Source: Methanosarcina sp. MTP4
GTDB taxonomy: Archaea > Halobacteriota > Methanosarcinia > Methanosarcinales > Methanosarcinaceae
Length of the DNA stretch: 64,000 bases
Assembly: GCF_000970045.1 (NCBI RefSeq)
Contig: NZ_CP009505.1
Span: 3,682,808 to 3,746,807, forward strand
Direction of reading: 5' to 3'
How positions within the stretch are numbered: position 1 is the first letter of the stretch; every line of letters starts with the position of its first letter. The position numbers were made by a program, and so were the translations under genes. This document shows, one piece after another, positions 1 through 64,000 of the stretch. The notes beneath the pieces were generated by a model. The model saw only the letters and a list, made by a program, of their open reading frames with translations, was not told the DNA's origin and ran no database searches.

Positions 1-3000
1 ACGGACGTGCCATTAATGAGAGGGTTGCTTTTTGACTGCCTGGTTTCAATCCTTGTTTTAGTGGATTTTGCTCACGGACAGTTGCTAATTTGCCTGCTGA
101 AAGGCGGACAACTGCGTTTCAATCCTTGTTTTAGTGGATTTTGCTCACGGACTCCAGATCGAGAACGTTAACCTGTTTTTTCAGGGTGTTTCAATCCTTG
201 TTTTAGTGGATTTTGCTCACGGACAATTCGACCAAATTAATCAGGATTCTGTCTTTGATCGTGTTTCAATCCTTGTTTTAGTGGATTTTGCTCACGGACA
301 TAATCCTTCGATTTTAGTATACGACAGCAGGACATTTGTTTCAATCCTTGTTTTAGTGGATTTTGCTCACGGACATACATATTTTTAGTCCGTCCTCCGT
401 AGTTGTTAATTTGTTTCAATCCTTGTTTTAGTGGATTTTGCTCACGGACTTATGTTCAGCGACCAGGGCAGCCTGTAGCTTACAGTTTCAATCCTTGTTT
501 TAGTGGATTTTGCTCACGGACAAGCCGTTTTGGGGTTGAGCGAATGTAATGCTGTGGGTTTCAATCCTTGTTTTAGTGGATTTTGCTCACGGACCCAGGA
601 CTCCGGAGCACATAGCCAGGACCCCGGCAAGTTTCAATCCTTGTTTTAGTGGATTTTGCTCACGGACAGGATGTCGAAACGTATACCGATTCAACTCTTG
701 ATGTTTCAATCCTTGTTTTAGTGGATTTTGCTCACGGACCAGACGTCCCCGGCAGTTTCCCCGGGATCGCTCAGGCTAGTTTCAATCCTTGTTTTAGTGG
801 ATTTTGCTCACGGACTTGTATCTTCTCTCTACCGGTTCTGTCTCTCTTCGTTTCAATCCTTGTTTTAGTGGATTTTGCTCACGGACGAATCATTCACGGG
901 CATAACAAAAACCGACAGGAGTTTCAATCCTTGTTTTAGTGGATTTTGCTCACGGACTGCAGGCATCCCGTGGGGAAAAGTAGCCGTGATAAAGTTTCAA
1001 TCCTTGTTTTAGTGGATTTTGCTCACGGACGTAACAAGACAAAACTACGGAGTCGCAAACATGGCGTTTCAATCCTTGTTTTAGTGGATTTTGCTCACGG
1101 ACAACGTCGAAAACTGAAATATCAAGACCACAAAAAAAGTTTCAATCCTTGTTTTAGTGGATTTTGCTCACGGACTCTAACTCCGATTATTTTTATGCCT
1201 CTATCATCCCGGTTTCAATCCTTGTTTTAGTGGATTTTGCTCACGGACCAGGATAGCTACGGCTCAACTCCCTGAGAACTATGGGTTTCAATCCTTGTTT
1301 TAGTGGATTTTGCTCACGGACGATTCATAATCAGTGTACTCTTTGAAATTAGCAAGGTTTCAATCCTTGTTTTAGTGGATTTTGCTCACGGACTGAAGCC
1401 GCAATCCTTGAAACCATGACGAAGTACACGAGGTTTCAATCCTTGTTTTAGTGGATTTTGCTCACGGACATAGAAGTCGAAGGCTCAGACGAACTCCGAA
1501 GACAGGGTTTCAATCCTTGTTTTAGTGGATTTTGCTCACGGACGTAAGGGGCTTTTGTGGATTTGCCCGAGCCCATAAGTTTCAATCCTTGTTTTAGTGG
1601 ATTTTGCTCACGGACGATTATGAAGGGCTTCTCAGAAGTCCATGTCCACCAGTTTCAATCCTTGTTTTAGTGGATTTTGCTCACGGACGAATCAAGATAG
1701 TTCCACCCATCCGGATTAATTTCAGTTTCAATCCTTGTTTTAGTGGATTTTGCTCACGGACCCGGTTTGCAAGTCCATACTACGGTCAGGCATTGCGGGT
1801 TTCAATCCTTGTTTTAGTGGATTTTGCTCACGGACAGATCAAGAGGGCTGCCAGGTGTTGAGCGTCGGATGTTTCAATCCTTGTTTTAGTGGATTTTGCT
1901 CACGGACACCTGCTCTCATTGCAGTGATGAACAGCAAAGGACATGGTTTCAATCCTTGTTTTAGTGGATTTTGCTCACGGACCGTTTGGGAGATCGGACG
2001 GATGGCATGGAGGCAGGTGTTTCAATCCTTGTTTTAGTGGATTTTGCTCACGGACACGATACATTACCCATACGTCATTATGAGACATTCATAGTTTCAA
2101 TCCTTGTTTTAGTGGATTTTGCTCACGGACAATGACCGTCACTGAACTGTTCTACGCCTTTGTGACAGGTTTCAATCCTTGTTTTAGTGGATTTTGCTCA
2201 CGGACTGAAAAAGAGATATTGAAAAGTACATACAATAGAGGTTTCAATCCTTGTTTTAGTGGATTTTGCTCACGGACAGGACACCGACGGAATCACAAAC
2301 CCGGTAGTCTATATGTTTCAATCCTTGTTTTAGTGGATTTTGCTCACGGACAACAATGAGTTTAGATACCAATGAAAACATAACAAAGTTTCAATCCTTG
2401 TTTTAGTGGATTTTGCTCACGGACATATCGAAAAATAATGAAATTGAAAACAATCTCATGGTTTCAATCCTTGTTTTAGTGGATTTTGCTCACGGACGGG
2501 CTTCTGCACAGTTTTTAATTAGGGATAATAGATGTTTCAATCCTTGTTTTAGTGGATTTTGCTCACGGACTTCACATACAATTTAGGGTCAGTTTCCCAA
2601 CTAAGAGTTTCAATCCTTGTTTTAGTGGATTTTGCTCACGGACAAACAAATTACAATTGAACCTGAACAAAACGAATGGAGTTTCAATCCTTGTTTTAGT
2701 GGATTTTGCTCACGGACGGGACAGAATACGAAGTACCGCTGGAAGGCGTGGAGAGTTTCAATCCTTGTTTTAGTGGATTTTGCTCACGGACATTTTCCTC
2801 ACCTTATATTTTATTGAGTATAGGGGAGTTTCAATCCTTGTTTTAGTGGATTTTGCTCACGGACAAGAATACGCGGCGACAGATGGAACCCGGCAAAGTG
2901 GTTTCAATCCTTGTTTTAGTGGATTTTGCTCACGGACTTGCTAGTACCGTGCCGACTTTTACATGAGGTGAGGTGTTTCAATCCTTGTTTTAGTGGATTT

Positions 3001-5876
3001 TGCTCACGGACAAAACCGATTGAAAGCAGTCGGTTTTGATGTTAATGTTTCAATCCTTGTTTTAGTGGATTTTGCTCACGGACACGAAAATTTGATGGTT
3101 TTTTGATCAAAGATGGGCATAGTTTCAATCCTTGTTTTAGTGGATTTTGCTCACGGACACTGATGGGGATACGTATTCCTGCACGGTCATAAGTTTCAAT
3201 CCTTGTTTTAGTGGATTTTGCTCACGGACTTCCTGATAATGTGCATGGTACATCGGTGGGGGTGGGTTTCAATCCTTGTTTTAGTGGATTTTGCTCACGG
3301 ACTAAAACCTAAACATTACCAAGTGATAATAAAACCAATGTTTCAATCCTTGTTTTAGTGGATTTTGCTCACGGACTAGAAGTCGAAAGCTCAGACGAAC
3401 TCCGGAGACAGGGTTTCAATCCTTGTTTTAGTGGATTTTGCTCACGGACCGGCTGTAATGATTCCTAATGGGCTTTCTATCAAGAAAGTTTCAATCCTTG
3501 TTTTAGTGGATTTTGCTCACGGACTAGAAAAAACAAAGTTTCTAAGTTCAGTGGACACGGGTTTCAATCCTTGTTTTAGTGGATTTTGCTCACGGACACG
3601 AGCGGCTTATGAGTCCGGAAACAATAAGGAAAATGTTTCAATCCTTGTTTTAGTGGATTTTGCTCACGGACTCGAGAGCCCCTTTATCAACGCTGACAAA
3701 AACAGTATGTTTCAATCCTTGTTTTAGTGGATTTTGCTCACGGACACATCCCCTTTGCAATCCTAATAACCTCTTCCCCCGTGGTTTCAATCCTTGTTTT
3801 AGTGGATTTTGCTCACGGACAAAAACAGGGGGTCAAACTGGACCGGAACGCCCTGAGTTTCAATCCTTGTTTTAGTGGATTTTGCTCACGGACGTATCTC
3901 ATGCCATGGTCTTTATCCTGGAAACCCCCGAAAGTTTCAATCCTTGTTTTAGTGGATTTTGCTCACGGACCGGTTGCGTAGTAATAGGCTAATATGTCCG
4001 AACTGCTGGTTTCAATCCTTGTTTTAGTGGATTTTGCTCACGGACTAATCGGAGGGATTGCAAAAACATCCATTGAATATTGTTTCAATCCTTGTTTTAG
4101 TGGATTTTGCTCACGGACTCAAATTATAAAGTATTAATTTACTTTTTTCTTTTTTGTTTCAATCCTTGTTTTAGTGGATTTTGCTCACGGACTAATTGCC
4201 CGGGGGTCAACTATCCCGAGCACGTCTTGTTTCAATCCTTGTTTTAGTGGATTTTGCTCACGGACTCCATGGAGTCCACGTAATTACCAAGGACATAATG
4301 TTTCAATCCTTGTTTTAGTGGATTTTGCTCACGGACCTGGATAGATTACAGCAGTTCCACAAACAACAGCTATGTTTCAATCCTTGTTTTAGTGGATTTT
4401 GCTCACGGACAACCCCCATTCATACCAGCAGCAAAAAGCGGGTTTGGTTTCAATCCTTGTTTTAGTGGATTTTGCTCACGGACGTGGTGCTTTTTTTTGT
4501 TTTTTTTCGTTTTTGAAAGTTTCAATCCTTGTTTTAGTGGATTTTGCTCACGGACAACATTGTTGCGTTCGGTGAACAGTTGACCAAGACGTTTCAATCC
4601 TTGTTTTAGTGGATTTTGCTCACGGACTTGTTTAGTGGCGGCGGTATTTACGTTATGTTACATCAGTTTCAATCCTTGTTTTAGTGGATTTTGCTCACGG
4701 ACTGGAATCTGCTTTAATTTTATCCGTGGTTGGGTGGTGTTTCAATCCTTGTTTTAGTGGATTTTGCTCACGGACTAATTCTTCTTTGCTGACCATCTTT
4801 CCCACACTCCTGTTTCAATCCTTGTTTTAGTGGATTTTGCTCACGGACTTTTCTTTGGGTTTAGTTACGTCAGACATTATTAATGTTTCAATCCTTGTTT
4901 TAGTGGATTTTGCTCACGGACAGACACGGACGGCCGGACCGCCGAAAGCATCAAGCTCGGTTTCAATCCTTGTTTTAGTGGATTTTGCTCACGGACCGAA
5001 AGCATATCAGGAACAAAAGCCACCGGGACACGTTTCAATCCTTGTTTTAGTGGATTTTGCTCACGGACCCGAGGAACAAATCGACCGACTATATTTCAGT
5101 TTGATCGTTTCAATCCTTGTTTTAGTGGATTTTGCTCACGGACGTGTATTTTTCGAGTAGTTCTATCGTCCTACCAATGAGTTTCAATCCTTGTTTTAGT
5201 GGATTTTGCTCACGGACATACGACACAAAAATGGGCTCAGTTACAGGATCATAGTTTCAATCCTTGTTTTAGTGGATTTTGCTCACGGACGAAAAATGCG
5301 ATACCGATTTCCAAGAAGAAGAAGAAGTTTCAATCCTTGTTTTAGTGGATTTTGCTCACGGACCCGGCAACACCTACACAATCACAACCGGCAGCGCAAG
5401 TTTCAATCCTTGTTTTAGTGGATTTTGCTCACGGACCAGATCATGAAACGTGGGGACCCGATTCAGTATATTTGTTTCAATCCTTGTTTTAGTGGATTTT
5501 GCTCACGGACTGTTATCCGCCAGGCACAGGTAGTCGGAAGCGTAAAGTTTCAATCCTTGTTTTAGTGGATTTTGCTCACGGACAACTCAAAGAAGAGTGA
5601 ATCCCGGCCCTTTAATTTTTGTTTCAATCCTTGTTTTAGTGGATTTTGCTCACGGACCGAATTTGTAAATAATCATCATCCTTTATGAGGTGTGTTTCAA
5701 TCCTTGTTTTAGTGGATTTTGCTCACGGACCCTCGTCGTCAGGATCAAAAAAATCAGGACAATCGGTTTCAATCCTTGTTTTAGTGGATTTTGCTCACGG
5801 ACTGTCATGAGCCAGGTTCCCTATTACTTGGAGTGATTTGTTTCAATCCTTGTTTTAGTGGATTTTGCTCACGGAC
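1..5876 (-). CRISPR. CRISPR array A1, 80 complete repeats, type I-B repeat family
   Basis: I count 80 complete 37-nt repeats plus the last 6 nt of another at bases 1-6, so the array continues beyond the left edge. Spacers are about 34-40 nt. On the plus strand the repeat begins GTTTCAATCC and ends GCTCACGGAC. Its complement ends in ATTGAAAC, the usual crRNA 5' handle, so I infer transcription on the minus strand with the leader on the right next to cas4. The repeats look invariant, as expected for an active array. Two spacers (1470-1506 and 3377-3412) are the same sequence with two mismatches. Confidence 0.98.
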
Positions 5877-6002
5877 ACCGCAAGTTTTTACCTCTTTTTA
5901 GGTAAATAAGGTATATTAAACCTTCTTTTTTGGCATCAAAATTCTTGATGGTAATTTATCAAATCCTTTATATAGGGAAGAAAAGTGGCATGAAAAATAG
6001 CA
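5877..6002 (-). promoter_or_regulatory. Leader and promoter of array A1
   Basis: This AT-rich 126-bp gap separates the leader-proximal repeat from the cas4 stop. Read on the minus strand it holds a TATA-like CTATATAAAG near 5970-5980. A perfect 7-bp inverted repeat (TTTACCT at 5887-5893, AGGTAAA at 5900-5906) lies about 10 bp from the first repeat. Its position at the cas-gene end of the array and the inferred direction of crRNA transcription both support a leader. Leader function is inferred. Confidence 0.7.
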
Positions 6003-6620
6003 TCAAACACAAATATTTCTATAACAGCAATCTATGCATTTTCTTGAGGATCTTGTTGTTTTTGGATACACGCCTTTATTCATTACGTCTAAGATTTCCT
6101 GTATTATTTTCAGGGATTTGTCAAAATCGGAAGGTTTAATGGCAATTTCTTTGACCAGGTTGTTGCTTCGAGTGAAGCAGATGTATCCCCTGTTTACTTC
6201 TATGTTATAGTTTTCCTGGATTAAAAGGGCTTGCAGGATCAACTGGTTTTTATATGTCTTGAATATCTTGTCCTTGTATTCGGCAAATTTGTACTCTAAG
6301 GGAGCTGCAGTTCCGTCTTCCAGAAACAGGACTTCATCAACGATTCCTTTTATGTGGTTTTTACTGGAGGCTATGAATACTTCGCTCTCTTTTCTTTTGC
6401 AGTTCAACCTTTTTCTCGTATGATCCCTGTTAGTGAGTTTTCGGGTTTCATGCACTTCCCTGCCTTTCTGGACCTTGAAGCGTTTTTCTTCGTGTTGTGG
6501 AATATCAAGGCAATACATATAAAAGATGAATCTGGGGCAGAACAGGTATTCTAGCACATCTGAAATCGTGATTAAGGTCCCTTCCAGAGCTTCTTTTTGG
6601 TTTTCTCCTGCAGCCTGCAT
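6003..6620 (-). CDS. cas4: Cas4 exonuclease, type I-B adaptation
   Basis: Cas4 is a RecB-like, iron-sulfur nuclease that helps choose and trim prespacers for Cas1-Cas2. Visible motifs are an N-terminal Cys in YLFCPRFIF, the metal-binding GIVDEV, the catalytic LEYKF (E-x-K), and a C-terminal cluster KCIDCCYRNIC completing the four-cysteine Fe-S site. The open frame reaches 6674, inside cas2. I prefer the ATG at 6620 because a GAGG ribosome site lies just upstream, overlapping the cas2 stop; this gives 205 aa. It is the last gene of the cas operon, next to the leader of array A1. Confidence 0.93.
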   Translation of the reverse strand: MQAAGENQKEALEGTLITISDVLEYLFCPRFIFYMYCLDIPQHEEKRFKVQKGREVHETRKLTNRDHTRKRLNCKRKESEVFIASSKNHIKGIVDEVLFLEDGTAAPLEYKFAEYKDKIFKTYKNQLILQALLIQENYNIEVNRGYICFTRSNNLVKEIAIKPSDFDKSLKIIQEILDVMNKGVYPKTTRSSRKCIDCCYRNICV

Positions 6621-6627
6621 AAGTTCC

Positions 6628-7011
6628 TCAAAAGAATTTTGTAATAACTTCGTCACTGACGAGTTCTTTGTCAAAAGCCTGCCCGATTAGCTGGACTTTC
6701 TTGAATGACTGTTCATCCATCGGGAAAACATATACTGAATCCCTGTCGGTATCAACCAATTCTTCACATTCAACTGCCAGTGAATCTCTTTCATTTGCGT
6801 TCAGGTCTCCCAGAAATACACTTTTCTGGACCCTGTAAAGCCCATAACTCTTGCAGCAGTCACTGACCTTCTGGCGAGGTCTGTTTTCCGTGATGTCGTA
6901 TATTACCCAGACAAGCAGTTTTAATTCCTCCGGATTTGCCTTCTTCTGATTTGCCTTCTTCTTCTGATTTGCTTTCTTATTCACCTTTTTTCTATTTTCT
7001 TGTTTTTTCAC
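6628..7011 (-). CDS. cas2: Cas2 with unusual lysine-rich N-terminal extension, type I-B
   Basis: Cas2 is the dimeric scaffold of the Cas1-Cas2 integrase. The ferredoxin-like core begins at LLVWVIYDIT and contains YRVQKSVFLGDL and VYVFPMDE, as in the family. The open frame starts at a GTG that overlaps the cas1 stop and adds about 30 residues rich in Lys, Asn and Gln with tandem ANQKK units. Family members, including the second Cas2 in this window (41455-41763), start directly at the core. A strong ribosome-site-like GGAGG (6927-6931) sits 8 nt before an in-frame CTG where the conserved core begins. So either the extension is translated from GTG or a non-standard start is used. Confidence 0.9.
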   Translation of the reverse strand: MKKQENRKKVNKKANQKKKANQKKANPEELKLLVWVIYDITENRPRQKVSDCCKSYGLYRVQKSVFLGDLNANERDSLAVECEELVDTDRDSVYVFPMDEQSFKKVQLIGQAFDKELVSDEVITKFF

Positions 7012-7979
7012 TTTTTTATCAGGTTGTTTGCTATCCTGTGGCAGTCAAACTGGATTATGTTCCCAATTTTTATGTTCCTGCCATAGTATGTAATGCTTTT
7101 TTCAAAAGTTTCGTTTACTGCCGTTATGAGTACGGCTTTACCCTCTCTGTTTAGGGTCATGCCTTTAGGAATTTCATCAAAAAAGCTTTCCTTGACCTGT
7201 TTCCTTGAAAATAGATTGAATACTGTCCTGTCCGCATAGACCCGATACATCTCGATCAGGTCGAAAACTAGAGATTTTTTGTTGTAATTATCCGTATGGT
7301 TGAAACCCACATAAGGGTCAAGCCCCGCTATGATGCAGGCCTTTTCAACCTTTGAATAGAGGACCCCATACCCATAGTTCAAAAGGCAGTTGAACCCGTC
7401 CTGAGCAGGGTTCCGGCTCCGCCCGTTAAATTTCCAATCATCAGGCATAAGGAAGTTAAGGGCTTCAAAATAGTGCCTTGAAGCCATCCCTTCAAGTCCC
7501 ATTATGCTATTGCGTTTCCCTTCAAGAGTTCCCTCAAGCTCCTCAAGCTGGGTCTTCAGGTCTTCAATGTCAGAAATGTAAGCTTCGAGTTCTTCCTTTT
7601 GCTCAGGCCGGTTCTTTTTAAGGTCTTTCAATAATTGGACCTGATTTTCGACCTTTTGTATGACCCAGCCTTTTGCCAGTTTGAAACCTTCCGGCTCATC
7701 CGATATCTCAAGCTGCCTTCTCCGGATGTACGTTGTGCTTCCCAGTTTTGAGTGCCAGACTCTGCCATATGGGTCCCCGAACTTGTCCAGAAAAACGATG
7801 TCGATATTGTTTTCTACGGCAAATTTTATGGCGTCTGTGGTGATGGTAGCCGAAGTCGTAATCAGGATGCTCTCCACTTTCTTTTCGGAGACTTCGAAGA
7901 CTTTGTCGTCGTTTTTGACCAGGAAGCAGTTGTTTTTCTTTTTCAGGTAGGAACCACGGGTGTTGATTACGAGTTGTAT
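7008..7979 (-). CDS. cas1: Cas1 integrase, type I-B, apparent AUA start
   Basis: Cas1 is the metal-dependent integrase that inserts new spacers at the leader-repeat junction. The catalytic domain shows GLEGMASRHYF (Glu), GFNHTDNYNKKSLVFDL (His and Asp) and ITAVNETF. It resembles the complete Cas1 at 40451. The first standard start is GTG at 7877, which would remove the conserved N-terminal strand region. The reading frame continues upstream as QLVINTRGSYLKKKNN, and at the expected start position (7977-7979) the codon is ATA, not ATG, preceded by AAGGGGATGG. No in-frame ATG, GTG or TTG lies between there and the upstream stop. The gene follows cas6 by 14 nt. Either an AUA start is used or the gene is mutated; the boundary is inferred from homology. 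Confidence 0.85.
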   Translation of the reverse strand: MQLVINTRGSYLKKKNNCFLVKNDDKVFEVSEKKVESILITTSATITTDAIKFAVENNIDIVFLDKFGDPYGRVWHSKLGSTTYIRRRQLEISDEPEGFKLAKGWVIQKVENQVQLLKDLKKNRPEQKEELEAYISDIEDLKTQLEELEGTLEGKRNSIMGLEGMASRHYFEALNFLMPDDWKFNGRSRNPAQDGFNCLLNYGYGVLYSKVEKACIIAGLDPYVGFNHTDNYNKKSLVFDLIEMYRVYADRTVFNLFSRKQVKESFFDEIPKGMTLNREGKAVLITAVNETFEKSITYYGRNIKIGNIIQFDCHRIANNLIKK

Positions 7980-7993
7980 GCCACCATCCCCTT

Positions 7994-8644
7994 TTATCGC
8001 TTTTTAATCGAACCATATCCTCTGGAAACGGATTTTCCAATCCCTACATAATCAGGGAGATTAAAATTGGATTTGAACCCGCCTTTAAATCCAGCCATTG
8101 TTTTACCTTTGAAATTTACTCTTATTGGTTTGACATCCAGCTTAACTCTAATTTTATCTTCAATCCGGCAATCCAGATATTTAGCCATGGAAAGCAAGTT
8201 TCCTATCAATATTTTAGTTAATAAGTCGTCTTTCTCGATTTCATCCGCCGCATTATACTTATCTATATTTTTTTGATTCAATGCAAACCAGGGAGTTTTG
8301 AAAACATATTCATTAATCTCGTTACCAACACCAAAAAAAATAGATTCGGTATTAATTTCTGCTCTCTCTAGACAAAACCGGGTTCCCTCAATATTTATTT
8401 CCTCCTCACAAATACCAATGTCCAAAATAAGGTTTGCACCTTCACCCAACCCCACAAGAGTAGGTATGCCATCGATGACTTTGTACTGAACTAAAGGATA
8501 CCTGTAAATCGGTCCTTTTTCCCCATGATTATGCATTAGTTCTTCAAAAGAATATTTTTTTGCAAAGAAACCTCTAAGTTTTGAACCATCACGCATATGG
8601 AGACGAACATCGGGATACTGTACGGAGCTGTAATCTATATGCAA
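7994..8644 (-). CDS. cas6: Cas6 pre-crRNA endoribonuclease, type I-B
   Basis: Cas6 cleaves the repeat transcript to make crRNAs with an 8-nt repeat handle. The 216-aa protein shares its plan with the second Cas6 of this window: GFFAKKY near the N-terminus, YPLVQYKVIDGIPTLVGL, TPWFALNQKN, and a C-terminal glycine-rich LPDYVGIGKSVSRGYG. That pattern matches the archaeal Cas6b group rather than classical RAMP Cas6. Translation probably starts at TTG (8642-8644), with GAGGT 9 nt upstream overlapping the cas3 stop; no ATG fits. It lies between cas3 and cas1 in the operon and presumably processes array A1. Confidence 0.88.
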   Translation of the reverse strand: MHIDYSSVQYPDVRLHMRDGSKLRGFFAKKYSFEELMHNHGEKGPIYRYPLVQYKVIDGIPTLVGLGEGANLILDIGICEEEINIEGTRFCLERAEINTESIFFGVGNEINEYVFKTPWFALNQKNIDKYNAADEIEKDDLLTKILIGNLLSMAKYLDCRIEDKIRVKLDVKPIRVNFKGKTMAGFKGGFKSNFNLPDYVGIGKSVSRGYGSIKKR

Positions 8645-8653
8645 AAGAATACC

Positions 8654-11068
8654 TCAAAAAATTTCAATACTCGGGGTGTTTGAAATGATACCCCTATCTT
8701 CGGAATAAAGTTGTCTGGTACCTTGAGTCATTGGAAGATATTCGACGTCAAATCCTTCTATTTCATGAAGGTCATCACGGATTGTTAAATAAGTTTTTTC
8801 GTTAATAGATATTCGATATCGATTCAGTTGACGAAATAGATTTTTAATCTCAAAATTATGTTCCCAGGGGTTCTTAGCTACTTTCCCTTTCTTTTTGATC
8901 TCCCGGAGTTTTTCAATAATTTGGGAACATTCCGGGTCTGCTTCGATAATGATGTCTTTCTTAAAGGCATAGTCTTTTTTTATCAACTCAAAAGAATCCC
9001 TTAACTTTTCAAAATCAAAATTCATTACGTGTTCAAGCATTTCTGCGGAGATATCATGACTAACCTTTTCAATTATTTTGTTTGCATAAGCCTCATTCAG
9101 GAAATAGATGTCTTTTTCCTGGATTTCCTCTTTATCCCCAAGAATATCCAGGGTGATATCGGTCAAAAATGCCGGGTATATATAATTATGAAAATAAGAA
9201 CCTGTTTTTTCATGTTTTAGCCTATATACATGAACTTCCCCTGGTTCCCGGCCAACCCCATTTCTGTTAGCTCTTCCTGCAGTTTGGTTTATCGAACTGA
9301 GAGGGGCAAAGTCTCTGTAAACAACATCAAGGTCAATATCAACACCAGCTTCTATTAGCTGTGTCGAAACAACAACTAATTTTTCAGGACTATTTTTTAT
9401 GAAATTGATCTTTTCAAGTCTTGCTTTTGGATATATTTCGGTTGAAAGATAAAGACAGGTCCTGTCAGTATTTTCCTGAAGAAATTCAAATATTTCCTTT
9501 GAAGACTTGATTGTATTCAGTACGATCAAAATACTTTTTTCATCCTGATCCTCGATGTCTTCAAGTAGTATATTTTTGAAATCATCCAGTGATTCTTCCT
9601 CATGAACATGATTGCAAATCTTTATTCTGTTAAGCTTTTCAAAATAAGTTTTCTTCCCCGGTACAAGCTCATGAGTACCAACTAACAAAGGCATTGTTGC
9701 GGTTACAAAAATGAACCTTGTATTATATTTTTTAGCCAGTAATTCAAAAAATTCCTTTATTACCGGATAATATTTCTCATCCACTGCCTGTATCTCATCG
9801 AGGATAATTATTGAATTCGTAAGACGATGAAAACGGTGTGCTATGGAGTTCTTTCCTAATTTAAAAACAGTGTTGAACAACTGTACAAAGGTAGTCGTTA
9901 TAATTTTGCTTTGCCAATTATCATAACAAAACCTGGCATCATAATTTTTGTATTCTTTTTCATCAGATTCATATTTTATTTCAGAAAGAGAGTGATGTTT
10001 TAAAATTTCTGTATCTTTTGGTTCGTCCATCCCCTGATTAAATTTAATTATGTTTATTAACTCATCATAATTTTGATCAATTATACTCATGTAAGGGAGG
10101 GAATATATAACCTGTGACTCTTTACCATAAAGTTTCTCCAGTTTGTCGGCAAGGTAAAGGGCTGAGTAATATGCAAGAAATGTTTTCCCAGAACCCGTTG
10201 GGACATTGATCGAAAAAAAGTATTCGGAATTCAAATCAACAAGATCAAGCTCCTTTTTTATTTCCTCAAATATCTTGTCTCTCATCTGGAATATTTGGGA
10301 ATCTGCAATTGCCTCATTCTTCGACAAAAGCTTGGAACGTACATGGTCCTTATATTTTTCAACAAACCAGCTTGGTTTTTGGGCCGGTAATTTTGGGGAC
10401 TCGGCTATCAACTGCATTTTGTCTGCAGTGAGTAGAAGGGAATAAAAATAATTGAAATCTAAAGTGTCTTCTATTGAAAACTTGTTTGATTGCCACCTTT
10501 TACGAAAATGCTTTTTAATTTTACGGATATTATTTTCATTGATTGACTCAAAAAACTCATTCAAATCTAAACCATAAAGTTTTTCGAGTTCAATCTGACT
10601 ATATTTCTTAATATCCTGTATCTGCTCCTCAATAACGCTATAATCATCTGTTAGATTAAACTCATCTCGGGCATCTTTTACACTCCCATGATGACGTTTT
10701 ACAATTAAATAACCAAACAGTTTGTATTCTTCAGGAAGCCACCAGTATGCAAAAAGAGCAGATAAAAGAGAATGATTTTTATTCGGTCCGAAGTGTTTAT
10801 CTTTTTCCCGTTTCTCTCCTTTTTCTTTTGCTTCATGATATGCAAGATATTCCTGAAAAAAGGAAGTTGCTTTCCCAAAATCGTGGGCCATGCAGATTTT
10901 TCTTATAATCTCTAGCCTTTCAGTGCTTTTATTCTGGGAGCCATAGATCTCAGTTGCTATGGTAGTAACTCCTTCCAGGTGCTCCTTCAGCAACTGATGA
11001 GGATGTGATTTTAAAGTAAAACCATCATTTGAAGAAGAAAACGGCATTTCCATCAATTCCGTAAACAT
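8654..11068 (-). CDS. cas3: Cas3 nuclease-helicase, type I-B
   Basis: Cas3 is recruited by Cascade to unwind and degrade target DNA. The 804-aa protein has an N-terminal HD nuclease region (HPHQLL, MAHDFGKATSFF, KRHHGSV) and then a superfamily 2 helicase: Walker A VPTGSGKTFLAYY, motif II LDEIQAVDE, motif III VTATMP, and motif VI QTAGRANRNG. HD-then-helicase order and length fit a complete, apparently active enzyme. Its start overlaps the end of cas5 by 44 nt; ATGs at residues 6 and 8 are alternative starts. Confidence 0.96.
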   Translation of the reverse strand: MFTELMEMPFSSSNDGFTLKSHPHQLLKEHLEGVTTIATEIYGSQNKSTERLEIIRKICMAHDFGKATSFFQEYLAYHEAKEKGEKREKDKHFGPNKNHSLLSALFAYWWLPEEYKLFGYLIVKRHHGSVKDARDEFNLTDDYSVIEEQIQDIKKYSQIELEKLYGLDLNEFFESINENNIRKIKKHFRKRWQSNKFSIEDTLDFNYFYSLLLTADKMQLIAESPKLPAQKPSWFVEKYKDHVRSKLLSKNEAIADSQIFQMRDKIFEEIKKELDLVDLNSEYFFSINVPTGSGKTFLAYYSALYLADKLEKLYGKESQVIYSLPYMSIIDQNYDELINIIKFNQGMDEPKDTEILKHHSLSEIKYESDEKEYKNYDARFCYDNWQSKIITTTFVQLFNTVFKLGKNSIAHRFHRLTNSIIILDEIQAVDEKYYPVIKEFFELLAKKYNTRFIFVTATMPLLVGTHELVPGKKTYFEKLNRIKICNHVHEEESLDDFKNILLEDIEDQDEKSILIVLNTIKSSKEIFEFLQENTDRTCLYLSTEIYPKARLEKINFIKNSPEKLVVVSTQLIEAGVDIDLDVVYRDFAPLSSINQTAGRANRNGVGREPGEVHVYRLKHEKTGSYFHNYIYPAFLTDITLDILGDKEEIQEKDIYFLNEAYANKIIEKVSHDISAEMLEHVMNFDFEKLRDSFELIKKDYAFKKDIIIEADPECSQIIEKLREIKKKGKVAKNPWEHNFEIKNLFRQLNRYRISINEKTYLTIRDDLHEIEGFDVEYLPMTQGTRQLYSEDRGIISNTPSIEIF

Positions 11069-11705
11069 CCCTTTTTAAATCGCCCTTTATAGAGCAGGCA
11101 TTACCATTTCTGAAAGCAAATAATACTTTTTCATAACCTGTATATTCCCTTTTTTCGTTGTTGCAAACAGGAATATTATCTGTAAATATACGGTAATCAG
11201 AATGCTGTATATTTATGAAACGGGAAGGAATTATACTCTCCACACTGTTTGCACTGTTTATTATTTCTGCATCGCATCGACTTTCATAACTGAGTTTTGC
11301 AATATATTCACTTACCCCCAGATAGGGTGTAAATACAGGTTGTTGCTTGTTTAGTCTCTCCTCAAGTTCATCGAGCTTATCAGGAAGCCACGAAACAAAA
11401 ATCCTGTACTCTGGATCTCTCAGAAACTCGGCATTTACCGGGAAACTGAATAGGTCTCTTTCCGCCTTCATGCTCACTAACTTCAAAGTTTGCATATCTT
11501 TACGAACTGGAGAAAGAACCTGGATGCCGATCTTCAAATTGGAGCTTTCTTTATATAGGTCTGTTTTGTCAATACCCATAACTGCCCCGATAAGTCCTTT
11601 TACAGCTGGCGGGTGGATACACAAAAAAGTAAGAGCTGATGTAGTGGTATACGGCTTTCTAAACTTAGCATACCCACTTTTTGCCCTAAAAACCAAGCAA
11701 TCCAT
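11025..11705 (-). CDS. cas5: Cas5 subunit of type I-B Cascade
   Basis: Cas5 caps the 5' handle of the crRNA in Cascade. The 226-aa product begins with a RAMP-like strand (LVFRAKSGYAKFRKPY) and contains TFLCIHPPAVKGLIGAVMG, matching the small Cas5 of subtype I-B. The C-terminus has a run of Phe before the stop. It lies between cas7 and cas3, 18 nt after cas7. Assignment rests on these motifs and on gene order; sequence conservation in Cas5 is low. Confidence 0.9.
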   Translation of the reverse strand: MDCLVFRAKSGYAKFRKPYTTTSALTFLCIHPPAVKGLIGAVMGIDKTDLYKESSNLKIGIQVLSPVRKDMQTLKLVSMKAERDLFSFPVNAEFLRDPEYRIFVSWLPDKLDELEERLNKQQPVFTPYLGVSEYIAKLSYESRCDAEIINSANSVESIIPSRFINIQHSDYRIFTDNIPVCNNEKREYTGYEKVLFAFRNGNACSIKGDLKRDVYGIDGNAVFFFK

Positions 11706-11723
11706 TAAAGAACGCCTCTGTTA

Positions 11724-12599
11724 TTAAATTTCAATTACTTCAAAATCTTCAAGGAGGTTTTCTACCCTTACACTACCGTGCCGGTAGATGCGTACGGTAT
11801 CTATTGCGTCCTTTTTGTTCTCGTAATATCTGGAAAGTTTTTCAAGGTCAAGCGTGACCTGGGAAATGTCGCGCACTTCCTCTTTGTCGGTGTCAAAATT
11901 CACATCAACGTAATTGAGTTCACCATCAATCCTGTGCTCTTTGTATACAACCTCAACCAGTAATCTGGGCATCTGATTTTTTGACGTACTCCTATAATTG
12001 ATAAGCCCATTAATCAGAGCTTTAGTGAATTCATTGAGGTCCTCTTCACTAACTTCAATGCCCTGTCTCTTCGCTGCGTTATCGTTGAAAACAGCATAGG
12101 TTTTGAAAAGTGCATAGGGAGATATGTATTTGGACCAGATTGTAGACTGGCTTTTTCCTTCTCCACTAGCATAGGCAGAATTACCCTGCATGAATTTTAT
12201 TTCTGCGGGATTGACAGATTTGCTCCACATGACCTGCAATGGACCTGTGATGTCATACTTGGGCTTGGTAATTACTGCACCAAATAATCTAACATCAATA
12301 TATTCATTTAAAAGGTGGCCAGGCAGATCATCCTCTTTTACACCGGAGTCTTTCATGATCTCTTTGATCAAACTGGTGCATGACATTACCTTTCCGCCCT
12401 CATCCTTTTTTGTGCGGACAAGAACATTGTGTCCCGTTGCCTGCCATTCGTCCCTTATAAAACGCTTTATCCGAACGTCGGAAACTTCAAGTTGACCCGT
12501 AACTTCGTCATGTCTGGGTTTGTTATCATTGAGCATATCCCCGTTCGGGTTTGCCATAGTGCTGTCCCATATAAGCAAATATTCTCTTGTGTTAGCCAT
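11724..12599 (-). CDS. cas7: Cas7 backbone subunit, type I-B (Csh2-like)
   Basis: Cas7 coats the spacer part of the crRNA and forms the Cascade backbone. The 291-aa protein starts REYLLIWDSTMANPNGD, a hallmark of the Csh2/Cas7b group, followed by VSDVRIKRFIRDEW and later ITGPLQVMWSKSVN, all typical. It begins immediately after the cas8b stop, consistent with one polycistronic transcript. Confidence 0.96.
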   Translation of the reverse strand: MANTREYLLIWDSTMANPNGDMLNDNKPRHDEVTGQLEVSDVRIKRFIRDEWQATGHNVLVRTKKDEGGKVMSCTSLIKEIMKDSGVKEDDLPGHLLNEYIDVRLFGAVITKPKYDITGPLQVMWSKSVNPAEIKFMQGNSAYASGEGKSQSTIWSKYISPYALFKTYAVFNDNAAKRQGIEVSEEDLNEFTKALINGLINYRSTSKNQMPRLLVEVVYKEHRIDGELNYVDVNFDTDKEEVRDISQVTLDLEKLSRYYENKKDAIDTVRIYRHGSVRVENLLEDFEVIEI

Positions 12600-14261
12600 T
12601 TATTCCTCAGCTCCTTTATCATCTGTAATATCATCTTTTGATTTCCCAATCCATTGCTGCATTCCCCAGAAGAAAATGTATTTAGCTTCGTCACTGGATA
12701 ATTTCTCATCACCTATTCCCATAAGCTCTTTTGAGGAAGAAATCAGGTCTTTTAAATATCCTTTATTCTGTGCCCCATATTTGTACATCAGTTCCGAGCA
12801 TTGGTTTGTGAAGTAAACAAATGTCTTGAAATCATACTTCCTTCCAAAGAAGAAATTCTTTTCAAGGTAAGATTCAGTATTTTGTTTGTCATCTCCACCT
12901 TTGTACTTTTTAGATTCGTATATCATCTTTCCATAAAGACGACCGAGCAAAAACCATGCTTTTTTGACATCACTATCAAAGAATTCTTTGTTAATTTCAA
13001 AGAACTCCTCAACATTTTCATATTTTGCCATATCGTAACCTCTATCATTTTGTTCAACAAAATTCCAACCCTTATCAAGGCAACCGCAGTCTACAAGGAA
13101 ATTATATACCCGGTGGATTGTGAATATGCTTGATTTATACCCCGCAAAATAATCATGCTTGTATTTTCCCATCGCACGGGAAAAGAAAAGATTCCGGTTT
13201 ATTTTGTTTCCATGAAATATGTTTTTCAGGAAGTTCTTAGCTTCGTTTGTGTTGAATATTTCACCTGGTTTTGAAGAATTCCCAAGTAAATTAGAAAGTA
13301 TCTGCCAGAGAGCCAGATGATTTCCTGATTTAGTTTTATATTTACGTTCAAATTCTGCAATTTTTGTGAACTTTGAAGGCATTACATCGCTTATTTTGTA
13401 GGTAATTTTCCATTCAGATTTTCCCGCAGGGGCTGAAATGAAAAGAATATCAACTTCAGTATCACACTTTCCAACAGCTTCCATTACATCGGCTTCGTTT
13501 TCACGAAGGTTCTTAAGGAGGTTTCGACCTTCTTTTACGTCTCCAATATTGGAGAATTCAAAGATCTCTTTGATCTCTTCATTATAATCATGAGGCAGGA
13601 ATAAAATTTCACTTCCTCCCCACCAGGTCTTAAGAAACGTGTCTACATGTTTTTTTCCGAAAAGTATGTGCTGAATGCAACTTTTACAGATGCCGTAAGA
13701 AAGGCCTTCTGTATTCGAAAATATCTCTTTATCATTCGTATAGCACTTATATATGATGCTATCACACAGCGCATCTGTGTGCTGACCGCATATCTGGCAA
13801 AATCCAGGTGAAGATCCTTTTCTTAATCCCTTTTTTTCTATTTCATCCAGAAACTTCTGTTTTGAGATATCGATTGGTTTTTGGCCGTTTTTCTTGAAAA
13901 GTACAACATAATTTATCCCTTCATAATCTTTGAGTCTAGAATCCAGTAATTGTTTGACTTCGTTGAGCCTTTCAAGAGGGATATCAATAAATTTTAATGA
14001 ATCTTTGATTCTACTATCTTTTAAAGAATCTTTTTTGATAAGGGCTCCAACAAACCAGTTTCCCTGTGTATATAATAGTCCATCCCTGAACACTTGTTTT
14101 TCAAAATCCCTTGTATCTATGAAAACAGAGTCATCGCAGATATTAACATCAATAATTAATTCATAATCACCATTTTCTTCTTTTTGCCATAAATCGACCA
14201 GATCTTTTTCCCCTTCTATATCCTGGACGATTTTTCCAATGTTACAAATAGTTTCAATCAT
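12600..14261 (-). CDS. cas8b: Cas8b large subunit, type I-B (TM1802-like)
   Basis: Cas8b is the large Cascade subunit that recognises the PAM and recruits Cas3. The 553-aa protein has the size and layout of the TM1802/Csh1 group, including a zinc-binding pair FCQICGQ and ICKSCIQ around residues 155-195. It is the first gene of the I-B operon. No clear ribosome site precedes the ATG. The 29 codons just upstream encode what looks like a second copy of its own N-terminus (14264-14350). Confidence 0.9.
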   Translation of the reverse strand: MIETICNIGKIVQDIEGEKDLVDLWQKEENGDYELIIDVNICDDSVFIDTRDFEKQVFRDGLLYTQGNWFVGALIKKDSLKDSRIKDSLKFIDIPLERLNEVKQLLDSRLKDYEGINYVVLFKKNGQKPIDISKQKFLDEIEKKGLRKGSSPGFCQICGQHTDALCDSIIYKCYTNDKEIFSNTEGLSYGICKSCIQHILFGKKHVDTFLKTWWGGSEILFLPHDYNEEIKEIFEFSNIGDVKEGRNLLKNLRENEADVMEAVGKCDTEVDILFISAPAGKSEWKITYKISDVMPSKFTKIAEFERKYKTKSGNHLALWQILSNLLGNSSKPGEIFNTNEAKNFLKNIFHGNKINRNLFFSRAMGKYKHDYFAGYKSSIFTIHRVYNFLVDCGCLDKGWNFVEQNDRGYDMAKYENVEEFFEINKEFFDSDVKKAWFLLGRLYGKMIYESKKYKGGDDKQNTESYLEKNFFFGRKYDFKTFVYFTNQCSELMYKYGAQNKGYLKDLISSSKELMGIGDEKLSSDEAKYIFFWGMQQWIGKSKDDITDDKGAEE

Positions 14262-14263
14262 TT

Positions 14264-14350
14264 TTAATCCCGCAGCAAAGTCTTTTCATGGATTGAACCT
14301 TTGTTTTTTTCAATCACATATTCCCCGATTTCTTTCATCGTTTCGATCAC
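14264..14350 (-). pseudogene. Duplicate 5' remnant of a cas8b-like gene
   Basis: Directly upstream of cas8b, the minus strand encodes 28 residues from a GTG: VIETMKEIGEYVIEKNKGS followed by a short tail and a stop. This resembles the N-terminus of TM1802-type Cas8b proteins and aligns loosely with the start of the adjacent gene (MIETICNIGKIVQDIEGE). I read it as the stump of another cas8b copy left by recombination. It might instead be a short leader peptide. Evidence is limited to this short similarity. Confidence 0.4.
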
Positions 14351-14581
14351 AGAATGTACACACTCCTAATAAATATCATATGATGATCAAATTTAATTAC
14401 TTATTAATGTTGTGCCTTTATACCCAATACCTAATCTTGTAAATATTAAACATTCATTACTAAACAAATAATATATACTTTTCTAATTTTTAATATATTA
14501 ATAAATATATTTATTTAACTAAAACATATCTACTATATTTAGCAAAACATATATGGCATACACAACAATATTTACCATACA
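14351..14581. promoter_or_regulatory. Divergent promoter region between cas operon and csa3-like gene
   Basis: This very AT-rich gap separates the leftward I-B operon from the rightward CARF-winged-helix gene. It holds several TATA-like stretches (for example near 14470 and 14500-14515) and two copies of AAAACATAT close to the rightward gene. The arrangement suggests shared regulation of cas operon and regulator, but no single site can be assigned by eye. Confidence 0.45.
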
Positions 14582-15184
14582 ATGAAAAACCTCACATTAA
14601 TATCCACCATCTATTCCCTTGAACCGGTCATTGTCTGTATAACCAGGCTCTCCCCCTCAAAGATCGTACTCATAAGCGAAGAGGGGGCAGTCGAGAAAAA
14701 AGTACGGTCCGAAGAAACCATCGAGAAGACCTTTGGAAATATACTCGAAGTCGAGAAAAAGTACACATCCCTTTACGATACCGTGCGCGTGGCTCAGGAC
14801 GTTGCGAACCTCATTGAGGAGGAACATGCTAAGGGCAACCAGGTAATTGTAAACGTCTCAGGGGGGAGGAAGCCGCAGGCGTTCGGGGCGCTCTTTGGGG
14901 CGTATGCGCGGAATGATATGGTTCAAAGGATCGTTTACGTGACCGAGGAGGACAGCATGATTATTGATTTTCCGGTGCTGAGTTTTAACCTCTCGGATAC
15001 TAAAAAGATCATACTTGAGCAGATTCAGGAAGGGGTTTCTGCAGTGCCTCAGATTGCGGCTACTGTCGGTATCTCCAAGGGTATGACCTACAACCATCTG
15101 CGTGAACTCAAGTCAATGGGATACATTGCTGACGGAGAAAAAGGGTACGAAATTACAGATGCAGGTAAAATCGCTGCCATTTGA
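14582..15184 (+). CDS. csa3: CARF-winged-helix CRISPR regulator, Csa3-like
   Basis: The 200-aa protein has a Rossmann-like CARF domain (residues about 1-125) with the ligand-loop motif VNVSGGRKPQAFG at about 93-105. A C-terminal winged helix follows (about 135-195; VPQIAATVGISKGMTYNHLRELKSMGYI). This two-domain plan is that of Csa3, a transcription factor for cas genes and leaders that in some archaea responds to cyclic oligoadenylate. It is divergent from the I-B operon, so that operon or array A1 is the likely target. A T-tract at about 15190-15200 follows the stop. Function is inferred from domains and position. Confidence 0.85.
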   Translation: MKNLTLISTIYSLEPVIVCITRLSPSKIVLISEEGAVEKKVRSEETIEKTFGNILEVEKKYTSLYDTVRVAQDVANLIEEEHAKGNQVIVNVSGGRKPQAFGALFGAYARNDMVQRIVYVTEEDSMIIDFPVLSFNLSDTKKIILEQIQEGVSAVPQIAATVGISKGMTYNHLRELKSMGYIADGEKGYEITDAGKIAAI

Positions 15185-15188
15185 GAGG

Positions 15189-15200
15189 GTATTTTTTTTT
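15189..15200 (+). terminator. T-tract after the csa3-like gene
   Basis: A run of about ten T residues begins a few bases after the csa3-like stop codon, the usual form of an archaeal intrinsic termination signal. No hairpin is needed or seen directly before it. Confidence 0.5.
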
Positions 15201-15253
15201 ATTCCTTATCTTTTCTTCAACTTCTTTTTTCTTTTTGGTATTTTCATTGGAAA

Positions 15254-15287
15254 GTCCGTTTGAGCGAGCAGAGCGAGCGAAACGGAC
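15254..15287. repeat. Inverted repeat with GC-rich core
   Basis: GTCCGTTT (15254-15261) pairs perfectly with AAACGGAC (15280-15287), enclosing repeated GAGCGAGC-like units. It lies between the csa3-like gene and the nitrilase pseudogene and could fold in RNA or mark the edge of an inserted segment. Confidence 0.5.
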
Positions 15288-15294
15288 ACCGTAC

Positions 15295-15662
15295 TCCCGA
15301 GGCGGAATTGTATGAAGGAACAAATATGAGATCCGGTTTTCCATCTAAATCATTGCAGCAACTTCCAAAGTCTCTGCAAATCAGCACTGCAAATTTTCCG
15401 AACGGTGTTTCGTCATAGATGTTGATTTTCTCCCCGTGTACCATACCGAGGCCACAAGCACTGGGATCTTCAAATTCCGACGGTGTGATCTTGAAGGGGA
15501 GGAAGAAGGTTCCTATTGGAATACATAATCATGCGGCATACGTTGTGCCTTTCTTCATCGTAATAACTACCTGCAATTATAATCATTTCCGGATATTGTT
15601 TTTCGATGTCTGTCAGCCACTCTTCGCACATACAAAGCTCAGGCAGGCAAACGATGTTGACT
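15295..15662 (-). pseudogene. Truncated, frameshifted nitrilase domain of the CARF-nitrilase family
   Basis: Two minus-strand reading frames match consecutive parts of the nitrilase domains at 23.7-28.7 kb. One reads VNIVCLPELCMCEEWL and IIIAGSYYDEE; the other reads GEKINIYDETPFGKFAVLI and CRDFG through to VPSYNSAS. The catalytic Glu, Lys (in the shifted frame) and Cys regions are all recognisable, but a frameshift lies near LLPP at about 15490. The CARF part and the C-terminus are missing. The 5' end runs directly into CRISPR-repeat sequence, so the frame reads IREQDPLKQ from the repeat. It is a dead copy of an ancillary effector gene. Confidence 0.85.
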
Positions 15663-15814
15663 TGTTTTAGTGGATCTTGCTCGCGAATCCTTTGGAAAAT
15701 CACTTCTTTTAAATGTTTCCTTAAGTTTCAATCCATGTTTTAGTGGATCTTGATCGCGAATAGGATGAGATCAGAAATGGAAAATATGGTGTATCACAGT
15801 TTCAATCCTTGTTC
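15661..15814 (-). CRISPR. Decayed CRISPR remnant, type I-B-like repeats
   Basis: Three degenerate repeats are visible: a 28-nt 3' part at 15661-15688, a full-length copy with substitutions at 15725-15761, and a 5' stub at 15799-15814. Their sequence (GGATCTTGCTCGCGAAT) is closer to array A2 at 42.8 kb than to array A1. Spacing of about 37 nt between units is kept. No intact repeat remains, so this is an array relic next to the nitrilase pseudogene. Confidence 0.85.
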
Positions 15815-15907
15815 AGTACTTCACCAACTCGTAAGTAGCGATTCTAACATCGATTTTCCGATATAATACCAAAATTATACATATTTGGATTATTTTATTC
15901 ACAACCT

Positions 15908-16300
15908 ATGGCTAAAACAAAACACAAATCAAAAAATATTGACGTTTGTACTTTGGATGGAGCCAAATGTATAACCCTCGTTGTTAAATTGCTTGTTAAG
16001 CATGTTCCAATGTCTATTAGATCAAGCCAAACCCCTAATCAATTTTTCAAGGTTCTAACGTCACTGGCCATCCAAAAGTTATCCATTCACTCAATTCAAC
16101 GTCTAGGTTCAAACATACCCAGCGAAAACTCGTTACATCATAATCTGAAAAAAATCGACATAGAGCAGTTAGAAACAGTAAATCACCTTATGCTTGCTGA
16201 ACAAGTTAAGCCTTTCATAATACCTGGAAAAAAGTATGCATTTGCTATTGATCTTACAGATGATCCTTACTATGGGGAAAAGGAAGGAGAACGGGTTTGA
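15908..16300 (+). pseudogene. Truncated DDE transposase (N-terminal part)
   Basis: The 130-aa frame resembles the N-terminus of archaeal ISH3/IS4-like transposases. It includes the first catalytic-Asp motif AIDLTDDPYYGE near its end and an upstream helical region. The product stops shortly after that motif, so the remaining DDE residues are missing. Sequence after the stop is unrelated to transposase. Family placement is by motif only. Confidence 0.65.
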
Positions 16301-16510
16301 GTCCTGGTCAACGACTCTTGTCAATGACCCGCCTGGGAACAGGCCATCTGGCAGATCGCTGAGTCGGAGAGCGGAAAGGTAGCTATGCGATTCACGCACC
16401 GTTTCAGAATCGTTACCTCAAAAACAAAAAACAGAAACAAAAACAGGTGATCAGGTGACACCAAACCCAAAAGACTCGAAATTTGTTCCAGGAATATCAA
16501 GCTCTTTTTT
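16301..16510 (+). other. Non-coding stretch, possible group II intron remnant
   Basis: No gene is seen here. Bases about 16305-16425 form a GC-richer block whose pattern (AACGACTCTTGTCAATGACC, then GTATGCGAT-like and CACGCACCGTTTCAG-like parts) resembles structured RNA upstream of group II intron open reading frames. I could not fold or align it, so this is tentative. The remainder up to the palindrome at 16511 is A-rich with no recognised feature. Confidence 0.25.
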
Positions 16511-16541
16511 ATGCATAGGTTTTACTATAAAATCTATGCAT
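16511..16541. promoter_or_regulatory. Near-perfect palindrome upstream of integrase
   Basis: ATGCATAGGTTTTA (16511-16524) and TAAAATCTATGCAT (16528-16541) form an inverted repeat with one mismatch around CTA. A third half-site with the same TAAAATCTATGCAT sequence lies at 16610-16623, just before the integrase promoter. This layout suggests an operator for an element-encoded regulator, possibly one of the winged-helix proteins nearby. Confidence 0.55.
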
Positions 16542-16662
16542 TTTTCCTGAATTCCCACCTTCTCTTTAGCTATTTTTGACTTCTTCATCATCTTATACAT
16601 AGCTTTAAATAAAATCTATGCATAAAACAATATAAAAAAATATTATATGATGCGGAGATCTC

Positions 16663-17292
16663 ATGGAAAACAAGAAGTACCCTAAATCAGGCTTCAAGAA
16701 GGACCCTCAGGCCCTCCACAGGTACGTTAACAATATTCGGATATTAACCCCTCAGGAATGGGACCAGCTTAAAGACGTGATCCCAAAAGAGCATCATGTA
16801 ACGAATTTTAAGATCCTGACAATAACCGGGCTGCGATATATCGAATTTTTGAGGTTATACGATCATCCGGAGTGGTACAACCGGAAAGAAAACCTTATCC
16901 ATCTGCCCGAGGAGGCCCAGAAGAAGGGGAAACGGACCATGAAGGAAAGGACTATAACACCCTTGCCTTCCATGTTTGAGGATACTTTCAAGGCTTTCAC
17001 CCAGGGACCCAAACCACCGCAGGAAGCAACCTGGAATAAGAACCTTCAGAGATGGATCCAGAAGGTCGGGATAGGCCCTTACGGAGTGAGTGCGAAGACA
17101 ACAAGGAAAACTATTGAATCATGGATGTATGCCGCCCAGGTTCCGACTATGGATATCTGCGAAAGGCAAGGGCACGATAGCTTAACCTCCATGCGTCATT
17201 ACCGCCGCAACACATTCAGTGCCCGGGAAAAAGGAGAGATTGAAGCAAAGTTGCAGGAATGGGGAATCCTGAGGCAAAAAAGAGGGATTTGA
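16663..17292 (+). CDS. Small tyrosine recombinase/integrase
   Basis: The 209-aa protein looks like a catalytic-domain-only tyrosine recombinase. The first catalytic Arg is in ITGLRYIEFLRL, the region TTRKTIESWMYA replaces a canonical HxxR box, and GHDSLTSMRHYRR holds the nucleophile Tyr. It lacks a normal N-terminal core-binding domain, so it may be a specialised family or reduced. GGAGA precedes the ATG. A fragment of a close relative (GHDPLTSMRHYQ) occurs at 43373-43474, also beside CRISPR repeats. It probably belongs to an integrated element with the downstream winged-helix genes. Confidence 0.75.
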   Translation: MENKKYPKSGFKKDPQALHRYVNNIRILTPQEWDQLKDVIPKEHHVTNFKILTITGLRYIEFLRLYDHPEWYNRKENLIHLPEEAQKKGKRTMKERTITPLPSMFEDTFKAFTQGPKPPQEATWNKNLQRWIQKVGIGPYGVSAKTTRKTIESWMYAAQVPTMDICERQGHDSLTSMRHYRRNTFSAREKGEIEAKLQEWGILRQKRGI

Positions 17293-17470
17293 GTAGGGAA
17301 GTCTCGGATTAAATAAGTACTTTTATGGATAAAAGTAAACCAGATTCATAATAAAGGCGGTGGGCAAGACACGATTTATGAAACTGGTACATAAATAAAT
17401 TGCCTTTACTACTAAATAAAGTTATGCAGTGTGAGAAAGAACGCTCTTTCAGATCAGGAAAACAGGGGTC

Positions 17471-17495
17471 TTCGTCTCATTTTAGAGGAGACGAA
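17471..17495. repeat. 8-bp inverted repeat
   Basis: TTCGTCTC (17471-17478) and GAGACGAA (17488-17495) form a perfect stem in the gap between the integrase and a convergent winged-helix gene. It could act as a terminator or operator; nothing else was seen in this gap. Confidence 0.4.
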
Positions 17496-17539
17496 AATAT
17501 AATGCCAGCCTCCTTCTACTATTACTTTTTTACTTCCTT

Positions 17540-17788
17540 TCACAACCCTTCTTTTTCATTCTCTGAATCCTCGACAGCCCACAAATAGGCCTTTCCCACA
17601 ACCATCCTTTTAACCTTCCCCTGCTCGTACAGTTTATTTAGCCTCACCCGAACAATTCTTGACCCGCAACCTAATTGCTTCGCGATCATCGACGTGGTTT
17701 TCCACTCTTCCGATAGCGTCCCAAGTATTTTCTTGTAGGTAAATATACGAATCCATTTTCCCTTGGCATTTTTCGGTCTGTCTTTCAT
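17540..17788 (-). CDS. Small winged-helix DNA-binding protein
   Basis: The frame extends upstream to 17863, but I choose the ATG at 17788 because GGAGAGGG lies at good distance before it. The 82-aa product has a helix-turn-helix region TSMIAKQLGCGSRIVRVRLNKLYEQGKVKRM. Its plan (short basic lead RPKNAKGKW, then winged helix) parallels the neighbour at 17901-18176, so the two look like diverged paralogues. Likely a regulator of the integrated element; target unknown. Confidence 0.6.
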   Translation of the reverse strand: MKDRPKNAKGKWIRIFTYKKILGTLSEEWKTTSMIAKQLGCGSRIVRVRLNKLYEQGKVKRMVVGKAYLWAVEDSENEKEGL

Positions 17789-17900
17789 AATAACCCTCTC
17801 CTCTTCTGGATGCAGTAGGGTTCCTGTAAGGGAATTTTTCCGGATCAATTTCGAGATGTTCAAAGCTGGTCTAGAATTCGATTTAGAAAAGCGACCCTCT

Positions 17901-18176
17901 TCATGTTTCCTCTTCCTTCCTCTCCTGACCCGGTTTTAGCCTCCAGAGAAAGAAACTCCCGTAATCGCCTTTTTCGATTTTCCCTGCCTTCTGAAGCGAC
18001 TTGAGGACCTTTATAACCCCATGGCTGCAAAACCCTGTTTTCCTGGCGATATCGCTGGTGGAAGCCCATTCAGTCGTGACGTGGGAAAGGACCAGCTCGG
18101 GCGTGATCTGTGCCATCCATCTCCCGTTCTTATCACGGGGTATCGTGGGTTTTGTTTCTTCTGGTATTTCTGGCAT
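17901..18176 (-). CDS. Small winged-helix DNA-binding protein
   Basis: The 91-aa protein contains VTTEWASTSDIARKTGF and VIKVLKSLQKAGKIEKGDYG, typical of a winged-helix fold, after a short lead with RDKNGRWM. AGGAAAT precedes the ATG. It stands upstream of its probable paralogue at 17540-17788 and downstream of the DUF6908-like gene, all on the minus strand. Presumed element-encoded regulator; no specific family recognised. Confidence 0.6.
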   Translation of the reverse strand: MPEIPEETKPTIPRDKNGRWMAQITPELVLSHVTTEWASTSDIARKTGFCSHGVIKVLKSLQKAGKIEKGDYGSFFLWRLKPGQERKEEET

Positions 18177-18429
18177 AATCTAATTTCCTTGATTGGCACG
18201 GTTTCAGGATAGTGCCGTTATTTTTTAGTACGTGTTATCAGCTTCAGTTTCCTGCCTGATAATGTCAGGGATTGTAGAGGAAAACGCATGCAAGCCGCAT
18301 GAAACAGGGAGGAGGTGTTTGCAGCACAGCTTCCTACAGGGGGACTCAGACCCCCCCGTGTTCGAGAGCTTTGAACCTGCGCCCCCCTTTTTCTCCATCC
18401 CTTCTGCTTCCTTTTATTTTTCCTTACAT

Positions 18430-19017
18430 CTATGTCCCGAAGCCTTTGAAAGCCTCAATCCCGTCAAGGGTTGCCTGCCTCGGCTCTGCTGCCTCTGCCT
18501 TTCCTTCCCCTGGCTCCTCTTCGTCTGGCTCTTCCTCTTCTACCTCCTCTCCGTAGAGAGGTTCCGTTACAGTCAAAACATGCCCCTGATCTTCGATTAC
18601 CCTCTTGAGCCATGAGTTAAGGAAGGAATTGAGTTCTGTTTTTAGTTTCGGATAGAACTTCCCCGGCTCAGGATACACTTCCTGAAAGATCCCGAGATAG
18701 TCATTCTGAAAAGTCAAAGCTTCCGCCATTTTCATTTCAGGCACGATGCGGACGATCATATCCGGATCTGCCATGACATCCCCGTTTTGAATGCCGTTGT
18801 GGGCAATCGATATTTTGTCGTCATCGATCCAATCCACATGCAGCGGCATGAATCCGCTTGCTTCGAATTTCATGTACGAATAGAGGATTCTGCCCTCTGC
18901 GTTTATGATCCCGAGCTTCAGCAGCCTCTCGAAGATCATTTCATATACTGAACGTCTGCGGGTTTTCCCGAATGTTCCTTTGGTCATTTGATTCCACACT
19001 CCCATTACTTTTCCCAT
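18430..19017 (-). CDS. DUF6908-like plasmid-type protein
   Basis: The 195-aa protein contains FEASGFMPLHVDWI followed by ISIAHNGIQNGDVMADPDM, the pattern I associate with DUF6908, a family found on plasmids and integrated elements with no known function. The C-terminal 45 residues are acidic and low in complexity (EEVEEEEPDEEEPGEG) and may be disordered. The start is uncertain: ATG at 18987 has GGGAGTG upstream and would give 185 aa. Together with the integrase and winged-helix genes it suggests a plasmid relic. Confidence 0.55.
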   Translation of the reverse strand: MGKVMGVWNQMTKGTFGKTRRRSVYEMIFERLLKLGIINAEGRILYSYMKFEASGFMPLHVDWIDDDKISIAHNGIQNGDVMADPDMIVRIVPEMKMAEALTFQNDYLGIFQEVYPEPGKFYPKLKTELNSFLNSWLKRVIEDQGHVLTVTEPLYGEEVEEEEPDEEEPGEGKAEAAEPRQATLDGIEAFKGFGT

Positions 19018-19384
19018 TTTTTTCTATAATCTTCTATTCGCAGGGGGAGGATATAAGCTTTTGCCTATTACCAGATCGGCATAAGAAAAGCTATAAAAAC
19101 GATATGTACCGCTTTGTTATTAGGATGAATACAGACTAAAGGACGGATACAGAAAGGGGTTTTCAGAGTATCCAGAAGGCTTCTAAAGGGGGAGAAAAAG
19201 CCCTGTTAAACCAGCCAAAACCTATGTTCTTTATCTTATTTTCAAATGGCTCTCTGAGAGGCTCTATAATCGAGTTTCAGGGCTTGGAGGATGGAACATA
19301 AGCGACTTCCAAAGAAAATTCAACAGTGGGGCTCTCGGGAAGCTGATTATTCAGTTATTCGGTTTTCTTCTCGTTTCTCCGGAT
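19018..19384. other. Intergenic stretch without recognised gene
   Basis: No convincing gene, RNA or repeat was seen between the DUF6908-like gene and array B1. The last part grades into the degenerate terminal repeat of the array at 19385. Confidence 0.5.
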
Positions 19385-22369
19385 TTATTCTTCAAAAGAA
19401 TGCTGGAAGCTGTTTTGCAACTGGTATTTCCAGAGGGGGATGAGGAGCTTGTGCTGGTTTCAATCCTTGTTTTGCTGGAAGCTGTTTTGCAACTCGAAAA
19501 GTGTGTAGATATGATGAACAAAAAATGGCATTTAGAGTTTCAATCCTTGTTTTGCTGGAAGCTGTTTTGCAACTATATATACACCATTCGAAGAATTTAC
19601 GATAAAATTGTTTCAATCCTTGTTTTGCTGGAAGCTGTTTTGCAACTGCAAAACATGATGCCCCCTATGGGTTTTTTGAGTGTTTCAATCCTTGTTTTGC
19701 TGGAAGCTGTTTTGCAACATCATAACCAAGACCGACTACTAATAGGAAAGGTAGCGTTTCAATCCTTGTTTTGCTGGAAGCTGTTTTGCAACTAAACGAA
19801 TAAGAAAAACATGTATAAATGGTTTTAGACGTTTCAATCCTTGTTTTGCTGGAAGCTGTTTTGCAACTTGGTAATAGTTGCCATACTTGCACTTCTGCTT
19901 ATGGTTTCAATCCTTGTTTTGCTGGAAGCTGTTTTGCAACTGTGCAGTGAAGGGGTTACTGCACAATAAAAATAGTAAGTTTCAATCCTTGTTTTGCTGG
20001 AAGCTGTTTTGCAACCGGAATTTGTTCCGATGACTGATGATGGATATTTATTGTTTCAATCCTTGTTTTGCTGGAAGCTGTTTTGCAACCAGATGGTTGC
20101 AGGACAGTCCCAGGGTGGATGAGCAGTTTCAATCCTTGTTTTGCTGGAAGCTGTTTTGCAACGAGGAAAAGCATGAAATATTACCCTATACTTTTATTAG
20201 TTTCAATCCTTGTTTTGCTGGAAGCTGTTTTGCAACCCTTGAATGCGACAGAAAACCGCTCTGCCACCCTGGGTTTCAATCCTTGTTTTGCTGGAAGCTG
20301 TTTTGCAACTAGAAGGGCTGGAAATACAGCAGGAAGCTTTGTTAGTTTCAATCCTTGTTTTGCTGGAAGCTGTTTTGCAACAATGGACCTGATCCGCAAC
20401 CTGTAACAATACAGGTAGTTTCAATCCTTGTTTTGCTGGAAGCTGTTTTGCAACAATGGACCTGATCCGCAACCTGTAACAATACAGGTAGTTTCAATCC
20501 TTGTTTTGCTGGAAGCTGTTTTGCAACTCATAAAGGAGTTAAGAAATGAACCCCCCCAAATTAGTTTCAATCCTTGTTTTGCTGGAAGCTGTTTTGCAAC
20601 ATCATGATGATAGAAGTAGATTAAGGAAAGGTGAGAAGTGTTTCAATCCTTGTTTTGCTGGAAGCTGTTTTGCAACGACGAAAACCTCGCCACCAATTGT
20701 GTGGCTTAAGCGTTTCAATCCTTGTTTTGCTGGAAGCTGTTTTGCAACGATAAATAATTAATCTATCACAATTTTAAATTATTAGTTTCAATCCTTGTTT
20801 TGCTGGAAGCTGTTTTGCAACTGAGGCAGAACTCGTCGTAAATGAAGAAGGGTATATAGGCGTTTCAATCCTTGTTTTGCTGGAAGCTGTTTTGCAACGT
20901 CGTAGTTATGGGTGCTTTGTTCTTGGTATCCTCGGTTTCAATCCTTGTTTTGCTGGAAGCTGTTTTGCAACTTAAGGAAGCAATCTCTTGTGGCCTCTTG
21001 GTTATAATGTTTCAATCCTTGTTTTGCTGGAAGCTGTTTTGCAACTTTGGTGGCGAGCGGAGTATGTATATCTGCAAGTGGGTTTCAATCCTTGTTTTGC
21101 TGGAAGCTGTTTTGCAACTATCCTCTTCGGCGTGTTTAATGTACTCAATTCGTGTTTCAATCCTTGTTTTGCTGGAAGCTGTTTTGCAACCTTTTCCTTC
21201 TTTAATTACTGGCTATAGATTGCGTTGTTTCAATCCTTGTTTTGCTGGAAGCTGTTTTGCAACCAAGGAAGATGCACAAGAGCTTCTTAAACAAGCGACA
21301 GTTTCAATCCTTGTTTTGCTGGAAGCTGTTTTGCAACGGGAGGATTGACAGATATTACTATTATGTAATAGTTGTGTTTCAATCCTTGTTTTGCTGGAAG
21401 CTGTTTTGCAACCCACATACTTCAGCAAAGGATACGGGCATCACGGGTTTCAATCCTTGTTTTGCTGGAAGCTGTTTTGCAACAAAATGTGACTGAATCC
21501 CAACAGTCACCTGAAGAGGTGATGTTTCAATCCTTGTTTTGCTGGAAGCTGTTTTGCAACAGTTACTTTCTGGCATTGAAAACAAAAAAACAAAATGTTT
21601 CAATCCTTGTTTTGCTGGAAGCTGTTTTGCAACGGACCGAAAGACATCTTTAAAATCGCTCTTTACGTGTTTCAATCCTTGTTTTGCTGGAAGCTGTTTT
21701 GCAACTGGCGAGTCCGAAAAAGAAGCAGTCTCGGTTCTAAAAGTTTCAATCCTTGTTTTGCTGGAAGCTGTTTTGCAACTCGATTTGGCTTAGCCCAGGC
21801 AATACGAAAAGTAAAGTTTCAATCCTTGTTTTGCTGGAAGCTGTTTTGCAACAGAAGAGGCAAGGAAAAGTAATGCGAGGAATGTAAGTTTCAATCCTTG
21901 TTTTGCTGGAAGCTGTTTTGCAACAAGGCAATGGATATGGCAAAGGCAAGATGATTGTTTGTTTTGGTTTCAATCCTTGTTTTGCTGGAAGCTGTTTTGC
22001 AACGATTGGTGCCAATTTTGTTCTTTTCTGTTATATTGTTTCAATCCTTGTTTTGCTGGAAGCTGTTTTGCAACGACAGGGGCTTATCAAATAAAAAACA
22101 ATTAAAATCTAAGTTTCAATCCTTGTTTTGCTGGAAGCTGTTTTGCAACGTCCTAAATGTGGGACGGAAGACAATGAATATGTCAGTTTCAATCCTTGTT
22201 TTGCTGGAAGCTGTTTTGCAACAGGGGGAAGCCTTGAGAGGATTCAGACCAATAAGTTATGTTTCAATCCTTGTTTTGCTGGAAGCTGTTTTGCAACGGC
22301 ACTAATGAGATTGCATGATCCAACAAAAATTTGTTTCAATCCTTGTTTTGCTGGAAGCTGTTTTGCAAC
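19385..22369 (-). CRISPR. CRISPR array B1, 41 repeats, type III-A-associated family
   Basis: I count 41 repeats of 37 nt, beginning GTTTCAATCC and ending GTTTTGCAAC on the plus strand. The leftmost copy (19385-19421) is degenerate in its outer half, marking the old trailer end. The complement ends in ATTGAAAC, so transcription is leftward from the leader at 22370. Two adjacent spacers (20382-20417 and 20455-20490) are identical, indicating a repeat-spacer duplication. Several spacers contain perfect hairpins (for example 19942-19964, 21357-21372 and 21489-21522). Confidence 0.98.
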
Positions 22370-22814
22370 AGGGTCTCAAAAAGCCCTATTATGCCTTTGT
22401 TTTCAAAATAGAGCAATTTTTTCCGCATACCCATTTAGGCATTTTCCGCTGATCTCCCTGTTACACTATGGTATATAAAGATCAGCGGTATATTAATTTT
22501 TCTAAAATGAACCGATTGATGTTGATATTATATTTTAATAATGTACAATTATGTACGTTGAGTAGAATTTCTTTAGGAACTTGGGGTAGATCAGCGGAAA
22601 TCAACTTGTTCATTTTGTGTACATTCAAGCCTATTGATTATGAAACTGAATTTCGTACCTTGAGGGTCTGGAAACTGGAAATTGAGACCATTTTTTAAGG
22701 AGTTCTCCAGATGACACCCTTACAGCCGCAGTACCTTGACATATTTTTTGAATTCACATGCAATAAAAATTATTTCATAAAGATCAATCGTATTCAGAAG
22801 CCATCGCTTCAATT
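22370..22814 (-). promoter_or_regulatory. Leader of array B1
   Basis: This block is nearly identical to the sequence after arrays B2 and B3. It contains a minus-strand TATA box TTTATATA (22472-22479) flanked by inverted CCGCTGATC (22446-22454) and GATCAGCGG (22480-22488), and a third GATCAGCGG-like site at about 22590. Similarity to the copy at 39916 continues to about 22814, where a MITE-like insertion begins. Leader function follows from its conserved position beside three arrays. Confidence 0.85.
22446..22488 (-). promoter_or_regulatory. Palindromic operator around leader B1 TATA box
   Basis: CCGCTGATC and its reverse complement GATCAGCGG bracket the leader promoter, one arm beside the TATA box and the other near the predicted start of transcription. 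Identical spacing occurs in leader B2 (35955-35997) and leader B3 (39992-40034). A regulator such as the CARF-winged-helix protein at 41799 is a plausible binder; this is inference. Confidence 0.6.
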
Positions 22815-22820
22815 TCCCCT

Positions 22821-23259
22821 CTGACTTGACTTTCAAAGATAGAGCAAAAACGACATCAACATACAGCACAACTACCAATAATACATAAAACTGGTCCTAC
22901 AAATTGCGATTTTGCATAACTTTCATCAATTTTTAAGTTTCAAAACCGATGTGAGTAAAGCCCACACGACATAACAATATTTTGAAGGGGGGACTATATT
23001 TCACCTTCAAATCTGGCATTTTTGTAATAATTTCTCACATATTATGGCAATTTAGCGGAGTTATTAGTATGAATATGTCTCATTTGTCAAGCAAATTGTC
23101 CTAAATAGGTCAAAAGCAATAGATTAAACCATATTCAAACATATGGATTATCTTTTTTCACAATCATTAGGACCAGTTTTCAATTATTGTATTATGGGGA
23201 CTATACATTTTCACTAGCATGAGGGTCATTCAACCAACATCTTTGAAAGTTGAGTCTGA
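22821..23259. mobile_element. MITE-like insertion in duplicated leader-cas1 module
   Basis: The segment interrupts sequence otherwise similar to 39916-40450. Its ends match as inverted repeats: CTGACTTGACTTTCAAAGAT at 22821-22840 and ATCTTTGAAAGTTGAGTCTG near 23239-23258 (17 of 20). Nested inverted matches lie inside (ACTGGTCCTA near 22890 and TAGGACCAGT near 23168). No transposase frame is present. It fits a non-autonomous element of about 440 bp; target duplication was not resolved. Confidence 0.6.
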
Positions 23260-23338
23260 TTGAGTGGAAGCCGAGATCTCCACAGCGAAGGCATAAAGTA
23301 GATCCAAGGACGGATTTTCCTGAAGGGAGGATACCTGG

Positions 23339-23410
23339 ATGTGAGTTGATTGATTAGTACCGACTTATTCCCATAAGGAATGAATCCTTTTGTCCCCAAT
23401 ACAATTCTTA
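23339..23410 (+). pseudogene. cas1 5' remnant beside array B1 leader
   Basis: Bases about 23300-23400 align with the region around the start of the intact cas1 at 40451: the same GGATTTTC, an AGGAGG-like ribosome site, then ATG and GAGTTG. In this copy ATGCGA has become ATGTGA, giving an immediate stop, and small deletions follow. The match fades after about 60-70 bp. With the leader to its left this shows that a complete array-leader-cas1 module once stood here. Confidence 0.7.
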
Positions 23411-23483
23411 CCTCGAGAATATCCTGAAAAAGGGCTTTTAACACCTTTTTAAGGACAAGGAAGAAAATAAAGGGAAGAAAAGA

Positions 23484-23654
23484 TCAGATCAGCTTGATAT
23501 CTATGTTTTTGACTGGATCTGGGGCTTTATCAGGGTCAATGGGCGTGGGTGTTGCGAAATATTTATGGACAAGGTTAAAACCGGCAATGATTATTCCGTC
23601 TTCTCCTTCCCTGTAAATGAAGTATTTTTGGGGCCGAAGATTGAATATTCTCAT
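23484..23654 (-). pseudogene. Nitrilase C-terminal remnant
   Basis: The minus strand encodes a 56-residue piece ending at TGA (23484-23486) that matches the C-terminus of the CARF-nitrilase just upstream. It reads DGIIIAGFNLVHKYF and PTPIDPDKAPDPVKNIDI, against EGMIIADFNLVYKFF and PTPMNPDVAPLPVSHINV in the intact gene. Nothing of the catalytic region remains. It shows that a third tandem nitrilase gene existed at the end of this operon. Confidence 0.75.
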
Positions 23655-23703
23655 ATACTGAGATCATACTACTGCCTATATTCGTAAGCAAAAAAAGCTG
23701 TTG

Positions 23704-25197
23704 TCATGTCTGGCTAACCTCAAGTTTATTATTATCTACACTCATAAGTTTTTCTTCAAGACTTTTTTCTTCAAGGTTTTTTCTTTCAAGGCTTTTTCCT
23801 TCAAGACTTTTTCCTTCAAGACTTACTACATTTATATGACTCACCGGAAGTGGTGCCACATCTGGATTCATAGGTGTGGGCTTGGAAAAAAACTTATACA
23901 CAAGATTAAAATCTGCAATAATCATTCCTTCCACTCCTTCATTTAATTCGCATAGCTTGAAAGTTTTATCGTCTTTTTGCTTGTATCCTTTGCTTACCAG
24001 TCCTGGGAAATAGCTGTCCTTCATTCTCCCAAAAATTGCTGTTCCACCTTTTTTTGCTGTGTTTGACATGATAACATATGAACGGCTGTTTACTACATGT
24101 TCGTGAGCAATTTGATGGAACCTTCCATTGGCAGAATTGAATGAAGGAACAAATAGCATATCAATATCTAACCTTCTCTTAAAATCTGAACATAAATCAC
24201 CGAAATCTCTGCAAATCAGCACTGCAAATTTTCCAAAAAGAGTTTCGTCATAGGTGTTGATTTTATCTCCCGCCATCATACCAACGCCACACACGCTGGA
24301 ATCTTCAAATTCAGAAGGAGTTATTTTGAACTGGGGAGGAAGTAGATCCCTACTTGAATCCATAACCACACGGCATACGTTATGCCCTTCTTCATCATAA
24401 TAGCTACCTGCAATTATAATCATTTCAGGATATCGTTTTTCGATTTCTGAAAGCCAATCCTCACAAACGCACAGTTCAGGCAGACATACAATGTCAACTT
24501 TTTTAGTGGAAGCGGTATCAAGAACCTTGAAGACTTTTTCTCTGGTAATCTCTTTATCTTTGATTTCCGGTGGAAATGATTCTGTAAGGTCAAAATTTAT
24601 CTGGGCAGTGCCTATCCTGGCGACTTCTTTCTTTTCTTCAAAAATCGTATCGGATATAAATGCTTCATTTCCATAGCGTGGCTTATATGCAATTTTTACC
24701 TTTTCTCCAAATTTGCGGGATATCTGGAGCGTCAAAGAGATGTTAAGCTGAGGCGTGGCACCTGTGGTTGATACAAATACCTGGTCTGCTTCCAGAATAT
24801 TTCTGGCTACCTGCTGATAGAACCTCATAAGCCCCTTATAATCAGTGGGGTTTTCGAAGATTACTGAGACTTTAACCTTCTTTTCATCAAAATTGTAGCG
24901 CTTACAAATAATCTCCTTTGCGATTGAAGCAATATAGATCGTGTCCTGATTCTTATGCGTGGCTTGCTCAGTTCCGAAAAGGATGATTTCCTGAATGTCG
25001 AAAGATTCCCTGATTTTCCTGATGGTGGGGTCCAGAATAGGAAGGTCGAGATTTTCATAGTTTCCGGATTCCCAAAGCTTTTTGCTATCTTCATATACGT
25101 TCCCTGTAAAGGAAGCGTTTTTGCGGCTGAAAATCGATTCTTCTCCTATACCAAGATCACTATTGCCTATGTTGGCGAGCAGGACAGCTGTTTTCAT
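23704..25197 (-). CDS. CARF-nitrilase fusion, putative type III CRISPR ancillary effector
   Basis: The 497-aa protein has an N-terminal CARF domain (about 1-190; start VLLANIGNSDLG, loop FVSTTGATPQLN at about 141-152). A carbon-nitrogen hydrolase domain follows (about 193-440). The nitrilase triad is visible: Glu241 in CLPELC, Lys291 in QFKITPS, Cys329 in VLICRDFG. CARF domains bind cyclic oligoadenylate made by Cas10, so I infer a ligand-switched amidase or nitrilase. The substrate cannot be read from sequence. GAGGC precedes the ATG, 12 nt after the TIR gene, at the end of the cas10-csm operon. The C-terminal tail carries SLEGK-like pentapeptide repeats. I know of no characterised example of this fusion, though I could not search. 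Confidence 0.88.
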   Translation of the reverse strand: MKTAVLLANIGNSDLGIGEESIFSRKNASFTGNVYEDSKKLWESGNYENLDLPILDPTIRKIRESFDIQEIILFGTEQATHKNQDTIYIASIAKEIICKRYNFDEKKVKVSVIFENPTDYKGLMRFYQQVARNILEADQVFVSTTGATPQLNISLTLQISRKFGEKVKIAYKPRYGNEAFISDTIFEEKKEVARIGTAQINFDLTESFPPEIKDKEITREKVFKVLDTASTKKVDIVCLPELCVCEDWLSEIEKRYPEMIIIAGSYYDEEGHNVCRVVMDSSRDLLPPQFKITPSEFEDSSVCGVGMMAGDKINTYDETLFGKFAVLICRDFGDLCSDFKRRLDIDMLFVPSFNSANGRFHQIAHEHVVNSRSYVIMSNTAKKGGTAIFGRMKDSYFPGLVSKGYKQKDDKTFKLCELNEGVEGMIIADFNLVYKFFSKPTPMNPDVAPLPVSHINVVSLEGKSLEGKSLERKNLEEKSLEEKLMSVDNNKLEVSQT

Positions 25198-25209
25198 GTT
25201 TGATCTGCC

Positions 25210-28200
25210 TCAAAGTGTATTTTTACCCATAATCAAGGGTTTTCCTTCAAGATTGAATACTTTTATGTATTTGACTGGATGATGCTCTTCGGAGGGGTCC
25301 ATTGTTAAGATCGTTGGAATGGATTTGTAACGTAGATTGAAATCTGCAATGATTATCCCTTCTTCATTTTTCTTTAATTCACACAATTTAAAAGATTGAT
25401 CATTTTCCTCTTTGTATCCCATTTTTACGAGCTTAGGGAAATGCTTGTGAGCCATTCGTCCAAAGATAGAGGTGCCACCTTTATTTGATGCATTTGCAAT
25501 CACTACATATGCTAAACTGTCGCTTACATGTGAGTGAGCAAGCTGGTGGAACCTGTCACTGGCAGAATTATATGAGGGAACAAATAATATATCGGTTTTA
25601 TTTCTTAGACTGTCATAGTAATTGCCAAAATCCCTGCAAATCAACACGGCAAATTTACCAAACGGTGTTTCATCGTAAATGTTAGTTTTTTCACCCGGTA
25701 CCATTCCCGATCCGCATATGCTGGAGTCCTCAAAAACTGAGGGTGTTATTTTAAATTGAGCAGGTAGAATGTTCCGGTCAGAATCCATAACAACCCTGCA
25801 GACATTGTGACCTTCTTTATCGTAATAACTTCCAGCTATCACAATCATATCAGAATATCGATTCTCTATTTCGGATAAACACTCTTCACACATGCAGAGT
25901 TCTGGAAGACATACAATATTAACTTTTTCTCGTTGTGCTATATCAAGGGTTTGTAAGATCTTTGTCTTTGTTTTTTGCTTCTCGGTTATTTCTGGAGGGA
26001 AGCTTTCTGTAAGATCAAAATCAATTTGAACTGCACCAATTCTACAAACTTCCATATTGTGTGGCATATTGTCCTGTTTTATTTCTTTTGAATTAATGTG
26101 AGAATAATTGGAAACATATGATTCCTTTTTTTCAGTAGCTTCTGTAGAGATACTCAATACATTTTTTTCAGTTGTTGGAATCATCATTAAAATTTCTTTA
26201 GCTTCATCGAATAAAACCCTTACAATTTTTCTAAACTTTATTTGTCTAATCTCTTCTATTGAAGTATTGATGATAGCCAATTTTTCTTTTCTCTTTGAAG
26301 GGTCTTTTTCAGACCAAAGTCTCACAACATCTTCAAGATAACCTTTTGTTTCCTTAATTCCTAATTCGTTTGGAAATCTGTCTATAATAGAAAACATCAA
26401 GTTATCTTTTTCAATAGTTGCATGTTTGTTAAAAGAAACTTCGTATCCAGTTCTCTGTGTATTTCTGAACTCAAGAAAAAGAGAATATATTTGGAAACAT
26501 GCGTTAGATTTTTCGAAAATTTCATTGGCCAACACGCTCTGCTCATTGCCTTTGGATGTATCCATAGCAATTTTGAAACTTTCGATGGATTTCTCGACAT
26601 AACTGAAATTTGGCGGATTGCAACCCATTGCTTCTGATAATATTTTTTTGCCTTGTAAATAATGATATATTGAATTACAAAGCTTAATTATCTTCTCGTC
26701 ACTTGTATTATTTTTTAGCTTTTCTATTGAAGCTATGCAGTTTTCATATATTTCAAGAACATCTTCTTTTTCAGATTTTTTTGCTCTTACCAAAGATAAA
26801 CTCAAAAGTGCTTTTAGTTTATATTCAATAATGATTTTCCAATTATCTTCAAAGTTGTTTGCACCGCCAAACTTTTTATATTCGTCACATAATTTTAGTG
26901 CATGGGTTAGACATTCCTCATTGTTAGAAGATTCTTCACCGATTTCGAGATGAATTTCAACGAGTTTGATGATAGTTTCTAAGAGAAGTGACTGAAAGTT
27001 AAATTTATGGGGGTAAATATTCAATAATTCTTTTGAAATCTCCAAAGATCCCTCAAAATTTGACTTTGCGACTACAAATTTATTTTCATCCAAAAAAGTT
27101 TCCCCGAGATTGAAAAGAATTTTTGCATTGAAATATCTGTATTCAGGAGATGCATATTCAGGATTTTCTGGATAATCAGTAGTTAATTGTCGCAAAACTT
27201 GTAATGCTTCTTCAAAATTTTCTTTCGCTTCATAGGTCAACTTCATTTCTAAAAGAAGTTTTCCTAAATCATTGAGAAGTAAGCTTTTGGTGAATTTATC
27301 TTCAGATTTACTAGAATTTCTAGTATCATCAGTGATTAATTTCTCAATGATTTTAATTTTTGACAATAATATACAACGTAAGATTTCATTGTTTTGTGTG
27401 CATTTTAGGTATCCCTCTAAACACGTCGATTTAATCGTAGATTCAAGGGCTCTTTCATATATATCATACACAAATATTTTATTTTCCTGGTTCTGTTTTA
27501 ATATCAGTTTTGTTTTTGCTGGGAAAAAATCTATTGATTGGAGAACACCCGGAGTATTCTGCCTAGATGCTCCCCCAACAAGTGAAAAAAGAATGTTATC
27601 GATATCATGGGGTATTTTTTCGATTTCATTCCTATATCGATTAATTGTTTTTTCTTCATCAAAATTAGGAATAGGTTCTACTTTTATTTCAAATTCATTA
27701 AAACTATATTTTTTTAAACATAGTATTTTTTTAATTATGTGAGCGATAAATTTACCATGTGTCTGTTGAGCTGATTCTTCAATGTAAAAAATAACGATTT
27801 CTTTAATGTTATAATTTTTTTTGACATATTCTATAAGTGGATCCAATAGTAAAAGGTTAAAATCGTAAAAATTATTAGATTCTAATAGACTTTTAAAATA
27901 TTCAAATATAGAATTTTCCACAACTTTGGGGATTTCAGAAAAATTATGGAGCTTAGAGTCACAGTGATGTTCAGATGTTTGAATGATTTTCTCTTTTTTT
28001 TTATAATACTCCTTTCTTTTTTGAACTGTTTTGTCATCATTAGGCTTTTTATCCGGAATATTTAACTGATTACCATTTTCACCTAAGTCTGTGATTCCAA
28101 TTTTTGCAATTAAAACTGCTGTTTCCTTAGGATCCATAGGACCTTTTTGAATAAATTTGGAATTTGAACTACATCTAAGATTGCCTCCATTATCAACATC

Positions 28201-28716
28201 TTTACATTTGTCTTCAAATTTAAGATTTTTTTTTAGATTTTTACAAACTTCCTCAATATCATCTATAATTTTCACAAATTCACGATCAATTGAATTATCA
28301 TTACCATCGGAAAGTGGAGTAGCGTAGTTAGGCATGATATTATTATTTGAAAGCCAGTCGAATTGGTTCCAATTACAGTGCCTTACTATAATAGGATAAA
28401 TGTGAATGTATCCCAATTCATGTCTTTTCAAAATTCTAGGAATTTCTTTATCTTGGATAAAATCAGAGCCAAGAAAGTATTGGGAAAGCAGAAGAATAGC
28501 TATGCTTGAATTGTCAATGGCCTCAAAAATCTTCTCAGAAATACATTCTCCCCCATGAATGTTATCATCATGCCAGCAATCAAGTATATGCCTATTAATT
28601 AATATTTTGAGGTTGGCAAGAAGCCTATTTTTCCATATTTCATCTTCATGACTATAACAAATAAAAACTTTGGGAAGATTCAAATACTTAAATTCTGGAT
28701 GATGACTTCCAGTCAT
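25210..28716 (-). CDS. TIR-CARF-TPR-nitrilase fusion, putative type III CRISPR ancillary effector
   Basis: The 1168-aa protein has four parts. Residues about 14-150 form a TIR domain (VFICYSHEDEIWKN, then IAILLLSQYFLGSDF) with Glu91 in DKEIPRIL at the place of the NADase Glu. About 197-420 is CARF (VLIAKIGITDLG; LFSLVGGASRQNT at 377-388). About 480-780 is helical and TPR-like (NLGETFLDENKFVVAKSNFE). About 890-1140 is a nitrilase domain with Glu939, Lys989 and Cys1027 in the same contexts as the neighbour. AGGTGA precedes the ATG, overlapping the csm5 end, so it belongs to the csm operon. I infer cyclic-oligoadenylate control of two enzymatic domains, one probably cleaving NAD. The N-terminal two-thirds is more AT-rich than the nitrilase part, suggesting assembly by fusion. 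Confidence 0.87.
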   Translation of the reverse strand: MTGSHHPEFKYLNLPKVFICYSHEDEIWKNRLLANLKILINRHILDCWHDDNIHGGECISEKIFEAIDNSSIAILLLSQYFLGSDFIQDKEIPRILKRHELGYIHIYPIIVRHCNWNQFDWLSNNNIMPNYATPLSDGNDNSIDREFVKIIDDIEEVCKNLKKNLKFEDKCKDVDNGGNLRCSSNSKFIQKGPMDPKETAVLIAKIGITDLGENGNQLNIPDKKPNDDKTVQKRKEYYKKKEKIIQTSEHHCDSKLHNFSEIPKVVENSIFEYFKSLLESNNFYDFNLLLLDPLIEYVKKNYNIKEIVIFYIEESAQQTHGKFIAHIIKKILCLKKYSFNEFEIKVEPIPNFDEEKTINRYRNEIEKIPHDIDNILFSLVGGASRQNTPGVLQSIDFFPAKTKLILKQNQENKIFVYDIYERALESTIKSTCLEGYLKCTQNNEILRCILLSKIKIIEKLITDDTRNSSKSEDKFTKSLLLNDLGKLLLEMKLTYEAKENFEEALQVLRQLTTDYPENPEYASPEYRYFNAKILFNLGETFLDENKFVVAKSNFEGSLEISKELLNIYPHKFNFQSLLLETIIKLVEIHLEIGEESSNNEECLTHALKLCDEYKKFGGANNFEDNWKIIIEYKLKALLSLSLVRAKKSEKEDVLEIYENCIASIEKLKNNTSDEKIIKLCNSIYHYLQGKKILSEAMGCNPPNFSYVEKSIESFKIAMDTSKGNEQSVLANEIFEKSNACFQIYSLFLEFRNTQRTGYEVSFNKHATIEKDNLMFSIIDRFPNELGIKETKGYLEDVVRLWSEKDPSKRKEKLAIINTSIEEIRQIKFRKIVRVLFDEAKEILMMIPTTEKNVLSISTEATEKKESYVSNYSHINSKEIKQDNMPHNMEVCRIGAVQIDFDLTESFPPEITEKQKTKTKILQTLDIAQREKVNIVCLPELCMCEECLSEIENRYSDMIVIAGSYYDKEGHNVCRVVMDSDRNILPAQFKITPSVFEDSSICGSGMVPGEKTNIYDETPFGKFAVLICRDFGNYYDSLRNKTDILFVPSYNSASDRFHQLAHSHVSDSLAYVVIANASNKGGTSIFGRMAHKHFPKLVKMGYKEENDQSFKLCELKKNEEGIIIADFNLRYKSIPTILTMDPSEEHHPVKYIKVFNLEGKPLIMGKNTL

Positions 28717-28717
28717 T

Positions 28718-29914
28718 TCAATTCACCTGTTCAAATGAGGAGTCTAAATGTTTAAATGATAATTTCACCCATCCTAGAGGTTTGCCTTCAATTGTTAATC
28801 TCCTTGTTTTTGGAAAGTTGGATGAATATTTATTTGTTCCTGGTTTTCTGCCAAGTTGTAAATGTTCTCTTATAGAATTTTCAGTGTGTTTTCGATGATT
28901 TGAACTTTTTTCTAACGAACTTGTAAAATTAGGAAAAGAATCTAAGATCAAACCTATGGTTGTACTGTACCAGCCTCCACCCCAGCCGATATGCAAAATT
29001 GCTTCATTTTCTTCACATTTTAAAACTTCATTCCATAACATATCAAACTCATCAATTGTACTGTCACAATTGTAATTTTCCCACATATATTCCAGATGTT
29101 TTTCGAGAACATTCTTTGAAAATTCATTGCAAGCTTTGCAAATTGCCTGGACATTCATGTATTTTGCACAGGGATGGTTTTTGAAGTCTGGTTTCCCTTT
29201 ATTCTGGTTAAGCAAATATTCATCAAAAACAAGATCGAAAAATAGTTCAGAGCCAGCTTTCAAGTTCTCAACATACACGGGGATTTCCTGTGAGTTCCCA
29301 ACTATTTTGATTTCTGAAACCTCTAAATGATTTTTTCCTGCAATAATTGTATCTGAGGGTCTCATTACGCGAAGTATATCCGAATGTGTATCCTTTCCAA
29401 ACACGATTTTTGAAATATTGTCATCAAGAGATTTTAAGTCCCTGCCGGAAATTCTATGCTTCTTTAACCAGGGCTTCAGGCCATTCTGGACAATCTCAAC
29501 TCCGTCAGGCCTTTCTGTCAGGCTCTTCCACAATAATGCTGTCCTGATTGCTCCTTTTATGGATGAACCCGGTAAATACGGTCCTCCGCATTTTACGAAC
29601 TCCTTGATAGCAAACTCGGATTCTCGACTTCGCGTTTCAATTTTTGCATCAACGGCATAGGATGTAAAAGCATTGGGATCGATATTGTTTACATTCATAA
29701 ATCTGGTTATGGAAAAATCCCTGCCTGTGTAATATCTACGATTTTGCATCTCCTCTTTGAGGTCTATATTTTCCTTGATGCAGTGTTCAATGAATTTTTC
29801 AAAATTTATGAATTTGATTATCCCTTTTCTCTTATTCAGGTGAAAATCGACCATTTTCAGTTCGTTACCATTCCCAACATGCAGGGGAGATAAAAGTTTC
29901 ATACTGCATTTCAT
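28718..29914 (-). CDS. csm5: Csm5 RAMP subunit, type III-A
   Basis: Csm5 caps the 3' end of the crRNA in the Csm complex. The 398-aa protein begins CSMKLLSPLHVGNGNELK, a typical RAMP first strand, contains the glycine-rich YLPGSSIKGAIRTALL, and ends with a second G-rich segment (HIGWGGGWYSTTIG). These match Csm5. It overlaps csm4 by 4 nt (ATGA) and is followed at once by the TIR-CARF gene. Confidence 0.93.
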   Translation of the reverse strand: MKCSMKLLSPLHVGNGNELKMVDFHLNKRKGIIKFINFEKFIEHCIKENIDLKEEMQNRRYYTGRDFSITRFMNVNNIDPNAFTSYAVDAKIETRSRESEFAIKEFVKCGGPYLPGSSIKGAIRTALLWKSLTERPDGVEIVQNGLKPWLKKHRISGRDLKSLDDNISKIVFGKDTHSDILRVMRPSDTIIAGKNHLEVSEIKIVGNSQEIPVYVENLKAGSELFFDLVFDEYLLNQNKGKPDFKNHPCAKYMNVQAICKACNEFSKNVLEKHLEYMWENYNCDSTIDEFDMLWNEVLKCEENEAILHIGWGGGWYSTTIGLILDSFPNFTSSLEKSSNHRKHTENSIREHLQLGRKPGTNKYSSNFPKTRRLTIEGKPLGWVKLSFKHLDSSFEQVN

Positions 29915-30918
29915 GCTTTTTCATCCCCACTGATACTTATTGGGATCGAATAGGCAAACCCATAATGGTATATGTTTTTGATTTCTTCCAGGTCTGAATC
30001 GTCTTTGATCAGTTTGCCTTCAGGCTTTTTTTCAAATATGGACCCTTCCTTTATGAAAAGCCTCTGAGCTTTCTGAGAGGAATTTCCGGAGCCGTAGGGG
30101 TAAGCGTAGCCTCCTCTTAAAGAAAAGCCCCACCTTGCATTTTTATCAGAAAAAAGTTGTTTCTCATCGGTTGTTGGGTCCTCACTATCGTTTGGATAGA
30201 AGAGGGATAGAAGAAGATGGGCATCTGAATCCGGCAGTTCCAAATGAATTTCTTCTTCCTCAAGAGAAAAATTTCCGTATCCCCATGTTCTCTTTCCGCC
30301 GATTCCATCATGCTGGAGTAAACGCAGTGCTGAAAGCACTCTGTTTTCCAATTCTTTGTTTGCACATTCAAGGATGAACCAGATCCCTGAATCCTTTTTA
30401 AAACAAAATGAACCAAGGAAGTAGATACTGGATTCTGCGCTATCTCTACTTATGGACACCTTAGGAAGAAGTAATCCCGTTCCAAATCCTGAATCTTCAC
30501 ACTCTTTTGCAGCTTCGTTTTCCGTGATTTCTTTGAGGTCATTTTCCGATAATTCCTTTTCTGCAATCCATTTTTCAAAAAAATCTTTAGTTAGATAACT
30601 GGTCTTTTTTAATTTTTTAGAATAATCCTGAAGTAAGTCTTCATCAATATTCGCCCTGCTCATAGGTTTAGGAAAATAAAGGATTTTATCTGCGAAGGGA
30701 AAACCTGAAGAGATCCTGAAAAGGGGTTCGGTTTCAAAATTCTTGAGAAAATCTGTTACCCATTTTCTTCCATAGAGTTTTGCAAGAGCGTTGCAGATTG
30801 CGTTGAATATGGTGTCCGAGTGCAGTACAAGACTGCTTTCCTCAAGCCCGATTCCAATTTCTCCGATATGCAGGGGGGAAGTGAAATTAAGCTTTACAAT
30901 CTTGACGTTCTCAGGCAT
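29911..30918 (-). CDS. csm4: Csm4 RAMP subunit, type III-A
   Basis: Csm4 binds the crRNA 5' handle and contacts Cas10. The 335-aa protein starts VKLNFTSPLHIGEIG, has SDTIFNAICNAL, and a C-terminal glycine-rich GIGGKRTWGYGNF, all as in Csm4. It overlaps csm3 by 8 nt and csm5 by 4 nt, indicating translational coupling. Confidence 0.94.
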   Translation of the reverse strand: MPENVKIVKLNFTSPLHIGEIGIGLEESSLVLHSDTIFNAICNALAKLYGRKWVTDFLKNFETEPLFRISSGFPFADKILYFPKPMSRANIDEDLLQDYSKKLKKTSYLTKDFFEKWIAEKELSENDLKEITENEAAKECEDSGFGTGLLLPKVSISRDSAESSIYFLGSFCFKKDSGIWFILECANKELENRVLSALRLLQHDGIGGKRTWGYGNFSLEEEEIHLELPDSDAHLLLSLFYPNDSEDPTTDEKQLFSDKNARWGFSLRGGYAYPYGSGNSSQKAQRLFIKEGSIFEKKPEGKLIKDDSDLEEIKNIYHYGFAYSIPISISGDEKA

Positions 30919-31705
30919 TCTTTTCCCCTGTGAAGCTGCTTATTATATCTTCTACTGAGATTATCTCTTCTTCTGACTTGTTTTCCAGAATGAGACTCTC
31001 ATCACCGGAAATGTAGTATTTCTTTGGATATCCGGTATACCTTATATTTTCAAATTTTACCTTTCCATAACCTCTTGAACCGTGGCCACCAAGAGCATCC
31101 TGTTCGAGCAATTTCAAAGCCATCTGGATTCTTGTGATGTCTTCTTCAAGCTCAGCTTCTTCTTCGGCATCATAAACAAGTTCGAACTCGAATCTGGCTC
31201 CTGCCGGAACCCTTTCGATCTGCCTCGGGTTTGCTGCCGAACTTATCCGATCGATGCTGTTTTCAAACTTCCACTCAGTGTAGGGGAGACCGGTGTCAAT
31301 ATTTAACAGTTCCTTGTCATTTGAAAGGAGCATGTCCCGGACAATTAAACGGCTGGGAATATTCTTTTGATCTTTAGTATCCTCATCTTTTTTACTGCTC
31401 CCGAAAAGTCTGCAGATTTCACAGTGTTTGTCCGTGCAGACATGCACATTGATATCGGGCTTACTGCTTATTCTAACGAGGTCTTTTTCCAGGGCCTTTT
31501 CGGAGAGGCTTCTTAGTTTTCCTTTCAATGAACTGCCAGGAATATATGGAAGATCTGTTAGCGGATCCCGGACTACGGGACTGTCGATACCTCCAATCTT
31601 TACCGTTTCTTTAGAAGCCCCGATGTGCATACCGGTAACTACTATCATATCACCTGTGATCTTAATCTTTCCAAGAAATTTGAGTTTCATAGGTTCTTCA
31701 CTCAT
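30911..31705 (-). CDS. csm3: Csm3 backbone RNase, type III-A
   Basis: Csm3 forms the helical backbone of the complex and cuts target RNA every 6 nt. The 264-aa protein has GGIDSPVVRDP with the likely catalytic Asp41, then YIPGSSLKGKLRSL, a cysteine cluster CTDKHCEICRLFG, and the C-terminal DALGGHGSRGYGKV. Conservation of the Asp suggests target cleavage is active. It starts right after the csm2 stop. Confidence 0.96.
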   Translation of the reverse strand: MSEEPMKLKFLGKIKITGDMIVVTGMHIGASKETVKIGGIDSPVVRDPLTDLPYIPGSSLKGKLRSLSEKALEKDLVRISSKPDINVHVCTDKHCEICRLFGSSKKDEDTKDQKNIPSRLIVRDMLLSNDKELLNIDTGLPYTEWKFENSIDRISSAANPRQIERVPAGARFEFELVYDAEEEAELEEDITRIQMALKLLEQDALGGHGSRGYGKVKFENIRYTGYPKKYYISGDESLILENKSEEEIISVEDIISSFTGEKNA

Positions 31706-32224
31706 TTAATCACGCCCCCCTGCAAGTTTGTGATATGCTATTACACCTTCAAGCAGCGTCACAACCAGCTCGAACTGTTTATTATTCAAATCCGTGTTTT
31801 CCGGGAATCTTTCGTTGTCAAGCATGGAATCAAGGAGGTCTGTCAACCTTGTAAGATTAGAATTACGAGCTGTTATGTATGCAAGGTTAAGTTTTAATTT
31901 TGAAATATCGGCAGGCTTGATTCCAGACGTTTTTGTTTTCTCTATTTTTGTTTTCTCTTTAACTATCTGGAAGCCGGTAAGCAACCTGCGTAGCTGGGTG
32001 AATGTGATTTTGTCTTTTGAAAGTTTAATGCCCATTATGCAGGAAGCGTTCAGAATTTTGGAAGAATCAATATCTGAACCTGACATTAACGGCCGGATGT
32101 ACACCCTTTCTTCCTTTTCGTACCACTTGTTAATCATCCATGAATCAGAATTTTTTGCCACATTACACAGCTCGATTAATCTTCCTATTTTAAGTAAGTT
32201 TGAAAGTTCATTATCTTCACTCAT
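31706..32224 (-). CDS. csm2: Csm2 small subunit, type III-A
   Basis: Csm2 is the small helical subunit along the Csm backbone. The 172-aa protein is alpha-rich, with SKDKITFTQLRRLLTGFQIV and LNLAYITARN near the middle, matching the conserved part of the family. It is longer than many Csm2 proteins because of an N-terminal extension (about 50 residues). Its ATG overlaps the cas10 stop, as expected for this operon order. Confidence 0.9.
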   Translation of the reverse strand: MSEDNELSNLLKIGRLIELCNVAKNSDSWMINKWYEKEERVYIRPLMSGSDIDSSKILNASCIMGIKLSKDKITFTQLRRLLTGFQIVKEKTKIEKTKTSGIKPADISKLKLNLAYITARNSNLTRLTDLLDSMLDNERFPENTDLNNKQFELVVTLLEGVIAYHKLAGGRD

Positions 32225-34767
32225 TAATTCACCTTCCTTCCCCGTAGATCCAAAATATTCAGAGGCAGATCGATATCATAAATCGGATTCACTTTTTCGT
32301 CAGGAACAGAATAGAAATATTTTCTTAGTTTGTTATTTTTATCAAGGATTTTCTTCAGGTCTTTATTCCGTGAAACAAAATAATGTAACTGGATAACCCA
32401 GTTGGCTTTTTCAGGATCTTTACAATACATTTCTCTCGCATCGAGAAGCTTTCTCACCATGGTTTTGGAGGAATTTCCTTTTTCTTTCATGATGTACCAG
32501 AAAAAAGGTTCAAAATTAGAGAAGAGTTTCCTTGCGTCTTCCCATTCAAGGGAGTCTTTTATTTCTTCAAAATCTTTTATTTCTTTAAACGTCTCTAAAA
32601 TATGATCCTTCCCCACACCCCTATTAAGGAGATAGACCCTGTTTCTGCCTTCATCTTTGGAACATTCTTCTTTATTTCCGCAGACTCTGGCAATCTGGTA
32701 CAGTGGGTGTTTATTATTGAAGATAGAAAATCCGGCTGAAATCGTAACGTGCGGATTCTCAGCTACATATTTGCGGAACAAACCTTGAATGTCAAAACAG
32801 AGTTCAAAAACGTCATCCCAAGCTCCGAGTATGAAAAGATCGTCACCGCCTGCATAGACTATGCTGATATTACGTGAAGGGTCTCTACTCTTTACAAGGT
32901 TTGGCGAATTGCTCTGCCAGTTGCAGACGTCCAAGACATTTTCTTCATCAAATTCTCCGAGAAAGTTTAGATAACCTTTGAAGAAATAGTTCATCATCCT
33001 AGATAAACTGGATATCCTGGTGATTGTTCGCCGATTATCGGGAAGCCCTAATGTGAAAATCTTTCCGAGATTGTCAACATCCATCCGGACCGCACCGAGC
33101 TTCTTCGAGCCCTCCGATTTATCCGCAAGCTGCTCAAAGGTAAGGAGTTGCCTGTCAGTTTCCTTTTCATCGGATTTGGCACAGTAAATAGCAATAGGCA
33201 AAGATGAAACATGAATATCAGGAGGAATTTTTTTACTTTTCATCAGGTTAATTATTTCACCTGTATCAAAGTTGTTAACAGCATATACTGAGGAAGACTT
33301 ACTGACCGTCCCCATTGTCTCTTTATCCATAATCTTCATCGTACTGAATGGTATGGAAAAGCCTTCGCCCCTGTACTTTGTTTTTAATATGTAGAACGAA
33401 TCACCTAACCTGGCCAGTTCACTTCCAATTTTCATCTGTTCACGGCAAAGGGGACAAAATGCCACATCCTCTTCATCAACCGATTCCAGATCTTTATATG
33501 GAGTTCTCTTCCTGCATGCATCACAGGGATCGCCTTTGTCTCCAAGTTCCAGTATTTTTGAAGGATTCTTTTCAAGTGCCGACTGATATTTTTGAGCCTT
33601 CTTCAATGAGTTTTTCTGGTTAATATCCATCCATATCTTGCTGAAATTTTCAAACTTCTTCCCGCAGAAAGGAATACAGGAAAGAGCCACGTAAAGGCTG
33701 CTACTGAGTCCGTTGGCAATTAGCCAGCCTTCCGAACCCTTTCCTTCCAGGTTATTTTCTATTCCATAAAGGTCATTTTCTATTTCTTTCAATTTATTTT
33801 TTGCATCCTCAGTGTTTGGAGCAAGAATGTAAAAATTTCCGCCTCCGGAATAGAGAATGTTTGTCTTCGGAAGCCCGAGCCTTTCAACTATCTCGTGTAC
33901 GATGTCCTCGCAGAACATCTCCAGATAAAAGGACCGTCCTCTGAGAAGCCTCATAGCCCCTTTAGAGGAAATACGGTATATGAAGTCCTGGATTCCGGAA
34001 ACATCCCCACCTATTAGCAGATAATTTTCAGCCTTCAAATCGGAAATTTCATTCACAAGATCCTTTTCGAGTTCCTTTTCATGGAGCCTGTACATGCAGG
34101 AAGCAATCGCACAGGTTGTCTTGAGGTGATCAAAAAGTGAAATATCATTGTTCGCACCAGAACCGGCCGGAATAAATGCAGTGTTCTGCTCAAGGAACAT
34201 CAACAGGAGGTCTTCGTTAATCCGGTTCTCGTCGAGGTCCAGGAGTTTTCCAAAGAAATCCTTGAAAGATTTGTATATCTCTCCACATCCCTCCTCTGCC
34301 AGGGCAGGCAGGTCTTCCTTTAACCAGGGATACACAAAGGCCTTCGAGTCAAGTTTTACGGAAGGATAGTACTTTATGGGAACTTCAAACTTCTTACCCT
34401 CCTTCTCCTCCTTGATCCCCGAGATCCCCGAAAAAACAGACCTCAAAAGGTGCTTTCCAGCGGCATCTTCTCCATCACTACCGTCATTACCTGAAGAAAG
34501 CCTGGAAGCTTCCCTCACCATCCATAAAAGGTTCCTGGATTTTTGGCTCAGCCCCTCCTCCACAATTTCATCAACCGATCGGGCATGGTGATACTTCGCA
34601 AACGCAGAAAAGCCTTCGGTGTTCGCAAACGAGCTGAGAAACTCAAATCCCCTCTCAGCATGCCCTTTCGCCTCACCTTCAGGAGCCGGCACAACATGCC
34701 CTATGTCATGCAGCAGAGCTCCTATTTTCAGAAAAAGATAATCAGAATTGGTGTCACTTTTAGACAT
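32224..34767 (-). CDS. cas10: Cas10 (Csm1) with intact HD and cyclase sites
   Basis: Cas10 is the signature subunit of type III systems; on target RNA binding it cuts single-stranded DNA and makes cyclic oligoadenylate. The 847-aa protein has an HD nuclease motif at residues 20-21 (LLHDIGHV) with HAERG downstream. The first Palm domain begins at GGDVSGIQDFIY (about 253), zinc cysteines lie at about 415, 418, 438 and 441, and the second Palm domain carries YAGGDDLFILG (GGDD 640-643). All key residues are present, so DNase and signalling activities are expected. It is the first gene of the csm operon; the signal most likely acts on the two CARF proteins at its end. Confidence 0.97.
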   Translation of the reverse strand: MSKSDTNSDYLFLKIGALLHDIGHVVPAPEGEAKGHAERGFEFLSSFANTEGFSAFAKYHHARSVDEIVEEGLSQKSRNLLWMVREASRLSSGNDGSDGEDAAGKHLLRSVFSGISGIKEEKEGKKFEVPIKYYPSVKLDSKAFVYPWLKEDLPALAEEGCGEIYKSFKDFFGKLLDLDENRINEDLLLMFLEQNTAFIPAGSGANNDISLFDHLKTTCAIASCMYRLHEKELEKDLVNEISDLKAENYLLIGGDVSGIQDFIYRISSKGAMRLLRGRSFYLEMFCEDIVHEIVERLGLPKTNILYSGGGNFYILAPNTEDAKNKLKEIENDLYGIENNLEGKGSEGWLIANGLSSSLYVALSCIPFCGKKFENFSKIWMDINQKNSLKKAQKYQSALEKNPSKILELGDKGDPCDACRKRTPYKDLESVDEEDVAFCPLCREQMKIGSELARLGDSFYILKTKYRGEGFSIPFSTMKIMDKETMGTVSKSSSVYAVNNFDTGEIINLMKSKKIPPDIHVSSLPIAIYCAKSDEKETDRQLLTFEQLADKSEGSKKLGAVRMDVDNLGKIFTLGLPDNRRTITRISSLSRMMNYFFKGYLNFLGEFDEENVLDVCNWQSNSPNLVKSRDPSRNISIVYAGGDDLFILGAWDDVFELCFDIQGLFRKYVAENPHVTISAGFSIFNNKHPLYQIARVCGNKEECSKDEGRNRVYLLNRGVGKDHILETFKEIKDFEEIKDSLEWEDARKLFSNFEPFFWYIMKEKGNSSKTMVRKLLDAREMYCKDPEKANWVIQLHYFVSRNKDLKKILDKNNKLRKYFYSVPDEKVNPIYDIDLPLNILDLRGRKVN

Positions 34768-34794
34768 TATGGAATTGTTTAGTTATAGAATATT

Positions 34795-34860
34795 TAAACA
34801 TTTCTAAATATTTTCAGAAATTTTGAGATATAAAATCAGAAAAAATATAAAAAAAGTTGT
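34795..34860 (-). promoter_or_regulatory. Promoter region of the cas10-csm operon
   Basis: The AT-rich gap between cas10 and array B2 contains, on the minus strand, TTTTATATCTC near 34820-34830, a good archaeal TATA box about 60 bp before the ATG. No ribosome site is obvious at the cas10 start. The exact start point is not determined. Confidence 0.5.
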
Positions 34861-34891
34861 TGTTTTTATACTTGCTTTATCCACGTTTAAG

Positions 34892-35878
34892 GCTTCAATC
34901 CTTGTTTTGCTGGAAGCTGTTTTGCAACTTGGCTATTACATGTTTACTCTGCCACTTTTAAAAAATAGTTTCAATCCTTGTTTTGCTGGAAGCTGTTTTG
35001 CAACAAGAGAGAGATGACTGGAACCGTTTGGTTCTAGAAGTTTCAATCCTTGTTTTGCTGGAAGCTGTTTTGCAACCTTGTCCATATAGATGACATCTTG
35101 TTATACTTTACATGTTTCAATCCTTGTTTTGCTGGAAGCTGTTTTGCAACTGTCTATTTGGACGTCTCTGATGAATCAAAATACACCGAGGTTTCAATCC
35201 TTGTTTTGCTGGAAGCTGTTTTGCAACTACTGTCTGCGGTTTTTGTGGTAGGGTATGAATATAGTTTCAATCCTTGTTTTGCTGGAAGCTGTTTTGCAAC
35301 TTGAGCTATGTGAGTAAAGCAAGATTATCAAGACGAATGGTTTCAATCCTTGTTTTGCTGGAAGCTGTTTTGCAACTCTGGTAGTTCTTAGGGACGGCAA
35401 AGAAATTTATGTTTCAATCCTTGTTTTGCTGGAAGCTGTTTTGCAACAAATCACTAAACATGGAAGAAGGGACAGAAATTTGTTTCAATCCTTGTTTTGC
35501 TGGAAGCTGTTTTGCAACTGGAGGAATTTGCTTCTTCCCCGCGTTCGGAGGAGGTTTCAATCCTTGTTTTGCTGGAAGCTGTTTTGCAACCAAATGGCTA
35601 TCAGTAGCGGGCAACCTTATTTAGTGTTTCAATCCTTGTTTTGCTGGAAGCTGTTTTGCAACTTTGGGTTCCACAAAATTCTTTTTTCAGATTAAAGAGT
35701 TTCAATCCTTGTTTTGCTGGAAGCTGTTTTGCAACCCGGAATAGAAGTTTCCGTTGATGAGGAAATAAAGTTTCAATCCTTGTTTTGCTGGAAGCTGTTT
35801 TGCAACAAATATTTTGGGTCTGGTCTTGTACGAAGGGCATAGTTTCAATCCTTGTTTTGCTGGAAGCTGTTTTGCAAC
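34892..35878 (-). CRISPR. CRISPR array B2, 14 repeats, type III-A-associated family
   Basis: Fourteen 37-nt repeats of the GTTTTGCAAC-ending family. The first (34892-34928) has a T-to-C change near its outer end, consistent with the trailer side next to the cas10 promoter. The leader lies on the right. Spacer at about 35001-35038 contains a hairpin (GGAACC/GGTTCT). Confidence 0.98.
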
Positions 35879-36190
35879 AGGGTTTCAAAAAGCCCTATTA
35901 AGCCTTTATTTTCAAAATAGAGCAATTTTTTCCGCATACCCATTTTGGCAATTTCCGCTGATCTCCCTGTTACACTATAGTATATAAAGATCAGCGGCAT
36001 ATTAATTTTTCGAAAATGAACTGGCTGATGTTGATATTATATTCTAAGAATGTACAATTATGTACATTGGGGTGAATTTCTTTAGAAACTTGGGGTAGAT
36101 CCGCGGAAATCAACCTGTTCATTTTGTGTATATTCAAGCCTATTGATGTTGAAACTGAATTTCGCACCTCGAGGGTCCGGAAATGAAAAC
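35879..36190 (-). promoter_or_regulatory. Leader of array B2
   Basis: Nearly identical to the leaders of B1 and B3 over about 300 bp, from AGGGTTTCAAAAAGCCCTAT onward. It has the TATA box and the paired CCGCTGATC (35955-35963) and GATCAGCGG (35989-35997). The third half-site near 36098 has changed to GATCCGCGG. Identity with the other leaders ends near 36190; no cas1 follows, and the flanking gene is cas6. Confidence 0.85.
35955..35997 (-). promoter_or_regulatory. Palindromic operator around leader B2 TATA box
   Basis: Same 9-bp inverted arms and 43-bp span as in leaders B1 and B3, enclosing TATATAAAG. Conservation of both arms across three leaders supports a real binding site; the binding protein is not known. 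Confidence 0.6.
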
Positions 36191-36321
36191 TCCTTTGTGA
36201 TTTTTGGGGTTTGGGTTTGAAGACAGGTTTACTGGCGGCTGAGTTACTGAAAATTTGTAGATTTGATGGTGCAAAATCGGATTTTTGCAAAAAAGTGGGG
36301 AGAAAGAGCTGGAAGGGAGAT

Positions 36322-36993
36322 TCAGTTGTCCCGGTATACGCGGATTTTTCGGACGGTGCCTCTGCCCATTGCTGTGGATTTGCCAATTCCCATATAGTCG
36401 GGGATGCAGAAGTTTGCCATGAAACCGCCGTAGAAGGAGAGGAAGTTTACGTCTTTGTACTCGCTATTTGTTACCCTTACATCGAGGTCGCATTTGATCC
36501 GGTCGGGGACGGTGTAGCCGAGGCCTTTTGACATGGAAAGGAGGTTTCCCGTGAGGATTCTGCGGAGCATTTCTTTTTGCTCTTCCAGGGTTTTGAGCTG
36601 CATGAACTTTTCGTGGTTTTCCTGGTTCAGGGGGAGCCAGGGGGTAAGGAACTCGTAGAAGTAGATCTTGTCCGAAAGCCCGAATTCCTGGTTCTTGATC
36701 GTCATGGACCGCTGGATTATCTCGTACTCGGTTTCCCCCAGCCTGACCGAGTCAAAGTCGTCAAAGATCTCTTTCAGGACATCGATTCCTTCGTTTATGC
36801 CCAGGATGAGGGGCCTTTTCCCGACCACCTTGTACTGGATTGTAGGATAACCGTACACGAATTTGTCCGTGTTGTGGTTGTGAAGCTGGACGTATTCGTT
36901 GAATTTCGTGGCGAAAAAGCCTCGGGTGCAGAGGATGTTTTCCTTGAATTCCTTTGTGGACTTGAAGGACATTTCGAGGGTTTTGAGTTTCAT
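36322..36993 (-). CDS. cas6: Cas6 pre-crRNA endoribonuclease, type III-A island
   Basis: This second Cas6 (223 aa from the ATG at 36993) shares motifs with the I-B copy: RGFFATKFNEY, YGYPTIQYKVVGKRPLILG, TPWLPLNQENHEKF and the C-terminal IPDYMGIGKSTAMGRG. It probably processes the B-family repeats. It lies 62 nt downstream of the reverse transcriptase stop-to-start junction, on the same strand, so the two are likely co-transcribed. The frame is open to 37005 (GTG), an alternative start. Confidence 0.9.
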   Translation of the reverse strand: MKLKTLEMSFKSTKEFKENILCTRGFFATKFNEYVQLHNHNTDKFVYGYPTIQYKVVGKRPLILGINEGIDVLKEIFDDFDSVRLGETEYEIIQRSMTIKNQEFGLSDKIYFYEFLTPWLPLNQENHEKFMQLKTLEEQKEMLRRILTGNLLSMSKGLGYTVPDRIKCDLDVRVTNSEYKDVNFLSFYGGFMANFCIPDYMGIGKSTAMGRGTVRKIRVYRDN

Positions 36994-37055
36994 GTTGACC
37001 AGCACGGGATAGCCTGAAATTTTTTAAGGTGCAAAATTAAAAAAGAGTTGACCGG

Positions 37056-38372
37056 TTAAAAAGCTTTTGAAACTCCCCTGTCCTCTCCGCCTTCTCCACC
37101 TCCCCCGTCTCCTCTACATCCCCAGTCCCCTCCGTTTCTTCCTTCACCCTGCGCCGTAGAAGCTTCCAGTTCCCGTGACTTCCTTATATATTCACGGAGC
37201 TGGGCGTTGAAATAGCGCTGGATCTCCTCAAGCCCCTCGGTGTACTCCGTGTGCCGGTAATAATAGTACCAGGGGCACACAACCTTCTGGACCTCCTCAA
37301 GCACAGATTCCAGGGGCTCTGGAGCCTGTGGGTTGAATTCCGTTGCTTTTTCTATGGCTTCAATCACCCTTCTGACCGAGCCATCGGTGGGAGTTATCCG
37401 GATTTTCCCTTCAAGCCCCTCTTCGGAAGAGACCTCCAGAAAGTAATAGCCAAGGAATTCAAACCCCTTTTCAAGATTGCTTATCAGGGTCTTTTCCTTG
37501 TTTACTTCAAGGTCCAGGTCTGCAAGGACTTTCCTTATGCGAGCGAACTCCACCCAGTTCTTGCCAAGAACCACAAAATCATCCGCATACCTTACAAGCC
37601 GCTCCCCGGGCTCTCCCGCATCCCCTGCAAAAACCTCCCGCTTCCAGCACTTATCGAATTGATCGAGGTAGATGTTCACGAGCAGGGGAGAGATAACCCC
37701 TCCCTGCAGCACTCCTTTTTCGGGATAGGATACGGAGCCTCCCTTCACAACCCCTACCTTCAGCCAGGACTCGATGAGGGACAGAACATATTTGTCCCCG
37801 ATCCTTGTTTTCAGGCAGTCCATGAGCTTTTCATGGGGGATATTGTCGAAGCAGTCCTTCACGTCCCCTTTGACCACCCGGTTCATTCCGGTTTCCAGCC
37901 ACCTGTACACCTCAAGGCTTGCAAGTCTCGTGGACCTGCAGGGCCGAAAGCCAAAGGAAGAGTCCTCGAAATCCGCCTCGAAGATAGGCTCGATCACCAG
38001 CTTCACCGCCCCCTGGACAAGCCTGTCCTTCACAGTCATGATCCCGAGATGCCTTTTGCCTCCGCTGTCCTTCGGGATATCGACTCTGCGCACGTTTTCA
38101 GCCCTGTACCTCTCCGTTTTCAGCTCCTCTCTCACAGTCCGCAAAAACTCTTCCACGCCTGCCTCCTCGACCTGCCTGATAGAAAGAAAATCCACACCTG
38201 CTGCACTGCTGTCCCTGTTCAGGTTCTCCCAGGCTGCATGCAGAACCTCTTTTCTCACGAGCAGCTTTTTCAGGTGCTTGAAACGCTTTTCCTTCCTGCT
38301 GCTCGCTTTCCGGTACAGCTTCAATTGGAGATCTGCAACAGCTTGACTGCGATGACGACAATCTTCGCCCAT
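37056..38372 (-). CDS. Group-II-intron-like reverse transcriptase in CRISPR adaptation context
   Basis: The 438-aa protein has the ordered reverse transcriptase blocks: GFRPCRSTRLA, Asp170 in KGDVKDCFDNIPHEKL, VLQGGVISPLLVNIYLDQ, the catalytic YADD at 262-265, and EFLGYYF. A maturase-like X region (YRHTEYTEGLEEIQRYFN) follows, but no HNH endonuclease. The C-terminal tail is glycine and acid rich (GGDWGCRGDGGGGEGGEDRG). GGAGGG stands 6 nt before the ATG. It is upstream of cas6 and 2 kb from cas1-cas2, with array B3 and its leader between, so I infer a role in taking spacers from RNA. I saw no group II intron RNA around it, which argues against a simple mobile intron. Confidence 0.85.
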   Translation of the reverse strand: MGEDCRHRSQAVADLQLKLYRKASSRKEKRFKHLKKLLVRKEVLHAAWENLNRDSSAAGVDFLSIRQVEEAGVEEFLRTVREELKTERYRAENVRRVDIPKDSGGKRHLGIMTVKDRLVQGAVKLVIEPIFEADFEDSSFGFRPCRSTRLASLEVYRWLETGMNRVVKGDVKDCFDNIPHEKLMDCLKTRIGDKYVLSLIESWLKVGVVKGGSVSYPEKGVLQGGVISPLLVNIYLDQFDKCWKREVFAGDAGEPGERLVRYADDFVVLGKNWVEFARIRKVLADLDLEVNKEKTLISNLEKGFEFLGYYFLEVSSEEGLEGKIRITPTDGSVRRVIEAIEKATEFNPQAPEPLESVLEEVQKVVCPWYYYYRHTEYTEGLEEIQRYFNAQLREYIRKSRELEASTAQGEGRNGGDWGCRGDGGGGEGGEDRGVSKAF

Positions 38373-38515
38373 AGCACAACCCTCCAGCAGATCTTACAAA
38401 AAGTCCCCGTACGCTTCAACACCCTCTTCCGGCCTTCCGGCTGCTTCTCAACAATCCCGTCCCAAAATTTCTTAAATCTCAACTGCGACTCTCTTACATG
38501 TTTGCAGGATATCAC
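38321..38515 (-). CDS. Small basic protein overlapping the reverse transcriptase start
   Basis: A 64-aa frame starts at GTG (38515) with a strong GGAGGAGC ribosome site 5 nt upstream, and its end overlaps the reverse transcriptase gene by 52 nt in another frame. The product is rich in Lys and Arg with CKHVRESQLRFKKFW and a Cys pair in TFCKICWRVV. I do not recognise a family. The site strength and position at the head of the RT-cas6 operon suggest it is translated, perhaps as an accessory or leader protein. A 6-bp inverted repeat (ATTGGT/ACCAAT) lies just upstream near 38533-38550. Confidence 0.45.
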   Translation of the reverse strand: MISCKHVRESQLRFKKFWDGIVEKQPEGRKRVLKRTGTFCKICWRVVLWAKIVVIAVKLLQISN

Positions 38516-38788
38516 ATCGCTCCTCCTTTTTTAATTGGTTAAACACCAATCATCTCCTGCTCCTGATGTCCCAGGTGACGAAGAATTCGATAGCATACGC
38601 AACGATTCGATAACCTATCTTATGCTTCGGAAGCACAGCTTTTTAGTCTGAAAAAACAGAGTTAATTTTTTAAGATTATACAGCCGGACAAAAGAGAGTT
38701 TTTGAGAAAAAAATCAGACTTGCCGCATGTTGGAGCTGCTTTGCGGCATGAGTCGTTAGTAGTATACTATGGTGAGGACATTTTTTTC

Positions 38789-39915
38789 GTATTGATCCTT
38801 GTTTTGCTGGAAGCTGTTTTGCAACGTGTTGAGAGAGGTCTAAAAAATGTCACTTAATACGGTTTCAATCCTTGTTTTGCTGGAAGCTGTTTTGCAACAT
38901 TGGCACCCAATGGGAAGGGTGCACAAGGAGCTAGAAGTTTCAATCCTTGTTTTGCTGGAAGCTGTTTTGCAACTAAAAAAGCAGAGGATTCTTTCCTTGT
39001 GAGAGTTTGTTTCAATCCTTGTTTTGCTGGAAGCTGTTTTGCAACTGGAGTGGAGTATGGCTCAGGATATTAGATTAAAGTTTCAATCCTTGTTTTGCTG
39101 GAAGCTGTTTTGCAACAGAACTTTGAAGTCTTACAGCGCAGGGGATCAGGCGTTTCAATCCTTGTTTTGCTGGAAGCTGTTTTGCAACATTAGAACCGGT
39201 AGAGATAGACGCTATCGGTTACATAGTTTCAATCCTTGTTTTGCTGGAAGCTGTTTTGCAACAACAAAAAAGAAAGAGAAAAAGAGGATGATAAATTGGT
39301 TTCAATCCTTGTTTTGCTGGAAGCTGTTTTGCAACAGAGAAAAAGATTTTTGATGCTTCCAAAGTTTTACAGTTTCAATCCTTGTTTTGCTGGAAGCTGT
39401 TTTGCAACAGAAAAAGCATGGGGATATGCGGAGGTACAATATCGTTTCAATCCTTGTTTTGCTGGAAGCTGTTTTGCAACTTTGGACAACGATGTAATCA
39501 CAATAATCACTAAAGTTTCAATCCTTGTTTTGCTGGAAGCTGTTTTGCAACTTTTTATTCGTGCCTGGTGTTAAAGAATGGGCAGAAGTTTCAATCCTTG
39601 TTTTGCTGGAAGCTGTTTTGCAACAGTGAATATGACTTCACGCCAAAAGCTCTAAAAAAGTTTCAATCCTTGTTTTGCTGGAAGCTGTTTTGCAACTGCA
39701 GGATAAAGTCGTCGATGCCATGAAAGACATCAGTTTCAATCCTTGTTTTGCTGGAAGCTGTTTTGCAACGACGAGAAAATTGTCGGATGGATTGCCGAAT
39801 ATAGTTTCAATCCTTGTTTTGCTGGAAGCTGTTTTGCAACCTCGATTATAATGGGAATGATTATAAAGACCTGTTTCAGTTTCAATCCTTGTTTTGCTGG
39901 AAGCTGTTTTGCAAC
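38789..39915 (-). CRISPR. CRISPR array B3, 16 repeats, next to cas1-cas2
   Basis: Sixteen 37-nt repeats of the B family; the leftmost (38789-38825) is degenerate at its outer end, marking the trailer. The leader on the right leads directly into cas1. Hairpin-bearing spacers occur at 38899-38911, 39194-39220 and 39626-39641. Confidence 0.98.
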
Positions 39916-40440
39916 AGGGTTTCAAAAAGCCCTATTAAGCCTTTGTTTTCAAAATAGAGCAATTTTTTCCGCATACCCATTTTGGCAATTTCCGCTGATC
40001 TCCCTGTTACACTATAGTATATAAGGATCAGCGGCATATTAATTTTTCGAAAAAGAACTGACTGATGTTGATATTATATTTTAACAATGTACAATTGTGT
40101 ACGTTGGGGTGAATTTCTTTAGGAACTTGGGGTAGATCAGCGGAAATCAACCTGTTCATTTTGTGTACATTCAAGCCTATTGATGTTGAAACTGAATTTC
40201 GCACCTTGAGGTTCCGGAAACTGGAAATTGAGAGCATTTTTTAAAGAGTTCTCCGGATGACACCCTGACGGCTGCATTACCCTGGAATATTTTTTGAATT
40301 CATAGGCAATTTAGATTATTCCATGAAGGAAAATCGCATTCGGAAGCCGTTTGTTCGATTCCGCATCGAATTGATCGAAAGACGCTATATTTGCACGGGG
40401 AGGCATAAGGAAAAGTAAAGAACGGATTTTCTAAAAGGAG
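39916..40440 (-). promoter_or_regulatory. Leader of array B3 and cas1 upstream region
   Basis: The first 320 bp match the leaders of B1 and B2, with paired CCGCTGATC (39992-40000) and GATCAGCGG (40026-40034) around a TATA box and a third site at about 40136-40144. The remaining 200 bp match the region before the decayed cas1 at 23.3 kb. No gene lies here. The array promoter points left and cas1 is read to the right. Confidence 0.85.
39992..40034 (-). promoter_or_regulatory. Palindromic operator around leader B3 TATA box
   Basis: Same inverted 9-bp arms and spacing as in the B1 and B2 leaders; here the TATA box reads CCTTATATA on the minus strand. It is the copy closest to the CARF-winged-helix gene at 41799. 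Confidence 0.6.
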
Positions 40441-40450
40441 GACTACCAGG

Positions 40451-41458
40451 ATGCGAGTTGTGATTGATGAATACGGGACTTATGTGCACAAGAAGCGAAA
40501 CCGCTTTGTCACAATGAACAATAAGGACAAGGCGGTTAAATGGGAATTTTCGGCAGACAAGGTTACCCAGATTCTGGTTTACAGGGGAGCTGCCATCACT
40601 GCGGATGCAATTGACCTTGCGGTCAAAAAGGGCATAGACATCATTTATCTGGACAAGTTCGGAAAGCCTTTTGCAAGGACATATTCGTGCAAATTCGAGA
40701 ATTCTGCTGCGGTCCACCGCTGCCAGGTGCGGGCGTATGACAGCGAAAAAGGAGCCCGGCTGATGAGGGGGATGATCGAGGCAAAGATCAGGAACCAGTC
40801 ATATCTGCTAAAAAGCCTTGCAAGGAACAGGGAAGACAGGGAACTGGAAGAGACAGCCGAACATATCCTTTCCCTCTGTGCAGGGCTTCCCGAAGGCGGA
40901 GACATCGACATGTCCAGAAACAGGCTTTTCGGGATCGAAGGGGAAGCTTCCAGGGAATATTTCGGAGCCCTTGGGACCGTGCTTCCCGAAAAAGCATATT
41001 CAGGGAAAAGGACAAAGCAGCCCCCGGAAGACCTTTTCAATGCCCTGCTCAGCTACGGATACGGGATCCTCTACACCGAAGTGGAAAAAGCCTGCGTCCT
41101 TGCCGGGCTTGACCCTTACATGGGTTTCCTGCATACCGACAGGCCGGGAAAGCCCTCCATGGTTCTGGACCTGATGGAAGAGTTCAGGCAGCCCGTGGTT
41201 GACAGGGCAGCAATCTCCCTTGTCTCGAAAAAGGCAGTAAAGCCCGACGAACTCAAAGCGGTTGAAAACGGCTTTTACCTGGACCGGTCGGGGAGGCATA
41301 AGATGGTCGAAGCCATGAGCTCAAGGCTTTCGAAAATAATCACTTACAGGAAAGACCGGCACTCCTTTTCCAGCCTGGTACTCCGGCAGGCGAGGGAAGT
41401 CGTGAAGTTCATCTGCGGAGAGGAAGAGGCTTACTCTCCTTTCGTGTACGGGGGATGA
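40451..41458 (+). CDS. cas1: Cas1 integrase, type III-A island
   Basis: The 335-aa Cas1 is complete, from MRVVIDEYGTYVHKK to the catalytic region: GIEGEASREYFGAL (Glu), GFLHTDRPGKPSMVLDLMEE (His and Asp). AGGAGG stands about 11 nt before the ATG. It follows the leader of array B3 and overlaps cas2. It is only a distant relative of the I-B Cas1 at 7.0 kb, so the two systems have separate adaptation machines. The nearby reverse transcriptase is a separate protein, not fused as in some bacterial systems. Confidence 0.96.
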   Translation: MRVVIDEYGTYVHKKRNRFVTMNNKDKAVKWEFSADKVTQILVYRGAAITADAIDLAVKKGIDIIYLDKFGKPFARTYSCKFENSAAVHRCQVRAYDSEKGARLMRGMIEAKIRNQSYLLKSLARNREDRELEETAEHILSLCAGLPEGGDIDMSRNRLFGIEGEASREYFGALGTVLPEKAYSGKRTKQPPEDLFNALLSYGYGILYTEVEKACVLAGLDPYMGFLHTDRPGKPSMVLDLMEEFRQPVVDRAAISLVSKKAVKPDELKAVENGFYLDRSGRHKMVEAMSSRLSKIITYRKDRHSFSSLVLRQAREVVKFICGEEEAYSPFVYGG

Positions 41459-41763
41459 AAGTGCTTCTCTGGCTCATCTACGATATCACGGACAATTCCC
41501 TTCGCTACCGGGTCTGTGAGACCTGCAAGGACTTTGGCCTCTTCAGGGTCCAGAAAAGCGTGTTCTTCGGGGAACTGGACGCCGACAAAACAGCCTCGAT
41601 TCTGGATAAAATGGAAGATATCTTGAACGATGAAAACAAAACAGAGCATGATTCGGTACTCATCCTTCCGGTCTGCCGGGCATGCCTTTCAAAAATGCTC
41701 GCCGCCGGGAGAATGTTTGATGCCGGCCTGTACACGGACCGGGAATGTGTAATTCTCGGCTGA
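41455..41763 (+). CDS. cas2: Cas2, type III-A island
   Basis: The 102-aa Cas2 starts VLLWLIYDITDN and contains FRVQKSVFFGELD, typical of the family. Its ATG overlaps the cas1 TGA. Unlike the I-B Cas2 it has no N-terminal extension. C-terminal Cys residues (VCRACLSK) are unusual but not at known functional positions. Confidence 0.95.
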   Translation: MKVLLWLIYDITDNSLRYRVCETCKDFGLFRVQKSVFFGELDADKTASILDKMEDILNDENKTEHDSVLILPVCRACLSKMLAAGRMFDAGLYTDRECVILG

Positions 41764-41798
41764 AATCAAGGGGAAATCAGGGAATATGGAGGATAAGC

Positions 41799-42566
41799 AT
41801 GTCAGTATTGATTGCTACGGTTGGTGGAACTGAAAGTGTTGTAAAGCTCGGTTTTCGAATGATGGAAAACGTGGAAAAAGTAATACTCGTCCCCGGAAAG
41901 CCGTTCGAACAGGTAATGGAAAAGTCTGAAATCAAGCAAGGAAAAACCCGTTCCAACCCCGTCCGAAAAGCCTATGAACTGAAAAAGTCAATCGAGGACT
42001 TCGGAGCGGAGGTCGAGATTCACGAAGTAAACCCCCTCAATTTCAAGGAATGCCTGATAAGGATCATAGAACTGATACAGGAACAGCCCGAAGGAACTGA
42101 TGTCGCAGTAAACGTAACCGGCGGGACAAAGCTCCTCTCCCTTGCTGCAATGAACGCCGCCTGCATGTGCTACTGCAAAGCTTTCTACGTCCAGGAAAAA
42201 GGTTCCGGAGACATAAAAGTTGACCTGCCGTCCCCCAATTCCGGCTACTTTTACGACATAGGAGACCAGGCGAAGAAAATACTATCGTACCTTCTGGACG
42301 AGCACAAAAAGTTGAAAAAACCCGTAGAAGAATGCAGTGATTACGAGTTGAAGAAATTCATAAATCGAGAGATAGCCGGTGGACTGAAAGTGACATCACA
42401 GACTATCACCAATAAACTCCAGATGCTGGAAGCAGACGGGCTTCTCATGAGTAAAAAAGGTGCCCTTAAAAACTCGTCAGGATTAGGGAAAAGCAGCGTG
42501 AAGATCTGGTGGCTTACTGATGAAGGTAGAATATACGCTACCTACTTCAGCAAAAAGGGTTCTTGA
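41799..42566 (+). CDS. CARF-winged-helix regulator downstream of cas1-cas2
   Basis: From the ATG at 41799 (GGAGG upstream) the protein has 255 residues; the frame extends to 41745. The N-terminal CARF domain starts SVLIATVGGTESVVKLG and has the loop VAVNVTGGTKLLSLAAMNA. The C-terminal winged helix includes VTSQTITNKLQMLEADGLL. It is Csa3-like but quite different from the copy at 14582. Position after cas1-cas2 suggests control of adaptation or of the B leaders, possibly in response to cyclic oligoadenylate. Confidence 0.85.
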   Translation: MSVLIATVGGTESVVKLGFRMMENVEKVILVPGKPFEQVMEKSEIKQGKTRSNPVRKAYELKKSIEDFGAEVEIHEVNPLNFKECLIRIIELIQEQPEGTDVAVNVTGGTKLLSLAAMNAACMCYCKAFYVQEKGSGDIKVDLPSPNSGYFYDIGDQAKKILSYLLDEHKKLKKPVEECSDYELKKFINREIAGGLKVTSQTITNKLQMLEADGLLMSKKGALKNSSGLGKSSVKIWWLTDEGRIYATYFSKKGS

Positions 42567-42674
42567 TCTCTCTACTATTATTTTTTCACATTTTAGCCTG
42601 TTTTCATCTTCATTTACTTTTGTTGAAACTACCTTGCATTTGAGTTTTTTCTGTAAAATCTCTTGTTCTTTTGT

Positions 42675-43371
42675 AGTGAAATCCCTGTTTTAGTGGGTCA
42701 TGATCACGAATCACCCCCGCCCCATTGTTTCCAATGGAAACAAAAAAGTTTCAATCCTTTTTTGCTGGAAGCTGTTTTGCAACTTGAAGTTGGAGTAGTA
42801 GACACCGATATGAAGAAAGTTTCAATCCTTGTTTTAGTGGATCTTGCTCACGAATGGAGAGAGTTGGAATTGAGTATGATAAGGAGGTGTTTGTTTCAAT
42901 CCTTGTTTTAGTGGATCTTGCTCACGAATTCGTAAGATTTCATTTATTGCCTCTTTCCTTGCTTCGGTTTCAATCCTTGTTTTAGTGGATCTTGCTCACG
43001 AATTTGAGTAAGGCATTAACTAATAGGGCAAATGTAGTACGTTTCAATCCTTGTTTTAGTGGATCTTGCTCACGAATCACGGCAGAAGCGAAGGGAGATG
43101 GTCAGGGAAACTGAGTTTCAATCCTTGTTTTAGTGGATCTTGCTCACGAATGGAGTTGACAGAACATGAAAACCGTAGCTGATCTAAGTTTCAATCCTTG
43201 TTTTAGTGGATCTTGCTCACGAATGCTATGAACGTTCCGACGCTTGAGCAGTGGGGGGTATGTTTCAATCCTTGTTTTAGTGGATCTTGCTCACGAATTT
43301 ACAAACGATATTACTAAGATCGAACAGGAAATTGGTTTCAATCCTTGTTTTAGTGGATCTTGCTCACGAAT
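42675..43371 (-). CRISPR. Mixed CRISPR array A2 with two repeat families
   Basis: Eight intact 37-nt repeats (42819 to 43371) end in GCTCACGAAT, a variant of the A1 family. To their left is one B-family repeat (42748-42783) that has lost one base, and beyond that a heavily mutated A-type repeat (42675-42711). The decayed units mark the trailer. The right end, where a leader should be, joins an integrase fragment, so the array appears to lack its own leader. Confidence 0.95.
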
Positions 43372-43372
43372 G

Positions 43373-43474
43373 GGGCATGATCCGCTTACTTCTATGCGGC
43401 ATTATCAGGGGCTGGCTTTCACGAAGGAAGAGAAGGGGGAGATTAAGAGAAGATTGGCCGGGTGGACGGAGTGA
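43373..43474 (+). pseudogene. Integrase C-terminal fragment abutting array A2
   Basis: Directly after the last repeat the plus strand encodes GHDPLTSMRHYQGLAF and a further 18 residues to a stop. This matches the C-terminus of the integrase at 16663 (GHDSLTSMRHYRR) including the nucleophile Tyr. The upstream part of the gene is absent. The fragment is longer than a spacer and ends with its own stop codon, so it is a gene remnant rather than an acquired spacer. Confidence 0.75.
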
Positions 43475-43675
43475 TTTGAAGGGTGTGAGGTGGGTGAGGG
43501 AAAAGTGGCTTTGTAGGAAAGCTTTCTGAGATATTTTTTTGGATTTAAGATTCTACCAAACTAAAACGTTTAACGCTTGAAGATATGATTTATTTTTTTG
43601 TACAGTGTAGAATTTCTAGAATCGTTTTTTGTGCCGATAAATCTGGAATTTTTGGAGCCTTAGTTTGTGAGTTAC

Positions 43676-44011
43676 TCACTCAGTTTGTTTGAGGATTTCG
43701 GTTTGATTCATAGGATTTTTAGATTTTTCTTGTTTTTTCACAAAATCTGCTTTACACAAAGAAGCCAAAAGTTCTTTACCTTCTTCAGTTTGTAAAATAG
43801 CATTGAGCATTATTTCGGGGAGTTTAGTTTCACTTTGTTGAATTTCTCTACTAACCCTCTCATCATACTTTGCAATAAACTCAGCTATTGCTGTATTTAC
43901 AAAATCTGAAACACTACTAAACTCTCCAGAATCTACGAACTCATCTATTCGATTTTTTAAATAAGGGCTTATAGTTGAGCTAATCTTTTCTTTTTTATAT
44001 TGAATTGCCAT
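43676..44011 (-). CDS. Ribbon-helix-helix protein, copy 1
   Basis: The 111-aa protein begins KEKISSTISPYLKNRIDEFV followed by FSSVSDFVNTAIAEFIAKYDE, a clear ribbon-helix-helix (CopG/ParD-like) DNA-binding pattern. The helical C-terminal part has no recognised domain. A near-identical copy lies just upstream (44128-44400), so the pair arose by tandem duplication. No toxin-like partner is visible next to it. Likely a small repressor of an element or defence locus; target unknown. Confidence 0.7.
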   Translation of the reverse strand: MAIQYKKEKISSTISPYLKNRIDEFVDSGEFSSVSDFVNTAIAEFIAKYDERVSREIQQSETKLPEIMLNAILQTEEGKELLASLCKADFVKKQEKSKNPMNQTEILKQTE

Positions 44012-44440
44012 AAGATTACACCAAAATCCTGTAGTTAGATTAACATTTCATAAAAATCATGAAAAAAGGCAGAATAAAAGGAATAATAATTACTTTAATA
44101 TCACTTTTTTAGATTTTTCTTGCTTTTTCACAAATCTGCTTTACACAAAGAAGCCAAAAGTTCTCTACCTTCTCCAGTTTGTAAAATAGCATTGAGCATT
44201 ATTTCAGGGAGTTTTGTTTCACTTTGTTGAATTTCTCTACTAACCCTCTCATCATACTTCGCAATAAACTCAGCTATTGCTGTATTTACAAAATCTGAAA
44301 CACTACTAAACTCTCCAGAATCTACGAACTCATCTATTCGATTTTTTAAATAAGGGCTTATAGTTGAGCTAATCTTTTCTTTTTTATATTGAATTGTCAT
44401 AAGATTACACCAAAATCCTGTATTAGATTAACATTTCCAA
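43718..44440. repeat. Tandem segmental duplication of the RHH gene
   Basis: Two units of about 330 bp (about 43718-44054 and 44107-44440) are nearly identical, including the coding part and upstream TAAGATTACACCAAAATCCT. A spacer of about 50 bp separates them. Confidence 0.85.
44128..44400 (-). CDS. Ribbon-helix-helix protein, copy 2, frameshifted C-terminus
   Basis: The first 87 residues are almost identical to copy 1. One A is missing in the run at about 44130 (CACAAATC instead of CACAAAATC), which shifts the frame and ends the protein at 90 aa. The DNA-binding part is intact, so it may still function. High identity implies a recent duplication. Confidence 0.65.
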   Translation of the reverse strand: MTIQYKKEKISSTISPYLKNRIDEFVDSGEFSSVSDFVNTAIAEFIAKYDERVSREIQQSETKLPEIMLNAILQTGEGRELLASLCKADL

Positions 44441-45260
44441 CATAAAAAATTAGTGGTATTTTTTCAAATAAGAATTTATGAATTAATTACATCATTTCTT
44501 GAACCCACTACCCGCACAAAGTTTCTCTATTTTTCACGTTTTACCTGCTATCGATTTTGATATAATAAAATTTTATTGGACTGTTCGAGGGGATTCAAAG
44601 CGGATATATAGCGAATATAGGCATCTAAAAACAATAGCATGCAATTTTCACGGGATTCTATGCAGATTCTTCTTATTTTCGAATGTTGTAAAAACGTTCT
44701 CGTGAAAATTGTTGATTTTCATACAAATACTGTGGAATATGGACTTGAAAATCAAGATGTGCATTCGGAACCATGCAGAGTTTATTACGTGACGAGTCCT
44801 TACCCCTAAATTTAAAGAGTAGACAAAGTTCGAGTAGGGATCTTTTTTAGAGAGTGTCGGGAAAGTCCATAATTACCCAAAATTTTGTCCATATTAGGAT
44901 GTCTTATAAATTTAACAAGTATGTACGATGGTGATTTTTGGAGTTGAAGTTCGATGAATGTGTGTTGTTAATTATAAATTCCAGACTTTTCCGATGATTT
45001 CCCTTCAAAAAATTAACAATATAAATATAATTGGGAACCAATAAGTAAATTACAACAATTCAAAAACGCAATTTTTATATAATTTAAGGGAGTTGCTCAT
45101 GATAATCACCTTTTCTAGCTCTATAATGACTGCTGAAAGCATTATACTGACCTTTCCACGGGTATTATGCCCCGAGAAGTGTCAATCTAGAGAATGCTGA
45201 CGAAGCCGACTTCGAGAATTTTGTTTACTGTGGTTTATGAAATAAAGGATTGAAAGAAAA
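44441..45260. other. Long intergenic region with a possible MITE
   Basis: No gene was recognised in this 820-bp AT-rich stretch. Its centre (44851-45003) has imperfect inverted ends: GTGTCGGGAAAGTCCATAATT on the left and, reversed, ATCGGAAAAGTCTGGAATT on the right. The segment of about 150 bp is too short for a transposase and could be a non-autonomous element. The rest shows no clear feature. Confidence 0.4.
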
Positions 45261-45491
45261 ATGAGTTCCGAAAAAGTTACACTTGAGGAATTCCGAAATC
45301 ATCCTCTCGTCCATAAGTTTGCAGAAATGCCAGACGACATTTATTCCAACTTCGCGATATCTAACCCGACCATGAAAATCGCGGTTGATACCGTTCGGCA
45401 AGTACTTAAAATGTCCCAAAAAACACAAAAGGAGATGAAAGATGGAGACGAAACCGTTTCACGAAAAAACAGGAACAGTAATGAGGAGTGA
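45261..45491 (+). CDS. Small hypothetical protein of integrated element
   Basis: A 76-aa frame from ATG at 45261, rich in charged residues, with FRNHPLVHKFAEMPDDIYSN. No family is recognised and no strong ribosome site is present. It overlaps the next frame (45442). Codon use looks gene-like up to about residue 55. It heads a same-strand series leading to the Rep gene. Confidence 0.4.
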   Translation: MSSEKVTLEEFRNHPLVHKFAEMPDDIYSNFAISNPTMKIAVDTVRQVLKMSQKTQKEMKDGDETVSRKNRNSNEE

Positions 45492-45774
45492 AAAATTAAC
45501 CCGCGGGCGCCCACCCTACGAATCAAAAATCACTCCAAATTTCAAAAACGCCTTTATTTTATATTTATTTTTTGCCGGGATGTGCAGACATGTACATAGG
45601 ACACGTATGCCCCGCGTCCATCTCAGGACCTTGCCCCCTTTCGACTTCGTCGATCGCTCTGGTTCTGCTGCTCCATCCTCGCAGGGACCTTCTGAAACCG
45701 GCTCTATTTTCCCTTTAGTAGACCCCAATGATGTCATAAAAATGCAGGGAGGTGGTCCTGACGTCCCGCTTTAA
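45442..45774 (+). CDS. Small hypothetical protein of integrated element
   Basis: This 110-aa frame starts at an ATG with AAAGGAG 8 nt upstream, inside the end of the previous gene. The product has a short hydrophobic stretch (AFILYLFFAGMC) that could be one membrane segment and a Pro/Ser-rich second half. No family is recognised. Confidence 0.35.
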   Translation: METKPFHEKTGTVMRSEKLTRGRPPYESKITPNFKNAFILYLFFAGMCRHVHRTRMPRVHLRTLPPFDFVDRSGSAAPSSQGPSETGSIFPLVDPNDVIKMQGGGPDVPL

Positions 45775-45949
45775 ATCTGGGCTGCATCCACGCACATTTG
45801 AGGGTCTTTCCGAAACCGAACGGAAAGCAGTGCGAGCTGCGATGGTTGCTTATAATTACCACTACCCCGCTGCTCCTTTTTTTGAAGAAGAGGAGTTTTA
45901 CCAGAACGTGTACAAAGTTGGAAAGTGGGTAAAGGGGATTTTCCCATGA
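45752..45949 (+). CDS. Small hypothetical protein of integrated element
   Basis: A 65-aa frame beginning at GTG overlaps the previous gene by 23 nt. It contains LSETERKAVRAAMVAYNYH and EEEEFYQNVYKVGKWVKGIF, a helical, gene-like composition. No family is recognised. Start codon uncertain. Confidence 0.4.
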   Translation: MVLTSRFKSGLHPRTFEGLSETERKAVRAAMVAYNYHYPAAPFFEEEEFYQNVYKVGKWVKGIFP

Positions 45950-45989
45950 TTCCTCGACGTGGAGGAAGGGATATGCAGGAGACGGTTTG

Positions 45990-46433
45990 ATGGTATCGAA
46001 AGTTTGCCTCCGATGCAATCGCCCCCTCAAAAACCCCCTGAGTCAAGAGAGAGGGTACGGCCCGGAATGCTGGAAAAAGATTCAACAACATGTAGAAAAA
46101 AGACAAGATTATCCCCTCCCCTGCTCTATTTCTGACCCTATTATTGCCTCTGAGACCCTGGCAGAGATCTCCCGCAGGGCACGGGTAGCAAACCGTAAAA
46201 AATGCGATTGTGGGAAGTCGCTCGTTTCTGGAGAGGTGAAAACTTATGACCATGACTGTGGGGAGACCCTGGCAGGCTTCTCACATCCCCAGTGGGTATA
46301 CCTCACATGTCCAAAGTGCGGGTATCAATGGGCCTACTGGAAGCTGCGCGGGCCTTCCCTGAAAGATCTATCTGAACCGCAGAGCACTCCAAACCCTTGT
46401 GAAGTGGACATGAGTCCTCGCCGACTATTTTGA
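45990..46433 (+). CDS. Zinc-binding protein, DUF6011-like
   Basis: The 147-aa protein opens with KVCLRCNRPLKNPLSQERGY and GPECWKK, the pattern of DUF6011 zinc fingers found on plasmids and viruses. Two more cysteine pairs follow (KCDCGKSL, LTCPKCGYQW). GGAGAC lies upstream of the ATG. The stop overlaps the region just before the Rep start. Role unknown; nucleic-acid binding is likely from the zinc motifs. Confidence 0.6.
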   Translation: MVSKVCLRCNRPLKNPLSQERGYGPECWKKIQQHVEKRQDYPLPCSISDPIIASETLAEISRRARVANRKKCDCGKSLVSGEVKTYDHDCGETLAGFSHPQWVYLTCPKCGYQWAYWKLRGPSLKDLSEPQSTPNPCEVDMSPRRLF

Positions 46434-46465
46434 AACCAAGCTATCTACTATTCCTCAGGAGATCT

Positions 46466-47806
46466 ATGGCAGGACTTACCAAGGCCCAGATCTCTGATAT
46501 CTGGGCGGAAACATCAGAAAAACCTCTCTCAATGAAGCAAATAACCCAGAATCTCGGTCTGGATGGAAAAAAAGGATATCTGCAAGTCTATAATTATTTC
46601 CAGACTAAAAAGGCAAGATCTCATTTTTTTATGAGAAAAGAAAATTCAATCCTCTGGATTCAAGCAAACCCCCAAAACAAACTAGACTTGATCTTAGATA
46701 AGCAAAATTCGAAAAAAACCAAACTCGTAATCGGAAGGCATCATTCAATACCTGGGGTAAAACGTGCCAGTCCTGAGAGGATGGAAGCAATCTTAAAAAC
46801 CACCCGCTGCAAGGGTTATGGATATACTGATAAAAAAACAGGAAAATTTATTAAAACTAATAATATAAAAGAGGAAAACATAAAATTGTTTTGGAACTAC
46901 ATCAACCGTGTCTCAAAGGAAAAAATCACATATACCCGTTCAACGGATGGAGATCCTGTATTTTCCAGCGAAAATGTATATTTACCATATGCTACCAGGT
47001 TCACTTCAAAAAAGAGGCAGCTTAAGATTGTAGAGGGCTACAGGGGAACCTGGTCAAATGCCTCAAAACGGTATCTCATAGGGGTTTTCCTGACTCTCAC
47101 AGCCGATCCTAAAAAGCATAAATCCCTGTGGCATTGCAATTATGAAATGCGGAAGGCTTGGGATCGTCTCCGCTCCCTCATAAATACCTGGTTCCCTAAA
47201 AAAGTCCCCTGGATCTGCATAAGGGAATTTCAGGAAAACGGAAGGTTACATTTTCACGTCGTTTTCTTTGGTATAAACTGGCTTGAAACAAAGAAAAAAA
47301 TCCAGTTTTTCTGGACCAAATATGGCGGCGGCTATGTAATGGACATCCACGCAATCCGCCGGACTTCTGACGGCTGGACCTGGTCCCGAAGTTGCCCTCT
47401 AGAAGCCGCTAATCAGGATCCAAAAACCTTCTTGTCGGAGTATCTCGAAAAATCGATGTCTCCATTATTCGGAATGGATTACTGGCTCACGGGTGTACAG
47501 TATTGGACCGCCTCCCGGGAGATCCGGGCAACCCATAAAAAAAAGGAAAAGCAGGGGAACTGGATATTCAAAGGGGTCAAAAGCCCTGTTACAAAGTTTC
47601 GTGCTTCCCATAGGAAGGACAGTAATGCCCTGTACTCCAGTTCTCTGTTGAAGAAAAAGCGGGTCAAAACTGGAACTGAAAATGGACCTGAAACAAAGCT
47701 CAAAGTAATACAGACTGATCCCCCGCCCCACACGGAATTTAGAAGGGCTTCTGATTTGTCCTGTAGTGCTAAACGGAGTTATCAACATGAGTCCAGGTAT
47801 ACATGA
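46466..47806 (+). CDS. HUH rolling-circle replication initiator (Rep)
   Basis: The start at ATG 46466 has AGGAG upstream (the frame is open from 46430). The 446-aa protein carries the three Rep motifs: motif 1 VFLTLTADP, motif 2 ENGRLHFHVVFFG with the HxH metal site, and motif 3 SEYLEKSMS with a single Tyr and Lys four residues apart. It would nick the element origin and start rolling-circle replication. An N-terminal helix-turn-helix-like part (TKAQISDIWAETSEKPLSMK) may bind DNA. Its stop overlaps the TnpB fragment. It shows that the segment beside tRNA-Thr derives from a plasmid or virus. Confidence 0.82.
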   Translation: MAGLTKAQISDIWAETSEKPLSMKQITQNLGLDGKKGYLQVYNYFQTKKARSHFFMRKENSILWIQANPQNKLDLILDKQNSKKTKLVIGRHHSIPGVKRASPERMEAILKTTRCKGYGYTDKKTGKFIKTNNIKEENIKLFWNYINRVSKEKITYTRSTDGDPVFSSENVYLPYATRFTSKKRQLKIVEGYRGTWSNASKRYLIGVFLTLTADPKKHKSLWHCNYEMRKAWDRLRSLINTWFPKKVPWICIREFQENGRLHFHVVFFGINWLETKKKIQFFWTKYGGGYVMDIHAIRRTSDGWTWSRSCPLEAANQDPKTFLSEYLEKSMSPLFGMDYWLTGVQYWTASREIRATHKKKEKQGNWIFKGVKSPVTKFRASHRKDSNALYSSSLLKKKRVKTGTENGPETKLKVIQTDPPPHTEFRRASDLSCSAKRSYQHESRYT

Positions 47807-48705
47807 ACAGATACGAATGGTTGAGGGTGCATGGGGATATGACCCTATCCTATAAACGGGATTATACCATCACAGAAAATTCAGTAAGCATAACAACGTT
47901 CAGTTCCGGGAGAAAACAGTACAGTATTCAGAACTACGCTTATGCTAAACAGTATTTCGAAAACCCCTGGAAATTCGGAGCCTCGAAGGTTGTAAGGCAC
48001 GATGACGGTGATTACTATTTCCATCTCACGGTTTCCAAGGAAGTTTAGGACGTAAACATTACCGAAGCGTCTACTCTTATGGGGGTTGACGTTGGGATAA
48101 ATTACCTTGCAGTTGCCTCTACCACTGACAAGAAATGCGAGTTTTTTGCGGGTGGAGAGCTTAAGAACCTCCGGAACACGTACAAGAAAATGAGAGCAAG
48201 GTTACAGTCTAAGGGAACTTTATCGGCAAAACGAGTTATGAAGCGGCTTTCCGGTAAAGAGAAACGTCTAATGAAAGATGTTAACCACTGCATCTCCAAA
48301 AAAATTGTTGAATTTGCGCTTGAAAACAATGTTTCCGTTATTGGTTTGGAAGACTTGACAGGAATTCGGGACAGGACTCAGTACAGGGTCCGGAAAAAAC
48401 AGCGTTATACCCACAGCAGTTGGGCTTTTCGGCAACTGCAAACCTTCATTGAGTATAAAGCAAAACAGGTTGGAATTCTCGTAGAATATATTAATCCTGA
48501 ATACACTTCCCAGACCTGTTCCCGGTGCAACCATATTTCTAAAAATAACAGGAAAGGGTTGAGGTTCCGGTGCGGAGCCTGTGGTTTCGAGATGAATGCA
48601 GACCTGAACGCCGCTAGAAACATTGAGCATAGAACACGGGATTTCAGGTATAGCGTGGAGTCTCAGGGGTGCTTGTCAACCATCCATACGAATAAAATGA
48701 TCTGA
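47803..48705 (+). CDS. tnpB: TnpB-like RuvC nuclease, N-terminally truncated, in-frame UAG
   Basis: The frame from 47803 to 48705 is open except for a single TAG at 48046-48048. After it come the TnpB RuvC motifs: GVDVGINYLAV (Asp), VIGLEDLTGI (Glu), a zinc finger CSRCNHISKNNRKGLRFRCGAC, and NADLNAARNI (Asp). TnpB is an RNA-guided nuclease of IS200/IS605 elements. In Methanosarcina UAG can encode pyrrolysine, so the two parts may be one 300-aa product. The usual first 80-100 residues are missing, and the left end joins the rep gene, so the copy may still be inactive. The right end of the element is kept (48729-48768). Confidence 0.75.
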
Positions 48706-48728
48706 GAGAATAATCAGGGATATTCAAG

Positions 48729-48768
48729 CCCCTTCCTCGGCTCCGAAGGAGACCGGGAGGGGTAGTTG
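48729..48768 (+). mobile_element. IS605-type right-end hairpin after tnpB
   Basis: CCCCTTCC (48729-48736) pairs imperfectly with GGGAGGGG (48755-48762) and is followed by TAGTTGAC, the form of right ends of IS1341/IS605 elements. In such elements this region also forms the scaffold of the TnpB guide RNA. No left end was found. Confidence 0.55.
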
Positions 48769-48828
48769 ACTGCCGACTTCCTTTATGCAATCCGAGCTAT
48801 TTTTATTGGGGAGTGCCCTTCCAAAAAA

Positions 48829-49977
48829 TTAATTGGTATTCGCGTTCTCAAGTGCTTCTATGGCTTCGTCGCTTTTTAGAAATAGCTTCCAGATTTTTGG
48901 CAAGCCTTGTTCATATTCCTGAACCTTCTTGAGAGAATCAAAATCCATCGCCATTCCACAACGTGAACAGAACTTTGAGGTAGGACCGTTAACCTTCTCA
49001 CAACGAGGGCATTTTTTGCTTGTAAGTTCCGGAATCATGGACTCTTCCTTTTTAATGCCATAGATCCTCAGTAATGCGTCATCGATCTGCTTTCCGGAAA
49101 GGTGAACATAGATCCGTGGCATCTCTGAGCCGGGTACCCAACCTAAATGTTCTTCGAGCTGAGACTCGGTAAGATGCTGTGCCAGTTCCGTACTCCTTGA
49201 ATGTCGGAACAGATGATTATAGACCCTTTTTTTGATGCCCGCTTTTTTAGCCACGGTTTTTATGAGTTTGCGGAAGGCTGCGTACTGAAGCTGTTGACCG
49301 CTTTTTCTCCCCCGGATCATTATCCATAAGTGAGCATCCGGATTGTCCTTATGTGAGTGAATATCAAGCCACGCTGCAAGGTAAGGGACAGAGAATATAA
49401 TCCGTACACGTCTCATGCCGGTTTTTCCGCTTACAATCAGAATAGCCCCATACTGGTCAAAAACAACATGTTTAAGCTTAAGGGATCCCATTTCCCCTAT
49501 ACGCGCCCCTGTGTCATAGAGAACCGCTATAATTGCTTTGTCCCTAGGATGTTCGGCAGCCTCAATCATCTGCTTAATTTCGGCTTCTGAAAGCAGTTCT
49601 TCAGGCAACTTGGAGGAATTTTTCTTCATGGAAGTTTTAATCCATTTGATTTTATCCTCCATACCAAGCCATGTGAAAAAACGCTTTACAGCAAGCTTAT
49701 AATCGTGCTTGGTCCATTCAGCCCAATCCGAACGTTCAATCCTTGCAACAATAGACTGAATATCTTCAAGTTCCATAGAGGAAAACTTAGTATCCGTCCA
49801 CCCTGCAATGACATTAAGATGTGACAGGTATTTCAAGACCCGAACATTGGATAGCCCGTTGGCAAAAAGGTAATTCTCGAATTTAAAAAACAGCTTTTTG
49901 TTGTCCTTGCAGTACTTTCCTTCCTTAATCCGCTTTTCCACCGCAGTTAAAGCCCTATCAGTCTCATAAATGCTCAT
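48829..49977 (-). CDS. Tyrosine integrase with C-terminal zinc ribbon
   Basis: The 382-aa protein has a core-binding domain (about 15-115) and a catalytic domain with Arg in YDTGARIGEMGSLKL, Lys in VSGKTGMRR, HLFRHSRST, HLGW, and Tyr in MPRIYVHL. A zinc ribbon (KCPRCEKVNGPTSKFCSRCG) follows at about 318-337, an addition seen in archaeal XerC/D-like proteins. GAGGT precedes the ATG, and a TATA box (CATATATAATG) lies about 27 nt further upstream. It reads away from tRNA-Thr, whose 3' end faces it 80 bp away, the usual layout of a tRNA-targeting element. Confidence 0.88.
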   Translation of the reverse strand: MSIYETDRALTAVEKRIKEGKYCKDNKKLFFKFENYLFANGLSNVRVLKYLSHLNVIAGWTDTKFSSMELEDIQSIVARIERSDWAEWTKHDYKLAVKRFFTWLGMEDKIKWIKTSMKKNSSKLPEELLSEAEIKQMIEAAEHPRDKAIIAVLYDTGARIGEMGSLKLKHVVFDQYGAILIVSGKTGMRRVRIIFSVPYLAAWLDIHSHKDNPDAHLWIMIRGRKSGQQLQYAAFRKLIKTVAKKAGIKKRVYNHLFRHSRSTELAQHLTESQLEEHLGWVPGSEMPRIYVHLSGKQIDDALLRIYGIKKEESMIPELTSKKCPRCEKVNGPTSKFCSRCGMAMDFDSLKKVQEYEQGLPKIWKLFLKSDEAIEALENANTN

Positions 49978-50057
49978 ATGTACCTACCTCTTGGAAGCCA
50001 CATTATATATGCAAAATCCAAGCGAAGTGAAAGTAAGGCTTTGAACTGACAGGACGA

Positions 50058-50129
50058 AGCCGCCGGAGGGACTCGAACCCTCGGCCTGCTGATTACGAAT
50101 CAGCCGCTATACCGCTAAGCCACGACGGC
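50058..50129 (-). tRNA. tRNA-Thr (anticodon CGU)
   Basis: The minus strand folds as a 72-nt cloverleaf. The acceptor GCCGTCG pairs with CGGCGGC, the anticodon arm GCTGA-TTCGTAA-TCAGC has anticodon CGT, and the T arm is GAGGG-TTCGAGT-CCCTC. The discriminator is U and CCA is not encoded. The 3' end faces the integrase gene and is the likely attachment site; I did not find the matching second att copy in this window. Confidence 0.95.
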
Positions 50130-50240
50130 ACATAGATAAAAGATAAGCAGATCTAAAATAGCGGTCAAGGATTTAACTATTTCGCTTGTGAGGGGCATCT
50201 CAAACTATAAAAAAGGTTTTTTCAGAAAAAGAGGAAACAA

Positions 50241-50333
50241 TTAAATTTTCTTGAAATATTTGAGATAATACCAGATAAAGATAAGAGTTAAAACGGTAGC
50301 TATTCCTATCATCACATAAGTAAAGGTTGACAT
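50241..50333 (-). CDS. 30-aa single-span membrane protein
   Basis: A short frame encodes MSTFTYVMIGIATVLTLIF plus WYYLKYFKKI: one hydrophobic helix followed by a basic tail. AGGAGTG lies 9 nt before the ATG. It stands alone between tRNA-Thr and trm5. Such small membrane proteins are common in Methanosarcina, but this one has no recognised family. Confidence 0.55.
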   Translation of the reverse strand: MSTFTYVMIGIATVLTLIFIWYYLKYFKKI

Positions 50334-50419
50334 ATAAATCGCACTCCTGAATTATTCCTATCTATACAATCCGGTTTTTGTTCCAATCTTATATATACAA
50401 TCCGATTTTGATAGTTATT

Positions 50420-51430
50420 TCAGAGAATCCGGACCTCGATACATATATTATACTGATGGGGAGCATACGAGCGGACAGTTTTCTCTTCAAGCACTTCGAT
50501 ATTCCTGCCTGCCCTTTCTGCAGCTTCTCGGATCATTTTTATTGAACCTTCGAACAGGTCGTCCTCGGGCGTCATTCCGTAGTAGTGGATTATTCCTCCG
50601 GGTTTTGTAAGGAGGATAGCAGAGTCAAGAAACTCGTGGGCGCTGTGAGGGAGGTTCATTATTACGTGGTCGGCAGTGCCTGCAAACTTTTCGGCTTCTT
50701 CCCGGGCATCGCCTTCGATTGCTTCGATGTTTTTAACCGAATTAAGGGAGATGTTTTCTCTCAGTAAGCGGACAGCTTCCGGGTTTTTATCGATTGCGAC
50801 CACTTTTACGGGCCTGGCTTTCTTTGCAATAAGGACACTGTAAGGGCCAACGCCTGTGAACATGTCCACAACCGTTTCACCTTCCTTTACCCAGGTAAGA
50901 ATCCTCGAACGTTCGGTGGACAGGCGAGGAGTAAAATAAGCTTTTGCAAGGTCGATTTTGTAGCGGCAGCCGTATTCCTTATGGATCGTCTCGGTCCTTG
51001 GTTCTCCCGCCACCACCTCGAATTCCCGGACCCTGAACTCCCCGATCACAGGAGTTAGGGGTTTTAATACGGTTTTTACATTCGGCTGAGTCCGGAGCAG
51101 GGCATCGGCAATTTTTAAGGCAGTTTCCGGGTCCGGAGCCTCGTCTTCCAGGAGGGCAATGTCGCCAATTACCTCGTAGCCGGGAGAAAAACCCAGAAGA
51201 CCCTCTGGTGTGGGCTTTACATCCTGCCCCTCAAACTCGTAAACCACAATTTCCGCAACTTCAGGGAGCTCTTTCAGTTCCACAGGGGGGAGTTCCCGGA
51301 TAATTGGGAGATAAAGATACGTTTCGTCCGAAGCGATCTTTGCGGAATGATCCAGAATTTCAAGTTCAAGTAGAACCCTCCGCGTTGGTTCTCCTTCCTT
51401 TTTAGGGACTTTTATGCACTGCCTTTTCAT
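50420..51430 (-). CDS. trm5: tRNA (guanine-37 N1)-methyltransferase Trm5
   Basis: Trm5 methylates G37 next to the anticodon and prevents frameshifting. The 336-aa protein has the archaeal N-terminal domain (CIKVPKKEGEPTRRVLLEL), GEFRVREFEVVAG, an S-adenosylmethionine site VVDMFTGVGPYSVLIAKK, VVAIDKNPEAVRLLREN, and the NLPHSAHEFL substrate loop. Length and motifs fit a complete archaeal enzyme. It is a stand-alone gene on the minus strand. Confidence 0.95.
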   Translation of the reverse strand: MKRQCIKVPKKEGEPTRRVLLELEILDHSAKIASDETYLYLPIIRELPPVELKELPEVAEIVVYEFEGQDVKPTPEGLLGFSPGYEVIGDIALLEDEAPDPETALKIADALLRTQPNVKTVLKPLTPVIGEFRVREFEVVAGEPRTETIHKEYGCRYKIDLAKAYFTPRLSTERSRILTWVKEGETVVDMFTGVGPYSVLIAKKARPVKVVAIDKNPEAVRLLRENISLNSVKNIEAIEGDAREEAEKFAGTADHVIMNLPHSAHEFLDSAILLTKPGGIIHYYGMTPEDDLFEGSIKMIREAAERAGRNIEVLEEKTVRSYAPHQYNICIEVRIL

Positions 51431-51661
51431 GGACTTCGACCTTCCGGACCTCTAAAGTAGCCTTTTTGTTATTAAAGTTTCTCGAAGCACCCTGCCGGAG
51501 AACAAAAAGTGGAAAGATGGAAAACGAAGGGGAATAGGAAAAAGAAAGGGTTACATTGAAAAGAAAAAGAGAGCAGAGAGAGGAAAAAAGAGAAAAAAAT
51601 GGAAAAAGAGGGAAAGAAGGGGAAGGGCAGAGAAAAAAGAAAAGGATGAAAAATCCCCGAG

Positions 51662-52315
51662 TTACGCAAGCTGGACGGGATTGTTATAGTTAAGCATGAA
51701 ATAAAGCCCGAAGATCACTAAAAATATCCCGCAGGCATAGAGAATATTTTCATGTGCTTTCCGGGAAAGCAAAGTATTTCCACGGCTGAAAGAGGCAGAA
51801 ACAGCAGTAAACCAGCCCAGGTCTGCCAGCCAGTGCCCGAGCACGTAGGCAACTGCAATAACAATTCCCATCCGGTATTCCTGAAGCACCAGGGCACTGC
51901 CTGCAGTCAGCCACCAGATCCAAAAATAAGGGTTTGAAGCGGAGGTGATCAACCCTGCAGCCGGGGGGCTGGAGGTCAGGTTCATACCGGAAGTTCCAGA
52001 AGCCATCCCTACGGAGGAAACTGCTTTTGCGTCTTTTACCGTAAGCAGGCCAAAGCCCACAAGCGCAAGCCCCCCGAGAAGGGATACCGCAGAAATCGTA
52101 CCGATCCCGACAAAAGATGCCGCCCCGAAGAGGATAAGGACGCAAAGCACAAGCTCGATAAGCATGTGCCCGAGCACCACTTCCGGGCCTGCGATCCATC
52201 CTTTTTTAAGAGAAGTCTCGATGGTTGCAAAAAGCATGGGTCCCGGGACAAGGGCGCCGGTAAGCCCAACAGTGAAACCCAGGAGAATTGCCTTGGAAAT
52301 TTCAAGAGCCAACAT
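51662..52315 (-). CDS. LysE-type amino-acid exporter family protein
   Basis: The 217-aa protein is highly hydrophobic with about six predicted membrane helices. It has the family start FTVGLTGALVPGPMLFATI and the later SASNPYFWIWWLTAGSALVL. LysE-family proteins export amino acids or similar solutes; the substrate is unknown. A TATA box (TTTATAAAAGG) lies only about 15-25 bp before the ATG and no ribosome site is seen, so the mRNA may be leaderless. The 230 bp downstream (51431-51660) is purine-rich with no gene. Confidence 0.88.
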   Translation of the reverse strand: MLALEISKAILLGFTVGLTGALVPGPMLFATIETSLKKGWIAGPEVVLGHMLIELVLCVLILFGAASFVGIGTISAVSLLGGLALVGFGLLTVKDAKAVSSVGMASGTSGMNLTSSPPAAGLITSASNPYFWIWWLTAGSALVLQEYRMGIVIAVAYVLGHWLADLGWFTAVSASFSRGNTLLSRKAHENILYACGIFLVIFGLYFMLNYNNPVQLA

Positions 52316-52478
52316 CGTGATCTAAAAACCTTTTATAAATATATACTTAATTAAAAATACTTCGATACGCATAACTATAGAACATTGATTATAAAGTGAA
52401 TGAAAAAACATTTGAAAAATTAAGCAAGACAAGGATCAAGAACGAAAAAATTGATAAAAGAAAAAATGGAGAAGAACC

Positions 52479-53492
52479 TTAGAGGATAATTTCAATATCC
52501 AGCTCTTCTGCAAGCTCCTTATACCTGTTCCTGATGGTAACTTCCGTTACCCCTGCTACATCCGCAACTTCCCGCTGGGTTCTGCGCTCGCCGCAGAGAA
52601 TGGACGCGATATAGATTGCAGCTGCTGCAACGCCTGTGGGCCCTCTTCCGCTTGTGAGTTCCTTTTCGGAAGCCTGCCTTAAAATCTCAACGCTCTTGGA
52701 CTGGACTTCTCCTTTCAGGTTGAGCCCGGAACAGAACCTGGGCACGTAGTCGATCGGGGAAGTAGGCATGAGCTTCAGGGCAAGTTCCCTTGAAATGAAG
52801 CGGTATGTCCTTCCGATTTCCTTCCTGCTTACCCTGGACACCTCTTCGATCTCGTCAAGGGTCCTCGGGACGCTGCACTGGCGGCAAGCCGCGTAAAGGG
52901 CTGCTGCTGCCACACCTTCAATACTCCTTCCACGGATAAGGTTCTTGTCCACAGCTTTCCTGTAGACCACGGCCGCGGTTTCCCGGACAGTCCTCGGAAG
53001 ACCGAGAGCTGAAGCCATCCTGTCCAGTTCTGATAAAGCAAAAGCAAGGTTTCTTTCAGTTGCGTTGCTTACACGGATTCTACGCTGCCATTTTCTTAAA
53101 CGATAGAGTTGAGCACGGTTTTTGGAGGAGATAGACTTTCCGTAGGAGTCCCTGTTCCTCCAGTCAATCATCGTGGAAAGCCCTTTGTCGTGGATTGTAT
53201 AGGTCATGGGCGCTCCCACACGGGAACGCTTCATGCGCTGATCGTGATCGAAAGCTCGCCATTCGGGACCTTCATCTACAAAGTCGGCGTCAATGACCAG
53301 TCCGCAGTCCCCGCACACGAGCTCAGCCCTCTCATAATCGTGCACCAGGTTCCTGCTTCCGCATTCCGGACACACGGCCTTTTCCTTCTCAAAATTTTGC
53401 TCTTTTTGCTTCTCCTTGCGAGCTTTGATCATGGCACGTATTTTTTCTCTTTCAAGATTGTCCGAATAGCGAACTCTTTCGACTTCTACCAT
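52479..53492 (-). CDS. tfb: Transcription initiation factor B (TFB)
   Basis: TFB bridges TBP and RNA polymerase at archaeal promoters. The 337-aa protein has the N-terminal zinc ribbon [20 protein letters not shown] followed by GDCG, the B-reader/linker [12 protein letters not shown], and two cyclin repeats, each with a conserved end ([29 protein letters not shown]). AAGGTGAT stands just before the ATG. It is transcribed alone, with gar1 upstream on the same strand after a 200-bp gap. Confidence 0.97.
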
Positions 53493-53691
53493 TTCATATC
53501 ACCTTACAACTTAACATGACCATATGTTGTTCCTGCTGTCCTGCAACTCAGATTATGTGCTGCATTAAATGACAGTATTTTTATAAAACCGGGGAAAAGA
53601 AATCCAGAAACTAAAACCAGTTGAAAGCAAATATACCAGTTAAAGTTAAACCATACTAAAGAGTTTAAATCTGCATCGAATGTCAGAGATC

Positions 53692-53952
53692 TCACCGAAC
53701 ATAGATCCTTTCATTGACCAGTCCCCGAAATTCTGAATCAGGAATCCGTTTAAAGCCTTTCACTAAAAAATATGGATGGTCCACCGGCCCGAAAACATTA
53801 ACTATCGTGCCAATCTGATTCAGTGCCTTGTCCATAACAACCAAATTTAACCTAGGGATTTTTCCTGATGCATTTTCGGACTTAAACTCATCCCCTCTAA
53901 TAACCAGGTTTTTGCTACCTGACCTGTGCAATACGGTACCGAGTCTTTTCAT
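53692..53952 (-). CDS. gar1: H/ACA ribonucleoprotein subunit Gar1
   Basis: Gar1 is the small beta-barrel subunit of the H/ACA RNP that guides pseudouridylation. From the ATG at 53952 the protein has 86 aa, with MKRLGTVLHRSGSKNLVIRG, IGTIVNVFGPVDHPYFLVKG and ERIYVR, all typical. A GTG three codons upstream is an alternative start. Length fits archaeal Gar1. Confidence 0.9.
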   Translation of the reverse strand: MKRLGTVLHRSGSKNLVIRGDEFKSENASGKIPRLNLVVMDKALNQIGTIVNVFGPVDHPYFLVKGFKRIPDSEFRGLVNERIYVR

Positions 53953-53961
53953 ATTAGCCAC

Positions 53962-54170
53962 AAATAAGAATATATCTCGGCACAGATCCGTTTATTTCCT
54001 GTCCCGAGTAATCGAACTACCAGCCTTAATGTAAGAAGATATAGTGCAGACTGAAAAGCATACCTACTCTACATCGATATTATATAAACATATCGCAAGA
54101 CCTATATTATACATAACTTCAAAATAAATAGAATATATAAATTAAATGATGCGGGCGGGGGCGAACCACA
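53962..54170. other. Intergenic region between gar1 and ppdK
   Basis: AT-rich, with no gene recognised. It carries the divergent promoters of gar1 (left) and ppdK (right). Confidence 0.5.
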
Positions 54171-54183
54171 AGCTTATATATTA
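54171..54183 (+). promoter_or_regulatory. TATA box of ppdK
   Basis: CTTATATATTAAA is a strong archaeal TATA element about 100 bp before the chosen TTG start, implying a 5' untranslated region of roughly 75-80 nt. A GGCGGGGGCG-like block precedes it. Confidence 0.6.
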
Positions 54184-54284
54184 AATGGACATTGTTGGCA
54201 ACAACCAAATCAGAAGATTTGGCTATCCACACACTATTTCCAAGTCATATTCCAAATGATATCTCGTTCCAGGGAGGAGATTCA

Positions 54285-56933
54285 TTGTTCAAATTTGTAT
54301 ATTTTTTCGGAAAGGATGTAACTGATGGCAAAAGTAGTATGAAAGACCTGCTCGGAGGCAAGGGTGCAAACCTCGCAGAAATGGCTAATCTCGGGGTTCC
54401 CGTACCTCCAGGCTTTACAATAACAGCCGAAGTCTGCGTACTGTACCTAAAAAACAATGAATACTCGGAAGAAATGGTTCAACAGGTTGAAGAAGCAGTA
54501 GACAAACTGGAAACCATAAACGGAAAAAAGCTGGGAGATCCCGAAGATCCCCTTCTGGTATCTGTCCGTTCCGGAGCAAGGGTGTCCATGCCAGGAATGA
54601 TGGATACCGTCCTGAACCTTGGGCTTACGGACAAATCCGTAGTCGGACTTGCTAAAAAGATCAACGACGAAAGATTTGCATACGACTGCTACCGACGGTT
54701 TATCGCCATGTTCGGAGACGTGGTGCTTGGAATAGGATTCAGGAAATTCGACTCCCTGATAGGGGACAAGAAAAAGGAACTGGGAGTTAAGTCCGACACC
54801 GAACTCGATGCAAAAGCCTTAAAGCAACTTGTAGAAAGGTTCAAGGAAGTAATCAAGCTTGAAAAAGGATTTGATTTCCCACAAGACCCAAAAGTCCAGC
54901 TCCAGATGGCAATTGATGCTGTTTTTGATTCATGGAACAATCCGAGAGCTATTACCTACAGAAAAATTCACAACATTGATGACAAATGGGGAACTGCCGT
55001 CAACGTCCAGACAATGGTTTACGGGAACATGGGAAACACCTCCGGAACTGGAGTGGCTTTCACAAGGAACCCGTCCACAGGGGAAAAGAAGTTCTTCGGA
55101 GAATACCTCCTCAACGCCCAGGGCGAAGACGTGGTTGCCGGGATCCGGACTCCGAAATACATCAACACCCTGAAAGACGAAATCCCCGACGCTTACGGCC
55201 AGCTAGTAGATATCTGCCAGAGGCTCGAAGCCCACTTCACTGACATGCAGGATATAGAGTTCACTATTCAGGAAGGAAAACTCTATATGCTCCAGACCAG
55301 GACCGGGAAGCGAACCGCTGCTGCTGCAGTAAAGGTCGCAAAGGACATGGTAGAAGAAGGGCTTATTGATAAGGAGACCGCAGTCACCAGGGTCCAGGCC
55401 GAACACATTGACCTGCTCCTGCACCCACGGATTGACCCGGAAGCCAAACTCGAATTAATCGCAAACGGGCTTCCGGCATCCCCGGGAGCCGCAGTAGGGA
55501 AAATCGTGTTTACTGCCGAAGCCGCCGAAGAAATGGCTGAAAAGGGTGAAAAGACAATCCTTGTCAGGACAGAGACCTCACCTGAAGACATCGGTGGGAT
55601 GGCAGCTGCCCAGGGAGTGCTTACCGTCCGCGGAGGAATGACTTCCCACGCCGCAGTCGTAGGGAGAGGAATGGGAAAGCCCTGTGTAGTAGGCTGCGGA
55701 GAAATTGTAATCGATACAAAAAATGCTCTTTTCAAAGTAAACGGTTACACGATCAATGAACACGACTACATCAGCATAAACGGAAGCAACGGAAACGTCA
55801 TCCTTGGGGAAGTCGAACTGATCGAAGCCGAGATCAACAACGACCTCAAGCACATCCTCTTATGGGCTGATGAAATCCGGACCCTTGGCGTAAGGACAAA
55901 CGCTGACAACCCGACCGATGCAAGCCTCGCCCGCGAACTTGGCGCAGAAGGAATCGGGCTTTGCCGGACCGAGCACATGTTCTTCGGGGAAGACCGGATC
56001 CCCGTTGTCAGGGAAATGATCATGGCAGAGGAGGAAAAATCCAGGAAGAAAGCCCTCAAGAAACTCCTCCCCATGCAGAAGGAAGACTTCCTTGGAATCT
56101 TCCGCAGCATGGAAGGTCTGCCAGTTACAGTCAGGCTGCTTGACCCGCCCCTGCACGAGTTCCTTCCGAATAAGGAAGAACTGGATGAAAAACTAAGGGA
56201 ATACGAAACTGCAGGCGACATCGAAAAGATTGCCGCAGTCAACAAGATTATCGAGCGCGTTGTGTCCCTTACGGAACTCAACCCGATGCTCGGACACAGG
56301 GGATGCCGTCTAGGAATTACCTACCCGGAAATCTACGATATGCAGGTAAGGGCAATCATGGAAGCTGCCTGTGAACTGGCAGTCGAAGGGGTAAAAGTAA
56401 TCCCTGAAATCATGATCCCACTGGTGGGTCATGTAAAAGAGCTCGCCCTTACAAGGCAGAAAGTCTGTGAACTGGCAGATACCGTCATGGCAGAAAAAAG
56501 CACAAAGTTCGACTACAAAGTAGGGACCATGATCGAACTGCCAAGAGCCGCAATCACCGCAGACAAGATTGCCCCGGAAGCCGATTTCTTCTCCTTCGGG
56601 ACAAACGACCTGACCCAGACCACCTTCGGGTTCAGCAGGGACGATGTGGCCAAGTTCGTGCCAATCTACCAGAAAGCAGGCATTCTTGAAAACGATCCCT
56701 TCGCAGTCCTGGACCAGGAAGGCGTAGGCGAAATCATGAAGATCGGAATTGAAAAAGGCCGCTCCGTCAAACCCGACCTCAAAATGGGGATCTGCGGAGA
56801 ACACGGCGGCGAACCCAAATCAATCCTCTTCGCCCACAAAATAGGCCTGAACTATGTAAGCTGCTCCCCCTACAGAGTCCCCATCGCAAGACTCGTAGCT
56901 GCCCAGAGCACCCTTGCAGCCAGGAACAAATAA
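54285..56933 (+). CDS. ppdK: Pyruvate, phosphate dikinase
   Basis: The enzyme interconverts pyruvate and phosphoenolpyruvate with ATP and phosphate. I choose the TTG at 54285, which has GGAGGAGA 4 nt upstream; the open frame reaches 54192 but family proteins start near FKFVYFFGKDV. The 882-aa product has the ATP-grasp part (LLGGKGANLAEMANLGVPVP), the phospho-histidine motif GGMTSHAAVVGRGMGKPCV, and the C-terminal TIM barrel with GLCRTEHMFF, LGHRGCRLG and GICGEHGG. All key residues are present. In methanogens it links acetate and pyruvate metabolism to gluconeogenesis. Confidence 0.96.
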   Translation: MFKFVYFFGKDVTDGKSSMKDLLGGKGANLAEMANLGVPVPPGFTITAEVCVLYLKNNEYSEEMVQQVEEAVDKLETINGKKLGDPEDPLLVSVRSGARVSMPGMMDTVLNLGLTDKSVVGLAKKINDERFAYDCYRRFIAMFGDVVLGIGFRKFDSLIGDKKKELGVKSDTELDAKALKQLVERFKEVIKLEKGFDFPQDPKVQLQMAIDAVFDSWNNPRAITYRKIHNIDDKWGTAVNVQTMVYGNMGNTSGTGVAFTRNPSTGEKKFFGEYLLNAQGEDVVAGIRTPKYINTLKDEIPDAYGQLVDICQRLEAHFTDMQDIEFTIQEGKLYMLQTRTGKRTAAAAVKVAKDMVEEGLIDKETAVTRVQAEHIDLLLHPRIDPEAKLELIANGLPASPGAAVGKIVFTAEAAEEMAEKGEKTILVRTETSPEDIGGMAAAQGVLTVRGGMTSHAAVVGRGMGKPCVVGCGEIVIDTKNALFKVNGYTINEHDYISINGSNGNVILGEVELIEAEINNDLKHILLWADEIRTLGVRTNADNPTDASLARELGAEGIGLCRTEHMFFGEDRIPVVREMIMAEEEKSRKKALKKLLPMQKEDFLGIFRSMEGLPVTVRLLDPPLHEFLPNKEELDEKLREYETAGDIEKIAAVNKIIERVVSLTELNPMLGHRGCRLGITYPEIYDMQVRAIMEAACELAVEGVKVIPEIMIPLVGHVKELALTRQKVCELADTVMAEKSTKFDYKVGTMIELPRAAITADKIAPEADFFSFGTNDLTQTTFGFSRDDVAKFVPIYQKAGILENDPFAVLDQEGVGEIMKIGIEKGRSVKPDLKMGICGEHGGEPKSILFAHKIGLNYVSCSPYRVPIARLVAAQSTLAARNK

Positions 56934-56965
56934 ATAAAAATCAGATCCGAAAATTCAAAAAATCA

Positions 56966-56998
56966 GCAGGATGAAAATCCTGCCATTCTCTTTTTTTT
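56966..56998 (+). terminator. Hairpin terminator after ppdK
   Basis: GCAGGAT (56966-56972), GAAA loop, ATCCTGC (56977-56983), then CATTCTC and eight T residues. This is a clear stem-loop with T-run 30 bp after the stop. Confidence 0.85.
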
Positions 56999-57334
56999 AA
57001 ATTCCTCCCCCGGAGCGTAGCGGATAAAGTTGGCCTTTCCCCACGTATCGTGGACAAGACAAATTTCAATTCAAGACCACATCTGTTTTTGTAAGGATTG
57101 CACACAAAGATTGCACACAAAAAAACGAGGAGCCATAAAGTTCGGGCTGATAAATTCTGACAATTTGGCAGCACCTGGAAATAGATCAAAAAACAGAGCT
57201 ACGGCTATCGCAAAAATAACATAAAAAATGAGGCTAAAGCTATCGCAAAAATAACATAAAAAAAGACTTTGAGGCATTGCGACATATTTCAGCCGCAATC
57301 TCCTCTGGACCGCCAGTTTTCAGACGGTTGAATT
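56999..57334. other. Intergenic region with short direct repeats
   Basis: No gene. Two copies of GCTATCGCAAAAATAACATA occur at about 57203 and 57238, and ATTGCACACAAA is also repeated near 57100. No function is evident. Confidence 0.5.
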
Positions 57335-58300
57335 TCAATAGTTTCTTGAAATCATGTAGTCGGCAATCTGGAGGAGGAGGTCCTTTTCAGGACAGTCTTC
57401 CAGGGCATCCAGCTTTGCCTTGCCTTCTTCGATGTACGAGATTGCGAGGTTCTGTACGAAATCGATCGAACCGCATTCGTAAAGGATCCTGACGGCGTTT
57501 TCGGTTTCATCCTGAGTGGCACTGCCCCTCCCGAAAACCTCCAGCTTCACGCCTTTCCGGAAGGCATCGATAACGATCAGAGTGTACTTCCCTTCTTTCA
57601 GGTCGCTTCCCCGGACTTTTCCGAGCACCTCCTGAGGGGTGATCATGTCCAGGACATCGTCATACATCTGGAAACCAATCCCTATCAAGCGCCCGTACTC
57701 AGACAAAGCCTCGGCGACTTCATCCGAAGCTCCTCCCAGGAGGCCCCCGATCTTTGCGGCGGCTGCATAGAGGACCGAGGTTTTCTTCTCGACCATCTCA
57801 AGGTACTCGGATTCAGTGACCCGGTCACGCCTTTCAAAGTCCATGTCAAGCCACTGCCCTTCACAGATTTCCGTGCAGGTCCTTGAGAGGACATCCATGC
57901 ATTTTAAAATCCTTTCAGGTTCGTTTTCGACTCTGGAGAGGATCTCGAAAGCTTTGGAATAGAGGGTATCCCCGGCGAGGATCGCTCCGGCTTCCCCCCA
58001 TTTCATATGGACGGCAGGCATCCCGCGGCGGACATCGTCCTTGTCCATGATATCATCATGGATCAGAGTGAAATTATGTACGAGTTCCACGGCCACAGCT
58101 GCAGGAAGAACAGACTCTAGAGTGGAGCCGACAGCTTCCGCAGCCAGGATCAGAACCGCAGGACGGAGGCGCTTTCCCCCGGCATCCACGAGGTAGCGGG
58201 AGGCTTTGTAGAGCTCCTCCGGATGGGTGACAGGAAGCATATCCTCAATGCTGGCATCCACATGGACGGTCCTCTTCTTGATCTCATCAATCAGCGTCAT
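57335..58300 (-). CDS. idsA: Geranylgeranyl/farnesyl diphosphate synthase
   Basis: The enzyme condenses isopentenyl diphosphate units to make the C15-C20 precursors of archaeal ether lipids. The frame opens at 58408, but homologues start at TLIDEIKKRTVHVD, so I use ATG 58300 (321 aa). Motifs are GGKRLRPAVLILAAEA, first Asp-rich LIHDDIMDKDDVRRG, and second Asp-rich FQMYDDVLD. It lies 37 nt after the RNase J gene, in the same orientation as the isoprenoid genes upstream. Confidence 0.95.
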   Translation of the reverse strand: MTLIDEIKKRTVHVDASIEDMLPVTHPEELYKASRYLVDAGGKRLRPAVLILAAEAVGSTLESVLPAAVAVELVHNFTLIHDDIMDKDDVRRGMPAVHMKWGEAGAILAGDTLYSKAFEILSRVENEPERILKCMDVLSRTCTEICEGQWLDMDFERRDRVTESEYLEMVEKKTSVLYAAAAKIGGLLGGASDEVAEALSEYGRLIGIGFQMYDDVLDMITPQEVLGKVRGSDLKEGKYTLIVIDAFRKGVKLEVFGRGSATQDETENAVRILYECGSIDFVQNLAISYIEEGKAKLDALEDCPEKDLLLQIADYMISRNY

Positions 58301-58337
58301 ACTATCACAAGCAAAGGGAATAGTTTTCCTAATACAA

Positions 58338-59681
58338 TTACTCTTCGATATATAACACTTCACCGTTCCTGAGAAGGTGAACGGTGTCTCCCAGCACATA
58401 CCCGGCATCTTCCGCCATCTCGATGTAGTGCCCGTGCATGTCCATGTTTCCGTGAGCCGGGATCACATGTTCCGGATTCACCATGCGGAGCAACTCCCAG
58501 TGATCTTCCTTGTATGCGTGACCCGATACGTGAACGTCGTCATAGATCCTGGCCCCCTTCATTTTGAGCTTGGTTTCAAGGGCATACCGGTTGGCCTGGG
58601 TCATTGGACTCGGGATAATGTTTGCAGAGAAAATGACACGGTCCCCGGGATCGAGGGTGTAAGGAGTATCTCCATTTGCAACCCTCACAAGAATGGAACC
58701 GGGCTCGCCCTGGTGCCCTGTGACGATCGGCAGATACTTATTTTTCCCACTCTGCATGATACGCTTGAAAGCTCTGTCAACATCTTTTCGATGTCCATAG
58801 ATTTCAACATTGGATGGAAGCTTAAGGTAACCAACGTCCCTGGCAGCTGTTACATAGCGCTCCATGGAACGTCCCATAAGTACAGGGATCCGGCCCATTT
58901 CTTCTGCTGCCTCGATGATCGCCTTGAGCCTGGCAATGTGAGAAGCAAAGGTTGTGATAATCATCCCTACATCCGCCTCCTCGGTCCCGAACAGCACGTC
59001 CCTGACCATGTCCTTTGCGATCTGTTCGGAAGGAGTCTTCCCGGAGCGTCCGGCATTCGTGCTCTCAGCAATCATTGCGATAACCCCTTCCTTTCCGAGG
59101 GATTTCAGGCGCTCAAAGTCCGGAGCCTCTCCCATGGTAGGAGTCCGGTCCAGTTTGAAATCGCAGGCATAAAGGATTGCCCCTGCCGGAGTGTGGATGG
59201 CTGCAAGGACACAGTCTATGATACTGTGCTGGACCCGGATGAATTCGATATCGATGTCTTCCGTGACCTTATAGGTGCCTCCTGCTTTCAGGGGGATCAC
59301 CCTGTTGCAGACCTCAAACTTCCTTTCGGACTCAATCTGCTGCTTGATGATAAGAGTGGTATAGGGGGTAGCAATGATAGGGGCCTTGTACCTGTGAGCG
59401 AGCTTCGAGATTGCACCTACATGGTCAAGGTGCCCGTGAGTACAGACGATAGCCCGGACAGTCCCGTTGATCTCCTTCATGATAGTATCGTCAGGGATTG
59501 CTCCCATCTCGATCAGTTCGAGGGAATGCATCTTGTCAATTTCAACATCCTCGTGGATCTGAACCCGGTCAAGCCTGAGCCCCATATCCAGAATGATGAT
59601 ATCTTCACCTACAATTATGGCAGTCATGTTGCGGCCCATTTCATTGTAGCCGCCGACTGCAACTATTCCTATTTCAGTCAT
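58338..59681 (-). CDS. rnj: Archaeal ribonuclease J
   Basis: RNase J is a beta-CASP metallo-beta-lactamase with 5'-to-3' exonuclease activity in RNA decay. The 447-aa protein shows THGHLDHVGAI, the beta-CASP region (FASHIARLKAI), VTGHQGEPGS, DVHVSGHA, and PAHGNMDMHG. Length fits the archaeal family. It sits between isoprenoid genes, an arrangement I recall from Methanosarcina genomes. Confidence 0.95.
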   Translation of the reverse strand: MTEIGIVAVGGYNEMGRNMTAIIVGEDIIILDMGLRLDRVQIHEDVEIDKMHSLELIEMGAIPDDTIMKEINGTVRAIVCTHGHLDHVGAISKLAHRYKAPIIATPYTTLIIKQQIESERKFEVCNRVIPLKAGGTYKVTEDIDIEFIRVQHSIIDCVLAAIHTPAGAILYACDFKLDRTPTMGEAPDFERLKSLGKEGVIAMIAESTNAGRSGKTPSEQIAKDMVRDVLFGTEEADVGMIITTFASHIARLKAIIEAAEEMGRIPVLMGRSMERYVTAARDVGYLKLPSNVEIYGHRKDVDRAFKRIMQSGKNKYLPIVTGHQGEPGSILVRVANGDTPYTLDPGDRVIFSANIIPSPMTQANRYALETKLKMKGARIYDDVHVSGHAYKEDHWELLRMVNPEHVIPAHGNMDMHGHYIEMAEDAGYVLGDTVHLLRNGEVLYIEE

Positions 59682-60537
59682 ATGTTAAACCTCTGATTTG
59701 ATTCCTTTGATATTGTGAACCCAAAACCACCTAAAACGGTTTCAGGGAAGAACTTGAAATGATGATGTGTTTGATATAACGTTGGACATATATTAGATAA
59801 GTAAATGAAACCCGCCCCAGAATCAGCCACCACTAGAATCCGCCCTCAAGAAGACCCTTTCCCAGGATGAAATATCTCAGCAAACAGTTATGAACGGAAC
59901 AATATCACCTATAATATATATTTGTTTCCTTATAGAAATGTCCCAAAACCCTCTACTGAAATAAGGGAACCCTTTGTAATCCAACCGAAAGCTTTGAGCA
60001 TGAACTCAATCAATGCTTTCAGGGTCGGATATACCCTTCTGCCTTATAGCAATCCACAGATCCTTTACCAACCCGCAGACCTTTTACTGACCCGCAGATT
60101 TTAGATATATCCACAGAGCCTACTAAAGCCTCTTATCCCAGGTATAAGGCATACTTAGGGTCAATTCCCTTTTAGCTGATTTCTGCCTATATTCCCATCA
60201 AACTTCCTAATGGGCCTAGCATTTTTAACTAAGCTTCATTAAAATGATTCACATTTCCACGGATTTATTCGAGGGATTCCTGATTAGTGATGACTTAAAT
60301 GTTCAATCAACCATTAACGAACTGATTCTTTTTCACTGATTTCAACTGATTCCCAATTAAATTAGTAATGATTTTGATATTAAATCAATCATTTAACGAA
60401 CTGGTTATCTTCCAATGATTTCAACAGATCATTTTTCAACGGATTTTCTTATCAATTTCTTATATAATTCTTCTTTCAATTGATTCCTGAATGAGTGATG
60501 AGCAAGCATATTAATTAGTATTTAAGGAAAAAATTTC
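59682..60537. other. Long AT-rich intergenic region
   Basis: No gene recognised. Short imperfect repeats occur, such as TTAACGAACTG with TGATTTCAAC (near 60315 and 60395) and CCCGCAGA (near 60080). It leads into the 18-bp minisatellite. Confidence 0.5.
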
Positions 60538-60861
60538 CCGGTTAATTATTCCTTCCCGGTTAATTATTCCTTCCCGGATAATTCTTCCTTTCCGGATAAT
60601 TCTTCCTTTCCGGTTAATTCTTCCTTTCCGGTTAATTCTTCCTTTCCGGTTAATTCTTCCTTTCCGGATAATTCTTCCTTTCCGGTTAATTCTTCCTTTC
60701 CGGTTAATTCTTCCTTTCCGGATAATTATTCCTTTCCGGTTAATTATTCCTTTCCGGTTAATTATTCCTTCCCGGTTAATTATTCCTTCCCGGATAATTA
60801 TTCCTTTCCGGATAATTCTTCCTTTCCGGATAATTCTTCCTTTCCGGTTAATTCTTCCTTC
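60538..60861. repeat. 18-bp minisatellite, 18 units
   Basis: Eighteen head-to-tail units of the form CCGGWTAATTMTTCCTTY fill 324 bp exactly. Variation is limited to T/A after CCGG, C/A in the middle and T/C at the end, with runs of identical units, as expected from slippage or unequal exchange. On the minus strand one frame would read EELTGK-like repeats but is broken by stops in the ATT variants, so it appears non-coding. Confidence 0.95.
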
Positions 60862-61123
60862 CCGACTTAAATCTAATGAATAAATTTTGTTTTTGAATTT
60901 AAGATTTTCGGAAGGGGGATCTTATTTAGCTGTTTCCGAACGATTTCTGCCAGGCCCTCAAGTTCAAATGAGCCCATTTACCGGGAATTTTGGTTTGGAG
61001 TTCTGGTTCTGGAATCCATTTAGTTAGCCATAATATGTTGATACATTGAGTTTCGGATAATATATAAAGGGAAGGGGAACCCCGGCAACATTCCCGGCAA
61101 CATTCCCGGAAAAGTTCCACATT
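60862..61123. other. Intergenic region downstream of fni
   Basis: No gene recognised. A duplicated CATTCCCGGCAA (about 61080-61105) precedes the fni stop. Confidence 0.5.
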
Positions 61124-62221
61124 TCAAAGCATGTCCTGAGGCACCGCGTAATCCTTTACGTTAAAGCCGCGCTGGGTCAGGTATTCAAGGGTCCAGCCAG
61201 TGATAACCACGGGTGCATTGTGAAGGTCGGAAATGCTTCCGCAACCGCAGAGGAACATTGCAGCCCTGAATTCGTTAAACATACGGGAAAGTAGTTCTAC
61301 AACGGCTGTTTTGCCTTCAAGGGCAGGCCCGACGAAGGGGAGAGCCGCACTTGCTGCATTGGCCCCCAGAGCAATGGATTTTGCGATATCCAGTCCGCTG
61401 CGGACTCCACCGGTTGCGATGATTGGAAGGGAAACCCGGGACTCGATGATGCTGGCAACTGTAGGGACTCCGAAGTCCCAGAACAGTTCACCTAAATGCT
61501 CAGATGCAGAATCTCCGCTTTCCCGGGCCCGGTACACTTCTACTCCGGCCCAGCTTGTGCCCCCGGCACCTCCCACGTCTATGGCCGAAACTCCGGCTTT
61601 CTGGAAGAGGAGGGCATCTTCCCTGGAGATTCCGGTCCCGGTCTCTTTCACGATCACAGGCACGTTCAGAGAAGAACATATCTCGGAAATCATACCCAGA
61701 CAGCCCGTGGCATCCCTATCCCCTTCGGGCTGGATTGCCTCCTGCAGGAAGTTAAGATGGATGGCAAGGGCATCGGCATCAATCATCTCGATCAGCTTTT
61801 CTACCCCTTCTACCCCGTACTGCCGGATCTGGGCGGCGCCCACATTCCCGTAGACAAAGGCACTCGGGGCTTCGTCCCTGACTACCCTGAAAGACTCTTC
61901 CTGGGCAGGGTCATCGATTGCAGCCCTCTGGCTCCCTACACCAATCCCGATGCCAAGCTCTTCGGCCGCACCTGCAAGAGCCGCATTCACCGGAATCGTA
62001 TCAGGATGCCCGCCCGTAATAGACGCGATTAAAAAGGGAAACTGCAGGCGTTTCCCGAGAAAATCCACCGAAAGATCGAGAGTATCCATATTGAGTTCGG
62101 GGAGAGCTCTGTGGATCAGGGTAACATCCTCAAAGCCCGCACTGACGTTCCGGGCCTCAACGTGGCTTTCAGCACACAGCTTTAAATGTTCGATCTTTCG
62201 CTTCGAGGTAGTGTTGATCAT
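61124..62221 (-). CDS. fni: Type 2 isopentenyl-diphosphate isomerase
   Basis: This FMN enzyme interconverts isopentenyl and dimethylallyl diphosphate. The 365-aa protein has RKIEHLKLCAE at the start, FPFLIASITGGH, GVGSQRAAIDDP, VIVKETGTGISREDA and the FMN-binding VGGAGGTSWAGVEVYR, plus ATGGVRSGLDIAKSIALGA. AAAGGGAAT precedes the ATG. It follows ipk by 2 nt, so the two are co-transcribed. Confidence 0.96.
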   Translation of the reverse strand: MINTTSKRKIEHLKLCAESHVEARNVSAGFEDVTLIHRALPELNMDTLDLSVDFLGKRLQFPFLIASITGGHPDTIPVNAALAGAAEELGIGIGVGSQRAAIDDPAQEESFRVVRDEAPSAFVYGNVGAAQIRQYGVEGVEKLIEMIDADALAIHLNFLQEAIQPEGDRDATGCLGMISEICSSLNVPVIVKETGTGISREDALLFQKAGVSAIDVGGAGGTSWAGVEVYRARESGDSASEHLGELFWDFGVPTVASIIESRVSLPIIATGGVRSGLDIAKSIALGANAASAALPFVGPALEGKTAVVELLSRMFNEFRAAMFLCGCGSISDLHNAPVVITGWTLEYLTQRGFNVKDYAVPQDML

Positions 62222-62223
62222 GA

Positions 62224-63006
62224 TTAATTCCCTTTATCCGGACTGATCCTGGTCCCTATTGGATCCCCATGTAAGAACCGATGCACATTATCCGCTTTTC
62301 CTGCATTGAATATATAGGAAGTAATACATGACGTTTTGCTAAGCTCCAGGAGTTCCCGGACCTTCCCGAGCATCCCGCCGGTAACGTCGGTACTCCCCGA
62401 CGCCCCTATGCAGCCCCGGAATTCCTCAAAATTCCCGGGAGTGATTACGGGTACGGGTTTTCCGTCCCTGTCCAGCACACCGTCTTCAGCCGAACCCAGA
62501 CCCAGCCGGGTAACCCCGAGTTCTTTTGCAAGATAGGGCACGATCTGGTCCCCTGAAAGGATACAGGTCCCAAGCTCGCGGTCCATCACAACGTCCCCGT
62601 GCAGGACCGGAACAAACCCTTTCTCAAGCATGAGTTTGATGTTTTCCATATACATGCTCTCGATCCGTCCGTTTTTGCACACTGTGCAGCCCATGGGATG
62701 CACCGCAACTGCCCTGACCCCGAAACGATTAAGGGCACCCACCACCATAGCGGCGAGTTTTTTGACAGATTCATGAGTCACTACCGACCCTTCAAGGTCA
62801 AACTGCCGGTCAAGCCCGTATTTTTTGGCGTAGGTATGCCCGAAAGAACCGGCACCGTGAACTACGATCATTTTTCCCCCGTACCCGGAAACTTCCCGGG
62901 CAATCCTGAGGAGTTCCGCCTCCCGGATGACTCCGTCATCCGCGCCCTTGTCGGTAATTACGCTGCCCCCCAGTTTCAGGATAACAGGTTCTTCTGAAGC
63001 CTTCAT
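62224..63006 (-). CDS. ipk: Isopentenyl phosphate kinase
   Basis: The enzyme phosphorylates isopentenyl phosphate to the diphosphate in the archaeal alternative mevalonate pathway. The 260-aa amino-acid-kinase-fold protein has VILKLGGSVITDKG, VVHGAGSFGHTYAKKYGL with the substrate His that marks IPK, and GASGSTDVTGGMLGKV. It lies between mevalonate kinase and fni. Confidence 0.95.
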   Translation of the reverse strand: MKASEEPVILKLGGSVITDKGADDGVIREAELLRIAREVSGYGGKMIVVHGAGSFGHTYAKKYGLDRQFDLEGSVVTHESVKKLAAMVVGALNRFGVRAVAVHPMGCTVCKNGRIESMYMENIKLMLEKGFVPVLHGDVVMDRELGTCILSGDQIVPYLAKELGVTRLGLGSAEDGVLDRDGKPVPVITPGNFEEFRGCIGASGSTDVTGGMLGKVRELLELSKTSCITSYIFNAGKADNVHRFLHGDPIGTRISPDKGN

Positions 63007-63176
63007 GCAAGATCACTCAATACCTTTTTTGTAAATTTTTGTAATTTCCATAGTGAGAAAATATATCATAGTGAGAAAATAATCCAGAAAAATATAAGTC
63101 CGAATAAAACAGGTCCGAATCAAACAGTCAAGGCACCCTAGGAGCCGAAAAATTGCCCCGGGCCCGCCCATATAGG

Positions 63177-64000
63177 TCACTCCACCCTCAGGCCCTGTTC
63201 CGTGGGTCCCGTGATTATCGCTTCGCCGCCTGCCGCTGAAATGGCTTCCGCTACAGCCGTGCATTTTTCGGGTGCCGTAAGTGCAACCATGCACCCCCCA
63301 CCTCCGGCACCCGTAATCTTTGCCCCGAAAGCCCCTGCCGCCCGGGCAGAGTATATTAGGTCCGAAAGTTCCAGACTGTTAACGCCGAGGGCATCCAGCA
63401 GGCCCTGGTTCACATTCATCAGCCTGCCTACTGAAGAATAATCCCCGGCAAAGACCAGGGACTCCCCGAGCTTTGAGATCCGTCCGATTGAAGCCATAAG
63501 AGGTCCGATCAGTTCGGGATAGGTTTCACGGAGCTGCCGGACGTTTGCCACCAGTTCTTTCGTAGAGGAAAAGACCCCCGTGTCCCCGACCACTATACCA
63601 CAGTCCGGAGTCTTCAGTTTCCTTCTTTCCGGGATGGTAACAACCCCTCCGAAGGTGGATACGTAGGTGTCCGTCGGGCTTGCCGCACCCTGTACCCGAA
63701 TTTCGATTTCATGCCCTACAGTGGCAATTTCTTCAAGGGAAAGTCCGCACTCGAAAAGTTCATTGAGAGCACCAATGCTTGCAATTGTTACAGCGGCGGA
63801 AGACCCAAGCCCCGAACCCACAGGAATCTCGGAATCAACGGTTATGGAGACACCCTCAAAGGGGACAAATTCTCTCATTTTCTCAATAACTGCAGAAACA
63901 TAAGGGTGCTTTTCAAAATCAAGCCCTGTCCTGGAGATCTGGGACTGGATGATTACGGAATCGGTAACTTCCACCCGAACCCGGGTCCTGAGTTCAACCG
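63177..64000 (-). CDS. mvk: Mevalonate kinase, N-terminus outside the window
   Basis: The enzyme phosphorylates mevalonate at the head of the lipid pathway. The visible 274 residues begin VELRTRVRVEV at the window edge and include the GHMP motif EIPVGSGLGSSAAVTIASIG and the C-terminal AKITGAGGGGCMVAL. About 25-30 residues are missing. It is followed by ipk after a 170-bp gap. Confidence 0.95.
   Translation of the reverse strand, partial: VELRTRVRVEVTDSVIIQSQISRTGLDFEKHPYVSAVIEKMREFVPFEGVSITVDSEIPVGSGLGSSAAVTIASIGALNELFECGLSLEEIATVGHEIEIRVQGAASPTDTYVSTFGGVVTIPERRKLKTPDCGIVVGDTGVFSSTKELVANVRQLRETYPELIGPLMASIGRISKLGESLVFAGDYSSVGRLMNVNQGLLDALGVNSLELSDLIYSARAAGAFGAKITGAGGGGCMVALTAPEKCTAVAEAISAAGGEAIITGPTEQGLRVE

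What the first reader, a model, noticed from the sequence alone, without database searches (positions are those of the whole stretch)
36322..41763. Stand-alone reverse transcriptase beside cas6, array, cas1 and cas2
An RT with intact YADD shares an operon with cas6 and is separated from cas1-cas2 only by array B3 and its leader. RT-Cas1 fusions allow spacer capture from RNA in some bacterial type III systems. Here the RT is unfused, archaeal, and shows no intron RNA around it, which suggests domestication for adaptation.
Basis: partly seen in the sequence, partly recalled or inferred. Interest (0 to 1): 0.85.

Follow-up and report, generated by a model that had tools for sequence, protein, structure and literature searches.

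The report
Archaeal CRISPR-linked stand-alone reverse transcriptase
A methane-making archaeon carries a gene for copying RNA into DNA, descended from a mobile intron, inside its CRISPR immune locus, where it probably helps record invaders' RNA; this type of gene was first described in 2017, and the new part here is evidence about what it travels with and which way its recorded fragments point.

Summary
Window 37056-38372(-) is a stand-alone 438-aa group II intron-type RT with YADD, 50 nt upstream of cas6b. It is separated from the divergent cas1-cas2-CARF genes only by array B3 and its leader. No intron RNA is detectable, although the same search finds it beside four related RTs. The kind is already published: RT-CRISPR clade 1 (Toro 2017) or branch 11 (Silas 2017), an independent Methanosarcinaceae recruitment.

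New evidence supports a role in adaptation:
- All 7 family genomes with the cognate cas1 carry the RT. Of 13 with only the cognate cas6, 3 keep it (Fisher p=0.003), but phylogeny leaves just 3-4 independent contrasts.
- RT divergence tracks Cas1 (r=0.92) better than Cas6 (r=0.73); dN/dS is about 0.06-0.15.
- The C-terminal D segment of intron RTs is lost.
- 361 spacers in 15 RT-linked arrays look almost uniformly antisense to coding sequence (about 0.93-1.03, against 0.66 in I-B arrays).

RT-less type III arrays also lean antisense (about 0.7, intervals partly overlapping), so this does not prove RNA capture. In two relatives a group II intron has inserted inside the RT's catalytic motif. RNA acquisition itself remains untested.

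The parts
37056..38372 (-). Stand-alone group II intron-type reverse transcriptase, 438 aa, YADD at residues 262-265; RT and thumb/X present, no D or En domain, disordered low-complexity tail from about residue 412
   Evidence: TIGR04416 334.5 bits; RVT_1; motif and alignment; AlphaFold model pLDDT 86.7, best PDB match GsI-IIC RT 6ar1 E 6e-25
36322..37005 (-). cas6b, 50 nt downstream of the RT, same strand
   Evidence: Pfam Cas6b N and C domains; PADLOC Cas6 1.9e-77
38789..39915 (-). CRISPR array B3 (16 repeats of 37 nt, 15 spacers), transcribed on - strand; degenerate leader-distal repeat at 38789
   Evidence: orientation from repeat 3' end ATTGAAAC and the leader at the right end
39916..40177 (-). 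Leader of array B3, 96% identical to the B2 leader
   Evidence: direct repeat D4
40451..41458 (+). cas1 of the type III-linked adaptation module
   Evidence: Pfam Cas_Cas1 1.8e-80; TIGR00287
41455..41763 (+). cas2
   Evidence: Pfam CRISPR_Cas2; TIGR01573
41745..42566 (+). CARF-domain protein (Csa3-like regulator or sensor), conserved after cas2 in relatives
34892..35878 (-). CRISPR array B2, same repeat as B3, 13 spacers
35879..36140 (-). Leader of array B2
   Evidence: direct repeat D4
19457..22369 (-). CRISPR array B1, same repeat, 39 spacers
32224..34767 (-). cas10/csm1 (type III-A effector)
   Evidence: TIGR02578 592 bits
28718..32224 (-). csm2, csm3, csm4, csm5
   Evidence: Csm2 and Csm5 models, RAMP; csm3 and csm4 assigned by position and by homology in relatives

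Best explanation
The gene is a domesticated, group II intron-derived reverse transcriptase of the RT-CRISPR clade 1/branch 11 kind. It works in trans with the neighbouring Cas1-Cas2 integrase of a type III-A system, so that RNA fragments (mainly invader mRNA) can be made into cDNA or RNA/cDNA prespacers and inserted at the leader ends of arrays B1-B3. The resulting crRNAs, cut by the adjacent Cas6, are antisense to transcripts and can arm the Csm complex. Shown here: gene content, intact active-site motif, absence of intron RNA, loss of the intron-type C-terminus, purifying selection, co-occurrence and co-divergence with this Cas1, and antisense polarity of the linked spacers. Inferred: contact with Cas1-Cas2, RNA as substrate, and cDNA synthesis during acquisition.
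For: All 7 Methanosarcinaceae genomes with the cognate Cas1 (identity >=50%) also carry the RT. Of 13 genomes with only the cognate Cas6, 3 keep a full-length RT, 8 have truncated remnants next to cas6 and 2 have none (Fisher p=0.003). RT distances correlate with Cas1 (r=0.92) and Cas2 (0.88) more than with Cas6 (0.73); pairwise dN/dS is 0.06-0.15. No intron RNA lies beside any uninterrupted clade member scanned, with positive controls. The C-terminal D segment, ending .LGL. in intron RTs, is missing in 8/8 family members but kept in the order-level outlier G165. In 15 RT-linked arrays, 361 spacers have a purine-rich non-crRNA strand (0.588, 15/15 arrays above 0.5). Codon scoring gives an antisense share of 1.03 raw (CI 0.95-1.10) and 0.93 composition-corrected (0.80-1.09), against 0.66 for I-B arrays. 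The one protospacer found lies in sense orientation in a 150-aa ORF of a congener (33/36).
Against: RT is intact in G076, G104 and G098, which lack the cognate Cas1. On a Cas6 tree the RT-Cas1 association rests on 3-4 independent pairs only. RT-less type III arrays also lean antisense (0.69-0.70, CI 0.46-0.97), and in Marinomonas the RT-dependent orientation bias is only moderate (PMC5576922), so the polarity could come from selection. The window and G081 have near-identical Cas1-Cas2 (dS 0.35) but diverged RT and Cas6 (dS 1.3-1.6), so the modules have been exchanged.
Confidence: 0.66

Rival explanations
1. The RT serves adaptation but on DNA: it fills in, tails or primes prespacer ends, as shown for CRISPR-associated RTs that prime on RNA and DNA, and the antisense spacer polarity is produced afterwards by type III selection.
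For: RT-less type III arrays lean antisense too. Published CRISPR-associated RTs prime on DNA (PMC10415136, abstract). No RNA-virus protospacer was found here.
Against: Polarity in RT-linked arrays is higher than in RT-less type III arrays on the raw measure (1.03 against 0.68-0.74), and the newest spacers are as polarised as the oldest (0.79 against 0.82), which gives no sign of gradual purging.
Confidence: 0.2
2. The RT works with Cas6 or crRNA rather than with Cas1, for example in crRNA maturation or copying.
For: RT and cas6 are adjacent in 6 genomes (G000, G098, G081, G085, G076, G104). RT stays intact in G076 and G104 without Cas1, under purifying selection (dN/dS 0.15).
Against: Cas6 persists without an intact RT in 10 genomes. 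Cas6 is about 9 kb from the RT in G110 and G080 while Cas1 stays close to it. Co-divergence with Cas6 is weaker.
Confidence: 0.08
3. The RT is a passenger: the remnant of a group II intron that landed in the locus and has not yet decayed.
For: Origin among group II intron RTs. Truncated copies occur in 8 genomes.
Against: The RT is intact in 10 genomes of several genera and one other family, and interrupted by an intron in 2 more; the family members form one clade (100%) with dN/dS 0.06-0.15 and active-site residues kept. No intron RNA of its own remains in any scanned member, so mobility cannot explain the persistence.
Confidence: 0.06

Closest known systems
RT-CRISPR clade 1 (Toro et al. 2017, PMC5541045; lineage 4 in PMC6013744) = branch 11 (Silas et al. 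2017, PMC5513706)
   Same: Methanosarcinaceae; stand-alone group II-like RT beside cas6 in a type III locus; no intron RNA; array adjacent; cas1 present and separate (Toro).
   Different: Silas describes the locus as lacking cas1; here cas1-cas2-CARF lie 2.1 kb away across array B3, on the other strand. The published reference sequences themselves could not be put in the tree, and this locus may be one of Toro's five.
[quoted passage not shown] Cas6-RT-Cas1 structure 7kft)
   Same: The same three activities (Cas6, RT, Cas1) are brought together in a type III system; the RT domain is homologous (7kft E 1e-28).
   Different: Three separate genes on two strands; RT of separate descent according to PMC5513706 and PMC6013744; orientation of spacers far more uniform than the MMB-1 acquisition data.
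Mobile group II intron RT/maturase (GsI-IIC, LtrA; TIGR04416)
   Same: Fold and RT motifs (6ar1 E 6e-25, 32% identity).
   Different: No intron RNA, no D or En segment, host locus conserved instead of scattered.
G2L4 domesticated group II-like RT (PMC12337344)
   Same: An intron RT recruited for a cellular task.
   Different: Only 19% identity; CRISPR linkage instead of repair context.

Membership tests
RT-CRISPR clade 1 / branch 11 | RT groups with Methanosarcinaceae CRISPR-linked RTs as one clade | tested here: met
   10 family RTs form one clade (SH-aLRT 100) with the window RT; among them L088, on a contig of the same length as the Methanosarcina sp. Ant1 record of L004. Published clade-1 accessions themselves were not available.
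RT-CRISPR clade 1 / branch 11 | RT separate from Cas1, next to cas6 | tested here: met
RT-CRISPR clade 1 / branch 11 | Type III effector genes in the locus | tested here: met
   cas10/csm1 592 bits, csm2, csm5
RT-CRISPR clade 1 / branch 11 | No recognisable group II intron RNA | tested here: met
   with positive controls
RT-CRISPR clade 1 / branch 11 | Descent near class F group II introns | tested here: inconclusive
   Class F reference introns were not in the tree; deep branches are weakly supported
RT-CRISPR clade 1 / branch 11 | No cas1 in the locus (Silas wording; not part of Toro's definition) | tested here: not met
   cas1 at 40451-41458. Toro's account includes a separate cas1, so this is a difference between published descriptions, not a defining feature of the clade.
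Mobile group II intron | Intron RNA domains flanking the ORF | tested here: not met
Mobile group II intron | C-terminal D (DNA-binding) segment | tested here: not met
   tail comparison
RT-Cas1 fusion | RT and Cas1 in one polypeptide | tested here: not met
   separate ORFs on opposite strands
RNA-capturing CRISPR adaptation module | RT-dependent acquisition of spacers from RNA | not testable with these tools
   needs an acquisition assay; the strand polarity of existing spacers is compatible

The most novel reading that the evidence does not exclude
In these archaea the unfused RT makes acquisition itself directional: RNA is captured and its cDNA is integrated in a fixed orientation, so that practically every new spacer yields a crRNA antisense to the source transcript. 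That would be a high-fidelity orientation mechanism of the kind reported missing in the Marinomonas RT-Cas1 system.
Probability: 0.22. Interest if true: 0.82.

Novelty: new member of a known kind. Interest (0 to 1): 0.5.

Why it matters
It is a natural split version of the Cas6-RT-Cas1 machine in a lineage with genetic tools, so RNA-derived immunity in archaea can be tested directly. How type III systems get usefully oriented spacers is open (PMC5576922 notes that almost half of RT-Cas1-acquired spacers in Marinomonas are useless for interference). The near-complete antisense polarity seen here across 15 RT-linked arrays offers a contrast that can be tested.

Tried and rejected
Intron RNA around the RT: none. 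Protospacers: no match for arrays B1, B3 or the L103 array in phages; only Runella CRISPR-like hits in plasmids; five spacer cores gave no exact match in IMG/VR. One 33/36 match lies in a congener's DUF1269-like gene, sense strand, and is absent from the own genome at up to 3 mismatches outside the array. The idea that strand bias is unique to RT-linked arrays was weakened: RT-less type III arrays lean the same way, the array-level difference disappears after correction for coding purine content (p=0.17), and end-trimming narrows it. RT-Cas1 co-occurrence looked strong by Fisher test but phylogeny leaves few independent contrasts. The first spacer run miscut the G076 repeats; corrected. Promoter and terminator scans gave no more hits than shuffles and use a bacterial consensus.

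Full report
What is there. The window lies in a 4.21-Mb archaeal chromosome. Around 36-42 kb the gene order on the minus strand is B3 leader, array B3, RT, cas6, B2 leader, array B2, csm1-csm5. On the plus strand, divergent from the B3 leader, are cas1, cas2 and a CARF protein. A second, complete type I-B system (Cas8b, Cas7b, Cas5b, Cas3b) lies at 6-14 kb and has its own repeat. The RT is a group II RT/maturase by TIGR04416 (334.5 bits). It has YADD at residues 262-265 and a confident model (pLDDT 86.7; disordered after about residue 412) that matches the GsI-IIC group II intron RT best (6ar1, E 6e-25, 32% identity).

No intron. Rfam finds no group II intron domain in the window, none around the RT at E<=10, and none beside nine of the relatives' RTs (L085, L087-L092, L094, L186). 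The same search finds D1-D4 and D5/6 around the RT of the own genome's second RT gene (L002) and around L006, L007 and L008, which are among the nearest RTs outside the clade. The negative is therefore meaningful. Intron RTs continue about 57-70 residues past the conserved W..Y of the X domain, and many end in a D segment with an LGL-like end. The 8 family members compared lack that segment, while the order-level relative G165 keeps it.

Already known kind. Toro et al. 2017 (PMC5541045) defined RT-CRISPR clade 1: five Methanosarcinaceae RTs, separate from Cas1, without intron structure, in type III loci. Silas et al. 2017 (PMC5513706) describe the same as branch 11, an RT next to cas6, recruited independently, with no cas1 in the locus. 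Toro 2018 (PMC6013744) proposes a class F origin. In the tree the window RT falls in a fully supported clade of ten family RTs, with G165 as the likely outgroup. This is the same kind, and possibly one of the published loci.

What travels with what. In 112 family genomes the cognate Cas1 (>=50% identity) occurs in 7: G000, G081, G110, G097, G080, G085 and G071. All 7 have the RT. In G081, and very probably G097, it is interrupted by an intron. The cognate Cas6 without that Cas1 occurs in 13 genomes. In these the RT is full-length in 3 (G098, G076, G104), truncated to fragments in 8 and not found in 2. Fisher p=0.003, counting the intron-interrupted copies as present. The caveat is that on a Cas6 tree only 3-4 independent contrasts remain; all that differ go the same way, but they are too few for significance. 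RT distances track Cas1 (r=0.92) and Cas2 (0.88) better than Cas6 (0.73), and dN/dS of 0.06-0.15 shows the gene is maintained. RT is also intact in three genomes that lack the cognate Cas1, so its use may outlive that partner or involve another integrase. A recent exchange of the cas1-cas2 module between the window's lineage and G081 is suggested by dS 0.35 for Cas1-Cas2 against 1.3-1.6 for RT-Cas6.

Spacer orientation. The crRNA strand is fixed by the ATTGAAAC end of the repeat and by the leader. In 15 RT-linked arrays from 10 genomes (361 spacers) the strand opposite the crRNA is purine-rich, like the sense strand of coding genes here (0.588 against 0.55-0.57 for CDS; 15/15 arrays above 0.5). 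I-B arrays average 0.526. A codon model, calibrated on sense fragments of coding genes, gives an antisense share of 1.03 (CI 0.95-1.10) raw and 0.93 (0.80-1.09) composition-corrected. I-B arrays give 0.66, and RT-less type III arrays of other archaea 0.68-0.74 raw and 0.69-0.70 corrected, with wide intervals. The newest third of spacers is as polarised as the oldest (0.79 against 0.82, p=0.62). The only located protospacer, for a B3 spacer, lies on the sense strand of a congener's 150-aa ORF with 33 of 36 bases matching. The bias is thus real and strong, but since type III interference itself needs antisense crRNAs, selection can produce it. In Marinomonas the RT-dependent acquisition bias is moderate (PMC5576922). 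The data do not separate directional capture from selection.

Introns inside the RT. In G081 the RT gene is split right after YADD by a group II intron with its own RT (D1-D4 at L103:10214-10331, D5 at 8529-8604, both minus strand). In G097 the RT breaks at the same codon, followed by the same kind of intron start (GTGYGCCACGAAAGCGCACT), and Rfam finds the same family, RF01999, cut by the contig end. Homing of Methanosarcina group II introns into other introns' sequences is known (PMC4424553); here the target is a CRISPR RT. Whether splicing restores the RT is not known.

Mechanism. The most likely scheme is that the RT is recruited to Cas1-Cas2, converts RNA into cDNA-containing prespacers, and lets type III arrays be stocked from transcripts, with Cas6 maturing the crRNAs. 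Gene content, conservation, co-occurrence and polarity are shown; partner contact, RNA substrate and directionality are inferred. Confidence is 0.66 overall. Rivals are a DNA-only role in adaptation (0.2), a Cas6-side role (0.08) and a passenger (0.06).

Noticed in passing
L103:8529-10396 (G081) and L110:1-119 (G097): A group II intron (RF01999) sits immediately after the YADD codons of the CRISPR-associated RT in two related species; in G081 it carries its own RT.
   Followed up: partly
window 23704-28716: Two ancillary type III effectors behind csm5: a 1168-aa protein with an N-terminal TIR domain and a C-terminal nitrilase-like part, and a 497-aa CARF-nitrilase; relatives occur in G098 (L206) and in part in G074 (L174).
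   Followed up: partly
window 40451-42566 against L103: cas1-cas2 differ from those of G081 at dS about 0.35 while RT and cas6 differ at dS 1.3-1.6, which suggests exchange of the adaptation module.
   Followed up: partly
L187 (G165, another family of the order): An RT that keeps the intron-type C-terminus sits between an array and cas4-like, cas2, cas1, cas6 and CARF genes: a possible early stage of the recruitment.
   Followed up: partly
window 20382-20490: Array B1 holds the same spacer twice in a row (20382-20417 and 20455-20490).
   Followed up: no
window 43676-44011 and 44128-44400: Two neighbouring near-identical ORFs (94% over 300 nt) that look like small DNA-binding proteins.
   Followed up: no

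Follow-up and report, generated by a model that had tools for sequence, protein, structure and literature searches.

The CRISPR array at positions 42675-43371 of the window, i.e., the entire stretch of 64,000 nucleotides of Methanosarcina DNA that was analyzed, is most likely a composite relic, formed by recombination between co-oriented arrays and deprived of its leader afterwards. It consists of ten near-identical direct repeats with a period of 71-74 nt and nine different spacers of 35-37 nt. Two repeat families stand in register within it: read rightward from the trailer toward the leader side, it begins with a decayed A2-type repeat, continues with one B-type repeat, and ends with eight perfect A2 repeats. 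The letters A1, A2, B, and C are those of this analysis and extend an earlier distinction between A and B. The repeats start at 42675, 42748, 42819, 42893, 42967, 43041, 43115, 43188, 43262, and 43335, and the spacers measure, from left to right, 36, 35, 37, 37, 37, 37, 36, 37, and 36 nt. The array is built up as follows, the minus strand being the presumed crRNA sense and the repeats reading GTTTCAATCC... on the plus strand:

42675-42711, minus strand: decayed A2-type repeat, trailer-most
42712-42747, minus strand: spacer 0, 36 nt
42748-42783, minus strand: single B-type repeat, 36 nt, with base 13 deleted and otherwise as B of the III-A arrays
42784-42818, minus strand: spacer 1, 35 nt, predicted to have arrived with the B unit
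42819-43371, minus strand: eight perfect A2 repeats and seven spacers of 36-37 nt

The A2 repeat differs in three bases from A1, the repeat of the I-B array of the window, and the label A-type, used in an earlier, sequence-only reading of this DNA, therefore covers two variants. It differs at 11 of 37 positions from B, which makes up the three arrays that surround the III-A csm operon. The first 17 nt (GTTTCAATCCTTGTTTT), which constitute the 3' end of the repeat in the presumed crRNA sense, are identical in A1, A2, and B. A shared crRNA handle could make the repeat types substrates of the same Cas6; the window encodes two Cas6b proteins, at 7994-8644 and 36322-37005. The RNA folds predicted for the repeats are weak for every type (z-scores from -0.33 to 1.11). 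All arrays of the CRISPR island run in the same direction, and the island comprises, besides the mixed array:

1-5876, minus strand: window part of a long A1 array; leader from 5877 onward, then the I-B cas operon at 6003-14261
15652-15813, minus strand: debris of A2-type repeats, the first of which is joined to part of a paralogue of the ORFs at 23704-25197 and 25210-28716
19385-22369, minus strand: B array of 41 repeats, including one decayed; leader from 22370 onward
23704-34767, minus strand: III-A csm1-csm5 operon and two further ORFs, between B arrays
34892-35878, minus strand: B array of 14 repeats; leader from 35879 onward
38789-39915, minus strand: B array of 16 repeats, nearest to the mixed array; leader from 39916 onward

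The first repeat of the mixed array (42675) has 8 mismatches in 37 positions to A2, 11 to A1, and 17 to B; matches of this quality are expected by chance at about 2e-6 in 64 kb, on both strands and with equal base frequencies. The second repeat (42748) is a B repeat of 36 nt that lacks base 13 (a G) and is otherwise identical to the repeat of the III-A arrays. The remaining eight are perfect A2 repeats, ending ...GGATCTTGCTCACGAAT. The claim that one B repeat lies among A-type repeats with a normal spacer on either side thus holds, the flanking spacers being 36 and 35 nt long. The B unit and the A2 units cannot be told apart by spacer length or G+C content. The 355 spacers compared, from three regions of the genome, include no counterpart of any in this array and, because none is shared, the spacers do not point to the donor arrays. 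The array and the adjoining integrase fragment match no phage record, and no viral contig carries an exact 24-nt core of any of the three spacers scanned, out of nine. Two bacterial plasmid records gave weak matches, one of 71% over 105 nt and the other of 91% over 35 nt, which were taken as chance.

During spacer addition, the leader-end repeat is copied. Hence, the order A2-B-A2 cannot come from spacer addition alone, and at least one exchange is needed. Strand exchange in the shared 17-nt segment would have linked a run of A2 repeats to a trailer that contained an A2 and a single B unit. The simplest course would be one deletion between two neighbors of like orientation, an A2-B-B... array on the left and an A2 array on the right. 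If a B repeat of the former crossed over with an A2 repeat of the latter within the prefix common to both, A2-B-A2-A2... would result. A crossover in the prefix would produce repeats that look whole, with the tail of the repeat traveling with the spacer on its right. For that reason, spacer 1 should be a former III-A spacer.

Alternatively, two exchanges or a short gene conversion may have placed one B unit into a pre-existing A2 array, which lost its leader later. B arrays lie as little as 2.8 kb away, and A2-type repeats do flank the B unit on both sides. Nevertheless, this course is rather unlikely, as the two crossovers would have to lie some 70 nt from each other, or the conversion tract would have to span about one unit, whilst the other mixed arrays that were found, described below, show single switches.

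Three such arrays, in this genome and two relatives, support a recombinational origin. In L011 of the same genome, three C-type repeats are followed by 52 A2-type repeats in sub-variants. In G001, a member of the same genus, locus L041 (contig C62, 7676-14298 and on) contains 91 repeats, of which 47 A1-like ones precede 44 A2-like ones with no intermediates. In G100, a member of another genus of the family, L086 10549-11925 contains a decayed C-like repeat and one A2-type repeat, then 17 B-like repeats and a B leader; elsewhere in G100, 36 nt separate a lone B repeat from a decayed A2-like repeat that comes after it. Together with the 17-nt shared segment, the three further mixed arrays support the earlier proposal of inter-array recombination in the shared repeat end. 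Mixed arrays amounted to four of the 28 examined, i.e., those with at least three classed repeats, in a sample that was not random, since a B repeat had guided the choice of L086 and a leader pattern that of L087-L090. Three of the four were flagged automatically; the array at 42675-43371 escaped because its deletion shifts the B tail, and it was added by hand. Among the 111 genomes of the family, from which decayed repeats escape such patterns, the exact patterns B-then-A and A1-then-A2 were each found in a single genome and the B tail pattern in two.

The surroundings of the array can be compared with G100, which has a syntenic III-A island:

40451-42566, plus strand: cas1, cas2, and csa3-like (CARF-HTH) genes left of the array, 93, 91, and 89% identical to those of G100, respectively
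42567-42621, no strand assigned: 3' flank of the csa3-like gene, common to G100, with the similarity ending at about 42621

In G100, the flank of the csa3-like gene continues to cas6b, and the array is absent at that spot. The similarity between the window and G100 gives out near 42621, about 54 bases short of the array, which therefore either joined here after the lineages split or was lost from G100. No close counterpart of the csa3-like gene beside the array was found in the three congeners compared, and a scan of named genomes with its protein yielded a single, distant haloarchaeal locus. G100 possesses co-oriented A2-B-B-type and A2 arrays as neighbors, 0.6 kb apart. The spacers and the flank of its own A2-B trailer look, by eye, unrelated to those of the array at 42675-43371.

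The leader of the mixed array is expected on the right, as it was in the sequence-only reading, and this is borne out by the other arrays, whose leaders lie on that side. The leaders of the B arrays at 22370, 35879, and 39916 are 90-96% identical over about 300-430 nt, that of the A1 array (5877) is 96% identical to the leader of a second A1 array over 500 nt, and that of the A2-type array L011 is related to the A1 leader (76% over 108 nt). Six other aligned leader starts of the genome match one another or leaders of relatives. The stretch from 43372 onward shows no similarity to any leader compared; what lies there is an integrase fragment, as had been proposed, with a recombinase reading frame. 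For its trailer flank, no match among the other arrays was found. Two small leaderless A1 arrays are present in L012/L013 (2803925 and 2805120), where no integrase piece was noticed. Thus, leaderless remnants arise in this genome also where no such piece is noticed.

Without a leader and promoter, no new spacers would be expected, and any crRNA would rely on read-through. The array is probably an inactive, frozen relic. It might instead be alive as a small auxiliary array, whose transcription would start at a promoter within the integrase fragment or past it. Little decay is seen in the eight perfect repeats, all of which retain an intact common 3' end in the crRNA sense, as would suit a live array; in view of the absent leader, such activity is improbable.

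The place of the leader is taken by a tyrosine recombinase remnant:

43372-43474, plus strand: C-terminal fragment of a tyrosine recombinase, in frame from 43373 with its stop codon at 43472-43474, at the expected leader site
43475-43519, no strand assigned: remainder of the stretch common to the integrase scraps at genome positions 2136572 and 3674523, with 147-149 nt shared in all
16663-17292, plus strand: full-length tyrosine recombinase gene related to the fragment (Pfam Phage_integrase, 1e-7)

Homology to the integrase begins at 43372, with no gap after the last repeat. The frame 43373-43474 translates to GHDPLTSMRHYQGLAFTKEEKGEIKRRLAGWTE followed by a stop and corresponds to the last 33 codons of the gene alone, which is short of a complete catalytic domain. 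As the earlier reading had it, this C-terminus is akin to the product of the 16663 gene (57% identity over 35 aa). That gene was also said to lie beside A-type repeat debris; the debris exists, at 15652-15761, but the gene is about 0.9 kb away with another ORF in between, so that beside is a loose term. The genome contains five matches to the 16663 protein, i.e., the protein itself, the C-terminal pieces at 3674523, 2136572, and window position 43372, as well as, at 1874081, a weak match interrupted by two stops. The scraps at 2136572 and 3674523 are 91 and 86% identical, respectively, to the piece at 43372, but extend further upstream and differ there. Since 45 of the 111 family genomes match the integrase, many of the matches being partial or containing stops, the piece represents a common kind of decayed gene.

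In the preferred scenario of recombination followed by leader loss, the leader would have disappeared when its first bases were joined illegitimately to this integrase pseudogene. The integrase piece starts GGGGCATG, and the joint reads GGGGCA. After 0-2 bases, GGGCA also opens the leader in four of five A2-type leader arrays (G001, G010, and two in G023), which were fetched before this start was looked for. The first base of the joint is a G, where the relatives mostly have an A. The fifth array, L011 of the same genome, starts with ACCGC rather than AGGGC, and this weakens the argument for microhomology, as it concerns the genome's own other A2-type array. A search for the GGGCA pattern in the 111 family genomes yielded 36 matches in 19 genomes, including the joint in the window. 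AGGGCA directly follows GAAT in 26 of the other 35 matches, at least one of which (in G114) sits inside an array rather than at a leader. Array ends confirm AGGGCA leaders in G095, G100, G102, G111 (two), and G114, all selected by that pattern. A 5-nt match at one given offset has a chance of 1 in 1024, a figure conceived after the data had been seen. These comparisons suggest that the integrase sequence was joined within the first bases of the leader via 5-nt microhomology.

That the integrase, or the element carrying it, acted on the array, with the repeat end or leader as attachment site and the fragment as the mark of integration, is very improbable: three of the five integrase matches of the genome do lie at 3.67-3.73 Mb, in or beside the CRISPR island, and the joint is exact at the repeat end, but the scraps have different upstream breakpoints, the scrap at 3674523 lies about 1 kb from the A1 array and, like the 16663 gene at its distance from the debris, is not joined to a repeat, and only two copies of the inverted-repeat motif that lies downstream of the scraps, with at most one mismatch, are present in the genome, both of them at the 2136 kb locus. 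A special role for the integrase is therefore not supported, with an incomplete gene, similar scraps elsewhere, and differing breakpoints. Nothing suggests that the integrase protein is made or acts on repeats, and the piece was probably not the agent of the rearrangement. The reading of the integrase as a mobile element whose 3' end is fixed was dropped, as the integrase copies align over about 150-200 nt and share no terminal motif.

The mixed array is a clear example of a kind of rearrangement that is already known. According to a review, spacer-repeat regions of different CRISPR loci recombine within the cell in Sulfolobales, as inferred via direct repeats (PMC4390879). The array described here would share this recombination between loci at direct repeats, but the arrays involved carry I-B-like and III-A repeats, which have a 17-nt end in common and show 11 mismatches in 37 positions. 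In the same review, the leaderless locus F of Sulfolobus solfataricus is reported to be inactive in acquisition and invariant (PMC4390879). As reported there, acquisition should stop when the leader is absent; both loci lack one, and locus F contains 88 spacers, whereas the array in the window has nine spacers and two repeat types. No description of an array mixing I-B and III-A repeats was found in the literature searched, which is no proof of absence.

A crossover within an array may also have affected the adaptation module in G001, which is a draft genome of about 60 contigs. In comparison with the second I-B locus of G000, the stretch that follows L041 (leader, cas4, cas2, and cas1) reaches 68-86% identity; from about 2.4 kb onward, identity amounts to 88-98%. 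Cas1 is 89% identical to that of G023, which belongs to another genus, and 82% to that of G000. Like cas6, cas3 resembles its counterpart in that second locus, and its product is 95% identical to Cas3 of G000. A joint replacement thus seems to have taken in the adaptation genes, the leader, and the leader-side portion of the array, one of its breakpoints lying inside the array. Cas4 shows no preference like that of Cas1 (76% to G023 and 78% to G000), and several windows are about equally far from G023 and G000. The G001 case suggests that a crossover can swap leader and adaptation genes and yet preserve the old memory. Between the two I-B loci of the genome under study (6003-14261 in the window and L012), cas1, cas2, and cas4 are 96-97% identical, and cas3, cas5, and cas7 31-35%; judging from these identities, effector genes have been exchanged under one adaptation module.

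In Methanosarcina mazei, which likewise has two systems in one cell, Nickel et al. reportedly described in 2018 cross-cleavage by Cas6b, with crRNA processing across the I-B and III-C systems. The subtypes there are I-B and III-C, as against I-B and III-A here. It is conceivable, although quite tentatively so, that the shared 17-nt repeat end serves as a hinge, which a common crRNA handle and Cas6 would keep alike and at which I-B and III-A arrays of one island, as well as arrays from other genera, would fuse by recombination; stored spacers might then survive the exchange of leader and adaptation genes, and either system might read spacers that belong to the other. The array offers a base-level view of the way in which CRISPR arrays of unlike type can fuse at the matching part of their repeats, and a link between shared repeat ends and the exchange of CRISPR modules is open to testing.

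Several other features of the island and its relatives were observed. The 1168-aa ORF at 25210-28716, adjoining the csm operon, has an N-terminal TIR domain (Pfam, 1e-9), and its C-terminal part resembles the neighboring 497-aa ORF. At 15365-15667, a fragment of a third paralogue of these ORFs (23704-25197 and 25210-28716) is fused mid-repeat to the A2-type debris. At L009 13131-15371, an insert of 2.2 kb with two ORFs of 423 and 257 aa, presumably an IS21-type pair, breaks up the long A1 array, and about 137 nt occupy the place of one of the array's spacers at L009 12662-12799. Just past the integrase fragment, two small ORFs on the minus strand (43676-44011 and 44128-44400) are 94% alike, and the former has a weak ribbon-helix-helix match. 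Further to the right of the array, 46430-49977 encodes a replication-protein-like ORF and a second tyrosine integrase of 382 aa and is probably an integrated element. In G100, a reverse-transcriptase gene beside cas6b is split (L086 6101-9187), with a second, distant reverse transcriptase between its parts; perhaps, these are nested group II introns. Finally, 18-nt units form a tandem array at 60463-60930 of the window.
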